From the NCBI GenBank assembly GCA_002780005.1, contig PEWV01000018.1, positions 842-50,437 on the forward strand: a stretch of DNA of 49,596 nt. The letters are read 5' to 3'. The position numbers and the translations under genes are program-made. This DNA is from Candidatus Aquitaenariimonas noxiae (lineage in GTDB: Bacteria; Omnitrophota; Gorgyraeia; Aquitaenariimonadales; Aquitaenariimonadaceae). This document shows positions 1 to 49,596 of this stretch, in pieces (position 1 is the first letter of the stretch; each line of letters opens with the position of its first letter). Under the pieces are notes generated by a model. That model was not told the DNA's origin. It worked only from the letters and a program-made list of their open reading frames with translations, and did not search any database.

Positions 1-1995
1 GGTCAATTTATACTGGTATTCCGAAATTCCCGAACCCGGCTCGCAAGAAATCCACTGGGCATGCAAAGAACTTACTATATTAGTGGTCTCACCATCATCT
101 GTAACAACGGGCTTCGTAGGAGGAGTGCTATCATTCTGATCTGCGAAATATGACACAGACGGATCGCCATAAAGGTTAAAAACGCAGGTATTTGCCCAGT
201 CAATACGCGGAACTTCGTTAAACATTGCAAAAAGTGCGGTTCCGCAATCCATATGTTTTTTTGTCAGATTGATCGCATAGCGATAAGTCATCCCTGCATT
301 ACTGTTTGACTGAGAAAAGTCAGTTTCGCCGGGAGAATACCAAGAAACACGGGTCGCGCTTACAGTGGCAATACCACCCTGTTTAAGTAATGAATAACCT
401 AAATTATTTGTGACTTCAGGTTGGCCGTTATAACAAGAACATTGGAAAGTAAAAGACGGGAATGCGTTGTCGAGATCCTTGCACATGCCGGAGTTAAATA
501 TTCCTGCTGCTAAAGTAGAACTGCCGTGTGTCCACCAAAAATGAAAACCGGCATGTTTTTGCCAAGCGGTAAGAACGTTAGTCTCATTGCAAGGCGTATA
601 TTCCGGGGGCGGAGCCAGATTATATGTTCCTTCGTAGACACGTGTTGTATAAAATCCGGCCGGGATAGCAGCATCTTTTTTTATTGCTTCTCCCAGAGGA
701 TAACCCGGAGTGCTACCATCTAAAGGCTTCATGCTCACTAAAACATTACCTACCCACTCTTCGCTCGTATTGCCTGTTTCATAATCGATGATCTTTTGTA
801 AAATCGAATCCAGCGCTGTAAAATCATTATAGAAAGGTATCCTCCCGACTATTACTTCTGGTAAAATATCTATACCGCCATCTCCAAAATCACTTGTTTC
901 ACCAAAAAAACCATCACCATCAAGATCCCAATTTCCTGTCAGATCCGCGTAAAAGTAATCTGAAGGGGCATCCTCATACTGACCATATCCCTTCCGCGGC
1001 CAAAGCATCTTCATGGGAATATTGCCGTTGGAAGGCGTCGGGTTGCCTATTAAAAGTACATATTTTATTTGTAAGCTGAGATAGTTGTCCTTCAGGTATT
1101 GGCGTATTCCGTTGGCTGCCGCGTCTCCAGTTTCATTATTCCATGCGGGTTCCGTCACTATATGAACAGTGAATCCTTTTGATTCTTTGTGAGCGATAAA
1201 ATCCTGCAACTTCAAGCTGCCATTCACGATATCGGTTGTAGTGATTATGCAGTAACCTTCTTCGCTGGAAAGCACGTCTGCGCGCACCTTGGTTAAAGAC
1301 ACGGTTTTATTTGAATAAACATCTTTCATCTCTTTGTAGTTCTCTGTGATATTCTCTACTAAAGAATCCATGAAATTATCTGACATTGCAGCCGCGTCTT
1401 TGACGGCAAGAACCTTCAGGCTTGACTTTTCGCATGATAAAGAGATCTCTCCTTCAAAAGAAGAGACTAGCGATCCTGTTAACGGGTTGTATACATACGG
1501 AAAGTATCGAACCCTGACTATAGACCATTTGCGCATTTTTGAAATATCAACAATTTTTATGTGGGCAGCCGGATAAAAAGCGTCATTTTCATATACAAGC
1601 GTATTCTTTTCGCCGACAATATTTTTCCCTTCGCCCCAGTCTATTACGCGTTGACCGTCGACATAGGTTACCAAGGGAGGTGCCGGAGCTATATTATAAA
1701 CACCAACTTCAGCTTCTTTGGTACCGGTCAATTTGACAGAAATTTTACTGGAATCTAATGGCCAGTCTGGGGGAATTATTATGCTAATATCTTTAAAAGG
1801 AAGATTCGGATCGCCCGGTGAAAAATTTGTAGAAAAACCTGGTACAGCAATAGAATCCCCATCAGAGTTTTTAGTAATAGTAGCATCACATCGCGGAAGT
1901 GAAACATTAACGGTCTCGGCAAAAATAAGACCGCACGCACAAAATGCATTAATTAGAATTACGAGTAAACATGTTAAATATTTCATTTTCTTCAT
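1..1995 (-). CDS. Gingipain-family (C25) secreted cysteine peptidase, 3' end outside window
   Basis: The frame is open from an ATG at 1995 to the left edge (665 codons), so the C-terminus is missing. An AGGAGGAG ribosome site sits six bases before the ATG. The N-terminus has a lysine-rich start and a hydrophobic stretch ending near IFA at about residue 26, consistent with a signal peptide. After a beta-rich prodomain-like region comes a C25 fold segment (GYCIITTTDIV, then KYVLLIGNP). Candidate catalytic residues are His490 in FWWTHGSS and Cys521 in CSCYNG, about 31 residues apart as in gingipains. The last visible residues (STPPTKPVVTDDG, then GISEYQYKLT) look like the start of a fibronectin type III domain. 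It is the last gene seen behind the c-di-GMP riboswitch, 145 bp after another C25 gene. Family call is confident; substrate and export route are unknown. Confidence 0.85.
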   Translation of the reverse strand, partial: MKKMKYLTCLLVILINAFCACGLIFAETVNVSLPRCDATITKNSDGDSIAVPGFSTNFSPGDPNLPFKDISIIIPPDWPLDSSKISVKLTGTKEAEVGVYNIAPAPPLVTYVDGQRVIDWGEGKNIVGEKNTLVYENDAFYPAAHIKIVDISKMRKWSIVRVRYFPYVYNPLTGSLVSSFEGEISLSCEKSSLKVLAVKDAAAMSDNFMDSLVENITENYKEMKDVYSNKTVSLTKVRADVLSSEEGYCIITTTDIVNGSLKLQDFIAHKESKGFTVHIVTEPAWNNETGDAAANGIRQYLKDNYLSLQIKYVLLIGNPTPSNGNIPMKMLWPRKGYGQYEDAPSDYFYADLTGNWDLDGDGFFGETSDFGDGGIDILPEVIVGRIPFYNDFTALDSILQKIIDYETGNTSEEWVGNVLVSMKPLDGSTPGYPLGEAIKKDAAIPAGFYTTRVYEGTYNLAPPPEYTPCNETNVLTAWQKHAGFHFWWTHGSSTLAAGIFNSGMCKDLDNAFPSFTFQCSCYNGQPEVTNNLGYSLLKQGGIATVSATRVSWYSPGETDFSQSNSNAGMTYRYAINLTKKHMDCGTALFAMFNEVPRIDWANTCVFNLYGDPSVSYFADQNDSTPPTKPVVTDDGETTNIVSSLHAQWISCEPGSGISEYQYKLT

Positions 1996-2140
1996 TACAC
2001 TCCTCCTGTTTTTCATTTTTAATCTTTTTAAATCTCTTTAATTCCAGGGTAAAAAAAATTATAGCCAAAATTTCTACTTTGGTTCTCTAATTATTTTCTC
2101 TGCTATATGCAACATGTTTCCTTCTGCTTAACCAATTTCA

Positions 2141-5100
2141 CTACCACTTGACAATAATGGTTCCGCCCTTCTGCCATCCGCTATTAACGCCCGCGCGGTC
2201 TGTTGCGTAAAGATATAGATACTTTGGGGTTACGCCGCAAAAAGCAGACTTAAACATTACCTTCCATTGTACAACAAGGTCATTCCCTGAAAAAGTCGCC
2301 CTCGTATTCTGGCAATTTAATTTTACATAGCTATTTTCTATGACCTGGCCCTGCCCCGGATTGAAACCGCCAACCCACGCGCTATCTGAATTATCCCGCA
2401 GATAGAGTTTATTATTTACGCAATTGTAACGGAAATAGCCGCAATACAAACCGTTTACCCTGTAGTTTATCAAGAAAAAGCTGTCGGCCATATCTTTGGC
2501 TCCGTCAAAATCCGAGACTTTTGTAGTAAACGTGTACCATATGTTGGGTTTGAATAAGCCTGTCGAAGGAGTTACGGACACAGCGGACGGCGGGTAATGT
2601 ATTCTTTTATAATATCCCGTATGCTGGGGATCGTGCATAAACATCGGCCAGGGGTTGTGATCTGTTGTGTGCCTCGATTGACCCGGGACAAAACTCTTGC
2701 CGTCTTTATCCACGCAAAAAAGAGCATTGTAGGAATTAAATAATACTTCTAATTTATCATCGCCGTTTAAATCAGCTACCGCAGAACAGGCTTTGCCATA
2801 AACTGGTACGTCTGCCGCATGCCGCCAGATAAGCTGTCCATTTTGATTCAAGCAATAAAAATATTGGTCGTTTAAGTGAATTAATATTTTCATATCCTTA
2901 TCTCCGGCCATGTCAGACACAACAGGTGAAGAAACAGTATAGGTATCACCCCATACGCTATATTCCCATTTAACATTACCGTCTTTATCCAGACAACACA
3001 ACTTAGCATTACATTTGGGGTTGTGATCATTAAAAAATTTACTTACCGCAATTAAGATCTCCTGGCTGCCATCCTTGTTTACATCCGCGATTGCCGGTGA
3101 ATTATAGCACTCGTAATTATCGATTCCCTTGCGCCACTTCAAGACACCTTTATTATCAACGCAATAAAGCGTCTTGCCTGCCCAAAAAACTGTTTCCAAG
3201 GTTCCGTTATTATCCAGATCAGCTACCGCCATCGCTGAAGTTACGCAGCTTCCAGCCGGTGAAGGTAATTCATACTTCCATACAGCTTCAAAATCCTTAT
3301 TTAAACAATATAGCGTCCATTTTTCCGCTCCTGCGTGGTAGCTTAATTCTATAAATAATATCTCGAGTTTTCCGTCGGCATTTATATCCGCGAGTGCGGG
3401 CGAAGTAAAGATATAAGCCCTTTCGCTTGCGGGATCGGCATATAACTTTTTTATAACTTCTCCGTTCTTATTCATGCAATATAAGTTATATAAAGGTATC
3501 TGTCCTATCGTCCCCACGCAGCCGCCGACTATTATCTCCGGGCTACCATCTTTATTCAGATCTGCCACGACAGGAGTGATGCAGGGGCTGATAAAATCGT
3601 CCTTTTCCCACACTAACTTTCCTCTATTGTCAATACAGCAAAATTTACTATATATAGCTCCGCCAGATGTGCTTCGCTGTGCGGCTACTAATATTTCCAT
3701 CTTGCCATCACCGTTAATGTCGTATGCCACCGGAATAGTAGTAGAAGAAAGCCATTTAAACCGCGGCCCCAGATCATAGGACCAAACAAGCTGCGCGTCG
3801 GTATTTAGGCAATAAAGTATACCGTCTTGTGAGGAGGTTATTACTTCTATAGTTCCATTATTATCCAAATCTACTACTATGGCAGAACCCATAAGGTTAC
3901 CAGTTATTTCAAAAGGCCAATATTTGAATACACTGGTAAAGATATTATTAATAGTGCTGTAATTATTGGCTGTTACTGTCAGCCTGAAGCTTATATCATG
4001 CCCTGCAGGGCATTGCGGGCTCACAATAAACCTATAAGGATTATTTGCATTGCTTGCCTGGCTGCCATTAGTTATTATTCCAAAAGAGGCATTAGTCTGC
4101 TCTAGCGTTACATAGGGATCGCCGCATTCCAGCGTAGCAGATACGTTATAGAAATCACCATTCATTGCTTTAAGCGTAACAACTACTTGTATAGTTTCGC
4201 CGGGGTCTATGCGCCCGTCTTTATTTCCGTTAATATCTGTAAAGGTCGTGCCTGCTATTCCTATCTGCGGCCCGACATTAGTTGAGATCGATAGTTCCGG
4301 GTCTCCGAAAAGATTAAGCTCGTAATAACACCACCTCATACAGTCTTCATTTATCCTGTAAGCGTTATCCTCTTTTGAATCCTGGTTCATCTTTCCTATA
4401 TTCTTAATCCCTTCTCCTAAAAAAGCATCCCAGAATTCCCTATCGTAACGTTGTGAAGGGCCATCTGTGGATTCCCCTGTACCCCAACCATATCTTGCGT
4501 TCATAACGCACGCGAAGGCCCCGTTCTTTATAGTTGTGATCTTTTCGGCAAAGCACTCGTTGGTATCAAATGCCCCGGGAAGACAGCCTTGAGAATATAC
4601 AAAAAAAGAAGCAGTGTTGGTAAGCGCAGGCAGATCAGTTGTATGGAGTTTCATATCGTAAGTCTCATTAGCGTGGCCGAGATGGTTTATAATATGCACC
4701 CCTGAATTCATAATATTAATTAACTCGCTTTTGTTCCAATCGTACCCCGGGCTGTCATAAAGGGTGCGCGTATCAAACAATGCCGCGTATTGGGAATTTT
4801 CAAACCCTATTGTCGTATAACTATCCGCGCTTGAGCCAAGACGGATTTGTTCCATAGAATCCGTAGCATATTCCGCTGTCCCTCCGAATCCAAGATACTC
4901 GCCGACCATATGCACTTTTGTCAGATAACTGTTGCGGCAAGTTTCGTATGCTAAGGTTTTACCTACAAAATTCGATACTTCACCGGCTGTCGCAACCGGA
5001 GCCCTCCCGACAGAAACTTCCGCGTAAAGGTCTATGTCCCCTCCGCCTGCGCCGTCATTCGGCTCTCCGTATTTATTATTTCCGTTTCCGTTAAATGTCC

Positions 5101-6247
5101 CGTCCAGGCAGCCGTAATACATATCAACCGGCATGGTGTCCACGTCAGCATCACTGCCCGGCCATGACCTAACATAAAAAAGCCTTGGCGGGATTTTACT
5201 TTTATCGCCGCCTAAAAGCACATATCGAGTGCCATGATTAGAGTAGCAATCTTTTATAAAATTCCGTATTTTTTCCTGCGAGTCAACGCCTGTGTAGTAC
5301 GGATATATATCATTTTGAACGGTAAACATTTTTGCCGTCACGCCGCACGCTATCTTGCTGTTTATAAGATTCGTAAAAGTGTAAGTGCCTGCCGTATTTT
5401 TTAAATCATTTGTTGTTATAATAATATATTTATACTGCTCTGTAGCGGTTACGGCTTGCACATTAACCGGATAGGTACTCAATGTTTCCGGATTATCGAT
5501 AATAGAACGAATTTCATTTTGCAATGCCGGATTTGGTTTAATATCTACATTCTGACTTTGCGCATTAACGGCCGATTGAGACATGAGCACTGTCTCGACC
5601 TGAATTTCCATATCTTTGTAGTAAGCAATTTTTTTAGACTTAGGATAATACTCTAAAGGAATAAGGTTAATTAAAAGAATTGTATAGCCATGTTTTTTCT
5701 GCAAAAACGCATCGCCGCACGGCACTTCAGGGTAGACAATATCATAATTGTATATATCGGGATTCGGTTGGGCTGGTTTCAGTCTATCTTTTTGACTCAA
5801 AGGAGCGGGCCTTTGTGTAGGTTTAATCGAATATTCCCCGGTAATATTAACTTTTGGCCCAAAGATTACTTTAACACCCACTATTTTTTGTCCGTAAGGA
5901 ACAAGAAGTTTTACTGGCTTGAATGGCAATGATGGCGCTCCTGCATTGCCCCAAAGCACTAATCCCGGGATATAAACTTTATGGTATTTCCCGTTTGGCA
6001 CGGATAAAGGCGCAGCAAATGAACATTTAAAAGAATAAACTTTCTGGACAGCACCCTGAGCGCCAAGGGCTTGAACAGGCTGGTTATCAAAAACAGCGCG
6101 CGCCGTATTTCCGCTTTTCGTCCATTGCGTAGCTCCGACCTTCGCGGCGTCGGCATTGGAAATATAAGACACTACCAAAAATAGGCATAAAAAGACGGTT
6201 ATTAATAAAGCGTATAATGTTTTTTCTGCCTTATTCACCGTTTTCAT
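2141..6247 (-). CDS. Gingipain-family (C25) peptidase with beta-propeller repeats
   Basis: 1368 residues with an N-terminal signal peptide (hydrophobic residues about 10 to 29, then NADAA). The ATG at 6247 follows a GAGG ribosome site. A propeptide-like region (about 40 to 260) precedes the C25 domain (about 270 to 660). Candidate catalytic residues are His525 in HLGHANETY and Cys555 in SQGCLPGAFD. An Ig-like segment containing DINGNKDGRIDPGE follows at about 665 to 770. Next come roughly seven FG-GAP/PQQ-like repeats (patterns such as DLDNNGTIEV and DINGDGKMEIL), predicting a calcium-binding beta-propeller at about 780 to 1230. The C-terminal domain is unrecognised. No type IX sorting domain is visible, so export by the neighbouring type II system is possible but inferred. 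It lies 248 bp downstream of the giant protein gene. Confidence 0.88.
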   Translation of the reverse strand: MKTVNKAEKTLYALLITVFLCLFLVVSYISNADAAKVGATQWTKSGNTARAVFDNQPVQALGAQGAVQKVYSFKCSFAAPLSVPNGKYHKVYIPGLVLWGNAGAPSLPFKPVKLLVPYGQKIVGVKVIFGPKVNITGEYSIKPTQRPAPLSQKDRLKPAQPNPDIYNYDIVYPEVPCGDAFLQKKHGYTILLINLIPLEYYPKSKKIAYYKDMEIQVETVLMSQSAVNAQSQNVDIKPNPALQNEIRSIIDNPETLSTYPVNVQAVTATEQYKYIIITTNDLKNTAGTYTFTNLINSKIACGVTAKMFTVQNDIYPYYTGVDSQEKIRNFIKDCYSNHGTRYVLLGGDKSKIPPRLFYVRSWPGSDADVDTMPVDMYYGCLDGTFNGNGNNKYGEPNDGAGGGDIDLYAEVSVGRAPVATAGEVSNFVGKTLAYETCRNSYLTKVHMVGEYLGFGGTAEYATDSMEQIRLGSSADSYTTIGFENSQYAALFDTRTLYDSPGYDWNKSELINIMNSGVHIINHLGHANETYDMKLHTTDLPALTNTASFFVYSQGCLPGAFDTNECFAEKITTIKNGAFACVMNARYGWGTGESTDGPSQRYDREFWDAFLGEGIKNIGKMNQDSKEDNAYRINEDCMRWCYYELNLFGDPELSISTNVGPQIGIAGTTFTDINGNKDGRIDPGETIQVVVTLKAMNGDFYNVSATLECGDPYVTLEQTNASFGIITNGSQASNANNPYRFIVSPQCPAGHDISFRLTVTANNYSTINNIFTSVFKYWPFEITGNLMGSAIVVDLDNNGTIEVITSSQDGILYCLNTDAQLVWSYDLGPRFKWLSSTTIPVAYDINGDGKMEILVAAQRSTSGGAIYSKFCCIDNRGKLVWEKDDFISPCITPVVADLNKDGSPEIIVGGCVGTIGQIPLYNLYCMNKNGEVIKKLYADPASERAYIFTSPALADINADGKLEILFIELSYHAGAEKWTLYCLNKDFEAVWKYELPSPAGSCVTSAMAVADLDNNGTLETVFWAGKTLYCVDNKGVLKWRKGIDNYECYNSPAIADVNKDGSQEILIAVSKFFNDHNPKCNAKLCCLDKDGNVKWEYSVWGDTYTVSSPVVSDMAGDKDMKILIHLNDQYFYCLNQNGQLIWRHAADVPVYGKACSAVADLNGDDKLEVLFNSYNALFCVDKDGKSFVPGQSRHTTDHNPWPMFMHDPQHTGYYKRIHYPPSAVSVTPSTGLFKPNIWYTFTTKVSDFDGAKDMADSFFLINYRVNGLYCGYFRYNCVNNKLYLRDNSDSAWVGGFNPGQGQVIENSYVKLNCQNTRATFSGNDLVVQWKVMFKSAFCGVTPKYLYLYATDRAGVNSGWQKGGTIIVKW

Positions 6248-6332
6248 ATCAACCTCTTTCGATTTGCACTATTTATTGGTTCTTAGCTTTTTTCGGTGAC
6301 TCACACTTTTTTAATGTTTTTAGTTAGTATAT

Positions 6333-6369
6333 AAAAAAATATAGCACGGCCAACTCTGTGCCAAGCTAT
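6333..6369 (-). terminator. Possible intrinsic terminator or attenuator between giant protein and C25 gene
   Basis: Read on the minus strand, ATAGC (6365-6369) pairs with GCTAT (6341-6345) and GGC with GCC. A two-base internal loop and a nine-base loop remain, and a run of seven T follows at 6333-6339. The stem is short and interrupted. It lies downstream of a possible TATAAT box, so it could attenuate a C25-specific transcript rather than end the upstream one. Confidence 0.35.
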
Positions 6370-6407
6370 CCATTATATAATAACAACTATATTATCTACT
6401 TTTACAC

Positions 6408-6431
6408 TTAAAGTATACCACATACTTTAAG
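6408..6431. repeat. Perfect 10-bp inverted repeat in the giant-protein/C25 intergenic region
   Basis: CTTAAAGTAT and ATACTTTAAG flank a four-base centre. The remaining 248 bp of this gap is AT-rich, with the weak terminator-like hairpin at 6333-6369. No T tract follows this repeat, so an operator-like site is at least as likely as a terminator. Function unknown. Confidence 0.5.
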
Positions 6432-6495
6432 ATATACAACGTAAAAATCAAACTTTTTTAACAACTAACACAATAGGTCTGTTCGTAATCCTACT

Positions 6496-9400
6496 TTATA
6501 AGATTCGTTTAACTAATCGAATTATAGGCCGTAGCGCAAACCTTGTTATTTTTCTTAAAACGGGCTTGTTTCTAATATAATCCGCTATTATTGGTGAATG
6601 TCGGTAATAAAATTTTACAAAGGCCGTTCCGAAACTATTATTCATCAGATGCCGGTCCCTAAATTCACAAAGCGTAAGAACCTCTTCTGCCATAGGTGTT
6701 CCAAAAGCTGCTGTAGCTATGAAGCAGCTTCCTCCACTTCCGTCTCCACCTGAACCTCCGGCTATTCCTCCTAAAAGTCCTCCTAAGCCAAAGAAAGAGA
6801 GATGGTTTGTCTTTGCGATTATTCTATTCTCCTCCGGCAATACCACGCACTCGTAGACAGGGTTCCAGGCTGAACCGTCATAGTAGTATAGCCATAGGGT
6901 TTCTTCCTCTATGCCATCGGTATTGTCCACTTTTCCGTCATTATCCTCATCCTGATATGGCACAGTGATAACGATATATTTTTCAGGGCCTGCTGTTTTG
7001 CTTTCCAATTCTATTTCTCTATATATACCTATACCTTTTACGTTGGGATCCTGAGGGTCTGCCACCTCATTTGCTATTTCATCTTTTGACATTATTCTTA
7101 CCTTTACTCTATCATCGGCACTTAAACTGCCTACTGGCACGATGATCTCTGTACCGTCGCTGAGACGGGCTGTGTGAGGTTGGTCTTGTATTACTTTATC
7201 AGTCGCAGAATGCCCCTCAGCATTCAGAGTTTCTACGGAATCTGTTTTCTGGCCGGAGTTATCTATGGTAACAGTAATCGGCTGGGACGAGCATTCTAAG
7301 CCACCTACGGTAAACATGACAGCTTTAAGCGCGTAGGAACCGCCGTTAAGCAATTTGGTGGTATCAACGCTTATTGCATAAGGATATTCCTTTGATGAAC
7401 CCAGATCGATCCATTCTTCTTCATCTGCAGATTTACATCGATAAACGATATATTCAACCATCTTTGGCATATTAGACTCGGCAAGAAGCGTTAAGGCATT
7501 GCCTGATATTGTCTGGTTGTTTTCGGGTTTTAACATATTTACATAGAGCGCGTTAACGTTTGTCGCTTTTATTAGGAATGTTTCTACAAGTTTCCTGCCA
7601 TCGGTGAGCGCTGTTACTAATGCGGCCTTATAATACCCAGGATTTGTATAAACGAATTTGGCTTCAGGCGATGTGCTGGAACAATAATCTATTGTGGCAT
7701 TACCGTCAAAATCCCACATATATCCCTTGATTCCTCCGAGCTGGTTTCCGTTAAGAACGAATTTTGCCTCCAGCGGAGCGACGCCCTCCGTCGGGCTGGG
7801 TGTTATATCTAAAGCAGAAACAACCAAAGTATCATTCTTTAAAACCTTGATCTCTATTTCTTTTCTGGAAGAGATTTTCCTTTCATCTGTAACGATCAAA
7901 GACGCGTTATATACGCCTGCCTCATAGATAAATACTTCCTTTCTATTTGTAAACGAGGTTTTATCATATATGCCGTCTCCATTAAAATCCCATTCATAGC
8001 TTATTATTTTATAACCGGAATTAGTCTCGCAATCAAACTTAACCTTAAGAGGCGCCTGCCCTTTCTTTAGATCGGCATTTAATGTAAAATCCAGCGGAGA
8101 AGAACATTCGGCTGCCGTTACCAAGATCTCAGATGTCGCGCTTAAGCCATTGCTGCATACCGCCTCTACGAGAACCAAGTGGGCCCCTGCCAATGTAAAT
8201 GTTTTAACTACGTTGGCCATACGGGTTTCTTTATCATATACGCCGTCACCGTCAAAATCCCACCTGTAGAACAGGATTTCTTCATCGCTTTGCGGGCATA
8301 AGCAGGATACATTAAAGTTCACCCTAAGCGGTGTAGTACCGGTAAGCTTATCAGCTTCGAAGCTTTTTATTAACGGGCTATCGGGATTAGGATTCACAGT
8401 TACCAGTACTGTCCTTTCGACAACTAGGCCTTTATTGGTCATCGCCCTTAAAGTAGCAGGATAATCTCCTTTAGCAGTATAGGTATGCGAGGCATTTCCG
8501 CTCTCATTAGAGCTGTAATCCCATCTTCCTCTTCCGTCGAAGTCCCATTCATATTTGATAATGCTCCCTCCTGGTATACGAGCGGTAGCGGTAAACGCAA
8601 CCTCCAATGGCGCAGAACCTTCTTGCGGAATTGCAGAGACTTTTACGTCTATATCGGCTATATCTGTCTGTGGTGAGATTACCGTTATTGTCTTTGTTGC
8701 CGGAGCGCTTTGGAAGTTGTCTTTATTTGTTGCGACGAGCGTTACTTCATAAGTGCCTATATAATCAAAGGGATGCGTGGGGTTCTGTTCTGTTGAGGTT
8801 TGACCGTCCCCGAATGACCATTTACATTTTGTGCCTCCGGTGCCGGCAGGGTCAGTAATAACTGCTTTAAATTTAACTTTCAGAGGGGCATAACCTGACT
8901 CTGTGTCACATTCGATGCTTGCCGTAGGATTTATATCCACATTCCCTGCTTCCATTTTTACAGTCTGCGAATCGATCAGTTTTCCATCAGATACGCTGAA
9001 AGTAACATTATATACACCTGCCTGAGTATAATCAGGAGTCCAGGTAAACGTCCGGTTTTTAAAGGCCGCACCCCGCGGTAAATTGCTTGCTGAATATGTC
9101 AAGGCGTCACCTTCGGGATCGGTAGCTATGATTGTGAACTTTAGCACCTGGCCTTCATTGACTGTCTTATCTTCTATAAGGTCAAGAACGGGAGAATAAT
9201 TCATAGAATTCAAAGTAAGAGCTTGCACCTCGGAAGTTTTCTCTGATTCATTTCCTGCCGCGTCATAAGCAGACACCTGGTAGGCATAGGTAGTGCCCGG
9301 CTGGAGTTCAATATCTGAATATGATAAAGATGCGGTCTCGGCAATAATTATTTCATCTCTATAAATTACATATCCTGTAACGCCCATATTATCTATTGAG

Positions 9401-12400
9401 GCCGACCAATTTAAGTTTATTTGTGAAGAAGAAAGCGGTTCGGCCTGAAGGTTTGCGGGTATAGAAGGTGGTTCGGTATCCTGAACCGGACTTTCAACAT
9501 ACTCATAAGGCCCTATATCGCAGGCGCTGCCTTGAGGCCTGCTCGTGCCGTCAAAATCTGATTCGGCAAGGCGTGTTTTAGCGATAACACTTCCGGCATC
9601 AACGGCCGGACTGGCTGAGGAGAGATGGAAATTTCTGCTTATTGCGCTCACAAATTGAGGATCAGCTATTAAAGAGGTTTGTTCCGGAGGAGTTGACAGC
9701 TTTGTTTTGTAGTATAAATTATGGTCGCCGTTCCGGAGCATATCGCCCACTTTATTTTTATCAAAAACTATATCTGTATCGCAGAATATATTGTGAGATA
9801 TTATTGCTGATGCTGTTCCGCTGCCTTGGAAATCAACACTTCCGTTGAAACTCAAGGAATTGATTAATTTATACCCCGGATTCCCCTTGCCTATAAAGTT
9901 AAAGCTGTAGTTATAAGGGTTATCGTAAGCAATGCAATTAATCAGCGTAGCGTTGCTCCAGATCGCGTAACCATTCTTTCCGTTATCATAGGATTTACAA
10001 TTTATCAAAGTCGTATTATTAGGCTTTATATCAAATCCGCTGTTAGAAAAGTTGTAGGCGGTGCAATTCCTTAATATATGGTAGCTCTCCTCGCCCTGGA
10101 TACTGATCGCATCTTCATTATAATCATAAGTCCCCCGGGCAACCACGCAATTTTCGAGCAAAGTATTTTCCTGGCCGTCCTTATAGGGCCATCCGATAAA
10201 AATACCGTTTTCTGTATGATGGATATAGCAGTTGCGCGCAATAAATCTATTGCCAGTTTTGATCAAGGTGCCATCGCTCTCATGTAAGCCCTGTATTAGT
10301 ATCGCCCTGAACGTATTTTTAATTTCGACGTCCTTGACCAGGATATTCTCTTTTCCGGAACAGGCTTCGATGCCTATACCGCCATTTTTGTTAGCCCTAA
10401 TCAACTTACCATTAGAATCGTGATAATAATATACTGAACCAACACCATCAATAATGAAACCTTCGATGATAACGTTGTTTTGCGGTGAAATATTCTTCCA
10501 GGAAGCTCCGCCGCCATATGAATACCCGGCATTACTTATATACGTCGGTCCTTGTATTACTGCCTTACCCTTTTCTGCAGACTTAAATATAATAGGCTCA
10601 TCAGGCGTTCCGGAATCTGTGAAAAGTACTTGTTCTACATAAACCCCTTCTTCCACAATAACCCCGTCTCCCGGCTGGAGAAGCCCGGTATTGGTGGCCC
10701 TATTAATAGTATTAAATGGCTTGCTGAAACTACCGTCATTGTTATCAGAGCCTCTTGAAGCAGAAACATAGTATGTCATTCCTGTAATAGTATACGTGTC
10801 CCCCGGATCCCAAAGTTCCTTAACAACAATTGTTACAGTTTCAACATCGGTTAGGGTTCTATCGCTTACTGTAAAAGCCACATCATAACTTCCTACCTGC
10901 TCATAAGTAGGCCTCCAACTAAAGGTTTGGCTTTTAAAAGTTGCACCTTGCGGTAACTTGTCAGCTGAATAGGTTAGCGTATCTCCGTCAGGCTCTGTTG
11001 CGCTTATTGTGAATTCCAGCAGTATTCCTTTATAAACGGCCTTATTACCTATAGCTTCAAACACAGGAGGTCTATTTGTGTTATTTACTGTAATGGTAAT
11101 AGTCTCTGAACTATTTAAGGTCCCGTCAGTTGCGCTAAAGGTTATTTTGTATGTTCCTGCCTGGTCATAGGTTGGTGTCCAGGAGAATGTTTTTCCGTCA
11201 AATGCAGCGCCTATTGGCAGATCTGCGGCTGTAATTGTTACTTTATCGCCATCCGGGTCTGTTGCTGACACGGTGAAGGATAAAAGAGCATTCTCATTTA
11301 CAGATTTATTGCCTATGGGGCTAAGGACTGGCGATCTATTCACATTATTCACCACGATGGTGATAGTCTCTGAACTATTTAAGGTCCCGTCAGCTGCGCT
11401 AAAGGTTATTTTGTATGTTCCTGCCTGGTCATAGGTTGGTGTCCAGGAGAAGACTTTTCCGTCAAATGCAGCGCCTATTGGCAGGTCTGAGGCTGTGATT
11501 GTTACTTTATCGCCATCCGGGTCTGTTGCTGACACGGTGAAGGATAAAAGAACATTCTCATTTACAGACTTATTGCCTATGGGGCTAAGCGCAGGAGGTC
11601 TGTTTACATCTCCTACACTTATGGTACTGACCTCTGAATCATTTAGATTTCCGTCTGTTACACCAAAGGTTATTTCATAACTTCCTGTCTGGTCATAAGT
11701 AGGCCTCCATGAGAAGGTCTGGCCTGATAAGGTCGCTCCAGCCGGCAAGCCTGAAGCTGTATAAGTTAAAGCATCACCTTCGGTATCTGTGGCGCTTAAG
11801 GAAAATGCTAATATATCATTTTCGTTCACGATTTTATTCCCGATAGCGGCAAGCACCGGCGCGTCATTAACGGGCGCGATAGAAATGCTTACCGTGGCAA
11901 TATTAGAATCTAGTTGTCCGTCACTGACCTTAAAGGTAAAAGAATCTGTTCCGTTATAGTCTGCCTTAGGCGTATAAGTGGCGGTATTGCCTTGCAACTG
12001 GGCCTCCCCATTACCAGGCGGTACTACTAAGCTATAGGTAAGCGGATCATTATCCGGGTCAGAAGCCACTAAGGTAATAACTACTGCCTTATCTTCATCA
12101 GTAACGGCTCCGGCATCTTGTGCTTTCGGAGGCTGATTCACATTGCCCACAAGGATAGTTATGGTTTCTGATACGCTGAGAGTGCCGTCGCTGGCTGTAA
12201 AGGTAACTCCATAATTGCCGGCCTGGCTAAAATCAGGAGTCCAACGGAAAAGTAACCCGTCAAAGGTTGCGCCGGCAGGTAATTCGGAAGAACTAATAGT
12301 TACACTGTCGTTATCCGCATCGCTAGCAGTGACATTAAAGGTTAATAATTCATTTTCGTTTATATTCTTGTTGCCTATAGCAGCCAACACAGGCGCGCGA

Positions 12401-15400
12401 TTAGTGTTATTAACTGTTATGGTAATAGACTCAGAGTCTGTACCTCCATTGCCATCGTTTACAGTAAAGGTAACTGGATAACTCTCGGCTTGGGTATAAT
12501 CCGGGACCCAAACAAAATCTCCGGTAGGAGAATTAAGGCTGGCACCGTTAGGCAAAACGTCAGCAGCGTAAGTCAATATATCGCTGTCAGGATCTGTAGC
12601 GTAAAGGGTAAACCTAAGCTCTGAGGCTTCACTCACAGATCGGTTACCTATCGTTGTCAGTACCGGCGCGTCGTTGACCGGCGTAATAGATATACTTACC
12701 GTGGCAATATTTGAATTTTCATGGCCGTCATTGGCTATAAAAGTAAAACTAATGCTGCCATTGTAGTTAGTAGCCGGTATATAAGTAAGGTTCGGCGCGC
12801 TGCCGCTCAAAGCCCCATGGGGCGGTGGAGTTACTATTGTGTAGCTAAGTACGTCACCATCGGCGTCAGATGCGCTAAGCGTTATATTCTTGGCAATATC
12901 TTCATCGGTAGTTACAGACTGGTCATTTGCTATCGGCGCTCTGTTTACCTTGTTTACCGTAATAGTTATCGCCTCGGAATCATTTAAGCTTCCGTCAGTT
13001 ACGACAAAGGTTATGCTGTGTGTTCCTACCTGTTCAAAAGTCGGTGTCCAGGAAAATGCCCCTGTAGACGCATTAAGGCTTGCGCCGGCAGGTAGTTTGT
13101 CTGCCGAATATGTAAGTGGGTCGCCATCCGCATCTGTGGCGGATATGGTGAACGATAACAAGGAATTCTCATTAACTGATTTATTCCCGATCGCGCCAAG
13201 CACAGGCGCCCTGTTTACATTATTCACTGTAATGGTGATATCTTCAAAGTCTATATCAATCCCGTCTGTTACTTGGAAATGCACTCCTGCATATGTGCCT
13301 GCCTGGTTATAGTTCGGCGTCCAGGAAAATACCCTCGTAGACGCATCAAAGCTTGCGCCGGCAGGCAGGTTGCTTGCCGAATATGTCAGCGGATTGCCAT
13401 CCGCATCTGTGGCGGATATGGTGAACGATAATAAAGAACCTTCATCAACTGATTTATTTCCAATCGCCCCAAGCACAGGCGGAGAATTGCCGCTGGCCGG
13501 AAGTATTGTGACTTGCGCGGATCTTCCGCTGCCGGTTGCTGTCCCATCATAACCCTGGACAGTGCATTTCCAGATCTCGCCGACAGTCGTTTTATCCGCA
13601 GTAACGGTGTTTGTTATAAGATCAGTCTGCTGCGTGTTATTTTTATACCATGTGTATTTGTAAGTCACAGGATCGCCGTCCGCATCAGTAGAACCACTGG
13701 CTGAAGCGACCAGATCGGCATTGTCAGGCGGCGCGCTCGGGCTTATTGTTACCGTAGTAGGCTGCGTAGGCGCCGCATTGGATATTGTCTTTGTAGCGCT
13801 AATAGAAGGGCCATCCGAGGTTCCGTCATTAGGCGTAACTGTGCATTTCCAGGTTTGCCCTTTCGTAGTTAGAGACGCAGAGACCGTATTTGTGGTTAAA
13901 CTTGCCTGTAAAACATTATTCAAATACCACGCATATTTATAAGTAATAGGGTCACCTTCCAGATCCGTCGAACCGCTTGGCTGGGTGACCAAATTATTTG
14001 TGGTATAGGCCGTAGCCGGACTTATAGTAAGTGTGGGCATGGTAGGCGAATTGTTACTGGTAGACAGCGTATCAATGTACGCTACAGCGCTACTCTGGCC
14101 ATCCGGAACATTCATTGGAAAGGTATCATTGGATACATAACCTTTACCGTCGTACAAAAGAGAGACGCAATCGAGAGTACCTGTAGAACCGCTCCTATAG
14201 TCGCTAACCTCCACAAACCAGCGCTTGGTGGCGCTAGGCGGCAGATACGCAAGTCCATCGGTAATATCGCATGAAGTATTGATATCTGGATAGTTACCCC
14301 CATCCATCCAATATTGGTCCTTGCTCCAGTTGGGATTTGCCGGGGCGCCGCATCCCACCCTCAGATGTAACTGCCCGCGGCTGGGATGGCGGATATTTAT
14401 CCGCAACCGGGCTTGCGGCTGATAACCAATGCGGTCTACCATCTTGTATCCGCCATGGGAGGCAAACACAAATGGATAGGATAACCATATATATCCGTCT
14501 CCGCTCCACCCGCTTCCCCAGGAATTGAACATCTTAAACGCGCCGTATCTTATTTCTCCGTTGGCATCGGTATATTGGCGGGTATCATCATATCCCACTA
14601 TCGTTACCGCATGACCTCCTCTAGCGCTATAGCCGGGCCTCCACCCGTCATGCACGTCATTTCCTCCGTTTTCCGGAATGTTCCCATACGTATCAATACC
14701 GATCACAAAAATATCACCGCTATTAAGTTGGTTTTTCGCGTTTTGCAGACCCGATGACCACAGAGAAACGTAAGAATAGCTTGTTCCTCGATATGGCATA
14801 GCGGCTTCGCACTGCACCTGATTCGGCCAAGTGTACACATCCGAAGGATTATAAACATCCATCGTTGCGCAACCCTTATCCATGATCACACTAAAAGCAT
14901 CTCCGAAATATGCGCCACTATCGGAACCGCCGTTGATCTGGTTATAGAGAAACAGTCCGCTGAAGAGATGGTTATTTGTAGTCACACCCCACCCATGCTC
15001 CTTGTTTTCCTGGTATGTCTTATATCCGTATCCTACCGCAAACCCAACGCAACTGCTGCCGTTTTGGCTTATTGCCCGAGGCATGTTCGAAGAAAGATCA
15101 AGAGATGTGCCTGGAGTTACAGCCACTATAATGCTTTTAGTAACCTCACCTTCCGCGTCGCGTGCCTTAAAGTTTAAAGTGTATTCCACTCCGGATTGGC
15201 CGCTTGAAGGTGTAAATGTAAATATTCTCGTTGCCTGGTCGACCGCTGCCCCGGCAGGAAGGCTTGGGTCGGTATATGTTATAGGGTTATTCTCAGGGTC
15301 GGTAGCTTTAACGTTAAGGGTAAGCGTATAGTTTACACAGACAAAATAAGTGTTGTAAGCCTTTCTATCAAAAGCCGGAACGGCTGCTTCGGCAGAAGCC

Positions 15401-15474
15401 TGCAGAAGCAAAAATGCTTCAGCCATTAATAGCGCGCATATCGTCCATTTTATAAACCTTCTTCCAATACCCAT
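6496..15474 (-). CDS. Giant secreted multidomain protein: papain-like peptidase, cadherin/He_PIG array, beta-helix, PKD domains, CFI-type tail
   Basis: 2992 residues. A signal peptide (about 1 to 30) leads to an Ig-like domain, then a C1A papain-type peptidase (about 125 to 345) with Cys142 in NGSSCVGF, His288 in GGHAVTIVGYDD and Asn317 in FNSWGSGWSG. Gln137 is a candidate oxyanion-hole residue. Ten cadherin-like/He_PIG repeats of about 88 residues follow (about 663 to 1555; typical phrase PIGNKSVNEN). A right-handed parallel beta-helix resembling polysaccharide lyases ends in an SPAVDAGS...DIGPYEY motif (about 1560 to 1985). Next come Fn3 (about 1990 to 2085), one more He_PIG repeat, five PKD domains (about 2180 to 2640), an Ig-like and a ZU5-like region. 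A GGSGGDGSGG linker and the CFIATAAFG tail (about 2912 to 2992) finish it. The start lies two bases after the upstream stop. It is probably cell-surface or extracellular; protease and lyase activities are predicted, not shown. Confidence 0.9.
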   Translation of the reverse strand: MGIGRRFIKWTICALLMAEAFLLLQASAEAAVPAFDRKAYNTYFVCVNYTLTLNVKATDPENNPITYTDPSLPAGAAVDQATRIFTFTPSSGQSGVEYTLNFKARDAEGEVTKSIIVAVTPGTSLDLSSNMPRAISQNGSSCVGFAVGYGYKTYQENKEHGWGVTTNNHLFSGLFLYNQINGGSDSGAYFGDAFSVIMDKGCATMDVYNPSDVYTWPNQVQCEAAMPYRGTSYSYVSLWSSGLQNAKNQLNSGDIFVIGIDTYGNIPENGGNDVHDGWRPGYSARGGHAVTIVGYDDTRQYTDANGEIRYGAFKMFNSWGSGWSGDGYIWLSYPFVFASHGGYKMVDRIGYQPQARLRINIRHPSRGQLHLRVGCGAPANPNWSKDQYWMDGGNYPDINTSCDITDGLAYLPPSATKRWFVEVSDYRSGSTGTLDCVSLLYDGKGYVSNDTFPMNVPDGQSSAVAYIDTLSTSNNSPTMPTLTISPATAYTTNNLVTQPSGSTDLEGDPITYKYAWYLNNVLQASLTTNTVSASLTTKGQTWKCTVTPNDGTSDGPSISATKTISNAAPTQPTTVTISPSAPPDNADLVASASGSTDADGDPVTYKYTWYKNNTQQTDLITNTVTADKTTVGEIWKCTVQGYDGTATGSGRSAQVTILPASGNSPPVLGAIGNKSVDEGSLLSFTISATDADGNPLTYSASNLPAGASFDASTRVFSWTPNYNQAGTYAGVHFQVTDGIDIDFEDITITVNNVNRAPVLGAIGNKSVNENSLLSFTISATDADGDPLTYSADKLPAGASLNASTGAFSWTPTFEQVGTHSITFVVTDGSLNDSEAITITVNKVNRAPIANDQSVTTDEDIAKNITLSASDADGDVLSYTIVTPPPHGALSGSAPNLTYIPATNYNGSISFTFIANDGHENSNIATVSISITPVNDAPVLTTIGNRSVSEASELRFTLYATDPDSDILTYAADVLPNGASLNSPTGDFVWVPDYTQAESYPVTFTVNDGNGGTDSESITITVNNTNRAPVLAAIGNKNINENELLTFNVTASDADNDSVTISSSELPAGATFDGLLFRWTPDFSQAGNYGVTFTASDGTLSVSETITILVGNVNQPPKAQDAGAVTDEDKAVVITLVASDPDNDPLTYSLVVPPGNGEAQLQGNTATYTPKADYNGTDSFTFKVSDGQLDSNIATVSISIAPVNDAPVLAAIGNKIVNENDILAFSLSATDTEGDALTYTASGLPAGATLSGQTFSWRPTYDQTGSYEITFGVTDGNLNDSEVSTISVGDVNRPPALSPIGNKSVNENVLLSFTVSATDPDGDKVTITASDLPIGAAFDGKVFSWTPTYDQAGTYKITFSAADGTLNSSETITIVVNNVNRSPVLSPIGNKSVNENALLSFTVSATDPDGDKVTITAADLPIGAAFDGKTFSWTPTYDQAGTYKITFSATDGTLNSSETITITVNNTNRPPVFEAIGNKAVYKGILLEFTISATEPDGDTLTYSADKLPQGATFKSQTFSWRPTYEQVGSYDVAFTVSDRTLTDVETVTIVVKELWDPGDTYTITGMTYYVSASRGSDNNDGSFSKPFNTINRATNTGLLQPGDGVIVEEGVYVEQVLFTDSGTPDEPIIFKSAEKGKAVIQGPTYISNAGYSYGGGASWKNISPQNNVIIEGFIIDGVGSVYYYHDSNGKLIRANKNGGIGIEACSGKENILVKDVEIKNTFRAILIQGLHESDGTLIKTGNRFIARNCYIHHTENGIFIGWPYKDGQENTLLENCVVARGTYDYNEDAISIQGEESYHILRNCTAYNFSNSGFDIKPNNTTLINCKSYDNGKNGYAIWSNATLINCIAYDNPYNYSFNFIGKGNPGYKLINSLSFNGSVDFQGSGTASAIISHNIFCDTDIVFDKNKVGDMLRNGDHNLYYKTKLSTPPEQTSLIADPQFVSAISRNFHLSSASPAVDAGSVIAKTRLAESDFDGTSRPQGSACDIGPYEYVESPVQDTEPPSIPANLQAEPLSSSQINLNWSASIDNMGVTGYVIYRDEIIIAETASLSYSDIELQPGTTYAYQVSAYDAAGNESEKTSEVQALTLNSMNYSPVLDLIEDKTVNEGQVLKFTIIATDPEGDALTYSASNLPRGAAFKNRTFTWTPDYTQAGVYNVTFSVSDGKLIDSQTVKMEAGNVDINPTASIECDTESGYAPLKVKFKAVITDPAGTGGTKCKWSFGDGQTSTEQNPTHPFDYIGTYEVTLVATNKDNFQSAPATKTITVISPQTDIADIDVKVSAIPQEGSAPLEVAFTATARIPGGSIIKYEWDFDGRGRWDYSSNESGNASHTYTAKGDYPATLRAMTNKGLVVERTVLVTVNPNPDSPLIKSFEADKLTGTTPLRVNFNVSCLCPQSDEEILFYRWDFDGDGVYDKETRMANVVKTFTLAGAHLVLVEAVCSNGLSATSEILVTAAECSSPLDFTLNADLKKGQAPLKVKFDCETNSGYKIISYEWDFNGDGIYDKTSFTNRKEVFIYEAGVYNASLIVTDERKISSRKEIEIKVLKNDTLVVSALDITPSPTEGVAPLEAKFVLNGNQLGGIKGYMWDFDGNATIDYCSSTSPEAKFVYTNPGYYKAALVTALTDGRKLVETFLIKATNVNALYVNMLKPENNQTISGNALTLLAESNMPKMVEYIVYRCKSADEEEWIDLGSSKEYPYAISVDTTKLLNGGSYALKAVMFTVGGLECSSQPITVTIDNSGQKTDSVETLNAEGHSATDKVIQDQPHTARLSDGTEIIVPVGSLSADDRVKVRIMSKDEIANEVADPQDPNVKGIGIYREIELESKTAGPEKYIVITVPYQDEDNDGKVDNTDGIEEETLWLYYYDGSAWNPVYECVVLPEENRIIAKTNHLSFFGLGGLLGGIAGGSGGDGSGGSCFIATAAFGTPMAEEVLTLCEFRDRHLMNNSFGTAFVKFYYRHSPIIADYIRNKPVLRKITRFALRPIIRLVKRIL
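11101..11588 (-). repeat. Recent tandem duplication of one 264-bp He_PIG module
   Basis: The segments at 11101-11324 and 11365-11588 lie exactly 264 bp (88 codons) apart. By eye they differ at about nine of 224 bases. The other modules of the array are related mainly at protein level, so this pair is the youngest duplication in the giant gene. Confidence 0.9.
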
Positions 15475-15476
15475 TT

Positions 15477-16583
15477 TTATAACCCTTCCTCTACTTTCTC
15501 CGGCTTCTTTTCATCTGAAATCAGGCCTGTAGGATAATCAAATTTTCCAGGTTCTCCCACGTAAAAATTTTCTGTCCACTCTCTACCCTCGCTGTCCTTT
15601 ATTGTCAAAGTTACCGAAGGCGGGCTCGTGGTAATAGCATCATCAGAAACATCTATTAAGAATCTGGCGTTGAATCGGCCTTTCGCCTCAACAAAATCCA
15701 GCTTTGCTTCACCCTCTAATACTGTTACAGAGGCATTATCAGCTGTTGCAGTCACGGTTAAACCTTTAGCCTTTCCATTCCCTTGATTATCCAAATATAC
15801 GGTAAACGCCACTTTCTCTCCAGGGCCGGCCACGTTATCAAGATTGCCTTTTGTCCCGGGAGTAACGCCATCATCCACTTTTATGTCAGCAAACCGTATT
15901 CTTGGCGCTGCTTTTACTTCTACATGAACCGGCACTACTGCTATCTCCTCTTTATTTAGACCTAATATTATTAAATTGGTGCTATTACTTCCTATCTCCA
16001 GGTTTGAAGCAACGGCAGCCAGTTTGACATCCAGGGTTTCACCCGGCCCTAAAATCCCGTAATAAGGAAATTGTATAAGCCACGGCGCGCCCCTGAATAA
16101 TCCTGTTTTTTCTAAGTCCTCTTCAGCCGGCTTTTCGGGAAGCTTATCTTTCTTGTAGGCAATTAATTGCTCTACTGCCTGATCGATCTCGGCGGGTGTA
16201 TCTGCTTTATCGACCTTGTAAATGTTAAAGAGGACCTTTCCAGGACCATCATTAATAAGCGTGAATTCCGAGCTTTTTCTTCCGCCTTCTTCAACTTCTA
16301 TTTCAACTTCAGACGGCTCTGTCCTTAAACGGGCAGATAAAACCGCTTCCTGCTCAGCAGGCGCTTCTGCTTCCGGAGTTTCCTGTAAAGCAGGTTTTGC
16401 CTCTTTGGGTTTATCGACTTTAGGTCCCTTAACCGGCTCCTCTTCTTTGATCAATATCTCCTCAGCCTTTTCTTTCTTTAACAACTCGGGCTTCTGCCTT
16501 GACATAAAATGGATAGAGGCTAGGGCGACTATCCCTGCAAAAATAATCATAGCACCTATAATTAAAATCCTCTTTCCCTTCAT
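15477..16583 (-). CDS. Single-pass membrane protein with Ig-like/CARDB-like extracytoplasmic domains
   Basis: 368 residues from the ATG at 16583. A 379-residue version from 16616 would overlap gspC and read through a poly-G run, so the shorter start is preferred. One transmembrane helix (about 5 to 25) follows a short KGKR cytoplasmic start. Next is a charged Pro/Glu/Lys linker (about 30 to 85), an Ig-like beta domain (about 90 to 215) and a CARDB-like domain (about 225 to 350; GPGEKVAFTVYLDNQGNG). The layout mirrors GspC: inner-membrane anchor, flexible linker, periplasmic domains. It is encoded between gspC and the giant protein with a two-base gap to the latter. A role in handling that cargo is attractive but only inferred from position. 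No catalytic motif seen. Confidence 0.8.
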   Translation of the reverse strand: MKGKRILIIGAMIIFAGIVALASIHFMSRQKPELLKKEKAEEILIKEEEPVKGPKVDKPKEAKPALQETPEAEAPAEQEAVLSARLRTEPSEVEIEVEEGGRKSSEFTLINDGPGKVLFNIYKVDKADTPAEIDQAVEQLIAYKKDKLPEKPAEEDLEKTGLFRGAPWLIQFPYYGILGPGETLDVKLAAVASNLEIGSNSTNLIILGLNKEEIAVVPVHVEVKAAPRIRFADIKVDDGVTPGTKGNLDNVAGPGEKVAFTVYLDNQGNGKAKGLTVTATADNASVTVLEGEAKLDFVEAKGRFNARFLIDVSDDAITTSPPSVTLTIKDSEGREWTENFYVGEPGKFDYPTGLISDEKKPEKVEEGL

Positions 16584-16588
16584 TTCCG

Positions 16589-16597
16589 CCCCCCCCC
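16589..16597 (-). other. Poly-G tract (G9) overlapping the ribosome-binding region of the membrane protein gene
   Basis: Nine C on the plus strand (16589-16597), followed by seven T (16598-16604), give A7G9 just upstream of the ATG at 16583. The tract lies between the gspC stop and this start, where the Shine-Dalgarno sequence should be. Length changes would shift ribosome-site spacing, or frame if the upstream start at 16616 is used. Confidence 0.8.
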
Positions 16598-16602
16598 TTT
16601 TT

Positions 16603-17361
16603 TTAATACATAACAAATTTCAGATCCTTGACCGATCCCTGACGCAGGATCTTTACATAAATTACAGGTTTATTTTTAACTTTTTCATAAATTTTAAAAC
16701 AGGATGGGATGCTTACTATGGACTCGCCATTTACCGCAAGAACTATGTCTTTCTCTTTCAAACCAGCTTTATTAAGCATGGGTTTATCTTTAAAAGATTC
16801 TATCTTAATGCCCTTGAACTTTCCTTCATCTATGTAAGGCAAAAATTTTCCTTGCGAAAAAATATGGTTGGAATTCTTCACTTCCTGTATCAGAAGGTCT
16901 TTATCGATGTGCTTTTCACTCTTAGAAACTGATGTTACCGCATCGTCTTCCTGGGTGGTAAGGGTAATTTCGACATCTTCACATCTCAAGATCACGCTGC
17001 CTAACTGGATATCCACCAACTTAAATCCTTCTATGGTGTCTCCTGCGGCGTAGGCATTCTTTTCGGATGTGCGTTCATTTCTGATGATCGCCCGCGGGTC
17101 CCGGTAGCCGCCAAGGACTGTAGCTAACAGCTTTAATTTTGGGATGTTAATGGAAACTTCGTTTTTTTCCTTAGGGGAGACTACAGATGTGGTGGGCACA
17201 TAGCCCATCTGGGTCAACTTCTCTTTACCGGCCTTTTCTTCAGTCGAGCGCCCTATACATGAGATACTTTTTTGTGTATAGAGGACAGAATTGAAGACCG
17301 AAATAAAAAGAAGAAGAAGCCCCATTACTATTAATATTATAAAGACATTTACTCTTTTCAT
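16603..17361 (-). CDS. gspC: Type II secretion system protein C (GspC-like) with PDZ domain
   Basis: 252 residues with the GspC layout. A short cytoplasmic N-terminus and one transmembrane helix (about 6 to 28) lead to a periplasmic linker. The homology-region domain (about 75 to 136) contains LKLLATVLGG, RAIIRN and AAGDTIEGFKLVDI, and a PDZ domain (about 165 to 250) includes AGLKEKDIVLAVNG. In type II secretion, GspC links the inner-membrane platform to the outer-membrane secretin GspD and helps choose substrates. The start ATG follows a GAGGTAG site. It is the first gene after the c-di-GMP riboswitch and terminator, and the first of a run ending in large secreted proteins. No other secretion genes except gspE are in the window. 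Confidence 0.83.
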   Translation of the reverse strand: MKRVNVFIILIVMGLLLLFISVFNSVLYTQKSISCIGRSTEEKAGKEKLTQMGYVPTTSVVSPKEKNEVSINIPKLKLLATVLGGYRDPRAIIRNERTSEKNAYAAGDTIEGFKLVDIQLGSVILRCEDVEITLTTQEDDAVTSVSKSEKHIDKDLLIQEVKNSNHIFSQGKFLPYIDEGKFKGIKIESFKDKPMLNKAGLKEKDIVLAVNGESIVSIPSCFKIYEKVKNKPVIYVKILRQGSVKDLKFVMY

Positions 17362-17483
17362 GATACACTACCTCATTATGATATATAATATGTACATATA
17401 AAACTGGCTTCGTCTTCATCTTCTTATCCAATTCCTTGTTTGGTCTTCCTTTAATTCTTTCCATTACAAACTCACTTTCCAAT

Positions 17484-17517
17484 AAAAAAACCCTATTTTA
17501 CCATCCGTAAAATAGGG
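17484..17517 (-). terminator. Intrinsic terminator of the riboswitch expression platform
   Basis: On the minus strand an 11-bp perfect stem (CCCTATTTTAC with GTAAAATAGGG) closes a five-base GGATG loop. Seven T follow at 17484-17490. It begins a few bases after the 3' strand of aptamer P1, the usual arrangement of a transcription-terminating riboswitch. The next gene, gspC, starts 122 bp further on. Confidence 0.92.
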
Positions 17518-17521
17518 CCGA

Positions 17522-17628
17522 TTGTAACTGCTCTTAATTTGGCAGCCCTGCCGCCGTATCCTGTCTTATTTGAGGACTTAGGCCGTAGGCTTTGCGCCCC
17601 ACCCTTTCGGATGGTTTACCTTTTACAA
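17522..17628 (-). promoter_or_regulatory. c-di-GMP-I (GEMM) riboswitch aptamer
   Basis: The minus strand shows class-defining parts in order. P1 is TTGTAA (17623-17628) paired with TTACAA (17522-17527). Next come AAAGGTAAACC, a P2 hairpin CCATCC-GAAA-GGGTGG with a GNRA loop, and the conserved CGCAAAGCC block. A tetraloop receptor-like CCTAAG...TACGG follows, then a P3-side GGCAGGGCTGCC. This order matches the GEMM-I consensus, whose ligand is cyclic di-GMP. The 8-mer ACCATCCG (17608-17615) is the exact reverse complement of CGGATGGT in the terminator (17500-17507), giving a plausible antiterminator. The predicted logic is ligand bound, terminator formed, gspC and downstream genes off. The aptamer call is strong; the switching direction is inference. 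Confidence 0.92.
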
Positions 17629-17667
17629 ATTTAAGTATTTAAAAGAACCTTTTTATCTCTATTATAA

Positions 17668-17695
17668 GTATAGCCTATAATCAAGGAAAAGTAAA
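17668..17695 (-). promoter_or_regulatory. Sigma-70-type promoter ahead of the riboswitch
   Basis: TTTACT (17690-17695) and TATACT (17668-17673) are separated by 17 bases. A TATAAT at 17661-17666 is an alternative -10. The start would fall about 30 bases before the aptamer, in the gap after the gspE stop, so the riboswitch operon can be transcribed without gspE. Confidence 0.6.
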
Positions 17696-17730
17696 GGCCA
17701 AAATTTAGCTTTTTTATGTGCTAATATCGG

Positions 17731-19431
17731 TTACTCTTTAGTTACGCGTATTACTTCTTCTGGCGTTGTAATGCCCATGAGGATCTTCTCCCACCCATCC
17801 ATGCGAAGGGTGCGCATACCAAGCGAAATAGCCTTCTTTCGTATCTGGTCTGCCGAAGATTTTTTTAAGACGAGTTCTTCTATAGGTTTGGTTAATAGCA
17901 TAATTTCATAAATCGCTGTCCTGCCCTTATAGCCGGTAAACTTGCAGTATTCGCACCCCTTGCCTGCGTAAAACTTCTTACCCTTGCTTTTTTCTATCGG
18001 GATGCCTAACTCCTTTTTTACGCTTTTTTCAAGTTTAATTTCTTTCTTGCACTTCTTACATATGATCCTTACAAGGCGTTGCGCTACAACGGCGTTGATA
18101 GAACTCGCGGCCAAAAATGGTTCTACTGACATATCCAACAGGCGCGTCATGGCTCCGGGCGCATCATTTGTATGGATTGTGCTGAAAACCAAATGGCCGG
18201 TAAGGGCTGCTCGTATGGTAATTTCGACTGTCTCATAATCCCTGACTTCTCCTACCATCATTATGTCCGGGTCATGCCTAAGCATGCTCCTCAAGCCGGT
18301 CGCAAAATCAAGTCCTATTTTTGGCTGAACTTGAATTTGCGTGATCCCTTTCATGCGGTATTCTATAGGGTCTTCGATCGTAATAATTTTTTTCTCTTTA
18401 GTATTTATCCTGTTCAGGCACGCGTAAAGCGTCGTGGTCTTACCGCTCCCGGTAGGCCCGGTTACAAAAATTATACCGTGCGGCTTCTTTATCATCGATT
18501 CGATTAATTTTAGGTCCTGCGGAAGGAACCCAAGGCCTTCTAGGTCAAAGAGCATCTTTGTCGGGAGAATTCTTATGTCAACGCCTTCTCCGTGAGCGGT
18601 AGGCAGGACAGAAACCCTTAAATCTAATTCTTCATTTTTTACTTTTATTTTTATTCTTCCGTCTTGGGGAAGGCGGCGTTCAGCTATGTTAAGATTTGCC
18701 ATGATTTTTATTCTTGAAACAATCGCTGACTGGAAATGTTTGATCGCATGCGGGATCGTCATATCATAAAGGAGCCCATCAATTCTATATCTCACAATTA
18801 ATTCATCTTCATATGGTTCTATGTGAATATCTGTAGCCCTATCATTATACGCTTGAAATAGTATCTGATTTACAAAATTGATCATTGATGCATCTTCAGT
18901 CAATTCACCGATATCTTTGGTTTCTTGCAAAGAAAATCTCATTTCTTCTGATGCGCCGCCGCTTTCGGCTATCATTTTTTCTATAGTGTCGGCCCCCACC
19001 CCGTAATAGGTTCTTATTGCTTCCAGTATATCTATTTCCCCGGCTAAAACAGGTTCTATATCGCAGGATAAGAGTAGCTTTAAATCATCTAAAGTATGAA
19101 TATCCGTGGGATCTGTAACGGCCACGATCAAAGTATTGCCTTTTTCTTTTATAGGCATAAGTTTATAATGGCAGGCAAATTTGGCGGACACCCTTTTAAT
19201 AACAGAAGGGTCTATTTTAAGTTCTTTGATCTTTGTATATTTAACATTAAGATATTTTGCAAGAACGGGCATCAGTTTCTCTTCTGTCAAAAAGCCCAAT
19301 TTTAGCAGGATCTTATCCAGAGATTCATGCGTCTTCTTCTGCTCTTGAATGGCTTCTTTCAGCTGATCTGTAGCAATTAATTTACTATCAACTAACATTT
19401 CGCCAAGTGAAATATTTTTTTTAATACCCAT
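17731..19431 (-). CDS. gspE: Type II secretion / type IV pilus assembly ATPase (GspE/PilB family)
   Basis: 566 residues. The N-terminal domain (about 7 to 150) resembles the MshEN/T2SSE-N fold: SLGEMLVDSKLI and a second SLDKILLKLGFL motif with LxxxL spacing. Such domains bind c-di-GMP in some relatives, but the usual first-motif Arg and Gly are replaced by Ser here. The ATPase core has Walker A GPTGSGKT (325-332), an Asp box EDPIEY, Walker B DPDIMMVGEVRD (387-398) and a His box GHLVFSTIHTND. A zinc tetracysteine site is at C458, C461, C493 and C496. The protein would power secretion pseudopilus assembly from the cytoplasmic face. GspE and PilB are hard to tell apart; gspC next door favours GspE. 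It has its own promoter and a GAGG ribosome site. Confidence 0.88.
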   Translation of the reverse strand: MGIKKNISLGEMLVDSKLIATDQLKEAIQEQKKTHESLDKILLKLGFLTEEKLMPVLAKYLNVKYTKIKELKIDPSVIKRVSAKFACHYKLMPIKEKGNTLIVAVTDPTDIHTLDDLKLLLSCDIEPVLAGEIDILEAIRTYYGVGADTIEKMIAESGGASEEMRFSLQETKDIGELTEDASMINFVNQILFQAYNDRATDIHIEPYEDELIVRYRIDGLLYDMTIPHAIKHFQSAIVSRIKIMANLNIAERRLPQDGRIKIKVKNEELDLRVSVLPTAHGEGVDIRILPTKMLFDLEGLGFLPQDLKLIESMIKKPHGIIFVTGPTGSGKTTTLYACLNRINTKEKKIITIEDPIEYRMKGITQIQVQPKIGLDFATGLRSMLRHDPDIMMVGEVRDYETVEITIRAALTGHLVFSTIHTNDAPGAMTRLLDMSVEPFLAASSINAVVAQRLVRIICKKCKKEIKLEKSVKKELGIPIEKSKGKKFYAGKGCEYCKFTGYKGRTAIYEIMLLTKPIEELVLKKSSADQIRKKAISLGMRTLRMDGWEKILMGITTPEEVIRVTKE

Positions 19432-19458
19432 ATCGACCTCTTTTGGCTATTTATATCG

Positions 19459-19487
19459 AGTATATCCAAAAAGTACAGATATATCAA
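19459..19487 (-). promoter_or_regulatory. Promoter for gspE
   Basis: TTGATA (19482-19487) and TATACT (19459-19464) with a 17-base spacer lie in the 76-bp gap between alr and gspE. This is close to the sigma-70 consensus. It marks the boundary between the housekeeping run and the secretion locus. Confidence 0.7.
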
Positions 19488-19507
19488 CAGATTTTATAGC
19501 ATGCCGC

Positions 19508-20629
19508 TTAATTTTTGTATAACCTCGGCACCCGGCTGCCTATCGCGCAAACTATTTCGTAAGGTATTGTACTGCAAAGCCTGGCAAGCTCTTCCGCTGT
19601 AATTGTATCATCTCTCTGCTTGCCTATCAAAACCACATCGTCGCCGATCTTAACATCTTTGATCTGTCCGACATTTATCATAGTCTGGTCCATAGTAACT
19701 TTTCCTACAACAGGCGCCCGCATACCTCTTACTAGAACTTCTCCCTTATTAGAAAGTATTCTCCCGTAACCATCCCCATAACCTATTGGAAGAGTGGCAA
19801 TCTTAGTATGCCGCTCTGTAATATAGGTCCTGCCGTAACTTATCGACCTGCCAGGAGGAGTTTCCTTGAGATACACGATCTTGGTTTTAAGGCTCAAAGC
19901 CGGCTTAAGCTTTATCTTGTTTGCGAAACCTCTCTTTGGATACATTCCGTAAATAATCAAGCCCGGCCTTACTAAATTCAGATGAGACTTTAAAAACCCT
20001 ATTGTGCCAATGCTGTTGGCGGCGTGTTTGTATTTTATTTCTATGCCTCTTTCGCGCAGATCTTTTAATACGTCCCTGAACGAGTCAAACTGATATTGAG
20101 TAAAGAATTTATCCCTGCCGGCGCTTGAAAAATGCGTATATATTCCTTCAACTTCAAGATGTTTACGTTTTAACACTTCCTTAATAAACTGAACCGCATC
20201 CGTATACCAAATCCCTATCCTTCCCATGCCGGTATCGACTTTGACATGAACTTTTATTTTCCTTTTTCCTTTTGGTGCAGCATCGAGAGCTTTTAATAAT
20301 TCATTCGTGCAAAGAGTTAGCGTTATGTCTTTATTTAAAATCGGTTCAAGCTCCGAAGGAAGTATGGACCCTAAAACCAGGATCGGGGTTTTTATATTAG
20401 CTTCCCTTATCGCAACGGCCTCGTCAACAGTGGCCACCCCTAGGTAATTGACCCCGCTTTTGCTCAAAATCTTAGAGACCTCAACGATGCCGTGGCCGTA
20501 AGCATTGGCTTTAACAACTGCCATAACAGCTGTGGAAGGGTTTATTAATTTCTTTATTTCGTTAAGGTTGTGCTTTATCGCGCTTAGATCTATTTCGCAA
20601 ACTGTAGGCCTATAAGTCGAAGGCTTCAT
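19508..20629 (-). CDS. alr: Alanine racemase
   Basis: 373 residues; converts L- to D-alanine for peptidoglycan using PLP. The ATG at 20629 overlaps the tsaB stop as ATGA, so it is preferred over an upstream GTG at 20644, which lacks ribosome-site spacing. Lys40 in VVKANAYGHG is the expected Schiff-base lysine and Tyr265 in SISYGRTY the second catalytic base. VDTGMGRIG, HAANSIG and RPGLIIYG are typical family motifs. Length matches the family. In Bacillus-like genomes rimI and tsaD follow tsaB at this place; here alr does. Confidence 0.95.
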   Translation of the reverse strand: MKPSTYRPTVCEIDLSAIKHNLNEIKKLINPSTAVMAVVKANAYGHGIVEVSKILSKSGVNYLGVATVDEAVAIREANIKTPILVLGSILPSELEPILNKDITLTLCTNELLKALDAAPKGKRKIKVHVKVDTGMGRIGIWYTDAVQFIKEVLKRKHLEVEGIYTHFSSAGRDKFFTQYQFDSFRDVLKDLRERGIEIKYKHAANSIGTIGFLKSHLNLVRPGLIIYGMYPKRGFANKIKLKPALSLKTKIVYLKETPPGRSISYGRTYITERHTKIATLPIGYGDGYGRILSNKGEVLVRGMRAPVVGKVTMDQTMINVGQIKDVKIGDDVVLIGKQRDDTITAEELARLCSTIPYEIVCAIGSRVPRLYKN

Positions 20630-21303
20630 TTTCCTATATTGCACTCCCTTGAATGTAGATATAATGGGATAATATCAAATGAATTATCCGTCTTTCCTTT
20701 TTTTAATTCTTCCCATCCAAGCATCGCAACATTTTCTGATCTGGGAAGCCATAATCTTTTAGGGGCTAATACCGCTTTTTCTTTTTTTATCTTCTCTATT
20801 ATTTTACCATAAAATATGATCCCGTTACCTATAAATAATGTATGTTTATTTATTTTTTTCAAAAGCTCTTCTACTGTTAATAATAAATATTTCGATTTTC
20901 TCACAAGTCCTTTCGCCTTACGCTCGTATAGGGCAGCGTAGAGCATCCCCTTCTTTGCGTCAATTATGGGGCAAATGGTTCCCGGATAATAATAGGCATT
21001 ATGAGCGATCACATCTAATGTGGGCACGCCTACTACGGGTTTATTCTTAACTATAGCTAATGCTTTAGCTGTAGTAACGCCTACCCGCAATCCGGTAAAA
21101 GAACCCGGCCCTATCGCCACAGCGAAACCGTCAATATTATCTATAGTCAACGATACGCTCTTAAGCAATTCTTTTATAGTGGGAATGAGATCCTGGGAGT
21201 GCCGCAGGCCAAAAATCTTATCGCAACCTATCAGAAGCTTGCCGTCTTCTGCTATAGCTATCCCCAAAGATTCAGTCGATGTATCTATGCCGAGTACTTT
21301 CAT
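20626..21303 (-). CDS. tsaB: tRNA t6A37 biosynthesis protein TsaB
   Basis: 225 residues with an ASKHA-fold start (MKVLGIDTSTESLGIAI) and the TsaB signature GPGSFTGLRVGVTTAKALA. TsaB is the non-catalytic partner of TsaD in threonylcarbamoyl transfer to A37 of ANN-decoding tRNAs. It overlaps tsaE by four bases (ATGA) and alr by four bases, indicating translational coupling. tsaD is not in this window and must be elsewhere. Confidence 0.95.
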   Translation of the reverse strand: MKVLGIDTSTESLGIAIAEDGKLLIGCDKIFGLRHSQDLIPTIKELLKSVSLTIDNIDGFAVAIGPGSFTGLRVGVTTAKALAIVKNKPVVGVPTLDVIAHNAYYYPGTICPIIDAKKGMLYAALYERKAKGLVRKSKYLLLTVEELLKKINKHTLFIGNGIIFYGKIIEKIKKEKAVLAPKRLWLPRSENVAMLGWEELKKGKTDNSFDIIPLYLHSRECNIGK

Positions 21304-21758
21304 TTTATTTTTCCTAAAAGTTCTTTGTATCTGGCGCCTTTTGGAATAAGTTTTATCAATCGCTCATTAACATCTTTAAAATACATTTCTATTCTTATAT
21401 GCTCTTTAGGCAAAAGATAAGACATTTTATCAGCCCATTCTATCACGCATATGCCATCTGACCCTACATATTCTTCATACCCTGTCGTATCCAATTCAGA
21501 AATATCTTCTAATCTATATAGGTCCATATGAAAGAGGGGTATCCTGCCGGCGTGCTCCTTTATGATCACAAATGAAGGGCTATTTACGTATTTTGCTGTC
21601 TTTACGCCCAGGCCTTCCGCTATACCTTTTGTGAATGTGGTCTTGCCGCTGCCCAATTCTCCGATCAAAGCTAGCACATCGCCTTTCGTAAGAAAAGAGG
21701 CTATCTTTTTACCTAATTTTTCGGTCTCGCTTGGGCTTTTAGAAATAAATGCCTTCAT
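21300..21758 (-). CDS. tsaE: tRNA t6A37 biosynthesis ATPase TsaE
   Basis: 152 residues, the usual family length. The P-loop GELGSGKTT (about 33 to 41) and the FHMDLYRLED and VIEWADK motifs are characteristic. TsaE hydrolyses ATP to reset the TsaB-TsaD complex during t6A synthesis. No clear Shine-Dalgarno sequence precedes the ATG: the sequence is A/T-only, next to a foldback repeat. That is unusual among its neighbours and may mean leaderless or weak initiation. Confidence 0.95.
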   Translation of the reverse strand: MKAFISKSPSETEKLGKKIASFLTKGDVLALIGELGSGKTTFTKGIAEGLGVKTAKYVNSPSFVIIKEHAGRIPLFHMDLYRLEDISELDTTGYEEYVGSDGICVIEWADKMSYLLPKEHIRIEMYFKDVNERLIKLIPKGARYKELLGKIK

Positions 21759-21777
21759 TTAAATATTTTTTTTAAAA

Positions 21778-21848
21778 TGATTACAGTGATTATACGCCAA
21801 CAAATTTCGAAAGAAGATTACAATGATAAAACCAAATCACTGTAATCA
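21778..21848. repeat. GATTACA-type foldback repeat upstream of tsaE
   Basis: TGATTACAGTGATT (21778-21791) and its exact reverse complement AATCACTGTAATCA (21835-21848) flank a 43-base spacer that holds a related AGATTACAATGAT. The same core occurs in the 35.2 kb gap, so this looks like a dispersed intergenic repeat family. The rest of the 148-bp gap is AT-rich with no clear promoter. Confidence 0.8.
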
Positions 21849-21906
21849 AATTTACACATTATTAATAGCATAGCATCACTGTCATCATTGTATATATAAT
21901 AAGGGG

Positions 21907-22818
21907 TTAGAAATGCCTAAAACCTTTCCCGTATATATTCTCTTTGTCGCCGCCCTTCCCTACAAACTCTACAAGCCCTTTATCTGAGGCAATTTTTCCT
22001 ATCTTGGAGAGCTTAATTTTATAAGGCCATTTTTTAACAAGCGCCTTGACCCTATTTTCTGAAATAGTGAATAGAAGCTCAAAATCTTCGCCGTCAAATA
22101 ACGCATTGGCGATATTGCATTTCTTATTTATCGGTATCAGCTTTTCTTCCACATAGGCCCCGACTCCGCTTGCTTCTGCGATCTGTGTGAGGTCACTAGC
22201 CAAACCGTCTGAGATGTCTATCATTGAATTGATCCGAAAATTGCTCACTAAATATCTTGCCTCTCTAAGCCTAGGGGTAAACTCCAGATGCCGCTTGGAA
22301 GTATAAGTACCTCCTAAGCTTCCTGTGACAAATATTGAATCGCCGATCTTAGCGCCATTCCGAAAAACAACATGATTTTTTTCAACTTCCCCTATAAGGC
22401 TAACGCTTATTATCAACCTGCCCGAGCTATTCGTATCCCCGCCTACTATAATTACCCCGAATTTTTTTCCCAATTCCTCCATTCCTTTATATAGTTCTTT
22501 CGCAAAGGAAACCTTTAAAGCCGAAGACATCCCGAGCGCGACAACGGCATATTTAGGGATACCGCCCATAGCCGCTATGTCGCTGATGTTCACGGCAATC
22601 GCCTTTCTGCCTATCAAATAGGGCGAGGCCTGGCTAAGTTTAAAATGAACCCCTTCTATAAGCATGTCGGTTGTGGCAAGCAAGTAAGAATCTTTTTTAT
22701 ATTTTATTACCGCGGCATCGTCGCCTATGCCTTTTATGACATTTTTACCGGTATGAACGAGTTTGGCTATTTCTTTTATAAGACCGAATTCGCCTATATC
22801 TGATAATTGTTTTGCCAT
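21907..22818 (-). CDS. thiL: Thiamine-monophosphate kinase
   Basis: 303 residues; phosphorylates thiamine monophosphate to thiamine diphosphate, the last step of thiamine biosynthesis. Visible motifs include GIGDDAAVI (ATP/Mg binding), TTDMLIEGVHF, GGDTNSS and MIDISDGLASDL. The ATG at 22818 follows AAAGGG and lies just after the mtnA stop; a TTG two codons upstream is less likely. The thiL-tsaE-tsaB order is the same as in Bacillus (ydiA-ydiB-ydiC). Confidence 0.94.
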   Translation of the reverse strand: MAKQLSDIGEFGLIKEIAKLVHTGKNVIKGIGDDAAVIKYKKDSYLLATTDMLIEGVHFKLSQASPYLIGRKAIAVNISDIAAMGGIPKYAVVALGMSSALKVSFAKELYKGMEELGKKFGVIIVGGDTNSSGRLIISVSLIGEVEKNHVVFRNGAKIGDSIFVTGSLGGTYTSKRHLEFTPRLREARYLVSNFRINSMIDISDGLASDLTQIAEASGVGAYVEEKLIPINKKCNIANALFDGEDFELLFTISENRVKALVKKWPYKIKLSKIGKIASDKGLVEFVGKGGDKENIYGKGFRHF

Positions 22819-22820
22819 TT

Positions 22821-23858
22821 TCAACCCTTTAGTTTTCTCAAGCTTTTTATATACGGTTTCCTAAATATCCCCTTCTCTGTAACAATGGCCGTTATCAAAT
22901 CATTCGGCGTGACATCAAAGGCAGGATTATACACCTTTGCATTTATTGGCGCTATTTTTTTACCGAAAACTTCCCTGACTTCGTCGCCCCTTCTCTCTTC
23001 TATTGGAATATCGCCTCCGCATTTCAATCTTAAATCAAAACTCGAACTGGGAGCCACCACATAAAAAGGAATTCTATGATACTTTGCCAATACGGCTAAA
23101 TTATATGTTCCGATCTTATTGGCCGCATCGCCGTTACTTGCAATCCTATCAGTACCCACAAATACTTTATCGACCATCTTTTGGCGCATTAGCGTCGCTG
23201 CCATGCTGTCGCATATCAATGTAGCGTCTATTTTATTCTTTAGAAGCTCCCACATCGTTAATCTCGCACCTTGCAAGAGAGGGCGCGTCTCGCAGGCATA
23301 CACTTTTATGTTCTTTCCTTTTGCCTTTGCCGTATAAACAACTCCCAGCGCAGTTCCATAATCCGAGGTAGCCAAGGCGCCGGCGTTGCATAGTGTAAGT
23401 ATGCGGTCATTGTTTTTTACCAAATCCGAACCGAAAGAACCCATTTTTCTGCACATAACCCGGTCTTCCTTCAATATTCGATTAGCTTCGGCGAGTAAAG
23501 CCTTCTTTATTCTTTCCACAGGCTTTTTCTTCTGGAGATCCAAAACCTTTTCCATCCTTTCCAGTGCCCAGAATAAATTAATAGCGGTAGGCCTTGAAGA
23601 CTTAAGGTATCTAATCTCTTTAATTACATCTTTTTTAAATTGGGCATAAGTTCTAGCTTTCGAAAGCTTTGCCGCAAGCACCGCGCCGAACCCGGCAGCG
23701 ATACCTATGGCAGGGGCTCCTCTGACCCTTAAAGTATATATCGCATCCCATAAAGTTTTTATATCGCTGCAGTATAAATACTTAAGGCTGTGCGGCAACA
23801 GTGTTTGATCAATCAACCTTATTTTCCCGTTTACCCATTTAACGGTCTCGACTCGCAT
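22821..23858 (-). CDS. mtnA: S-methyl-5-thioribose-1-phosphate isomerase
   Basis: 345 residues of the eIF2B-like isomerase family, typical length. RVRGAPAIG, TLCNAGALATSDYGTALG (catalytic Cys) and GTDRIASNGDAANKIGT (catalytic Asp) identify MtnA in the methionine salvage pathway. A GGGGG-type ribosome site precedes the ATG, with a five-base gap from the upstream gene. No other methionine salvage gene is seen, so it might instead act in a shortened salvage route or on ribose-1-phosphate analogues. Confidence 0.93.
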   Translation of the reverse strand: MRVETVKWVNGKIRLIDQTLLPHSLKYLYCSDIKTLWDAIYTLRVRGAPAIGIAAGFGAVLAAKLSKARTYAQFKKDVIKEIRYLKSSRPTAINLFWALERMEKVLDLQKKKPVERIKKALLAEANRILKEDRVMCRKMGSFGSDLVKNNDRILTLCNAGALATSDYGTALGVVYTAKAKGKNIKVYACETRPLLQGARLTMWELLKNKIDATLICDSMAATLMRQKMVDKVFVGTDRIASNGDAANKIGTYNLAVLAKYHRIPFYVVAPSSSFDLRLKCGGDIPIEERRGDEVREVFGKKIAPINAKVYNPAFDVTPNDLITAIVTEKGIFRKPYIKSLRKLKG

Positions 23859-23863
23859 TTATT

Positions 23864-24970
23864 CTACCCCCACATTTTTTTCGCCAGTAAACTTTTGTCC
23901 ACCACAACTGCGCCGTGCGGGCATATTTCGCGACAGCACATACACAGTAAGCATTTCGAATGATCAACTTTGCATTTATGCTCAGCTATCGAGATTGCAC
24001 TTGCCGGACAGGCTTCTTCGCATAATTTACACCGGCGGCACTTGGAATTATCTATATTAATCTTAAATACCATCAAAAGTTTTAATAGCCACGCAATTAA
24101 TTTAGGGGCCCTATTCAAAAGCCTTATTTCAGAAAATCTAAAATCATCCACTTTCACGCTATTTATTGTCTCGCCCAATATATCTATTTTTTCTAAATCA
24201 GCTTCTCCTATTCCCCTATCATGAGCTTCCTTATTTGTGTGCAAATCAAACGGCTCTAATCCTGTAATTTTCATCAAGACGCTATCCACCGCTACGCCGT
24301 CAGTTGAGGCTATTATAAAATCAGTTTCGCGAAGCCTGCCACTGCTAGGCCCGTTTCCGTCCATGCTGACGATAGCGTCCACAATGCTTAAGTCCGGTTT
24401 TCTTATCGAGTACGCATCAACTAAGATAGGGGCCAATTGTTTATTAGACGGCGCAATGCTATGTTGCTTGGCTTTAAATATACCAGGCAACACGCCATAC
24501 ATGTTCTTCACGGCTGCGGTAATAAGCATTATGTCGTGGCTCTTAAACTTTGGAAGCGATATGATCTTATCTGCTTCCAATGCGCAAACGGCGACCGGAT
24601 AACGACCTATTTTTCTAGATTTATCGAACTTGACAAGTGCCACCCCCTCTTCCTGGGCAACCTGCTTTACGCCTGATCTTTCATAAATTTCATCTATATT
24701 TTTACCGAATCCTCCAGGGCTATCGCCGATCATTATATCGCTAGTTATGGCTTTCACTTTTTTTAAAACTGCCCTTATGAACTCAGGGTGGGTATTGACG
24801 CCTTCTTCGGGTTTTCGCGCCGATAAAAAATTCGGTTTTATCAATACCCGCTCGCCCGGTTTTATAAATTTCTCCAATCCACCCAAAAGCTCCAAGACCC
24901 TGCCAAGAGCCTTATCCAGCTCTTCTTTTTGATATCCGTGACATCTGGCAATAGCTACCTGGGTTCTCAT
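23864..24970 (-). CDS. DUF362 protein with C-terminal 2[4Fe-4S] ferredoxin domain
   Basis: 368 residues. The N-terminal 300 form a DUF362 domain (LIKPNFLSARKPEEGVNTHPEF, IGDSPGG, KFKSHDIMLITAAVKNMYGVLPG). The C-terminus carries two Cys motifs, CRRCKLCEEACPASAI and CLLCMCCREICPHGAV, each set for a [4Fe-4S] cluster. No signal peptide, so cytoplasmic. The biochemical role of this family is not settled; an electron-transfer function is the safest reading. The gene sits two bases after the CPBP protease gene and five before mtnA. Confidence 0.88.
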   Translation of the reverse strand: MRTQVAIARCHGYQKEELDKALGRVLELLGGLEKFIKPGERVLIKPNFLSARKPEEGVNTHPEFIRAVLKKVKAITSDIMIGDSPGGFGKNIDEIYERSGVKQVAQEEGVALVKFDKSRKIGRYPVAVCALEADKIISLPKFKSHDIMLITAAVKNMYGVLPGIFKAKQHSIAPSNKQLAPILVDAYSIRKPDLSIVDAIVSMDGNGPSSGRLRETDFIIASTDGVAVDSVLMKITGLEPFDLHTNKEAHDRGIGEADLEKIDILGETINSVKVDDFRFSEIRLLNRAPKLIAWLLKLLMVFKINIDNSKCRRCKLCEEACPASAISIAEHKCKVDHSKCLLCMCCREICPHGAVVVDKSLLAKKMWG

Positions 24971-24972
24971 TT

Positions 24973-26037
24973 TTAATATATCTTCATCTCTTTAAGTAAA
25001 AATATAAACGCCATCATGCCGGTATTATGAATTATATGAACGATTATCGGGCTCACTAAGCTGCCCGTTACCTCATAAAGATAAGCCAAGAGAACACCTA
25101 ATATCATTATAGGAATGAAGCCAATCATATTTGTATGCAACAAGCTAAAGAAGGCTGAAGTTATAAGTATCGCTCGGACGCTACCCATCCTTTTCCTCAA
25201 AGAAGCGAATAGAAAACCTCTGAAAAATATTTCTTCGCATATAGGCCCTAAAATAGTAACGAAGACAGCCGAATAAAAAATGAATATAACGTTTTTCTCT
25301 TCTAAAAACAGTTTCAACACGGGCTCTACCGGAGGTTCGTAATTTACCAATTTGGCGATCCAGACAACCAGTAATAGGGATCCCAGGATCGCTGGCAATG
25401 CAGCGAGATACCCTGAAAGACCGATAAAAATATTCTTAAAAAAACTGGAAACGGACAGGCCTAAGTTCTTTATTTTCTTGCCATATTCTGAGACGACTAC
25501 GTACAGCACAAAGACTATTGCCAGTATGTCAAGGACTGAAGAATTAACCATCATCCGCACATGCTCTTTAGTTTTTATTGCCGGGAAGATATTGTCAAGG
25601 CCGGATTCGCTCAACACAAGGATGTATCCAAAAAAAACAAATAACACCGCGACCTTGCAGACGTCCCACACATTCCAAGTAACTTCTAAATTTTCCTTAG
25701 TTATTTCAAAAGGCGCATTTTTTTTGTTTCGATTAAAAACAAGATAGAAATCTATCATTAAACCAGAAATCACAGAGAACATGACCAATAGGACTAAGAA
25801 GTTAAGTGCGAAAACCACTTCCCTTTTTTCTTTCATAAGAATTTTAAGTTTTTCCTGCGTGAGTGAATAATCATATTTAAAAGATTCTTCCTTTGCCTTT
25901 ATTTCTTTGGATTGTTTAATATGCACTTTAGGCCCGGTTGTTATATTAAGGATATTCACAAAAATTATAAATATGAGGATCCATACATATAATCTTTCTT
26001 TATTTATGAAATTCCTTACATAACCTATCGTCTTCAT
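24973..26037 (-). CDS. CPBP-family intramembrane glutamic protease
   Basis: 354 residues with about eight hydrophobic segments. The C-terminal half holds the CPBP/Abi motifs: CEEIFFRGFLFASLRKR (EExxxR), FFSLLHTN and a late HIIHNTG. These residues form the membrane-embedded active site in the CAAX-protease/Rce1 superfamily. The N-terminal part (one helix, a KESK-rich loop, then several helices) is not recognised. Bacterial members have varied roles, so a substrate cannot be named. It is co-directional with tatD (nine-base gap). Confidence 0.85.
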   Translation of the reverse strand: MKTIGYVRNFINKERLYVWILIFIIFVNILNITTGPKVHIKQSKEIKAKEESFKYDYSLTQEKLKILMKEKREVVFALNFLVLLVMFSVISGLMIDFYLVFNRNKKNAPFEITKENLEVTWNVWDVCKVAVLFVFFGYILVLSESGLDNIFPAIKTKEHVRMMVNSSVLDILAIVFVLYVVVSEYGKKIKNLGLSVSSFFKNIFIGLSGYLAALPAILGSLLLVVWIAKLVNYEPPVEPVLKLFLEEKNVIFIFYSAVFVTILGPICEEIFFRGFLFASLRKRMGSVRAILITSAFFSLLHTNMIGFIPIMILGVLLAYLYEVTGSLVSPIIVHIIHNTGMMAFIFLLKEMKIY

Positions 26038-26046
26038 TATGTTTCC

Positions 26047-26820
26047 TTATATACCTAGTTTAAACAACCTGTTAGCGTTCCGGGTCGTTGTATCAGCGAT
26101 TTCTTCCTTCGACAGGCCTTTTATCTCTGAAACAGCGTCTAATAAATAAGCCAGATAGGCGGGTTCATTCCTTTTTCCGCGCAGATGTTGAGGCGCCAAA
26201 AAAGGCGCGTCTGTTTCAAGCAGGACCTTATCCATAGGCGCTATTTTCACAATCTCTCTCAGGCGCTCGGCATTTTTAAACGTTATATTACAAGTAAATG
26301 ATACGTAAAACCCGAGACCGAGTATTTCATCTAAAGATTTTTCGTCACCTGAAAAACAATGGAAAACGCCTTTACAGTTTCCCTTGAACTCTCTTTTGAT
26401 AATATCGAGGGTTTCAGCCATAGCATTCCTTGAATGGATTATAAGCGGGAGATTTAATTCTTTGGAGATAGAAATGAATTTTAAAAATACTTCCACCTGT
26501 TTTTCTTTGGGAGAAAGGTTTCTGTAATAATCCAGCCCCACTTCGCCGATGGCTACTATCTTTTTATCTTTTGCCATCTCTTTTAAAGAACTGATCGCTG
26601 CATCGTCTGCAGAGGCTGCGTCATGCGGGTGAATACCTATAGAGCCATAGATCGAATCGGAGCCTCTTGTTAGCTCCGACGTCTTTTTGCAACTTTTCAT
26701 GCTGCAGCTGACATTCAATATGCGGACAATTCCGGCGTCTTTTGCCCTGTTTATTACTGAAAGCCTGTCTTTGTCAAAATCAGGAAAATCTAAATGGCAA
26801 TGGGTATCGATTAAATTCAT
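26047..26820 (-). CDS. tatD: TatD-family metal-dependent DNase
   Basis: 257 residues, family length. Metal ligands are visible in order: DTHCHLDF (His7, His9), IGEVGLDYYR, IIHSRNA, VFHCFSGD and LLETDAPFLAP. Members are Mg-dependent 3'-5' exonucleases or deoxyribonucleases linked to DNA repair and RNA quality control. The metG-tatD order is the same as metS-yabD of Bacillus. Confidence 0.93.
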   Translation of the reverse strand: MNLIDTHCHLDFPDFDKDRLSVINRAKDAGIVRILNVSCSMKSCKKTSELTRGSDSIYGSIGIHPHDAASADDAAISSLKEMAKDKKIVAIGEVGLDYYRNLSPKEKQVEVFLKFISISKELNLPLIIHSRNAMAETLDIIKREFKGNCKGVFHCFSGDEKSLDEILGLGFYVSFTCNITFKNAERLREIVKIAPMDKVLLETDAPFLAPQHLRGKRNEPAYLAYLLDAVSEIKGLSKEEIADTTTRNANRLFKLGI

Positions 26821-26830
26821 ATAGGTGAGA

Positions 26831-28384
26831 TTACTTTATCCTGGGAAATAAAGGCAATCCTTTCTTTATTTTAGTGCCTTCCTTGCTCTTGCCCCACTCT
26901 GAGGCATCGGCAAAAGAATAACTGCTTATATCGGTCCCTAGCCCCATTTGTTGTTGTATATTTTTAACTGTCGTCGGCATGAATGGGGAAAGCGTTATGC
27001 CCACTATTCTTAAAATTTCAAAAATATTATACATGATTTCTTTTAACCGCTCCTCCCTGCCCGCCTTAGATACTTTCCAGGGAGCCGAGTCTTCAATATA
27101 TTTATTTGCGGCATTAATTACTCCCCAGATTTCTGTGAGGGCGGCGCTGAAATTTAACTCGCTCATACGGGAGTCTAGTTCTCTGGGAAGTTTTTTAGCC
27201 TGATCCAGAAGGGCATTATCCAAGCGCTCCTCCGAATTATCTTTTTCATATTTCTTGGGCTTATTAATAATGCCTCCGAAATATTTCTCAACCATAGTGA
27301 GCGTCCTGTTCACTAAATTCCCAAGATCATTTGCCAAGTCGTCGTTAAACCTGCCGATGATCCCGTCTTCGCTGAAAGAGCCGTCAAGCCCGAACGTCAC
27401 TTCTCTCATTAAAAAATACCTATAAGCGTCAACGCCATAGACAGCTATCAAATCCAGCGGGTTTACAACATTACCCTTTGACTTTGACATCTTTTCGCCT
27501 TTCATGATCCACCAGCCATGGGCGAAGACCTTCTTGGGCGGGACAATCCCTGCGGCGTGCAGCATTATTGGCCAGTATATAGTGTGCTGCCTCAGTATGT
27601 CTTTAGCCATCATGTGAATATCGGCGGGCCACCATTTATTAAATTTCTTTTCGTCGACGCCGAAGCCAGGAGCCGATATGTAATTTACAAGCGCGTCAAA
27701 CCATACATAAGTAACATGGTCATTGCTGAACGGTATGGGTATCCCCCAATTAAGCCTGCTCTTAGGCCGCGATATGCAAAGGTCTTGCAAGGTCTCGCTT
27801 TCCAAAAAACTCAATGTTTCATTATACCGGGATTCAGGCTTTATGAAACCGGGGTTATCCTTTAAGTATCCTATGAGCCAATTCTGGTATTTTGACAGTT
27901 TGAAAAAGTAATTCTCTTCTTTTATTTCTTCGACCGGCCTGCCGCAATCGCGGCATATGCGGGAATCAACTTGAGAGTTGCTCCAAAACGTTTCGCACGG
28001 CGTGCAATACCACCCTTCATATTTGCCATTGTATATATCGCCTTTATCATGCAATATTTTTAAAAAGAGCTGTACCGCCTTGGTATGCCTGGGTTCGCTT
28101 GTCCTTATAAAGTCATCGTAAGATATAGATAACTTCCCCCAGAGATCTTTAAAACGGGGCGCTATAGAGTCCGCGAATTCCTGCCCCGTCATGCCTTTCT
28201 CTTTACCGGCCCGCTCTATTTTCTCGCCATGCTCGTCGGTACCGGTCAGAAAATAGACCTCATACCCTTTTAATCTGTAAAAACGCGCCAGGATATCCGC
28301 CGCGATAGTCGTATAAGAATGGCCGATATGCGGTGCCGCGTTCACATAATAAAGCGGGGTCGTGATATAAAACTTTTTTTCCAT
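26831..28384 (-). CDS. metG: Methionyl-tRNA synthetase
   Basis: 517 residues; class I synthetase charging tRNA-Met. It shows the HIGH-type motif (APHIGHSYTT), KMSKSKGN and a zinc knuckle (CTPCETFW then CRDCGRPVEE). The C-terminal tRNA-binding EMAP-like domain found in longer MetG proteins is absent, as in several short bacterial forms. It starts nine bases after ricT. Confidence 0.96.
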   Translation of the reverse strand: MEKKFYITTPLYYVNAAPHIGHSYTTIAADILARFYRLKGYEVYFLTGTDEHGEKIERAGKEKGMTGQEFADSIAPRFKDLWGKLSISYDDFIRTSEPRHTKAVQLFLKILHDKGDIYNGKYEGWYCTPCETFWSNSQVDSRICRDCGRPVEEIKEENYFFKLSKYQNWLIGYLKDNPGFIKPESRYNETLSFLESETLQDLCISRPKSRLNWGIPIPFSNDHVTYVWFDALVNYISAPGFGVDEKKFNKWWPADIHMMAKDILRQHTIYWPIMLHAAGIVPPKKVFAHGWWIMKGEKMSKSKGNVVNPLDLIAVYGVDAYRYFLMREVTFGLDGSFSEDGIIGRFNDDLANDLGNLVNRTLTMVEKYFGGIINKPKKYEKDNSEERLDNALLDQAKKLPRELDSRMSELNFSAALTEIWGVINAANKYIEDSAPWKVSKAGREERLKEIMYNIFEILRIVGITLSPFMPTTVKNIQQQMGLGTDISSYSFADASEWGKSKEGTKIKKGLPLFPRIK

Positions 28385-28393
28385 ATCAATTAC

Positions 28394-29188
28394 TTATTTG
28401 TTTTCGCATGAAATAGTTACCTGCTCGCCCGTTTCCAACTCGACAACAACTGTCCTGTTCAGCGCGTTCACTCCTATAACCTTGCCTGTGACGCCCTTCA
28501 CCTTTATCTTTTGGCCTTCCCTCGGCATCCCTTTCATCAATTCCTTATAACACTCGTGCTCATAGCCAAGACAGCACATCAACCTTCCGCAAAGACCTGA
28601 AATTTTTGTGGGATTCAGCGGCAGATTCTGTTCTTTTGCCATTTTTATAGTGACTGCTTCAAAATTCTTCAGGAATTTGGAGCAACAAAGTTGCCTGCCG
28701 CACGGCCCCAGTCCTCCCAGCATCTTAGCCTCGTCTCGCACCCCTATCTGCTTGAGCTCGATCCTGGCCTTGAATATATGCGCCAGGTCCTTTACCAATT
28801 CTCTAAAATCCACCCTGCCTTCGGCGGTGAAATAAAATATGATCTTTGACCTGTCAAAGGAATATTCCGCTTCGACGAGCTTCATCGGCAGCTTGCATTC
28901 CTGGATCTTTCTCATGCAAGTTTTAGATACTTCCTCGATTTTCTTTTTGTTGCTTTCTATCTGATGGATATCTCCGTGCGTCGCCGTTCTTACTATCTTT
29001 CTTAATGGCTCCTGTGTCTGCAAATCGGCATCCAGCAGAGCCTCGGGTTCTGATATAACCTGTCCGTATTCCAGGCCGCGGTCTTCCGACACTATAACGT
29101 AGTCCCCTACAGCAAATTTAAGGCCGGATGTGGAATACGGCGAGATCTTGCCGGCTTCTCTTAACCTTACCTGCACAACTTCATACAT
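28394..29188 (-). CDS. ricT: PSP1-domain protein RicT (YaaT)
   Basis: 264 residues. The PSP1 core includes FAVGDYVIVSEDRGLEYGQV, and the cysteine-rich stretch GPCGRQLCCSKFL then GLCGRLMCCLGYEHEC is typical of RicT. In Bacillus, RicT with RicA and RicF forms an Fe-S complex that assists RNase Y in mRNA maturation and affects sporulation and biofilm. A strong AAGGAG precedes the ATG. RicA and RicF partners are not in the window, so here it may act alone. Confidence 0.92.
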   Translation of the reverse strand: MYEVVQVRLREAGKISPYSTSGLKFAVGDYVIVSEDRGLEYGQVISEPEALLDADLQTQEPLRKIVRTATHGDIHQIESNKKKIEEVSKTCMRKIQECKLPMKLVEAEYSFDRSKIIFYFTAEGRVDFRELVKDLAHIFKARIELKQIGVRDEAKMLGGLGPCGRQLCCSKFLKNFEAVTIKMAKEQNLPLNPTKISGLCGRLMCCLGYEHECYKELMKGMPREGQKIKVKGVTGKVIGVNALNRTVVVELETGEQVTISCENK

Positions 29189-29207
29189 GACTTGTTCTCC
29201 TTGTCTC

Positions 29208-30158
29208 TTATATAAGCGTCCCTATGGTGAGTTTGGGGCTTACATTCTGGCCAACGGCCAGGTACGCGTCTATTAAATTGTTTAAGCGTTCATCTATATC
29301 CTGACACGAGAGTTGCATAGAAAAACGATTAACGTCATCTATCCTGTCAAAATTTATTATCGAATCTTCGGAAATGCCGTTCTTATGAATTAAAATGTCC
29401 CTATACCAATTTATAAGAACCAGTATCGCCTCTTGCATGTCGGCCTTTTTACTTGAAAACATAAGGCTATCTTCCCTGAAAAATGAGCCATCCATGAATT
29501 CATTAATGATCCCGTTTTTCCACGCAATAATGCTTTCGCCTTCCGATATCAATTTCTTGTCGACGGCACCGTTGGATAGGCGCGATATGAACCTTGCGTT
29601 ATCTTTCTCTAAACCGAATTTTTTAATTAATATATTTTCTACAATGTCGAAGGAAAGGGGCGCGAATTTCACTATCTGGCATCTTGATATTACGGTTTGA
29701 AAAATTCCGGAAATATTTGACGTCGTAAGAATGATAACGGACTGAGGCGAGGGCTCCTCAAGCGTCTTTAATATAGAATTTGCCGCTTCGGCTGTCATCA
29801 GGTGGGCGTCTTCTATTATAACGACTTTCCAATTTGCCTCGTAAGGCTTAAAAGATATCCTCTCCTCGAGGGCCCTGATGGTATCTATCTTTATAGTCTT
29901 ACCTCCCTCATCCGGGATTATCCTGAAAACATCCGGGTGATTTTTATTATCTATTTTTCTGCATGAAGCGCAAATGTCGCAGGGGTCTTTCTGCCTGCTT
30001 TCGCAGTTCAGGGTTTTAGCAAATGTACTCGCTACCAGCCCCTTCCCTATGCCGTCTATCCCTACAAATAGATACGCATGCGCGACCGAACCTCTCTCGA
30101 TCTCCTTTTGCAGAAGAGATATCTGAATATCGTGGCCTTTTATATCTTTGAAAGACAT
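29208..30158 (-). CDS. holB: DNA polymerase III delta-prime subunit
   Basis: 316 residues of the clamp-loader AAA+ family. The P-loop is degenerate (GIDGIGKG), a zinc module CESRQKDPCDICASC follows, and ISRCQIVKF contains the SRC motif. The delta-prime subunit does not hydrolyse ATP, which fits the altered P-loop. It overlaps tmk by 19 bp, as expected for coupled expression. The tmk-holB-ricT order is conserved with Bacillus. Confidence 0.93.
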   Translation of the reverse strand: MSFKDIKGHDIQISLLQKEIERGSVAHAYLFVGIDGIGKGLVASTFAKTLNCESRQKDPCDICASCRKIDNKNHPDVFRIIPDEGGKTIKIDTIRALEERISFKPYEANWKVVIIEDAHLMTAEAANSILKTLEEPSPQSVIILTTSNISGIFQTVISRCQIVKFAPLSFDIVENILIKKFGLEKDNARFISRLSNGAVDKKLISEGESIIAWKNGIINEFMDGSFFREDSLMFSSKKADMQEAILVLINWYRDILIHKNGISEDSIINFDRIDDVNRFSMQLSCQDIDERLNNLIDAYLAVGQNVSPKLTIGTLI

Positions 30159-30787
30159 CCCAGCACCGTTTTTCTTATATCATTTTGTATTTCGTTTATT
30201 GTCTTATGCGATTTAAAAACTTTTATTCTTTTTGGTTCATCTTTCGCCAGTTTTAAATATCCGTGCCTCACTTTTCTGTGGAAATCCAAAGACTTAGATT
30301 CCATGCGATCGTGCTTCCCCTTGCAAAGGCTCCTTTTCAATCCTGCTTCAGGCCCGATATCTAATAGAATTGTCAGGTCAGGCTTAAGGCTCATAGTGGC
30401 AAAAGCATTTAAACTTTTTATAAGGTCTATATCAAATCCTGCCCCAAATCCCTGATACGCTACTGTTGCGTCATAAAACCTGTCACAAACAACTATCCTG
30501 CCCTTCTCGAGGGCTGGCATAATTACCTCGTCCACGATCTGCGCCCTGCTGGCTTCAAATAAAAATAATTCGCACGCGCTGTTCATGCACACATTCTTTC
30601 TTTCCAAAAGTATCTCGCGGATCCTGTCGCCGATAAGAGTACCGCCCGGTTCACGGGTAAATATGCAATCAAGACCCCGTTTCTTTAAAAATTCAAAAAG
30701 CAGCCTGGCGTGCGTGCTTTTGCCGCTACCCTCAGGCCCTTCGAAAGTGATAAATACGCCTTTTTTCAGGAAATTTTTCTTCGCCAA
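30140..30787 (-). CDS. tmk: Thymidylate kinase
   Basis: 215 residues; phosphorylates dTMP to dTDP. The P-loop FEGPEGSGKST, CDRFYDATVAYQG (DRY-like) and LID-like GLKRSLCKGKHDRME identify it. The start is a TTG at 30787, within the cysS end and five bases after GGGAG; no ATG lies before the P-loop, so the TTG is the most sensible choice. Confidence 0.95.
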   Translation of the reverse strand: MAKKNFLKKGVFITFEGPEGSGKSTHARLLFEFLKKRGLDCIFTREPGGTLIGDRIREILLERKNVCMNSACELFLFEASRAQIVDEVIMPALEKGRIVVCDRFYDATVAYQGFGAGFDIDLIKSLNAFATMSLKPDLTILLDIGPEAGLKRSLCKGKHDRMESKSLDFHRKVRHGYLKLAKDEPKRIKVFKSHKTINEIQNDIRKTVLGCLSKI

Positions 30788-32190
30788 GTCACTCCCTCTT
30801 TGGTATCTTCAATGATAATACCTTTTTCTTCCAAGGCCTTCCGCACCTCATCGGCCTCTTTATATTTTTTATTTTTCCTTAATGCCTCTCTTGTCGCCAT
30901 TTTAAATTTAATTTCATTATCCGATATTTCCCCTGACCGTTCTTTTAAAAAATCCAGGCCAAAAACATCGGCTATTTCTTTTATTATTTCCATAGCATGA
31001 TTAAGCATTTGATTCTTAAGCTTCTCATTGCTATCTAATAATCTATTGCACCTATTTACCATGTCGAAGAGAACCGATAATGCCTTTGGTGTATTAAAAT
31101 CGTCATCCATATATTCGATAAATTTGTCATGAAACTCACCCATTTCTCCTGCTCCGCCATGAACTACTGTATTTACCTGTCTCGTGCCAAACATTCTATC
31201 CAATTTTCTCATCAATATATTAATGCGCTCATACTCTTTTTTTGCTTCATTTATTTTTTCATCGGTAAAATCTATGGGAGACCTGTAATGTGCGCTTAAA
31301 AAGAAAACTTTTAAGATGTCCGAACTGTGGGATGCGAGAAAATCTTTTATAGAAATAAAATTCCCTAACGATTTCGACATCTTTTCGCTGTTTATAGTAA
31401 GAAGGCCATTATGTATCCAGTAATTCGCGAACTTGCCGTTCTCAAATCCCTGGGCTTGCGCTATTTCATTTTCATGATGTGGGAAAATCAGGTCTATCCC
31501 GCCGCCGTGTATATCAAAATTCTCTCCCAAAAAATGCGTGCTCATAACAGAGCATTCGATATGCCAGCCCGGCCTGCCTTCGCCCCAGGGGCTAGGCCAT
31601 GAAGGCTCTCCTTCTTTAGCCTTCTTCCACAAGGCAAAGTCAAGCGGATCCTTCTTATTTTCGCCCGGAGCGATTCTTGCACCTATTTCCATTTTGTCCA
31701 AACTTTGATTTGAAAGTTTACCGTAATTTGCGAATTTTCTCACGCTGTAATATACGTCCCCGCCCGCCTCATAAGCGTATTCCTTTTCTATTAGAAGCGA
31801 GATCGTCTTTATCATATTCTTTATATGCTCTGTGGCCTTCGGCTCAACATCAGGTCTGCGAATTCCAAGCGTATCCATATCTTCGTGGTATTTCGCCAGG
31901 AATTTATCCGCTACTAGTTTTGTCGCCTGCTTTAGATCCTCTGCATCTTTTTGCTCTTTTGCCTTATTTATGATTTTGTCATCGACGTCTGTGACATTTC
32001 TGACGAATTTAACTTTAAAACCTCTGTATTTCAAATATGCAGTGATGTAATCAAATATGTAGGCGCTCCGGGCATGCCCTATATGAGGTTCGCCATAAAC
32101 CGTAGGCCCGCAGACATATATCCCTATTTTCTTTTCTTTTATAGGCTTAAATTCCTCTTTCTGTCTTGTAATTGTATTGTGTATTTTCAT
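30766..32190 (-). CDS. cysS: Cysteinyl-tRNA synthetase
   Basis: 474 residues, normal length. VCGPTVYGEPHIGHARS carries the zinc Cys and HIGH motif, KMSKSLGN the second ATP motif, and CSVMSTHFLG with HGGGIDLIFPHHENE the remaining zinc ligands. The catalytic, anticodon and DALR-type regions are all present. It starts ten bases after cysE, as in the cysE-cysS pair of Bacillus. Confidence 0.97.
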   Translation of the reverse strand: MKIHNTITRQKEEFKPIKEKKIGIYVCGPTVYGEPHIGHARSAYIFDYITAYLKYRGFKVKFVRNVTDVDDKIINKAKEQKDAEDLKQATKLVADKFLAKYHEDMDTLGIRRPDVEPKATEHIKNMIKTISLLIEKEYAYEAGGDVYYSVRKFANYGKLSNQSLDKMEIGARIAPGENKKDPLDFALWKKAKEGEPSWPSPWGEGRPGWHIECSVMSTHFLGENFDIHGGGIDLIFPHHENEIAQAQGFENGKFANYWIHNGLLTINSEKMSKSLGNFISIKDFLASHSSDILKVFFLSAHYRSPIDFTDEKINEAKKEYERINILMRKLDRMFGTRQVNTVVHGGAGEMGEFHDKFIEYMDDDFNTPKALSVLFDMVNRCNRLLDSNEKLKNQMLNHAMEIIKEIADVFGLDFLKERSGEISDNEIKFKMATREALRKNKKYKEADEVRKALEEKGIIIEDTKEGVTWRRKIS

Positions 32191-32200
32191 GATCCTAAAT

Positions 32201-32935
32201 CTACTCCTGCTTCCTTTTCTGCTTCTCTTCGTGATGCCATTGTTTTATCTCACCCTCGATGTGATCGATTTCTTTCTGCAGTCTGTCCAACGCGTTAGCG
32301 AGAGGGTCTGGCAAGTTTGTATGATCCAAGCTTATGCCTGAGACGGGCTTTCCTTCTTTTCTAACTATTCTTCCAGGTATGCCTACAACCGTGGAATTCG
32401 AAGGCACATCTTTAATTACAACTGCATTAGAGCCTACATTCACATTATCACCGACTGTGATATTGCCTAATATTTTAGCGCCGGCGCCTATAACAACATT
32501 ATTTCCTATCGTAGGATGCCGTTTGCCTTTTTCTTTTCCTGTTCCGCCAAGCGTAACCCCTTGGTATATAGTTACATTATCGCCGACTATGGCCGTTTCT
32601 CCTATGACCACACCCATTCCGTGATCAATAAACAAGCCTTTGCCTATTTGAGCGCCGGGATGTATCTCTATACCTGTAAGCCATCTGGCAAATTGAGAAA
32701 AAAGGCGCGGCAATAAAGGGACTTTCCATTTCCACAATTTACTATTGATCCTGTAAAAAATAAGCGCGTGCAACCCTGAATAGCACAGCAATACCTCAAA
32801 CGTGCTTCTGGCTGCCGGGTCCCTCTCAAAGGTAGCCTTTATCTCCTCTCTAAATAAGATCGATAACAGAACAATCTTGAATATAGCAAGTATCAGTAAA
32901 AATCCTATGATATACACAATATACATGCAGATCAT
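32201..32935 (-). CDS. cysE: Serine O-acetyltransferase (EpsC type) with N-terminal membrane helix
   Basis: 244 residues. The left-handed beta-helix domain (about 85 to 195) contains [13 protein letters not shown] and [20 protein letters not shown], the acetyl-CoA/serine site of CysE. The preceding helical part includes RDPAARS. An extra hydrophobic N-terminus (about 1 to 28) is unusual and suggests membrane association. It makes O-acetylserine for cysteine synthesis, fitting the adjacent cysS. The C-terminus is a charged coiled-coil-like tail rich in Lys and Glu. Confidence 0.93.
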
Positions 32936-32962
32936 TATTTTCTCCTTTTGAAAGTACTAGGT

Positions 32963-33439
32963 TTATTTAAGGGGCTTTAGCGTAACAACTGCGTATGCCG
33001 CAATGGCTTCCGCCTTTCCTATGTAGCCGACACCTTCATTAGTAGTAGCTTTTATATTTAAATCCTCTGTATTCATACCCAGGGTTCGGGCTATGTTCTG
33101 CTTCATTTTCTCCTTAAAAGGCTTCAGCTGCGGTTCTTCGGCTATAACAGTAATATCAATATTATTGACCGAATAAGATTTCTCCTTCACTAGCTCTGAG
33201 ACCTTTTTTAAAAGCACTATGCTGGAGATATCTTTATATTGAGGGTCTGTATTAGGAAAATGCTCGCCTATATCCCCCAGCCCAAGCCCGCCTAACATAG
33301 CGTCGCATAAAGCGTGAAGCAACACGTCCGCGTCCGAATACCCCAAAAGCCCCCTTATGGAAGGTATTTCTACTCCGCCTAATATTAGCTTTCTTTCAGG
33401 AACTAACCTGTGAATATCATAACCTATTCCTATCCGCAT
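32963..33439 (-). CDS. ispF: 2-C-methyl-D-erythritol 2,4-cyclodiphosphate synthase
   Basis: 158 residues, family length. GYDIHRL supplies Asp8 and His10, and the DVLLHALCDAMLGGLGLGDIGEHFP stretch the third metal ligand and flexible loop. ATTNEGVGYIGKAEAIAAYA closes the conserved C-terminus. It catalyses the fifth step of the MEP isoprenoid pathway and starts one base after the ispD stop. Confidence 0.97.
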   Translation of the reverse strand: MRIGIGYDIHRLVPERKLILGGVEIPSIRGLLGYSDADVLLHALCDAMLGGLGLGDIGEHFPNTDPQYKDISSIVLLKKVSELVKEKSYSVNNIDITVIAEEPQLKPFKEKMKQNIARTLGMNTEDLNIKATTNEGVGYIGKAEAIAAYAVVTLKPLK

Positions 33440-33440
33440 A

Positions 33441-34133
33441 TCATTTCACCAGTTTCTTTTTAATTAATAAATTTGCGAGCTCTAGATCGAGGGGTGTAGT
33501 TATTTTAATATTATACTCGGAGCCCATTACCATCTTGACCGGTTTCCCCAAGAGTTCCACAAGCATAGAATCATCTGTCGGTATAGTCCCGTTATTTTTT
33601 GCCGACTTATATGCTTTTACTATAATGCTTTTTTTGAAGACTTGCGGTGTCTGCGCAGCCCAAAGTTCCTTGCGGGATGGGGTAAAAACTACCTTCAGAT
33701 TCTTGTCGATCTTTTTTGCCGTTGGGACGAGCGGCACGCCGACCACGCATGCGCCCGTCTTTTTGGCAACTTTAATAGCCTTTTTGATTATGTTTTCGGT
33801 AATGAACGGCCTCACGCCGTCATGTATTACCACGTAGCCAACATCATCGCCTAACTCTTTTAGGCAGTTAGAGACCGAATCGAACCTGGTGGCCCCGCCA
33901 CAGACTACTTTTTTAAGCTTTTTTATCTTATATTTTTTGGCAAGAGAAGCGGCCTTTATTTTACTTGCCTTGTCAACGGCAACTATTATCTCATCTATGC
34001 ATGAAGTGTTGTTCAAGGCTTCCAGCGTATGGGCCAATATAGGCTTCCCCGCTAATTCAATGTAAGGTTTTGCTGTCCTCGATTTTATCCGCGTACCTAT
34101 TCCTGCGGATGGAACCACCGCGACTGTCTTCAT
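33441..34133 (-). CDS. ispD: 2-C-methyl-D-erythritol 4-phosphate cytidylyltransferase
   Basis: 230 residues. VVPSAGIGTRI (nucleotide-binding loop), VVIHDGVRPFI, and AQTPQVF with TDDSMLVE are the IspD landmarks. It forms CDP-ME in the MEP pathway. ispD and ispF lie in the same order as in Bacillus, behind the PIN-TRAM gene. Confidence 0.96.
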   Translation of the reverse strand: MKTVAVVPSAGIGTRIKSRTAKPYIELAGKPILAHTLEALNNTSCIDEIIVAVDKASKIKAASLAKKYKIKKLKKVVCGGATRFDSVSNCLKELGDDVGYVVIHDGVRPFITENIIKKAIKVAKKTGACVVGVPLVPTAKKIDKNLKVVFTPSRKELWAAQTPQVFKKSIIVKAYKSAKNNGTIPTDDSMLVELLGKPVKMVMGSEYNIKITTPLDLELANLLIKKKLVK

Positions 34134-34155
34134 AGCATCACTCTATAAGAATATG

Positions 34156-35169
34156 TCACTCTTTGCTACTATCACCTTTTTCAAGCTTTCCGAAGATCAT
34201 CCTGCCTGCCGACGTTTGCAGCACGCTTGTAACCATAACCTTCGCAACTTTGCCTATTATATGCCTGGCGTTATCGACTACTACCATCGTGCCGTCATCA
34301 AGATAAGCTACCCCTTGATTGTACTCCTTACCCTCTTTGGTTATGCGTACTTCCATGACCTCACCAGGCAAAAATACAGGTTTTAAGGAATTTGCGAGTT
34401 CGTTTATGTTCAAAACCTCTATACCCTGTATCTCGGCGATCTTGTTAAGATTGTAGTCATTGGTGAATATCTTCGCGCCCAAAACCTGCGCCAGTTTTAC
34501 CAGCTTTGTATCGACTTCTTTAATTTCAGGAAAATTCTCGTCCTGAATTTTTATATCTATGCTGGTATTCTTCTGGATCTTGCGTAATATATCAAGCCCT
34601 CTCCTGCCGCGATTGCGTTTTAGCGCGTCTTCGGAATCGGCTACCTGTTGTAATTCTTTTAATACGAATTTCGGTATAATAAATCTTCCGCCGATAAACT
34701 TAGTCTGGCATATATCCGCGATCCTGCCGTCGATTATGACGGAGGTATCCAAAATAATGATGTCCTCCTTCTGGTCCTGCCTCGCGAATTTGACATAAGG
34801 GATAATAAGATTAAATTCATCTTTCCCCCTAATAGCTATTACCATGCCTAGGTAACAAAAAATAAGTATAAGGCTAAGCTGTAATGCGGAAAATAGCCTC
34901 TGGTCCATGGGTATAAGTTTTATGGCGCTCGTTATGAGCCATCCCATAAATAGCCCGAACATCATGCCGAATACGGCGGCGGAAAGATTTCTAACTGATA
35001 CATTTCTCATAGTCACTTCCAAAATGATGATAAATCCGGCTAGGGCAAAACCTATTCCAGCACCTATAAGATGCCATGGCAGAGAGTATTCTTGAAATAA
35101 AGTACCTACAGTGTAGCCGACAACCGTGCTCATTACTAAAAAGAAAATCCTTATAAATAATACAGTCAT
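34156..35169 (-). CDS. PIN-TRAM domain membrane protein (YacL family)
   Basis: 337 residues from the ATG at 35169, eight bases after a perfect GGAGG; a GTG three codons earlier overlaps that site and is rejected. Four transmembrane helices (about 1 to 120) precede a PIN nuclease-like domain (LDTSVIIDGRIADI, VADSEDALKRNRGRRGLDIL and ANDYN-like FTNDYNLNKIA). A C-terminal TRAM domain (GEVMEVRITKEGKEYNQGVAYLDDGTMVVVDN) follows. The family is a predicted membrane-tethered RNase; its function is not well defined. Placement between radA and ispD matches Bacillus yacL, but disA is missing between them. Confidence 0.92.
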   Translation of the reverse strand: MTVLFIRIFFLVMSTVVGYTVGTLFQEYSLPWHLIGAGIGFALAGFIIILEVTMRNVSVRNLSAAVFGMMFGLFMGWLITSAIKLIPMDQRLFSALQLSLILIFCYLGMVIAIRGKDEFNLIIPYVKFARQDQKEDIIILDTSVIIDGRIADICQTKFIGGRFIIPKFVLKELQQVADSEDALKRNRGRRGLDILRKIQKNTSIDIKIQDENFPEIKEVDTKLVKLAQVLGAKIFTNDYNLNKIAEIQGIEVLNINELANSLKPVFLPGEVMEVRITKEGKEYNQGVAYLDDGTMVVVDNARHIIGKVAKVMVTSVLQTSAGRMIFGKLEKGDSSKE

Positions 35170-35222
35170 TCTTCTCACCTCCTTTTTTTATAACATTTAA
35201 AAAATCACAAAGCTAATATTTT

Positions 35223-35305
35223 ATGATTACAGAGATTAAAATTAGATTGCACAGATAAATAGAAAAGGAACATCACTGTAATCTTTTAAAAATCTGTGTA
35301 ATCAT
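35223..35305. repeat. GATTACA-type foldback repeat between radA and the PIN-TRAM gene
   Basis: ATGATTACAGAGATT (35223-35237) and AATCTGTGTAATCAT (35291-35305) are reverse complements with one mismatch. Inside, AGATTGCACAGAT (35244-35256) faces ATCACTGTAATCT (35272-35284). Each arm thus holds two related 13-15 base units. It shares the core with the element at 21778-21848. The 165-bp gap otherwise shows only the ribosome site of the downstream gene. Confidence 0.8.
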
Positions 35306-35334
35306 AGTTTAAAACACAATTTTGCAATATACTA

Positions 35335-36702
35335 TTATAGCATTATATCCACTGCCTCTTTGACAGTAGAGACCCCTATAACTTCTATGGGGCTTTTTCT
35401 GCTGGAATCCTTCAGGTTTATTTTAGGGACTACGGCGCGCTTAAAACCTAACCTAGCAACTTCATTGAGCCTGGTACCGAGCTGCGTAACCCCCCTCACC
35501 TCGCCTCCTAAACCTATTTCGCCTATAATAACGTCACTGGCTTGAACCGGCTTTTCTTTCAGATTCGAAATTATAGCTAAACTTATGCCTAAGTCCACAG
35601 CCGGTTCATTAACCCTTATGCCGCCGGCTACGTTGACAAAAACGTCGCAAGTCTTTAAGTTAAACCCCAGACGCTTCTCAAGAACAGCGGCAAGTAGAGA
35701 GACTCTATTATAATCCAAGCCTTGAGCTTGTCTTCTGGGGACGGTCAAGCTAGTCGGAGTGACCAGCGCCTGGATCTCTACTAAGATCGGCCTTGAACCT
35801 TCTATTGTCGGGACAACAACCGAACCTGAAACGCTTTTAGGTCTTTCATTCAAAAAAATACTCGAAGGATTGGCTATCTCAACCAAACCGTTAGTCGTCA
35901 TCTCAAAAACACCTATCTCATTGGTGGAACCGAACCTGTTCTTAAAGGCCCTCAATATCCTGAAGGATGTGTGCGACTCCCCTTCAAAGTAAAGAACTGT
36001 ATCCACCATGTGCTCCAAAAGTCTCGGCCCGGCCAAGACGCCTTCTTTTGTTACGTGGCCTATCATAAAAACGGATATATTCATTTTTTTTGCTAAAAAT
36101 ACCAGCGCTGAACCGCATTCCCGCACCTGGCTTACGCTGCCCGGCGAAGAAGATATGTCAGGCCTAAAAAGCACCTGTATGGAATCTATAATAACAGTCT
36201 GCGGCGATAGTTTTTTTATGTATTCCATTATTAACTCAATATTTGTTTCATTTACTATGTAAAGATTCGAGGATCTTGTTCCTATACGTTCGGCGCGTAA
36301 TTTAGTCTGGCTTGTAGACTCTTCGCCGCTGACATACAAAACTTTAACGCCGGAATCCGCTAAAAAATTAGAAATCTGCAGAAGTAAAGTGGATTTGCCT
36401 ATTCCGGGGCTGCCGCCTATAAGGACCGCCGATCCGCCCACCAATCCTCCACCCAATATTCTGTCGAATTCATTTATGCCCGTTTTCACGCGCGCGGCCT
36501 CTTCTGCGCCTATTTCGGATAACGGCTTCGGTTCGGAAGTCTTAATTTCATCAAATATCGGAAAAGTCTGCGAGGCCGGCCTGTCGGATTCTAGCTCTTC
36601 GGCTATAGTGTTCCACTCGTTACAATCAGGGCATTTGCCTGCCCACTTAACAGATTTATAACCGCATGTCTGGCATATAAAAATAGACTTTGTCTTGGTC
36701 AT
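35335..36702 (-). CDS. radA: DNA repair protein RadA
   Basis: 455 residues. An N-terminal zinc finger (C10, C13, C24, C27) leads to the RecA-like ATPase with GSPGIGKS (97-104) and the RadA-specific KNRFG in FKNRFGSTNEIG. A C-terminal Lon-like domain (GGIRVNEPAVDLGISLAI) follows. RadA drives branch migration in homologous recombination. Its ATG overlaps the mlaD stop by one base (TAATG), coupling it to the lipid-transport genes. Confidence 0.96.
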   Translation of the reverse strand: MTKTKSIFICQTCGYKSVKWAGKCPDCNEWNTIAEELESDRPASQTFPIFDEIKTSEPKPLSEIGAEEAARVKTGINEFDRILGGGLVGGSAVLIGGSPGIGKSTLLLQISNFLADSGVKVLYVSGEESTSQTKLRAERIGTRSSNLYIVNETNIELIMEYIKKLSPQTVIIDSIQVLFRPDISSSPGSVSQVRECGSALVFLAKKMNISVFMIGHVTKEGVLAGPRLLEHMVDTVLYFEGESHTSFRILRAFKNRFGSTNEIGVFEMTTNGLVEIANPSSIFLNERPKSVSGSVVVPTIEGSRPILVEIQALVTPTSLTVPRRQAQGLDYNRVSLLAAVLEKRLGFNLKTCDVFVNVAGGIRVNEPAVDLGISLAIISNLKEKPVQASDVIIGEIGLGGEVRGVTQLGTRLNEVARLGFKRAVVPKINLKDSSRKSPIEVIGVSTVKEAVDIML

Positions 36703-37406
36703 TATCTAAAATTAACCTTATTACTTTTCTTTTCCTGCGTCCTGCTCTGCTCTTTCGTCTGCTCTTGAAGGCCGTACTCGTTCTGTCCTCTCGGTTTATA
36801 CAAAAGTTTCCAAGGATGCGATTTCAGGTCCGCTACAAAAGCTTCTAGGTCGTTATATATCTTTTCCTCTACCAAAAGTTTGCCGAACGTCCCCTTTCCT
36901 TCTTTTAACCTGTCCATTACAACCGTCGCTGAGTCCGAGATTTTTAGCACATTTTTTGTGATAATCTCCATATTTTTTGTGATAGTCTCCATAGAAACCG
37001 GATCTTCACCTGCTATCGTGTCACCATCCTTCAGGAAATCGCCTTCTGCCTTACCGGGCGTTATCTCCAGGTACTTCTCCCCCAAAAGGCCGAGCGTATT
37101 TATCGTTGCCACGGAATCTCTTTCTACACTAACCTCTTTATTAATGCGCGCGGAAAGCATAACCTTGGTCCTTTTTTCTGCTGCGTCGTAATAAACATCT
37201 ATCTTTTCTACTTCGCCTATATCCACGCCGGCCAACCTAACCGGGGCTGTCTCTTCTATGCCGTTGACAAAAGAGAATTTTACCTTTATCGCAAAAGTTT
37301 TGTCAAACATCGGAAAATCGCCTATGGAGAAAATGATTATGAATAGAACTATAAGCGCTATGAAAATAAAAATACCCACTTTTAATTCAATCGCTCTTCC
37401 TTCCAT
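36702..37406 (-). CDS. mlaD: MlaD-like MCE-domain lipid-transport protein
   Basis: 234 residues. One N-terminal transmembrane helix (about 8 to 28) is followed by a single MCE domain (about 38 to 120; GIEETAPVRLAGVDIGEVEKIDV). A helical C-terminal region with repeated MET(I)TKNMEIITKNV follows. MCE proteins form hexameric rings that shuttle phospholipid between inner and outer membranes. A strong AAGGAG precedes the ATG. mlaE and mlaF lie directly upstream; MlaB and MlaC are not seen. Confidence 0.92.
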   Translation of the reverse strand: MEGRAIELKVGIFIFIALIVLFIIIFSIGDFPMFDKTFAIKVKFSFVNGIEETAPVRLAGVDIGEVEKIDVYYDAAEKRTKVMLSARINKEVSVERDSVATINTLGLLGEKYLEITPGKAEGDFLKDGDTIAGEDPVSMETITKNMEIITKNVLKISDSATVVMDRLKEGKGTFGKLLVEEKIYNDLEAFVADLKSHPWKLLYKPRGQNEYGLQEQTKEQSRTQEKKSNKVNFR

Positions 37407-37428
37407 TTCGTACTCCTTTTTATTTTAG

Positions 37429-38175
37429 CTAATTATTAGTAATAGGTCCGATTGACGAACCGGTAATAAACTGGTGAACTACAGGATTAGAGCTATTCTT
37501 TATTTCATCCGGCGTACCTGTAGCAATGATTTTCCCCTGGTATAACATGGCGATCCTGTCGGCAATCTTATACGCGCTTGTCATGTCATGCGTTACGGCT
37601 ATTGAAGTCACGCTCAACTTATCGTGCAGCTCTCTTATTAAATGATTTATGGCATCTCCCATTATGGGATCCACACCGGTCGTAGGTTCGTCATAGAGTA
37701 TAATCTCGGGGTCTCTGCATATAGCCCTGGCGAGGCCTACCCTTTTCCTCATGCCGCCTGATAACTCTGCCGGTTTAAGGTTTTCTATACCTTCAAGCCC
37801 TACAAGCTGTAATGCCCTTTTAACCTTTTTATAAATCTCGGCTTTATTTAAATTTGTATGTTCAAAAAGGGAAAAACCTACGTTTTCCCCGACAGACAGG
37901 GAATCAAAAAGCGCAGCGCCTTGGAAAAGCATGCCGAATTTCAATCTGAATTTTACTATATTCTTTCCTCTTAACCTGGAGATATCCTCCCTGTCTATGA
38001 ATACCTGGCCTGAATCCGGTTTCATGATACCTATTATATGCTTAAGTAAAACACTTTTCCCGACACCGCTCCTGCCGATAATGACTGTGGTTTCACCTTT
38101 GTTTATATCCAGGTTCATGCTGTCTAATACTTGATGATCCCCGAATTTTTTCGACAGATTTATAATCTCTATCAT
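37429..38175 (-). CDS. mlaF: MlaF-like ABC transporter ATPase
   Basis: 248 residues with Walker A GRSGVGKS, signature LSGGMRKRVGLARA and Walker B ILYDEPTTGVDP, and an H-loop in VTHDM. Closest in pattern to the ATPase of MCE (Mla/Tgd/Mkl) lipid importers, supported by neighbours mlaE and mlaD. It starts 11 bases after the mlaE stop. Confidence 0.94.
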   Translation of the reverse strand: MIEIINLSKKFGDHQVLDSMNLDINKGETTVIIGRSGVGKSVLLKHIIGIMKPDSGQVFIDREDISRLRGKNIVKFRLKFGMLFQGAALFDSLSVGENVGFSLFEHTNLNKAEIYKKVKRALQLVGLEGIENLKPAELSGGMRKRVGLARAICRDPEIILYDEPTTGVDPIMGDAINHLIRELHDKLSVTSIAVTHDMTSAYKIADRIAMLYQGKIIATGTPDEIKNSSNPVVHQFITGSSIGPITNN

Positions 38176-38186
38176 TTAGAACCTCT

Positions 38187-38969
38187 TTATCGGAACGCGA
38201 AGTAGAATAACGCCGTAATCAAGCAGTCGGCCGCAATGATCATTATAAAGCTTATAACTACCGAAAGTGTGGTTGCCTTGCCGACCCCTTCCGCTCCTCC
38301 CTCGGTCCTCATGCCCTCAAAGCAAGATACGGTACATATAATAATGCCGAACGTTAACGCTTTCAAAAGACCCGTAACAAGGTCTTTAAGCACTAACGGC
38401 TCATATGTCATTTTCATATACATATTATGCGCTATATGAAGTTTGTAAGTCCCTATAATATAACCGCCTATTATTCCTATCATGTCGGAATATATTGTAA
38501 GAAGCGGCAGCATAAGTACTAAAGCGATAAAACGCGGCACAATAAGATATCTTACGGGATTTGTCGCAAGCGTCTCCAGGGCATCTATCTGTTCCGTAAC
38601 TTTCATAGTCCCTATTTCGGCGGTTATAGCGGCCCCAACCCTACCGGCCACTATTAAGGCGGTAAGCACCGGACCCAATTCTCTTGTCATGGAAAGCGAA
38701 ACCAAAGACGCTATGTACATCTCGGCCGAAAGCCTCTGCATCTGATAAGCGCTCTGCAATGCAAGCACCATTCCGGTAAAGAGGCTTATCAATGAAACTA
38801 TAGGCAGGCTCTGGACGCCTATTTTATAGAGCTGGCCAAATATAGGTTTTCTCTTTATTGGAGGCACGGGCAGCCACAACAAAGTCTTGCCTAAAAGTAT
38901 AGAGGCTCCGCCCATGTAGCTAACAAGAGTTATTAACTTCTTCCCGGTATTCTCTAAGTGCGTTCTCAT
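38187..38969 (-). CDS. mlaE: MlaE-like ABC transporter permease
   Basis: 260 residues with about five transmembrane helices. Family motifs include MTRELGPVLTALIVAGRVGAAITAEIGTM and EQIDALETLATNPVRYLIVPR, characteristic of the MlaE/YrbE permeases. It forms the inner-membrane channel with MlaF and MlaD for lipid transfer to or from the outer membrane. It lies 14 bases after the TamB/AsmA-like gene. Confidence 0.94.
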   Translation of the reverse strand: MRTHLENTGKKLITLVSYMGGASILLGKTLLWLPVPPIKRKPIFGQLYKIGVQSLPIVSLISLFTGMVLALQSAYQMQRLSAEMYIASLVSLSMTRELGPVLTALIVAGRVGAAITAEIGTMKVTEQIDALETLATNPVRYLIVPRFIALVLMLPLLTIYSDMIGIIGGYIIGTYKLHIAHNMYMKMTYEPLVLKDLVTGLLKALTFGIIICTVSCFEGMRTEGGAEGVGKATTLSVVISFIMIIAADCLITALFYFAFR

Positions 38970-38983
38970 GTTTTATGCGTGTA

Positions 38984-40798
38984 TCAAAATTTTATCTTTC
39001 GTTCTACTCCAAGAAATTCTTCCTCACCCTTAAGCTGCATTTTTAGATTCTGATTGCCTTTGATTTTATATTGCAGCTCAATCTCTCCCTTATTATTGCT
39101 CTCCTGCCAATCCCTGTCGCCTTCGGCAAGCGGGGCTTTAAAACCTACTTCCACATCCTCATTTACTTTTTTCTTTAAACTAACCTGATCGCCTGCCGGT
39201 TCTCTGGTGATATCCCACCCTTCCCAAACTATTGTTTGATCATCCGTTTTCACAACCATATCCTCGAATATATTCCGCTTGCCTAATTTCCTTAAATCAA
39301 GCTCTCCGCCTAAAAGCAGATAGCCGGTTTCTTTATATATACGGGAATCGCCTATAGTTATCATGGGCCCTTTGCCGAGTAAATGTATTACAGCGTTTTC
39401 GTAATATATATCGCCTATCTTTCCGACTCTAGCCGTTATATGTCCTTTTGAAGTAGGGTTAGCCAAAGGGCCTTCTACCTCAAGCTTCCCATTGACCGTA
39501 CCGCTTATCACGCTCGCAATATTCTCCCCTATATAACTTACAAGCTCGTCTAATTTTGTCCCATCCAAAAGCGCCACAAGCTCAATATTGTGAGGCTCTA
39601 TCAATTCTATTTTACCAACAAGCCTGAAACTCTTCCCCCATTTAAGGCCTAAAATCTCGAAGACCTTCTTTCTTAAGGCGAATTGCAGCGAGAGTTCTTT
39701 GCACGGCTTGTAATTAATGATTGTTTTTTCGGTATTTATAACTCCCGTAAGTATGGGTATTTTTGTCTTGCTATTGTCAAGTTCCGCATTCATGGTTATA
39801 TTCGTTGCTATATCCAATCCTCCCATATGCCAGTGTTTTAATTCGGTATATAACGAAAGTTTCGGCCAGGAAGAAAAGACACCCCCCAATACGATCTCTC
39901 CAGATTCCCCCCACTGAGATAGTATCTTAAATTGGAATTCCTTCTTGCTCAGATCGATTTTGCCTTCTTCTATTTTAACGGCATCGCCTAATGCAATATC
40001 CCGCAAATTAAAATTTCCGTTATTAAACTCGCATGAGCCTGAAAAATTCGTCTCAATTCCGCTTGCCGTCTTAAAGTTCCCTTTCGCCGATAAGCGATTA
40101 AAAGGTCCGGAGATATGCGTTATTACTTCAGCGTAGCTATTTTCTAATTTCATGTTCACGTCAAAAACAGGCGAATCGGAATATAGACTCTTCGCCTCGC
40201 CGGTTATCTCCAGCGGAACCCCATAAACGTTCAAAGCGGCATTTTTTAAATTGACGCTATCGTCCAAAAGCGTGCCACTCACCCGGGCACCGGTTATAAA
40301 GGGTTCTTTCGCTTCATATTGGATTACGGAACCGTCTATAATATCAAAGAGCATGCGTTTCATCTCTTGCGCTGCGATAATGCTTTTGTCAATGAATGAG
40401 CTATCTTTATAAACCTCTCCCGGCAAAATGTAAAACTTGGGTGAAATAAGCGCAACCTTGAAAATCTCTTTTTTTCTATTAAAAACCAGGTCGACAAGGC
40501 TGTAATTTATACGCACTTCTTTTGATTCAAAAAGCTTATATTTTTCATCGCTTGAGGCATATATCGCTATATCAGAGAAGACAATTGGGTAAAAGACCCC
40601 TCCTTTGATATCTCCGATATATACCTTACCGCTGAAAGTCTGCGATAATGACTTTTCAAAAAATATCTTAAAGTCCCTCAGCAAAAGCTCTCCTCTCCAG
40701 CTTACATATATATATAAACCAACAGCGCATACTAAAAAAAGGAGACTTATTATTGCTAAAAAACGTCTACGTTGGCTTTGAAATCTTCTCTTCCTCAT
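38984..40798 (-). CDS. TamB/AsmA-like envelope protein
   Basis: 604 residues. A basic N-terminus (MRKRRFQSQRRR) and one transmembrane helix (about 13 to 33) precede a long beta-rich extracytoplasmic region without Cys-rich or enzymatic motifs. The opening (KVYIGDIKGGVFYPIVFSDI) and late features (NPTSKGHITARVGKIGDIYYENA, a final ELQYKIKGNQNLKMQLKGEEE) resemble AsmA/TamB-type bridge proteins that carry phospholipid across the periplasm. It is much shorter than E. coli TamB. Overlap of 32 bp with clpC and position before mlaE-F-D support a lipid-transport role, which is inferred. No convincing alternative start. Confidence 0.68.
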   Translation of the reverse strand: MRKRRFQSQRRRFLAIISLLFLVCAVGLYIYVSWRGELLLRDFKIFFEKSLSQTFSGKVYIGDIKGGVFYPIVFSDIAIYASSDEKYKLFESKEVRINYSLVDLVFNRKKEIFKVALISPKFYILPGEVYKDSSFIDKSIIAAQEMKRMLFDIIDGSVIQYEAKEPFITGARVSGTLLDDSVNLKNAALNVYGVPLEITGEAKSLYSDSPVFDVNMKLENSYAEVITHISGPFNRLSAKGNFKTASGIETNFSGSCEFNNGNFNLRDIALGDAVKIEEGKIDLSKKEFQFKILSQWGESGEIVLGGVFSSWPKLSLYTELKHWHMGGLDIATNITMNAELDNSKTKIPILTGVINTEKTIINYKPCKELSLQFALRKKVFEILGLKWGKSFRLVGKIELIEPHNIELVALLDGTKLDELVSYIGENIASVISGTVNGKLEVEGPLANPTSKGHITARVGKIGDIYYENAVIHLLGKGPMITIGDSRIYKETGYLLLGGELDLRKLGKRNIFEDMVVKTDDQTIVWEGWDITREPAGDQVSLKKKVNEDVEVGFKAPLAEGDRDWQESNNKGEIELQYKIKGNQNLKMQLKGEEEFLGVERKIKF

Positions 40799-43220
40799 AA
40801 CTTGTCGTAAAATTCAGGTGGTCTACTTGAGCGACGACCTTGCAGTGGCTTCCTTTCTTAAATTTTCCGGATATTATCTCTTCGGCTAGTGGATCCTCTA
40901 AAAAACGCTGTATTATACGCTTTAGGGGCCTCGCGCCGAATACCGGGTCAAAACCCCTCTCTATAAGGAATCCCTTTGCGGAACTGTCAAGTTCTAGTTT
41001 TACATCCTGCTCTGCTAAGCGTTTTTCAACATCTCCTATTTCGATATCTATTATCTTGTAGAGCTCGTTTTTGGTAAGGCGTTTGAATATTATTATGTCA
41101 TCCACCCTATTGAGGAACTCGGGCTTAAAAGTCTTCTTAACCTCGTCTAGCAGCCTCTTTTTCATATCGTCATAGTCCGCATCATCGCTATCCGCTTTAA
41201 AGCCTATCGAGCCGTGTTTCTTAAGCATCTCCGCTCCTATATTCGAAGTCATAATAAGGATAACATTCTTGAAATCTACTTTTCTTCCGAAAGAATCGGT
41301 AAGCCTGCCCTCTTCTAAGACTTGAAGCAGTATATTAAATACATCGGGGTGCGCCTTCTCAAGTTCATCCAACAGCACGACGGAATACGGCTTCCTCCTA
41401 ACTCGTTCCGTAAGCTGACCTCCCTCTTCATAACCCACATATCCCGGAGGCGCGCCGACAAGTCTCGAGACATTAAATTTTTCCATATATTCTGACATAT
41501 CAATCTGTATCATTGCGTTCTCGTCTCCGAATATGTACTCTGCCAGCGCCTTGCCCAAAAGCGTTTTTCCTACGCCTGTCGGGCCAAGGAACACAAAAGA
41601 ACCTATCGGCCTCTTCGGGTCTTTTATTCCGGCCCTGGAGCGTCTTACCGCGCGCGCGATAGCGCTTATGGCCTCTTCCTGACCGATTACGCGATTGTGC
41701 AGTCCTTCCTCTATTTTCAAAAACTTTTCGCTCTCTTTTTCTTCTAATCTTATAAGAGGAATGCCTGTCCATTTAGAAACGATAGTGGAAATATCCTCAG
41801 CCGTAACTTCTATATTCTTAGACCTCTTCGTCTCTTTCCATGCCTGTTTAACCTTTTCCAGTTCCTCTTTAGTCCTTCTTTCAAGGTCTCTATATTTAGC
41901 AGCTTTCTCAAAATCCTGGTCTTTTACTGACGCGCCTTTTTCTCTCGTTGCCTCTTCTAATTTCTCTTCTATCTTTTTAACCTCTTCCGGCGCGACCATG
42001 ACAGAAAGCCTTGCCCTGGAGCCGGCTTCATCCATTAAATCTATAGCCTTATCCGGCAGGAACCTCCCCGTTATGTACCTATCCGATAATTTCGCTGCCG
42101 CTTCCAAGGCCTCATCCGAAAATTTAACCCCATGATGGACCTCGTACTTATCTCTAAGGCCTTTAAGTATTTCTATAGTTTCTTTCACAGAAGGCGGTTC
42201 TACCATGATTGTCTGGAAACGCCTTTCGAGGGCTGCATCTTTCTCGATATGTTTTCTATACTCATCAAGTGTTGTCGCGCCTATGCACTGTATCTCGCCT
42301 CTGGATAATGCCGGCTTAAGAATATTAGAAGCGTCTATGGCGCCCTCTGCGCCGCCTGCCCCGACCAATGTGTGCAATTCATCTATAAACACTATCACGT
42401 CTTCCGAGTGTTTTATTTCGTCCATGACAGCCTTTATTCTCTCTTCGAACTGGCCTCTATATTTTGTACCTGCAACCATCAGCGCCAGGTCCAATATGAC
42501 GATGCGCTTTTTCAAAAGAATTTCAGGGACGTCGGAAGCGATTATCTGCTGCGCAATGCCCTCTACAATCGCTGTCTTCCCGACTCCGGCCTCTCCCAAA
42601 AGCACGGGATTATTTTTCGTGCGCCTGCCTAATATCTGTATTACTCTCTCTATTTCGTTAGCCCTGCCTATAACCGGATCGAGCTTATTCTGCTTTGCGA
42701 GCTTGGTCAAATCCCTGCCAAAGGCATCCAAGGCAGGAGTTTTGCCTTTGGTAGTCTTCGGACCGACGCCAAAACCCGGTATAGCTGAACCGAGGATCTG
42801 CATAACTTCTGACCGTACTCTTTCCAGATCTAGCCCTAAGTTCATTAATACCTGCGCACCGACGCCTTCGCCTTCTCTTAAGAGCCCCAGCAGGAGGTGC
42901 TCTGTTCCGATATAATTATGATTCAGCGCCCTGGCCTCATCCATGGATAGTTCTATTACCTTCTTTGCTTTAGGGGTAAACGGGATATCGCCGGATACTA
43001 CGGTACTTGGCCCGGGCTGCACTAATTTTTCTACCTCAAGCCTGATCTTATCCAGGTCTAACCCCAAGCTGGCCAATACCGCTGCCGCCACACCTTCGCC
43101 TTCCCTCACCAACCCGAGAAGTATATGCTCGGTTCCTATGTAATCATGGTTAAAACGTTTGGCTTCTTCCTTTGCCAAAAGAATAACCTTTCTTGCCCGT
43201 TCCGTAAATCTATTGAACAT
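40767..43220 (-). CDS. clpC: ClpC ATP-dependent chaperone/unfoldase
   Basis: 817 residues. Two N-terminal Clp repeats (HDYIGTEHILLGL and HNYIGTEHLLLGL) precede AAA+ module 1 with Walker A GEAGVGKT (209-216). A middle region with a UVR motif (about 430 to 450; FEKAAKYRDLE) marks ClpC, and module 2 has GPTGVGKT near 546. ClpC feeds substrates to ClpP; in Bacillus it recognises arginine-phosphorylated proteins made by McsB. mcsA and mcsB lie directly upstream. clpP and the repressor ctsR are not in the window. Confidence 0.96.
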   Translation of the reverse strand: MFNRFTERARKVILLAKEEAKRFNHDYIGTEHILLGLVREGEGVAAAVLASLGLDLDKIRLEVEKLVQPGPSTVVSGDIPFTPKAKKVIELSMDEARALNHNYIGTEHLLLGLLREGEGVGAQVLMNLGLDLERVRSEVMQILGSAIPGFGVGPKTTKGKTPALDAFGRDLTKLAKQNKLDPVIGRANEIERVIQILGRRTKNNPVLLGEAGVGKTAIVEGIAQQIIASDVPEILLKKRIVILDLALMVAGTKYRGQFEERIKAVMDEIKHSEDVIVFIDELHTLVGAGGAEGAIDASNILKPALSRGEIQCIGATTLDEYRKHIEKDAALERRFQTIMVEPPSVKETIEILKGLRDKYEVHHGVKFSDEALEAAAKLSDRYITGRFLPDKAIDLMDEAGSRARLSVMVAPEEVKKIEEKLEEATREKGASVKDQDFEKAAKYRDLERRTKEELEKVKQAWKETKRSKNIEVTAEDISTIVSKWTGIPLIRLEEKESEKFLKIEEGLHNRVIGQEEAISAIARAVRRSRAGIKDPKRPIGSFVFLGPTGVGKTLLGKALAEYIFGDENAMIQIDMSEYMEKFNVSRLVGAPPGYVGYEEGGQLTERVRRKPYSVVLLDELEKAHPDVFNILLQVLEEGRLTDSFGRKVDFKNVILIMTSNIGAEMLKKHGSIGFKADSDDADYDDMKKRLLDEVKKTFKPEFLNRVDDIIIFKRLTKNELYKIIDIEIGDVEKRLAEQDVKLELDSSAKGFLIERGFDPVFGARPLKRIIQRFLEDPLAEEIISGKFKKGSHCKVVAQVDHLNFTTSYEEEKISKPT

Positions 43221-43239
43221 TTTATATACCTCCTATAAG

Positions 43240-44289
43240 TTATTTTTTCAGTCTTTCCCTAATCAATCTGGCACGCACCACATCTCTTTCGTTAGACGGA
43301 GACGCCTTTCCCTCGAATTTCTGCAAGTGCGCGGGTTGAGTCAAAATAAAAAGGCTATTAATGCTTTTTATATCTATATCTTTTATTACTCCCAGATCCA
43401 CGCCTAATCGAACTATAGAAAGTAATCTCATAGTTTCGTCGCTTGTTATCATATGAGCGCTCTTAAGGGTGCCGTAAGCCCTCCAAGTCTTGTCAGAAAG
43501 CGTATCTTTGTCCTGAGTCATGAGCACATGCCTGGCATTGGCCTCGCGCGCAATAACCTGGTTTATAATACTCTCAATGTTTCCTATTATATCTTCTTCC
43601 GCCCTCCCTAAAGTTACTTGATTCGATATCTGGAAAAAATTTCCGGCGGCCTCTGTACCTTCGCCGTATAATCCTCGTATCGCCAAACTCAATTTGGCGA
43701 CAGTCTCAAGCACCTTTCCTACCTGTTTTGTCAAAACTAAGGCCGGAAGATGCAGCATTACGGACGCCCTCATGGCTGTACCGGTATTAGTGGGGCACGC
43801 TGTGAGGTATCCCCATTTGCTTGAATAAGCGTATTCTAATTTTTTGTTGATCTTGCCGTCGATTTTATTGATTATGCGCCAGGCCTCTGTCAGATTAAAA
43901 CCTGATTTTAAAACCTGAATGCGCAGATGATCCTCCTCATTTATCATGATGCTTATTATTTCGCTATTATCTACGACAAGTGCTTTGTATTCAGGATTTC
44001 TTGCGTGCTCCAAACTCATCAAATGCCTCTCTACTAAAAACTGCCTGTCTATCTCGCTAAGTTCTGCCATATCAAAGAATGTGTAATCCTTTAAAAATCC
44101 TGCGCTTTCCATAGCCTTTTTGATCATACTCAGAGCGTCTTTTTTTTGGTCCTTTGTAGCCCAATCGGAAAACGGCGCCTTTACAAGATTTCTAGCGAAT
44201 CTTATGCGGCTCGAAATAACTATATCCGACTTGGGGCCGCTGCCCTTAAGCCACTCACTTGTCTGATTTAAGAGATCGTTTAATTTCAT
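43240..44289 (-). CDS. mcsB: Protein-arginine kinase McsB
   Basis: 349 residues of the phosphagen-kinase fold. SSRIRFARN (about 26 to 34), NEEDH (117-121), CPTNTGTAMR with Cys165, and a C-terminal RDVVRA (335-340) are all present. The last matches the RDxxRA phosphoarginine allosteric site of Bacillus McsB. The enzyme marks proteins with phosphoarginine for ClpCP degradation. It overlaps mcsA by four bases. All active-site landmarks are intact, so it should be functional. Confidence 0.95.
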   Translation of the reverse strand: MKLNDLLNQTSEWLKGSGPKSDIVISSRIRFARNLVKAPFSDWATKDQKKDALSMIKKAMESAGFLKDYTFFDMAELSEIDRQFLVERHLMSLEHARNPEYKALVVDNSEIISIMINEEDHLRIQVLKSGFNLTEAWRIINKIDGKINKKLEYAYSSKWGYLTACPTNTGTAMRASVMLHLPALVLTKQVGKVLETVAKLSLAIRGLYGEGTEAAGNFFQISNQVTLGRAEEDIIGNIESIINQVIAREANARHVLMTQDKDTLSDKTWRAYGTLKSAHMITSDETMRLLSIVRLGVDLGVIKDIDIKSINSLFILTQPAHLQKFEGKASPSNERDVVRARLIRERLKK

Positions 44290-44816
44290 TTTTCCTTCTT
44301 CTCCTTATCCTTCTTCTCGTCCTTCTTCTCCAACTCCCTTATCTCGTCCCTAATTTTTGCGGCCTCTTCAAATTCCTCTGTATCTATGGCTCTCTTCAGT
44401 TTCGCCTTCATCTCTTGCAATTTAGAAACCGGCTCAGTGACAACTTTGGTTTGTTTCATAGACGGCGTTTTCCCTACATGTTGATCCGAGCCATGTATCC
44501 TTTTTAAAAGCGGCTCGAGTTTCGATTGAAATGCGGTATAGCATTCACTGCAGCCAAGCCTGCCCGTTCTTCTAAAATCAGAGTATGTAAGTCCACAATT
44601 GGAACATTTTATTTTAACTGCCTTCTTTGGCAATTCCGCCACGTCCCCGAAATCACCAAGGCCGGCCAATAGCTCTCCTAAGCCAAAGTGCTCTTCCATT
44701 TTTGCGCTTTTCTCTCTTGCGCATGTTTCGCACAGATTTAGCTTTGTCACCTTGTCATTAACGATCTCGGTAAGATGGACCGTTGCCTCATTCTTGCCGC
44801 ATACGTCGCATAACAT
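44286..44816 (-). CDS. mcsA: McsA, zinc-binding activator of McsB
   Basis: 176 residues. Two zinc-binding groups are visible: C3/C6 with C29/C32, and C71/C74 with C89/C92. A UVR domain follows (about 135 to 163), then a lysine/glutamate repeat tail. McsA activates the McsB kinase and ties it to ClpC. A strong AAGGGAG precedes the ATG, 27 bp after ilvE. Confidence 0.94.
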   Translation of the reverse strand: MLCDVCGKNEATVHLTEIVNDKVTKLNLCETCAREKSAKMEEHFGLGELLAGLGDFGDVAELPKKAVKIKCSNCGLTYSDFRRTGRLGCSECYTAFQSKLEPLLKRIHGSDQHVGKTPSMKQTKVVTEPVSKLQEMKAKLKRAIDTEEFEEAAKIRDEIRELEKKDEKKDKEKKEK

Positions 44817-44843
44817 ATTCGTTCTCCCTTTTTAGTTTTACCC

Positions 44844-45728
44844 TTAATCTATTTTATACTTGATACCGTCGATCTTCGTAAGTTTACGGAACTCATCCCT
44901 TAATTCAAGCGTAAGCTTACCCGGTTTACCTCTACCGATCGTTTTTTTATCAATCCTTACAACGGGAACTATTTCGGCCGCGGAGCCGGTTAAAAAACAT
45001 TCGTCAGCTTTGTAAACTTCATTCAGTTTAAATTTTTTCTCCCGAAAGATTATTTTTCTTTTCTTCGCTATGCTTATAACCGCATCGCGGGTTATGCCTT
45101 CCAGCGCGCCGATCTTGGTCGGAGAAGTTATCAGTGTTTTTTTACTGACTATAAAAATATTATCCCCTGTGCACTCTGCGACATAACCGTCATGAGTAAG
45201 CATTAGCGCTTCTTCAACGCCGCTTTTTGTGGCCTCCAGCTTCGCTAGTATGTTATTCAAATAATTTAACGATTTAATCCTCGGGTTTAGCGCCTGAGGA
45301 AGATTTCTTCTCGTCTTCGCTGTTATTATATGAAGGCCTTCTCTGTAATATCTTTCCGGGTATAAAGCGACCTTGTCGGCTATTATAAAAATTACCCTGC
45401 CATGCCTGCATTTCCTGGGATCTAGCCCCAGATCACCAGGGCCTCTCGTGACCACGAGCCTTATATAGGCATCCTTCAATTTATTCTTTTTAAGCGTAGC
45501 GACAACAGCCTTCATGAGCGCATCTTTTTTCATAGGAATTACCAGTTGTATCGCGCTTGCGGATCTATACAATCTATCGATATGCCCTTTAAGCCTAAAC
45601 ACCAAACCGCTATACGACCTTATACCTTCAAAAACTCCGTCGCCGTAGAGAAGGCCGTGATCAAATATAGAAACATAAGCCTTATCTCTATCTACAAACT
45701 TTCCGTTCAAGTATACACTTAAACCCAC
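44844..45728 (-). CDS. ilvE: Branched-chain amino acid aminotransferase (fold-type IV)
   Basis: 294 residues; PLP fold IV. FDHGLLYGDGVFEGIRSYSG and the lysine in RIKSLNYLNNILAKLEA are typical of BCAT, with ECTGDNIFIVS and GITRDAVI. The start is GTG at 45728, five bases after a strong AAGGAGG inside the lolD end. D-alanine aminotransferase or aminodeoxychorismate lyase are related alternatives; BCAT is favoured by the overall motif set and length. Confidence 0.85.
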   Translation of the reverse strand: MGLSVYLNGKFVDRDKAYVSIFDHGLLYGDGVFEGIRSYSGLVFRLKGHIDRLYRSASAIQLVIPMKKDALMKAVVATLKKNKLKDAYIRLVVTRGPGDLGLDPRKCRHGRVIFIIADKVALYPERYYREGLHIITAKTRRNLPQALNPRIKSLNYLNNILAKLEATKSGVEEALMLTHDGYVAECTGDNIFIVSKKTLITSPTKIGALEGITRDAVISIAKKRKIIFREKKFKLNEVYKADECFLTGSAAEIVPVVRIDKKTIGRGKPGKLTLELRDEFRKLTKIDGIKYKID

Positions 45729-46426
45729 AGGGCCTCCTTATTCTTGATATTACCGTCTTCCATGTAATAGGTTTTATTAAAATCCTCTCTCATCATCTCG
45801 TTATGCGACACTATGATAAGCGCTGTGCCGCTTTCCTTGTTTATCTTCCATAAAATATCATAAATTTGGCTGCCCATCTCCGAATCGAGATTGCCTGTAG
45901 GCTCATCCGCTAAGATCACATCGGGTTCGTTTATCAAAGCCCTGGCTATAGCCACCCTCTGGGCCTCTCCGCCGGATAGTTCTCTTGGTTTATGGCTTCG
46001 TCTATCAGCAAGGCCTACCGTCTCAAGCAAATTCATCGCCGACTCTTTAATCACCCTTGTCGGACGGGCGTCCTTACTTATAAATGCCGGAAGCATTATG
46101 TTCTCAAGGGCGCTGAATTCGGGAAGCAGATGGTAAAACTGAAAAACAAACCCCATCTTTTTATTTCTGATCTTGGCCCGCTCTTCATCCTTTAATGAAT
46201 ATAAATTCATTCCGTTAAAAAAGACCTCTCCTATCGTAGGAGTATCAAGGCCTCCAACTATATGGAGAAGCGTCGACTTACCGGCCCCGGAAGGCCCTAC
46301 AATAAGAAGACTCTCCCCCTTCTTTAATTCTAGATCAACACCGTTAAGCGCCTCTATCTTGCAGTTACCTTGCGTATAGATTTTATGTATATTTTTTGCC
46401 AATATCATAGTATTCGAATTATTCAT
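45719..46426 (-). CDS. lolD: LolD-like lipoprotein-release ATPase
   Basis: 235 residues with Walker A GPSGAGKST, signature LSGGEAQRVAIARAL and Walker B VILADEPTGNLD. With the LolC/E-type permease upstream it would extract lipoproteins from the inner membrane toward the outer membrane. The ATG overlaps the permease stop by eight bases. MacB-type ATPases are similar, but the pairing supports Lol. Confidence 0.9.
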   Translation of the reverse strand: MNNSNTMILAKNIHKIYTQGNCKIEALNGVDLELKKGESLLIVGPSGAGKSTLLHIVGGLDTPTIGEVFFNGMNLYSLKDEERAKIRNKKMGFVFQFYHLLPEFSALENIMLPAFISKDARPTRVIKESAMNLLETVGLADRRSHKPRELSGGEAQRVAIARALINEPDVILADEPTGNLDSEMGSQIYDILWKINKESGTALIIVSHNEMMREDFNKTYYMEDGNIKNKEALWV

Positions 46427-47621
46427 ATCGTATCGCCTTCACAGGATCCAAGCGCGCGGCTTGCCATGCAGGGTAGAGCGCCGCGGCAAGCGATATAAAA
46501 ATGGCTACGGCCACCACTGCAAAAACATCCATAGATTCTATTCTGACAGGTATCCTATCCAGATAATAGACATCACTAGGGAAAAGTGAAAAACCGCTGA
46601 ACCGTTCAATCCCGTCAGCTATGCCGTTTATGTTAGCGGCAAAGACAAAACCGGCTACGCATCCCGCTATAATACCTATAAAAGCCATTAAAAACCCGTT
46701 CATAAGAAATATCTTCCTTATGCTCGACGATGTCGCGCCGATCGATTTTAAAATACCTATGTCTTTAGTCTTTTCCATCACCACCATTATGAGGGTGCTG
46801 GCTATATTAAAGCATGCTACTATCACTATAAGGGCCAGGATAAAAAACATCATTTTCTTCTCTACCGCTAACGCGCGCATCAAATTACGGTCCAGGTCAG
46901 CCCATGTTTTGACAATATACGGATAACCTAATTCTATCTGTAGAATATTTTTTATCCTGCCTACGTCAAATTCATCCTTCACCTTCACCCCTATACCGGT
47001 GAGGCAATTTTCCCCGAACAATTCCTTTGAGCCGTCTATAGTTATAATAGCGATAGTAGTATCGTAATCGTATCTACCCGAATTAAAAACATCCACGACC
47101 TTAAATTCTTTTGACTTTTGATCTTTCGGCGAAATAACAGACACGGAATCGCCTATCGAAAGATTCAAGCTTCTTTTCAATTCTGAGCCTATAATAATGC
47201 CGTCGCCGGAAAGGTCTAATCTCTGCTTTCCCGTAAATTCTTTTATATTAGTTACAGCCCCTTCCTTCTCCGGATCGATGCCCCGTATTAATACACCTGC
47301 TATGTTTTCTTTTGTTTTTAATAGCGCCTGCCTTTGCACGAAAGGCGAAAAGCTTACGACCTCCTCCATACCTTTGAGTTTCGCAGTGACCGTATCGAGG
47401 CTGCTCGAATCATGCTGCGAAAAAATTATGACGTGGGAATATGTCCCTATAATTTTTTCTTTTATCTCATGATCAAAGCCGCTCATAACGCTTAAAACTA
47501 CAATAAGCGCCGCCACGCCTAACGCAACGCCTGTGACAGAAATAAAAGTTATAAGCGAGATAAATCTCTCTTTTTGCTTCGACCTTAGGTATCTTAAACT
47601 TACAAGTAGCTCAAACCGCAT
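46419..47621 (-). CDS. lolC: LolC/LolE-family lipoprotein-release permease
   Basis: 400 residues. The N-terminal helix (about 24 to 48) ahead of a large periplasmic domain and three C-terminal helices (about 265 to 385) give the FtsX/LolC fold. RYLRSKQKERFISLITFIS and MEKTKDIGILKSIGA are typical. A single permease gene implies a LolCE homodimer-like complex. The presence of Lol argues for an outer membrane. It lies four bases after lysS. Confidence 0.9.
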   Translation of the reverse strand: MRFELLVSLRYLRSKQKERFISLITFISVTGVALGVAALIVVLSVMSGFDHEIKEKIIGTYSHVIIFSQHDSSSLDTVTAKLKGMEEVVSFSPFVQRQALLKTKENIAGVLIRGIDPEKEGAVTNIKEFTGKQRLDLSGDGIIIGSELKRSLNLSIGDSVSVISPKDQKSKEFKVVDVFNSGRYDYDTTIAIITIDGSKELFGENCLTGIGVKVKDEFDVGRIKNILQIELGYPYIVKTWADLDRNLMRALAVEKKMMFFILALIVIVACFNIASTLIMVVMEKTKDIGILKSIGATSSSIRKIFLMNGFLMAFIGIIAGCVAGFVFAANINGIADGIERFSGFSLFPSDVYYLDRIPVRIESMDVFAVVAVAIFISLAAALYPAWQAARLDPVKAIRYE

Positions 47622-47625
47622 TTGC

Positions 47626-49080
47626 TTATTCCGTATTTTGTTTTTCAGGTCTTAATTGAGGGAAAAATATTACCTCGCGTATAGAAGCCGAATTAGTAAG
47701 CAGCATAACAAGCCTGTCTACTCCTAATCCCAGGCCTCCGGCAGGCGGCATGCCATATTCAAGGGCCTGAACAAAGTCCTCGTCAAATTCGCGCTTTCCT
47801 GCCGCTGATGCCTTCTTTTCGACCTCAAAACGCTTGCGTTGTTCGATAGGGTCGTTGAGTTCTGAATACGCGTTCGCGATTTCCATACCTCCGACAAAGA
47901 GTTCGAACCTCTCTGAGATCAGAGGATTATCCTTGTTCGCCTTTGCCAATGGGCATAATTCGGTGAACATATCCGTAATAAAAACAGGATTTGATTCGGC
48001 TTTCGGTTCTATCAATTCAGCTATTATATTCAAAAGCTGGGTCCTGGAAAGTTCGCCGCTTTCTATCTTAATGTCTTTATCCTTTAGCTTCTTTAACCAG
48101 ACCTTTTCGCTATCAGTAGGTAATATTCCAAAAGTATCTTTCATTAATTCCGCAAAAGAAATTCGTTCCCACTTTTTGAAATCTATGACTTTCCCCTGAT
48201 ATTCTATTTCCTCTTTGCCCAACACCTCCTTGGCAACGAATCTTATCAGATCTTCCGTTAATTTCATAACGTCTTCATAATTCGCATACGCGGTGTAAGA
48301 TTCCATCATGGTAAATTCGGGATTATGCCGAGTGGAGATGCCTTCATTTCTAAAGCTTCTATTTATCTCGTATATTTTCTCAAAGCCGCCCACAAGGAGC
48401 CTTTTTAAATAAAGTTCGGGCGCTATCCTTAAGTATAGATCCACGCCAAGGGCCTCGTGATGGGTCTTAAAAGGTTTACCTGCCGCCCCTCCGGGGATCG
48501 GATGCATTATCGGCGTCTCAACCTCAAGATATCCGCGGCTGTCAAAAAATTCTCTGATTTTCGTTATTGTTTTTATTCTTGCGCAAAATATTTTTTTAAC
48601 ATCTTCATTGGCTATTAGATCCAGATAGCGCTTTCTATATCTAATCTCCACATCCTTCAAGCCGTGCCATTTTTCCGGCATGGGCCTTAGGGCCTTCGAA
48701 AGAAGATGATACTCCGTAACTTTGATCGTAAGCTCACCGGTCCTTGTCTTAAATAATTCACCGTCAGCACCTATGATGTCCCCGATATCGATGAAGTCTT
48801 TAAAAAACTTGAACTTTTCAGCTCCCAGCACATCCTGATTCAGGTAAATCTGTATTTTTCCATCTTCTCCCTTTATATCGCAGAAAATACTTTTACCGTG
48901 AGCCCTAAAAGCTGTAAGCCTGCCGCATACCCTAACCTTTTTACCTTCCTGGTAAGATGCGGCTAACTCTTTTGCAGATAAAAAGTCAGAAAATTTGGTA
49001 GGATAAGGCGTTACGCCGGCTTGCCTTATTTTATCAAGCTTGTCCGATCTTTGTTTTATAAATTCTTTTATCTCATCCAT
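47626..49080 (-). CDS. lysS: Lysyl-tRNA synthetase (class II)
   Basis: 484 residues. An OB-fold anticodon domain (about 50 to 150) and class II motifs are present, e.g. EINRSFRNEGISTRHNPEFTM (motif 2) and GLGLGVDRLVMLLTNS (motif 3). It starts after GGGAGTGAG and has a near-perfect promoter. In Bacillus lysS also lies ahead of the mcsA-mcsB-clpC block, so the neighbourhood is partly conserved. Confidence 0.97.
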   Translation of the reverse strand: MDEIKEFIKQRSDKLDKIRQAGVTPYPTKFSDFLSAKELAASYQEGKKVRVCGRLTAFRAHGKSIFCDIKGEDGKIQIYLNQDVLGAEKFKFFKDFIDIGDIIGADGELFKTRTGELTIKVTEYHLLSKALRPMPEKWHGLKDVEIRYRKRYLDLIANEDVKKIFCARIKTITKIREFFDSRGYLEVETPIMHPIPGGAAGKPFKTHHEALGVDLYLRIAPELYLKRLLVGGFEKIYEINRSFRNEGISTRHNPEFTMMESYTAYANYEDVMKLTEDLIRFVAKEVLGKEEIEYQGKVIDFKKWERISFAELMKDTFGILPTDSEKVWLKKLKDKDIKIESGELSRTQLLNIIAELIEPKAESNPVFITDMFTELCPLAKANKDNPLISERFELFVGGMEIANAYSELNDPIEQRKRFEVEKKASAAGKREFDEDFVQALEYGMPPAGGLGLGVDRLVMLLTNSASIREVIFFPQLRPEKQNTE

Positions 49081-49109
49081 GTGTACTCACTCCCTATAGT
49101 TAGCTTATT

Positions 49110-49138
49110 ATTATAATATATAACAATAAGTGTGTCAA
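49110..49138 (-). promoter_or_regulatory. Consensus sigma-70 promoter for lysS and the downstream operon
   Basis: TTGACA (49133-49138) and TATAAT (49110-49115) are exact consensus hexamers with an ideal 17-base spacer. The predicted start is about 25 bases before the lysS ATG. It probably serves the run lysS-lolC-lolD-ilvE-mcsA-mcsB-clpC and beyond. Confidence 0.92.
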
Positions 49139-49170
49139 CTTTATAAAAGGGCCTTAACTCCTCACTCTGC

Positions 49171-49460
49171 AGCTTTACCGGCAGGTGCCATTTATGGTAG
49201 CAATAGGAGCTCGCGATTTCCTATTCTGTTTTTGCCTACCCTTCGTGTCGTCAAAATTTCTTGACGCTTTTTACTCGTCAGAAATCGGGGGCTGGGATAA
49301 CTCACCCCACACCTATAGGTGTGGGGTTCGAACAATCCCAACCCTTTTATAAACCGATTTTTTCCTCGCAAAAAGCTAAAATTTTGAAACTTCACTTAGG
49401 GCAGGCAAAAACAGGATATGCACAATTAGCCTCAAGAGCACCTGCCGGTAGCTGCTCCAA
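49171..49460. repeat. Large imperfect palindrome (foldback element), about 290 nt
   Basis: The centre is a perfect 24-base palindrome (49304-49327). The outer ends carry ACCGGCAGGTGC and GCACCTGCCGGT. Between them the arms match in blocks: CTGTTTTTGCC, TCAAAATTT, GCTTTTT, AATCGG and GGGAT each recur as reverse complement. Arms are similar but not identical, suggesting an old foldback or MITE-like unit. The 0.46-kb gap before lysS holds no credible gene. Confidence 0.8.
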
Positions 49461-49521
49461 GTTAAAATAGCTGGAATGCCTCACTGCATATGGTAGCGAC
49501 AGGGATGAGTAGTGAAATTGT

Positions 49522-49596
49522 CCCGCCTACGCCCCACTTTTTGCTCTCTATGTGCGGGATCCCGCACATGTATGCTTAAAGTCAGGTTTAGGCGGG
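49522..49596. repeat. Second foldback element at the right edge
   Basis: A perfect 20-base palindrome, ATGTGCGGGATCCCGCACAT (49550-49569), lies at the centre. The ends pair as CCCGCCTA with TAGGCGGG, and the arms match at most positions between. It may continue beyond the window. It follows the larger foldback by about 60 bp. Confidence 0.75.

Follow-up and report, generated by a model that had tools for sequence, protein, structure and literature searches.

A predicted c-di-GMP OFF riboswitch ahead of gspC and a giant papain-type protein in a type II secretion locus of Candidatus Aquitaenariimonas noxiae

We analysed a 49,596-nucleotide stretch of DNA, here called the window, from Candidatus Aquitaenariimonas noxiae (GCA_002780005.1, PEWV01000018.1:842-50437). 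The window corresponds to positions 842-50437 of contig C73 in a genome of 1.93 Mb that comprises 81 contigs and is 97% complete. The nearest relatives of its gspE come from Candidatus Omnitrophota, the top one being 69% identical. The locus runs on the minus strand in the order gspE, c-di-GMP-I aptamer, terminator, gspC, Ig-like adaptor gene, 2992-aa giant gene and two C25 peptidase genes, with the following features:

17731..19431, minus: gspE/PilB-type ATPase gene with an MshEN domain, upstream of the switch (T2SSE 439 bits; MshEN 66 bits; GspE/PilB models, NF053729)
17667..17695, minus: weak promoter-like site TTTACT-17-TATACT upstream of the aptamer (consensus scan, 9/12)
17538..17630, minus: c-di-GMP-I (GEMM-I) aptamer with G at position 20 (RF01051 70.9 bits; R1 model 78 bits)
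17501..17520, minus: predicted switching strand CGGCCCTATTTTACGGATGG, comprising the terminator's 5' arm with its loop and able to pair with P2 of the aptamer (duplex -25.7 kcal/mol)
17489..17519, minus: intrinsic terminator hairpin with T-run (13 pairs, 4 G-C; -17.1 kcal/mol)
16603..17361, minus: gspC, with TM segment, T2SSC homology region and PDZ domain (NCBIfam models, PDZ match, class profile A6)
15477..16583, minus: membrane-anchored Ig-like adaptor, 368 aa from the ATG (TM and Ig-like regions read from sequence; weak TIGR03900)
6496..15474, minus: 2992-aa papain-type/cadherin-Ig/PKD protein, predicted secreted (domain matches, triad)
6520..6726, minus: C-terminal CFI-box-CTERM domain of the giant (NF041770 94.3 bits, cut-off 40)
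6341..6369, minus: hairpin resembling a terminator, with T7 behind it, in the 248 nt that separate the giant from the first C25 gene (fold and sequence)
2141..6247, minus: C25 peptidase with FG-GAP propeller (Pfam 177.9 bits)
1..2016, minus: second C25 peptidase ORF, truncated by the contig end within a He_PIG-type repeat (67.7 bits)

An earlier note on this DNA had described a GEMM-I aptamer with a terminator between gspE and gspC, followed by gspC, a membrane adaptor-like protein, a 2992-residue papain protein and two C25 peptidases. All of these are present, the aptamer matching RF01051 at 70.9 bits and the hairpin with its T-run spanning 17519-17489. The protein assigned as GspC has the expected layout of TM segment, HR region and PDZ domain with gspE in its neighbourhood. 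Its scores lie below the curated cut-offs (T2SSC 21.2 of 27, NF041515 74.9 of 150, TIGR01713 65.1 of 101.6), its PDZ match stands exactly at cut-off, and its 293.6 bits against the class profile A6 were obtained with a profile that includes this protein. A homolog at locus L054, standing before gspE-gspF, clears the T2SSC threshold (29.3 of 27). The Ig-like adaptor at 15477-16583 gave no Pfam match.

The giant comprises a signal-peptide-like start, a papain-like domain, cadherin/Ig and PKD repeats, a choice-of-anchor Q domain and a CFI-box-CTERM tail. Its match to Pfam Peptidase_C1 falls just short of the cut-off (20.2 of 20.7 bits), and a phmmer search retrieved solved C1 proteases (3ois, E 2.1e-6; falcipain-3; Lpg2622). 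The catalytic triad Cys142/His288/Asn317 is intact, the His/Asn region having been aligned to C1 structures and the Cys assigned by eye. By model search, the CFI-box-CTERM domain of the giant is the single one in the genome. A 944-aa He_PIG protein on contig C40 was considered as a second CFI-box protein on the basis of tail resemblance and was rejected, as the model finds only the one in the giant. The C25 peptidase at 2141-6247 carries the gingipain-type pair His525/Cys555.

In a covariance search with cmscan, the sole Rfam match in the window was the aptamer, which scored 70.9 bits with the c-di-GMP-I model RF01051 over its full length 1-87 (E 5.2e-12), the cut-off being 35. The aptamer has G at what we take to be position 20 (AAAAGGUAAACC), assigned by mapping Vc2 numbering onto it. 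Position 20 is the ligand-selecting site in GEMM-I aptamers (PMC9262584), and G is the letter of the c-di-GMP type. Among 110 GEMM-I elements of the class, 99 have G and 11 have A, the cGAMP-type letter, at this position, and one A20 aptamer occurs in the source genome itself; these would be the grounds for proposing 3',3'-cGAMP in place of c-di-GMP as ligand. The G20 of the window aptamer argues against that proposal, as do the two clear diguanylate cyclases of the genome, both canonical, with GGEEF and the c-di-GMP-type GHxxGD, and we regard cGAMP as a very improbable ligand here. The probable ligand is c-di-GMP.

The terminator begins 19 nt past the aptamer without overlap, so that both structures can coexist. 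Its 5' arm and loop, CGGCCCUAUUUUACGGAUGG, are predicted to form a 17-pair duplex of -25.7 kcal/mol with the P2 region, an energy reached by none of 1000 dinucleotide shuffles (mean -15.0, sd 2.3). For RNAs of 132-138 nt, in which the 3' arm of the terminator is incomplete, an aptamer-disrupting fold was predicted to be better than the enforced aptamer by 11.6-14.5 kcal/mol. The antiterminator partner varies with transcript length in these predicted folds, involving P1 strands in earlier intermediates and P2 in later ones. In the OFF switch Cd1 the aptamer and terminator are compatible, whereas in the ON switch pilM they are mutually exclusive (PMC9262584). By these model folds, the window element is of OFF-switch anatomy, with a terminator compatible with the aptamer and an antiterminator that breaks it. 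The predicted direction of control is an addition to the earlier note, which gave none.

The terminator and complementarity test was also applied to 111 GEMM-I elements of the class. A downstream terminator was found in 72 of them, an ON-like arrangement in which the terminator 5' arm overlaps the aptamer 3' strand in 25, and no terminator in 14. Complementarity between terminator and aptamer, counted where at most 5 of 100 shuffles reached it, was present in 24 of the 72 elements with a downstream terminator versus none of the 25 ON-like ones. The ON-like elements, two of which lie in the source genome (contigs C27 and C56), lend some weight to an ON switch in the window as well, through which ligand would raise expression of both gspC and the protease, the behaviour of Geobacter pilM. 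That reading is improbable, since no strand of the aptamer takes part in the window's terminator and the complementarity of the terminator arm and loop to the aptamer greatly exceeds chance; the OFF arrangement is preferred. As a separate observation, another GEMM-I element of the source genome, ON-like, sits before a gene for a 1768-aa secreted PKD/FG-GAP protein.

The extent of the switch's control was assessed from gene spacing. The gspE gene lies outside it because it is upstream of the switch. Behind the aptamer, gspC and the adaptor gene are 19 nt apart and the adaptor and giant genes 2 nt apart (taking ATG 16583 as the adaptor start), and gspC-adaptor-giant is the safe control unit. The C25 genes stand behind the 248-nt gap with its terminator-like hairpin, which the terminator consensus scan did not flag, and for this reason they are kept out of that unit. 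The shared control proposed in the earlier note is supported by gene order for the first three genes, and for the C25 genes it is possible, as it is for gspF-M.

The remaining secretion genes are found on contig C40, which bears gspF, pseudopilin-like genes, gspK, L/M-like genes and a secretin gene (gspD). Between them, the window and C40 hold the T2SS genes gspE, gspC, gspF, pseudopilins, gspK and gspD. On C40 the ORF before gspF is cut at the right contig end inside a He_PIG repeat (profile 31-95), and the second C25 ORF leaves the left end of C73 with the apparent first residues of such a repeat, NKPPVLQPIGNQ. Among the contigs of the genome, He_PIG occurs on these two only, and strand and orientation fit. 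There is no exact sequence overlap between the two ends. The split repeat suggests that C40 and C73 adjoin across a gap of about 50 bp, in which case the locus would read gspE, switch, gspC, adaptor, giant, C25, C25, gspF-M, gspD. Were the contigs so joined, control by the switch might extend over the entire T2SS locus, to the two C25 genes, gspF-M and gspD as well. The complementary He_PIG halves in the same orientation, the presence of gspF-D on C40 and a related locus with GEMM-I directly ahead of gspF-L (L041, below) all speak for this wider control. Against it stand the gap and hairpin after the giant and a contig join deduced from ends that share no sequence, and we consider it somewhat unlikely.

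We then examined whether GspC and the giant belong together. Profile A6, built from five GspCs, was run on 197 class genomes, and full-length genes above 80 bits were kept, yielding 11 GspCs, which were compared with CFI-box matches in 30 of the 197 genomes. A CFI-box gene neighbours GspC on the same strand in all 11 cases, of which five are in the A6 profile or in the genome of a profile row, three such rows having been chosen from CFI-box loci. The six remaining cases (G039, G119, G107, G124, G176 and G072) are independent of the profile, with a rough chance estimate of ~2e-14. In ten genomes, 29 to 1430 nt separate GspC from the CFI-box domain; in the window, gspC lies two genes ahead of the CFI-box giant. 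At L054 the order is CFI-box protein, gspC, gspE, gspF, and on contig C97 of G119 a CFI-box protein stands ahead of gspE and gspF. The converse does not hold: for most CFI-box genes of the class, no GspC of this type lies within 1.5 kb.

This last result speaks for a reading in which the riboswitch is real and the giant and GspC are mere neighbours, the giant reaching the surface by another route. We find that account unlikely, given that all 11 full-length GspCs of this type, from several families, occur with CFI-box genes and that CFI-box genes adjoin gspE-gspF at L054 and in G119. The pairing of this GspC type with CFI-box surface proteins in related genomes instead supports a machine-cargo link. 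Of the pairing of GspC and giant as machine and cargo proposed in the earlier note, the association is strengthened by this comparative evidence, and export of the giant by the T2SS is an inference from gene neighbourhood alone.

The exact placement of the switch is confined to the source genome: among 80 gspE loci, the order gspE-GEMM-gspC is found there only. We had considered it as a phylum-wide order and dropped this, since GEMM-I immediately follows gspE at only one of the 80 loci besides the window. That locus is in the nearest relative, L041, whose GEMM-I element (39.3 bits) lies 100 nt past gspE and ahead of gspF-H-I-J-K-L; with its additional hairpins and a C at position 20, the element may be altered or decaying. 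At L122, L149 and L175, GEMM-I is flanked by a T4P/T2SS platform gene on one side and a pilin-like gene on the other. In family f16, GEMM-I stands directly ahead of CFI-box genes, at 62.4 bits in L290 and, more weakly and under the Rfam cut-offs, in L278, L281 and L288; L290 and L278 are orthologs within one genus, so the four cases are not independent. Omnitrophota are known for giant surface proteins. Our comparison suggests that they bear cyclic-dinucleotide riboswitches in nearly every genome sampled, and in the main genome survey of Omnitrophota we found neither riboswitches nor c-di-GMP mentioned.

Taken together, the element is probably a transcriptional c-di-GMP OFF switch inside a type II secretion locus, predicted to govern gspC, the adaptor and the giant protease, and the earlier interpretation of the locus is partly supported. 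The leader would be transcribed from a promoter past gspE or by read-through from gspE; promoter-like sites such as that at 17667-17695 are overall near chance in the consensus scan (7 versus 5.1). At low c-di-GMP, the strand CGGCCCUAUUUUACGGAUGG would invade the aptamer as it emerges and act as antiterminator, allowing production of GspC, the Ig-like membrane-anchored protein and the CFI-box protease of 2992 aa. At high c-di-GMP, the liganded aptamer would keep P2, allowing the terminator to form and transcription to stop. The T2SS would be completed by the PDZ-bearing GspC, which would also assist in exporting its CFI-box partner, a papain-type protease that may be surface-held or released and that the cell would deploy at low c-di-GMP.

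A broader and more tentative proposal, to which we give somewhat less than even chances, is that CFI-box-CTERM is a surface-sorting tag for the cargo of a T2SS with a dedicated GspC, and that GEMM-I times the pair in several Omnitrophota lineages, as part of a cyclic-dinucleotide regulon of giant surface proteins that spans the class and uses ON as well as OFF switches. For the giant itself, a tag function of the CFI-box is hypothetical. The GspC/CFI-box pairing gives the domain a testable role and bears on the open question of how the T2SS recognises its cargo. GEMM-I switches and the T2SS are each well known. In the literature searched, mainly open-access, we found neither a switch inside a T2SS locus ahead of an adaptor and embedded cargo nor a paper on the CFI-box-CTERM domain.

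We know of no sortase for the CFI-box. Among known systems, MYXO-CTERM and GlyGly-CTERM are C-terminal tags on T2SS-exported surface proteins (PMC11980579, PMC13393428). The CFI-box shares a conserved Cys with MYXO-CTERM, but it is another domain family than either tag and is without an obvious single TM helix and Arg cluster. The window gspE shares the MshEN domain with c-di-GMP-binding ATPases of the MshE/GspE type, but key residues of both motifs are changed, as in the non-binding XpsE (PMC5013675). Domain models match this region, although it does not fit the two 24-residue RLGxx...G...Q motifs: position 1 is Ser in both, and one motif or the other lacks Gly10, Gly3 and Gln24. Direct c-di-GMP control of GspE through MshEN is not claimed, as the binding motif is degenerate.

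In C. difficile, high c-di-GMP represses the secreted protease ZmpI/PPEP-1 by way of a class I switch, and the adhesins that this protease cuts are raised through other switches (PMC6366702). By prediction, the window follows a similar logic, with a class I switch that would reduce a secreted protease when c-di-GMP is high. ZmpI/PPEP-1, however, is a zinc metalloprotease of a Gram-positive bacterium without a T2SS, and its switch lies outside a secretion locus, whereas the protein here is papain-type and its switch lies inside a T2SS locus. Vibrio GbpA is exported by the T2SS. The Vc1 element before gbpA (PMC6366702) likewise places GEMM-I ahead of a secreted protein; Vc1 sits on the cargo gene alone, whereas the window switch precedes both an adaptor and a cargo candidate. 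The layout resembles that of the Cd1 OFF riboswitch of C. difficile (PMC9262584), with which the window shares a GEMM-I aptamer, a compatible downstream terminator and an aptamer-breaking antiterminator, the last of these predicted here. Cd1 controls flagellar genes, whereas the window switch, in another phylum, would control a T2SS adaptor and a giant protease.

GEMM-I is near-universal within the sampled Omnitrophota class: the aptamer was present in 54 of 59 genomes, with a maximum count of 17 in a single genome of approximately 1.6 Mb. A survey of downstream genes at 110 GEMM-I loci demonstrated an immediately downstream ORF of at least 1000 aa at 19 elements, and a pilin-like gene was located downstream of nine.

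A family of small proteins (~85–110 aa) was repeatedly encoded by the first gene 3' of GEMM-I (loci L136, L148, L150, L178, L179, and L200). This family carries the motif FLDxxGKDALFSTGxKLSRxxII and was judged by eye to be ribbon-helix-helix-like; it also adjoins a paired gspC and CFI-box gene in the class genome G051 (L275:2748-3002). Separately, one genome of family f16 (G124) contained 23 CFI-box matches, exceeding the usual number many-fold.

Two GEMM-I elements occur in tandem on the same strand of contig C69 (locus L007, 4101-4185 and 4936-5028), with 750 nt between them. The member with A20 (cGAMP type) lies upstream of a DPBB/RlpA-like gene, and the G20 member precedes a gene for a 445-aa protein without a Pfam match. 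Genomes G032 and G017 (L123, L130) may carry a homologous counterpart of this pair.

Within the window, the gap separating the giant papain-type gene from the first C25 gene contains a perfect inverted repeat at 6408-6435, CTTAAAGTAT-GTGGT-ATACTTTAAG, which may act as an operator or form a hairpin in the transcript. Elsewhere in the same genome, another GEMM-I (L010:9551-9629, contig C27) lies upstream of a gene for a 1768-aa secreted PKD/FG-GAP protein; its anatomy is ON-like, opposite to the sign predicted for the window's switch.

Follow-up and report, generated by a model that had tools for sequence, protein, structure and literature searches.

A candidate c-di-GMP-I OFF riboswitch with an expression platform built on the P2 hairpin in Candidatus Aquitaenariimonas noxiae

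The Cd1 riboswitch of the Clostridioides difficile flagellar operon, which has a c-di-GMP-I aptamer, is a characterised transcriptional OFF switch (PMC9262584). Two other riboswitches with the GEMM-I fold also control transcription: the cGAMP-responsive pilM GEMM-Ib riboswitch of Geobacter metallireducens and Bc2 of Bacillus thuringiensis. Both are ON switches, and the pilM terminator is made of strands of the aptamer itself (PMC9262584, PMC4933901). Descriptions of the GEMM riboswitches studied so far present P2 and P3 as a scaffold that is conserved and preformed, the mobile part being P1 or the 3' strand (PMC9262584). The literature we searched gave no description of a platform based on P2; older papers on the GEMM motif and on cGAMP switches are partly covered, so an earlier description is possible. 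The same search gave no relevant paper on terminators of c-di-GMP riboswitches in connection with type II secretion, nor on riboswitches or c-di-GMP in Omnitrophota.

We have analyzed a 49,596 nt stretch of the genome of Candidatus Aquitaenariimonas noxiae, here called the window. All its features mentioned below are on the minus strand. A c-di-GMP-I (GEMM-I) aptamer is found at 17538–17630, between a gspE/pilB-type ATPase gene (17731–19431) and a gspC-like gene (16603–17361). It matches the RF01051 covariance model over its full length (positions 1–87) with 70.9 bits and an E value of 5e-12, the gathering score being 35 bits. Its P2 hairpin (17599–17614, CCAUCC-GAAA-GGGUGG in the Rfam alignment and in the folds) is capped by a GNRA tetraloop, aligned as GAAA, as is usual in the family. 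By its sequence the aptamer is a member of the c-di-GMP-I family. In the alignment, the position equivalent to Vc2 G20 is a G at 17619, just 5' of the [C/U]AAA leading into P2; we have placed the register from the J1/2-P2 boundary given in PMC6274999. A G at this selectivity position is found in c-di-GMP binders, and an A gives cGAMP selectivity (PMC6456294). The predicted ligand is c-di-GMP, and the genome has five GGDEF matches. A promoter-like site, TTTACT-17-TATACT, is located upstream of the aptamer (17667–17695); it comes from a consensus scan and is weak, with 9 of 12 positions matched.

The gspC-like gene is the first one past the terminator and starts about 120 nt after its T tract. 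It codes for a protein with a PDZ domain, whose GspC scores are below the curated cut-offs: 74.9 of 150 and 65.1 of 101.6 bits (NCBIfam), 21.2 of 27 (Pfam). We call it gspC-like on account of a weak similarity and its synteny with the ATPase gene; it is not a confident member of the GspC family. Its end overlaps the gene for a 379 amino acid protein which belongs to no Pfam family (15477–16616). The following gene (6496–15474) starts right after that one, its product has 2992 amino acids, with Ig, PKD and cadherin repeats and a weak match to papain-like peptidases. Further downstream, a gene at 2141–6247 codes for a 1368 amino acid protein of the gingipain type (Peptidase_C25). The repeat protein and the gingipain-type protein may be secreted cargo belonging to the same operon or region. 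The ATPase has a predicted N-terminal c-di-GMP-binding domain of the MshEN type (66 bits with Pfam PF05157; 56.3 bits, above the cut-off, with NCBIfam NF053729), so c-di-GMP might act on the secretion machinery through both a protein and an RNA.

The intrinsic terminator (17489–17519) is a hairpin with 13 pairs and a 5 nt loop, GGAUG, as obtained from the folds. It ends in a tract of seven T (17484–17490), whose first two residues also pair with the GG at the foot of the stem. A preliminary description of this DNA had proposed that 17608–17615, in P2, is the exact reverse complement of 17500–17507, in the terminator, with further pairs beyond one mismatch. The complementarity is indeed exact: ACCAUCCG (17615–17608) pairs with CGGAUGGU (17507–17500), and each of them occurs only once in the window. 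ACCAUCCG consists of the P2 5' arm, CCAUCC, plus one flanking nucleotide on either side. CGGAUGGU spans the whole 5 nt loop of the terminator, together with one nucleotide of the 5' arm before it and two of the 3' arm after it. The further pairs also exist. After a small internal loop (AA 17607–17606 against A 17508), a second strand, AGGGUGGGGC (17605–17596), which is the P2 3' arm plus GGC, forms 10 pairs, four of them G-U, with GCCCUAUUUU (17518–17509) of the terminator 5' arm. The 8-mer accounts for only half of this alternative pairing: The complete antiterminator has 18 bp, and in it both P2 arms pair with the 5' arm and loop of the terminator (17500–17518).

The antiterminator uses up both P2 arms, so it and the ligand-binding fold are mutually exclusive. 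The terminator, on the other hand, begins about 19 nt downstream of the aptamer: In the folds it coexists with the aptamer, which only the antiterminator excludes. This is the arrangement of an OFF riboswitch, and the exclusive antiterminator recurs in relatives. We consider it likely that this locus is a transcriptional c-di-GMP-I OFF switch of the gspC operon, with P2 as the basis of its expression platform. The proposed mechanism is as follows. Without ligand, the 5' arm and loop of the terminator in the growing transcript would invade P2 to form the 18 bp antiterminator, and the polymerase would continue into gspC. With c-di-GMP bound, P2 would be locked in the aptamer, its GNRA loop docked on P3; the terminator would then be free to fold, and transcription would end at the T tract. 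Ligand binding requires the P2 tetraloop contact (PMC9262584) and P2 is incompatible with the antiterminator, so the ligand should free the terminator. The aptamer, the terminator, the pairing and its specificity across the class are shown directly by the analysis; from the mutually exclusive structures we infer the direction of control, and we also infer the ligand and the co-transcriptional timing.

We have estimated how often such a pairing is expected by chance. When the terminator is shuffled, an exact 8 nt run appears in 2.2% of cases; when P2 and terminator are swapped among 59 switches of the same class, it appears in 3.2%. Of 3422 swaps, only 22 (0.6%) reach the stability of the full duplex (−22.3 kcal/mol). 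The window P2 is the best of the 59 P2 hairpins for the window terminator, and few switches have a P2-terminator duplex as strong as that of the window copy. As figures for a single locus, these are modest: Little weight can be put on the 8-mer by itself and more on the full pairing, and the strong evidence comes from the pattern seen throughout the class.

Of 197 genomes of the same class, which belongs to Omnitrophota, 175 have aptamers of the c-di-GMP-I family. The first genomes gave a sample of 117 switches, and further genomes one of 99. From these we have retained the switches whose terminator, located by a simple home-made script, is separate from the aptamer: 59 in the first set and 65 in the second. 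The statistic is the duplex energy between P2 and the terminator 5' half, for the parts belonging to each switch and for parts swapped between switches. In the first set, the average is −12.2 for the switch's own parts and −10.0 (SD 0.38) for swapped ones; in the second set, the corresponding values are −12.3 and −10.2 (SD 0.34). None of 20,000 permutations is as low in either case. The second set was gathered when the first result was known, and the same statistic was applied; it is therefore a replication. The P3/P1-3' strand shows no excess pairing with the terminator in either set (59 and 65 switches), and we have rejected the aptamer 3' strand as a general antiterminator.

For the dissection of this pairing, both sets were pooled and P2 was collapsed to 99 unique sequences. 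Two combinations are switch-specific, both with a z value of −4.9 and no permutation among 20,000 as low: the P2 3' arm with the terminator 5' arm, and the P2 5' arm with the terminator loop. The crossed arm controls give z values of −1.9 (532 of 20,000 permutations, a slight tendency) and −0.6, and the P3 strand gives −0.7. Related switches are only partly independent, but the result is unchanged after collapsing identical P2 sequences. As in the window, pairing between the terminator 5' arm and the P2 3' arm is seen in other Omnitrophota switches, such as L001, L269, L274, L281 and L328; in several of these switches, the P2 5' arm also pairs with the terminator loop. Examples of strong pairing are L269 (21 pairs), L281 (CACUUG with CAAGUG), L275 (pairing through a GUAA tetraloop) and L328. 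In switches picked for strong pairing, several standard pair types are found at most of the paired positions; this is an illustration, and the evidence is the swap test. Among the loci taken from relatives, which have limited flanks, no gspC switch of the P2 type was found, so the window locus has no direct orthologue for testing. A search of genome contigs gave no gspC relatives either.

Outside Omnitrophota, a small sample of 25 switches with separate terminators, chosen by a sequence-pattern search of other records, shows no excess of pairing between P2 and terminator (−7.65 for own parts, −7.59 for swapped ones). Pairing of the 3' strand with the terminator shows a weak tendency in these 25 switches (904 of 20,000 permutations). 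One of them, from Candidatus Aerophobetes (L148), looks exceptional: Its P2-terminator duplex has 12 bp, and its P2 is the best of the 25 for its terminator.

Several other explanations of the window locus have been considered. The pairing might be due to chance, to similar hairpins or to a terminator copied from P2, with no regulatory use, but we find this quite improbable. The exact 8-mer alone is expected in 2–3% of cases, and a copied hairpin would give the pairing between the P2 3' arm and the terminator 5' arm for free. The specificity of the loop is important here, because copying does not explain its pairing with the P2 5' arm, which is equally specific. Nor does copying account for the lack of excess in the small sample from other phyla. 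Very improbable, in our opinion, is an ON switch, in which ligand binding would favor read-through. The class does contain terminators made from the aptamer's own 3' strand, also in the same genome, and pilM and Bc2 are ON switches. The window terminator, however, lies past the aptamer and is compatible with it. A mechanism identical to the proposed one, with 3',3'-cGAMP as the ligand, also seems very improbable: GEMM-Ib aptamers are close variants within the same family, but position 17619 is G, not A.

A more serious objection comes from the order of folding. We have calculated nearest-neighbor energies at 37 °C, which leave out tertiary contacts. In the minimum free energy structures of the growing chain, P2 is retained until the 3' end reaches 17502. 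The antiterminator is the optimal structure when the 3' end is at 17501–17492, about 10 nt, by 3–5 kcal/mol over most of this span; for example, at 17500 it has −43.6 kcal/mol, against −39.0 with P2 kept. The 8-mer thus makes the antiterminator competitive in the window copy, and it acts late. With a complete terminator 3' arm, the state with P2 and terminator (−49.0) is more stable than the antiterminator (−44.3) by 4.7 kcal/mol. OFF control therefore rests on co-transcriptional kinetics. The antiterminator needs nucleotides up to 17501–17500, which probably leave the polymerase only at about the time when the T tract is reached. Direct-path barriers from the P2-kept state to the antiterminator are about 10–20 kcal/mol and depend strongly on the path allowed; those at the upper end of this range would be too slow. 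Kinetics are the weak point of the OFF reading in the window copy. The locus might instead be a constitutive attenuator: P2 and the terminator would always form first, the antiterminator would come too late, and transcription would terminate or leak whatever the ligand. The high barriers, the final stability of the terminator, and the probability of 0.82 with which P2 is kept at the point where the terminator 5' arm and the greater part of the loop have emerged agree with this explanation. On the other hand, the pairing is switch-specific across the class, and the window duplex is among the strongest. We consider a constitutive attenuator unlikely, with a small but real chance of being correct.

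The order of folding has also been examined in other members of the class. Just before the terminator 3' arm appears, at least eight P2 nucleotides are in the antiterminator in 13 of 58 switches, and the mean number is 2.9 for own parts and 0.9 (SD 0.26) for swapped ones. All 19 members examined favor P2 plus terminator once the transcript has its full length, so equilibrium folding alone is an inadequate predictor; earlier, the antiterminator wins in most of them. This order, antiterminator first and terminator later, is the one needed by a kinetic OFF switch, and it agrees with what is described for Cd1 (PMC9262584). The window copy is among the less favorable members in this respect. Unlike in the window, the antiterminator of several Omnitrophota switches is favored while the terminator 3' arm is still entirely absent; in L001 and L274 it is favored earlier than in the window copy. 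The downstream genes of the other Omnitrophota switches also differ from those of the window.

These genomes contain other aptamers of note. In the genome of Candidatus A. noxiae, a sister c-di-GMP-I aptamer (L006, C27:9551–9629) has an ON layout and precedes a large exported protein: A single genome may use the c-di-GMP signal in both directions. The same genome has two c-di-GMP-I aptamers within 1 kb, L001 (C69:4101–4185), with a strong P2-type antiterminator followed by a short exported protein, and L003 (C69:4936–5028), directly before a putative exported peptidase. In L067, L050, L058, L082 and L096, a terminator-like CUUUAUCGGC-U(n) is complementary to the aptamer 5' strand GCCGAUAAAG and encloses the whole aptamer, possibly a further ON-type platform. 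L078, of the same class, has A at the position equivalent to G20 (GGACAAACC) and is a candidate cGAMP-type aptamer.

In summary, the preliminary description had read the locus as an OFF switch in which ligand-induced P2 formation frees the terminator. This reading is supported by the exclusive structures and by the switch-specific pairing in related genomes. For Omnitrophota, we favor on balance a platform common to the lineage, in which the 5' arm and loop of the terminator would open the whole P2 hairpin, including its tetraloop. If so, the P2 GNRA hairpin, usually taken as a fixed scaffold, would be the moving part, and at the window locus high c-di-GMP would lower the expression of a secretion component and of very large repeat proteins. 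The many separate examples in Omnitrophota make the idea of a P2 switch directly testable.

Cd1 is among the closest known systems. In Cd1, as proposed here, aptamer and terminator can coexist, and they compete with a transiently stable antiterminator (PMC9262584). The difference is in the strand used: The Cd1 antiterminator takes the 3' end of the aptamer (G147-C87, C148-G86), while that of the window takes both P2 arms. The P3/P1-3' strand does not act as antiterminator in the most stable folds calculated for the window RNA. The window switch would thus have a variant expression platform, based on P2 instead of the aptamer 3' end.

Follow-up and report, generated by a model that had tools for sequence, protein, structure and literature searches.

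What is the long, almost palindromic sequence that precedes lysS at the very end of a contig of an Omnitrophota bacterium, and should we understand it as a mobile element, as a structured RNA or as a combination of several things? An initial annotation of this DNA (a stretch of 49,596 nucleotides, called here the window), made from the sequence alone, had described a near-palindrome with a perfect centre, matching outer blocks and directly repeated units, and had proposed that it was either an undescribed non-autonomous element or a structured RNA. The gene that it precedes, lysS, lies on the minus strand with its start codon at 49080 (Pfam tRNA-synt_2, 3e-91). The perfect 24-nt palindrome was indeed found there, together with the two pairs of outer blocks, one of 26 nt (Table 1) and one of 24 nt (49176-49199 with 49427-49450, 79%), and so was the direct repeat TATGGTAGCRAYAGG, at 49193 and 49489 with a spacing of 296 nt. 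The end of the structure, which had been placed at 49480, had to be corrected, as the structure continues through more palindromic modules to the end of the window, which is also the end of contig C73 (C73:50437) and falls inside a palindromic feature. In a search of the window for inverted repeats (exact seed of 12 nt, arms no shorter than 26 nt, distance up to 600), this palindrome was, under these settings, the only one of the 49.6 kb. Folding of 49130-49596 gave z values of -9.1 for the plus strand and -10.4 for the minus strand, none of 100 shuffles per strand being equally stable.

A mosaic of palindromic modules

The genome that carries the locus (G000; 1.93 Mb in 81 contigs, 97% complete) was searched with positions 49081-49596 of the window, which returned 100 match rows at E<=10, 23 of them, besides the query itself, at E<1e-17. 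Comparison of copies in 39 stretches fetched from this genome allowed us to split the locus into modules, for which we coined the names alpha to zeta. The locus is a mosaic of such separable palindromic modules: gamma outer arms, alpha terminal inverted repeat fragments, beta, and a delta core (Table 1).

Table 1. Modules and features of the palindromic locus upstream of lysS (window positions; a dot stands for no strand).
Feature	Position	Strand	Remarks
Gamma left arm (CTCCTCACTCTGCAGC..ACCGGCAGGTG)	49155..49192	.	Inverted repeat; pairs with gamma right arm
Alpha terminal inverted repeat fragment (ATGGTAGCAATAGG..)	49191..49215	+	
Delta outer stem, 5' arm	49222..49251	+	49222-49247 is 85% complementary to 49393-49418
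Delta core	49252..49386	+	Covarying hairpin, the module common to the class
Internal loop, 5' side, AACTC	49299..49303	+	Conserved
Delta apical hairpin	49304..49327	.	Perfect 24-nt palindrome
Internal loop, 3' side, TCGAACA (TCRRACA)	49328..49334	+	Conserved
Bulge TTTTATAAA	49345..49353	+	Conserved; in other copies the small hairpin zeta occupies this point
Delta outer stem, 3' arm	49387..49418	+	Inverted repeat with 5' arm
Gamma right arm	49427..49488	.	
Alpha element, 5' part	49489..49521	+	
Beta palindrome TCCCGCCTA..GGGATCCC..TAGGCGGG	49522..49596	.	Inside alpha; truncated by the contig end

Each of these modules has a life outside the window. Alpha is a palindrome of about 165 bp with ends ATGGTAGCRAYAGGGG, which stands alone at L028:3565-3729; its end pattern, ATGGTAGCRAYAGGGGY, occurs at 40 sites of the genome with at most two mismatches, against one for the control, and the alpha fragment that adjoins delta recurs elsewhere (for example in L017, L023, L029 and L034). 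Beta, a palindrome of about 75 bp (TCCCGCCTA..TAGGCGGGA), lies close to a tRNA gene in L020 of the same genome and beside a tRNA in another one (G035, L049). It is nested within alpha in the window and in L009, L010 and L011, and within a delta arm in L016, L011 and L020. The gamma left arm has matches in five other fetched stretches, and the gamma arms, which surround delta in the window, have a different core, epsilon, between them in L024, L026 and L028. Zeta, a hairpin of about 20 bp, sits in the bulge of delta in L013, L017, L021 and L022. Eleven of the 39 stretches hold the junction between the right arm of gamma and alpha, at 12 sites in all when that of the window is counted, so that the composites themselves recur; near-identical junctions open contigs C48 and C64, where they run on into the remainder of alpha. 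In 20 of the 39 stretches no more than about 35 bases separate the repeat from a contig end, and it is therefore probable that these repeats break the assembly.

The delta family across Omnitrophota

Among these modules delta is the one that reaches farthest. It can be described as a core hairpin of about 135 nt whose internal loop, AACTY/CRRACA, is non-complementary and strand-specific, and which usually carries a CCTTTT step; together with its arms it measures 190-500 nt. An exact-pattern scan of one genome per species over 84,980 species, in which records near the window's own may have been left out, yielded five stretches in three assemblies, all of Omnitrophota/Omnitrophica, and the same pattern had no match in a viral collection. 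Two covariance models were then used: the first, R1, built from seven sequences, placed delta in 29 of 292 genomes and 25 of 227 genera of the class (E<=0.001), and the second, R2, built from 38, in 44 of 384 genomes and 38 of 283 genera of the phylum, one of them outside the class. The core of the window scores 136.1 bits against R2 (E 1e-36), being itself part of that model. A genome may hold up to about ten copies, a number that has to be read as a lower bound because no more than 8 (R2) or 11 (R1) candidates were scored in each genome; the copies are dispersed, intergenic and in both orientations. Alpha, searched for in 197 genomes, gave full matches in its own genome only, with matches to a core of about 30 nt in two others.

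The initial annotation had advised looking for the arms in the whole genome and in relatives, and for covariation, single-copy occurrence without covariation being what would speak against it; the locus proved to be neither single-copy nor free of covariation. The family is probably undescribed, as far as searches of Rfam and of the open-access literature reach: the accessible parts of that literature on palindromes, repeats and mobile elements of Omnitrophota hold no apparent description of these elements.

Another palindromic repeat, eta, of about 165 bp and with a conserved interior (GCAAGGATTTAYGG..CCRTAAACCGTAGCG), was met at L109:1689-1854. It is very abundant in its genus, with more than 50 matches over G017, G074, G201 and G210. 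It was considered as a candidate relative of alpha; the two alignments (A5 and A6) have only a vague core in common.

A fold preserved more than its sequence

In Omnitrophota it is the folded shape of delta, more than its sequence, that is preserved. In the 66 distinct rows that represent the 67 matches, standard pairs fill 90.6% of the pair cells and both sides have changed in 44 of the 46 pairs, when shuffles reach on average 61.9% and 36.4 pairs, none of 500 being as high as what was observed. The best-aligned 38 copies give 92.2% paired cells, with two-sided changes in 42 of the 46 pairs (again 0 of 500 shuffles); both alignments are fitted to the model, and controls in which they are slid drop to 38-58% paired. 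The apical helix follows the same rule, with 95.4% of its cells paired in the 38 copies and compensatory changes present.

The arms were considered apart in 37 copies, using only sequence that the model does not cover (the 38th copy was dropped, its flank being missing). An arm pairs with its own partner at a mean of -36.2 kcal/mol, with that of another copy of the same genome at -27.7 and with that of another genome at -21.0, and own arms beat 95% of the cross-genome pairs in 24 of the 37 copies. Since own arms pair better than foreign ones, the arms evolve yet remain self-complementary. As for the loop, among 65 copies (two rows were dropped, a same site and the other strand), AACTY is present in 64 and CRRACA in 58, the two occurring together in 58, compared with 4.4% for both in shuffles, it being understood that the models used to find these copies include the loop. 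The CCTTTT step is present in 56 of the 65.

Signs of mobility

Within one genome the copies of delta have unrelated flanks and sharp ends, as illustrated by AAGCAATGTTGAT..ATCAACATTGCTT in five copies of G050. In that genome the 13-mer that ends delta occurs 27 times, against one for the control, in inward pairs that are 187-357 bp apart, and in some of these pairs the enclosed core is not an intact delta (L180, L181, L182). In L181 and L182 the delta-type ends enclose arrays of short palindromic repeats of the ATCGTTAATCGT / GGTTTACGGTTTACG kind.

Presence and absence between congeners was looked at in detail in one case. G210 has a delta and the matching locus of G074 has no match to the model, with coding flanks that are 91-92% identical; the G074 locus is not a clean empty site, because other palindromic DNA sits there. 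At a second locus delta is retained in G212 as well as in G235. A delta arm is itself interrupted at L128 (about 2245-2345) by an inverted-repeat insert of about 100 bp with ends CCCCGTAC..GTACGGGG and a possible 4-bp duplication, CTCG. Target duplications are otherwise inconsistent, with TTAT at the L017 composite and none visible in the G050 copies. A further arrangement deserves mention in its own right: at L149:1746-3188, in G049, two inverted delta copies lie around a lineage-specific ORF of 298 amino acids, and G152 has a single delta where G049 has these two.

Taken together with the dispersed copies and the recurring junctions, the sharp inverted-repeat ends in unrelated flanks and the difference between congeners give good support to the first half of the original proposal, that of an undescribed non-autonomous element. 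We may go one step further and see in the locus what it probably is, a composite of nested, non-autonomous, palindromic mobile hairpins, of which delta would be moved in trans as folded single-stranded DNA. The composite reading is founded on multiple copies, dispersal, nesting, recurring junctions, covariation and turnover at one locus; from these we infer active transposition, a single-stranded DNA intermediate and an enzyme. Palindromic elements would have inserted into one another, or swapped their cores, to give the composite. A trans-acting enzyme would recognise the folded single strand of delta and move it in that state, and other palindromes would gather at those points of the fold that tolerate them, the bulge, the stem junction and the apex. 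Across genera it is the interior that is kept, namely the geometry of the stem, the AACTY/CRRACA loop with its strand specificity and the CCTTTT step; the outer arms are specific to a copy or to a lineage.

Candidate enzymes and competing explanations

If delta is mobilised in trans, which enzyme could do it? In G000 no wide inward pair of alpha ends surrounds a transposase, the sole wide pair (C50:9671-11328) enclosing a radical-SAM gene, and in G050 no inward pair of delta ends is at least 1 kb apart; this absence of an autonomous relative is weak evidence, because the assemblies break at repeats. Y1 transposases (IS200/RAYT/TIRYT-like) of the same genomes come to mind, as Y1_Tnp genes have five matches in G000 and are present in all 12 of the other delta-bearing genomes searched, several of them flanked by inverted repeats, an arrangement that recalls the TIRtrons described in PMC3733652. 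We nevertheless hold it somewhat unlikely that they mobilise delta and its kin. Of the 35 Y1 loci considered (30 of the 42 matches in the 12 genomes and all five of G000), none has delta in its fetched flanks at E<=1; the five loci of G000 show no match to any module from alpha to zeta, and the repeats that flank Y1 genes there are of other types (GGGACAGGTC.., GTGCCTGGCAC..). As a separate observation, the Y1 genes of L082, L083 and L084, in the same genome, have their own imperfect inverted repeats (GGGACAGGTC.., AGTGCCTGGCACT..), in a TIRtron-like fashion.

The second half of the original proposal can be phrased as follows: delta would be a functional structured RNA, either a multicopy gene or an element of untranslated regions, whose loop binds a protein or a ligand, dispersal being secondary. 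Strong covariation and a conserved non-complementary loop of fixed polarity speak for it, as does, at first sight, an excess of G-U over A-C cells (99:60) in the model-fitted alignment. That alignment, however, leans to the model; independent folds gave 112 G-U pairs on the delta strand and 140 on the other, and the delta strand is the better folder in only 12 of 59 copies. Placement is also neutral with respect to gene orientation. In 67 rows, which include one duplicated site and one row on the opposite strand, both flanking genes have the orientation of delta in 26 and the opposite one in 18, with eight divergent and five convergent arrangements and ten where one side is missing. There is no constant neighbour either: the 112 closest ORFs (after removal of some redundant sites, and with the 298-aa ORF of L149 among them) match 221 Pfam families, the 25 commonest of which comprise neither a transposase nor a recurrent partner. 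The RNA proposal can point to a strongly covarying structure and strand-specific loops, but placement is indifferent to gene orientation and no clear G-U asymmetry separates the strands; we consider it unlikely as the main explanation. It is worth emphasizing that covariation by itself is no proof of a functional RNA, as mobile hairpins can covary too.

Known RNA families bring nothing to the locus. The gathering search of the window with Rfam found nothing at delta, its sole match being a c-di-GMP-I riboswitch aptamer elsewhere (17538-17630, minus strand, 70.9 bits). A permissive search of the locus gave seven matches, all far below gathering scores and from eukaryotic or unrelated families, the best being mir-92 (22.9 bits for a cut-off of 47, E 0.0024), and on eight delta or beta loci the only match at E<=1 was a tRNA. 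A hammerhead-like CTGACGA on the opposite strand, spotted by eye, is absent from one compared copy of another genome and was put down to chance.

Hairpins might also be kept for the control of expression, mainly as transcription terminators or mRNA-stability elements, here for instance as a leader of lysS. They are intergenic, as such elements would be, and delta precedes lysS in G152 as well (L131; LysS 57% identical) and, weakly, in G003 (L071, 25.5 bits). Yet convergent placement, noted above, is rare (5 of 67 rows), the neighbour genes are diverse, and among the lysS loci of 18 relatives 17 have no delta, that of L071 being the single, weak match, which is why a lysS leader was rejected as the main explanation; we regard this family of explanations as very improbable. 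The genomes that have delta-type hairpins upstream of lysS at L131 and L071 come from two other bacterial families, and the coincidence may be due to chance or to a hotspot.

Finally, an assembly artefact, in which chimeric inverted repeats of a metagenome-assembled genome would mimic palindromes, might be suspected from the clustering of contig ends at repeats, but it is already contradicted, and has a negligible chance of being right, as some contigs hold a complete unit in their interior, with genes to its left and right (L014, L015, L017, L028), and the family turns up again in other, independent assemblies, among them that of G067, a genome in a single contig.

Comparison with known systems

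Bacterial MITEs and MITE-like repeats (ERIC/RU, NEMIS/Correia, RUP, bcr1) are short, non-coding, palindromic and dispersed. The elements described here resemble them in all these respects, being multicopy as well, and also in being intergenic, in having inverted-repeat ends and in their capacity to form RNA hairpins. Their terminal inverted repeats are constant within a genome (27 against 1 in G050, 40 against 1 for alpha), and neither the G000 nor the G050 assembly yielded an autonomous relative that combines such ends with a transposase. They differ from MITEs in that they nest and swap cores, with no cognate transposase in those two assemblies, and in that delta keeps its interior, not its ends, across genera, with a strand-specific loop. 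That the structure covaries over dozens of genera and the ends do not is the reverse of the usual logic of MITEs; a simple MITE would not usually keep its interior in this way, which may point to a function for the host or as RNA.

In integron attC sites, too, structure is conserved above sequence, and it is the folded single strand that is recognised. These sites carry R''/R' boxes, RYYYAAC and GTTRRRY, at the base of the hairpin. Delta shares with them a structure conserved more than its sequence and differs in its ends, where these boxes are present in none of 38 copies.

PMC3733652 names several MITE-like repeat families and gives 20-40 bp for REPs. With REP, BIME and REPIN sequences and their RAYTs our elements have in common extragenic palindromes with unpaired features, mosaic arrays and the presence of Y1 transposases in the genome, and the ends of alpha contain GTAG. 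A REP, however, is a palindrome of 20-40 bp with a GTAG (or CGTC) tag, whereas the delta core has about 135 nt, only 2 of 38 copies have GTAG/CTAC in their flanks (6.3% in shuffles), and no delta stands beside a Y1 (RAYT) gene at the 35 loci. Delta thus behaves like MITE or REP-type repeats but fails the tested features that define REPs. The same source describes TIR repeats and TIRtrons (TIRYT), families of dispersed TIRs alongside Y1 genes, some TIRs being self-complementary; the repeats that flank Y1 genes in G000 differ in being unrelated to alpha-zeta.

Omnitrophota, nearly all uncultured, are known from fragmented metagenome assemblies, and here a group of repeats without an Rfam entry coincides with many contig ends of its genome. 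Delta offers a concrete substrate for seeking a new single-strand recombinase or an RNA partner. We tentatively raise the possibility that delta, alpha and eta make up a guild of mobile elements in much of Omnitrophota, whose identity would reside in the folded strand, with the AACTY/CRRACA loop of fixed polarity read by a putative enzyme, arms free to evolve as long as they remain self-complementary, and fold points where other hairpins can insert. If this were true, it would amount to a mobility system, possibly with a phase at the RNA level, that stands apart both from MITEs, recognised by their ends, and from the short repeats of the REP/RAYT type.
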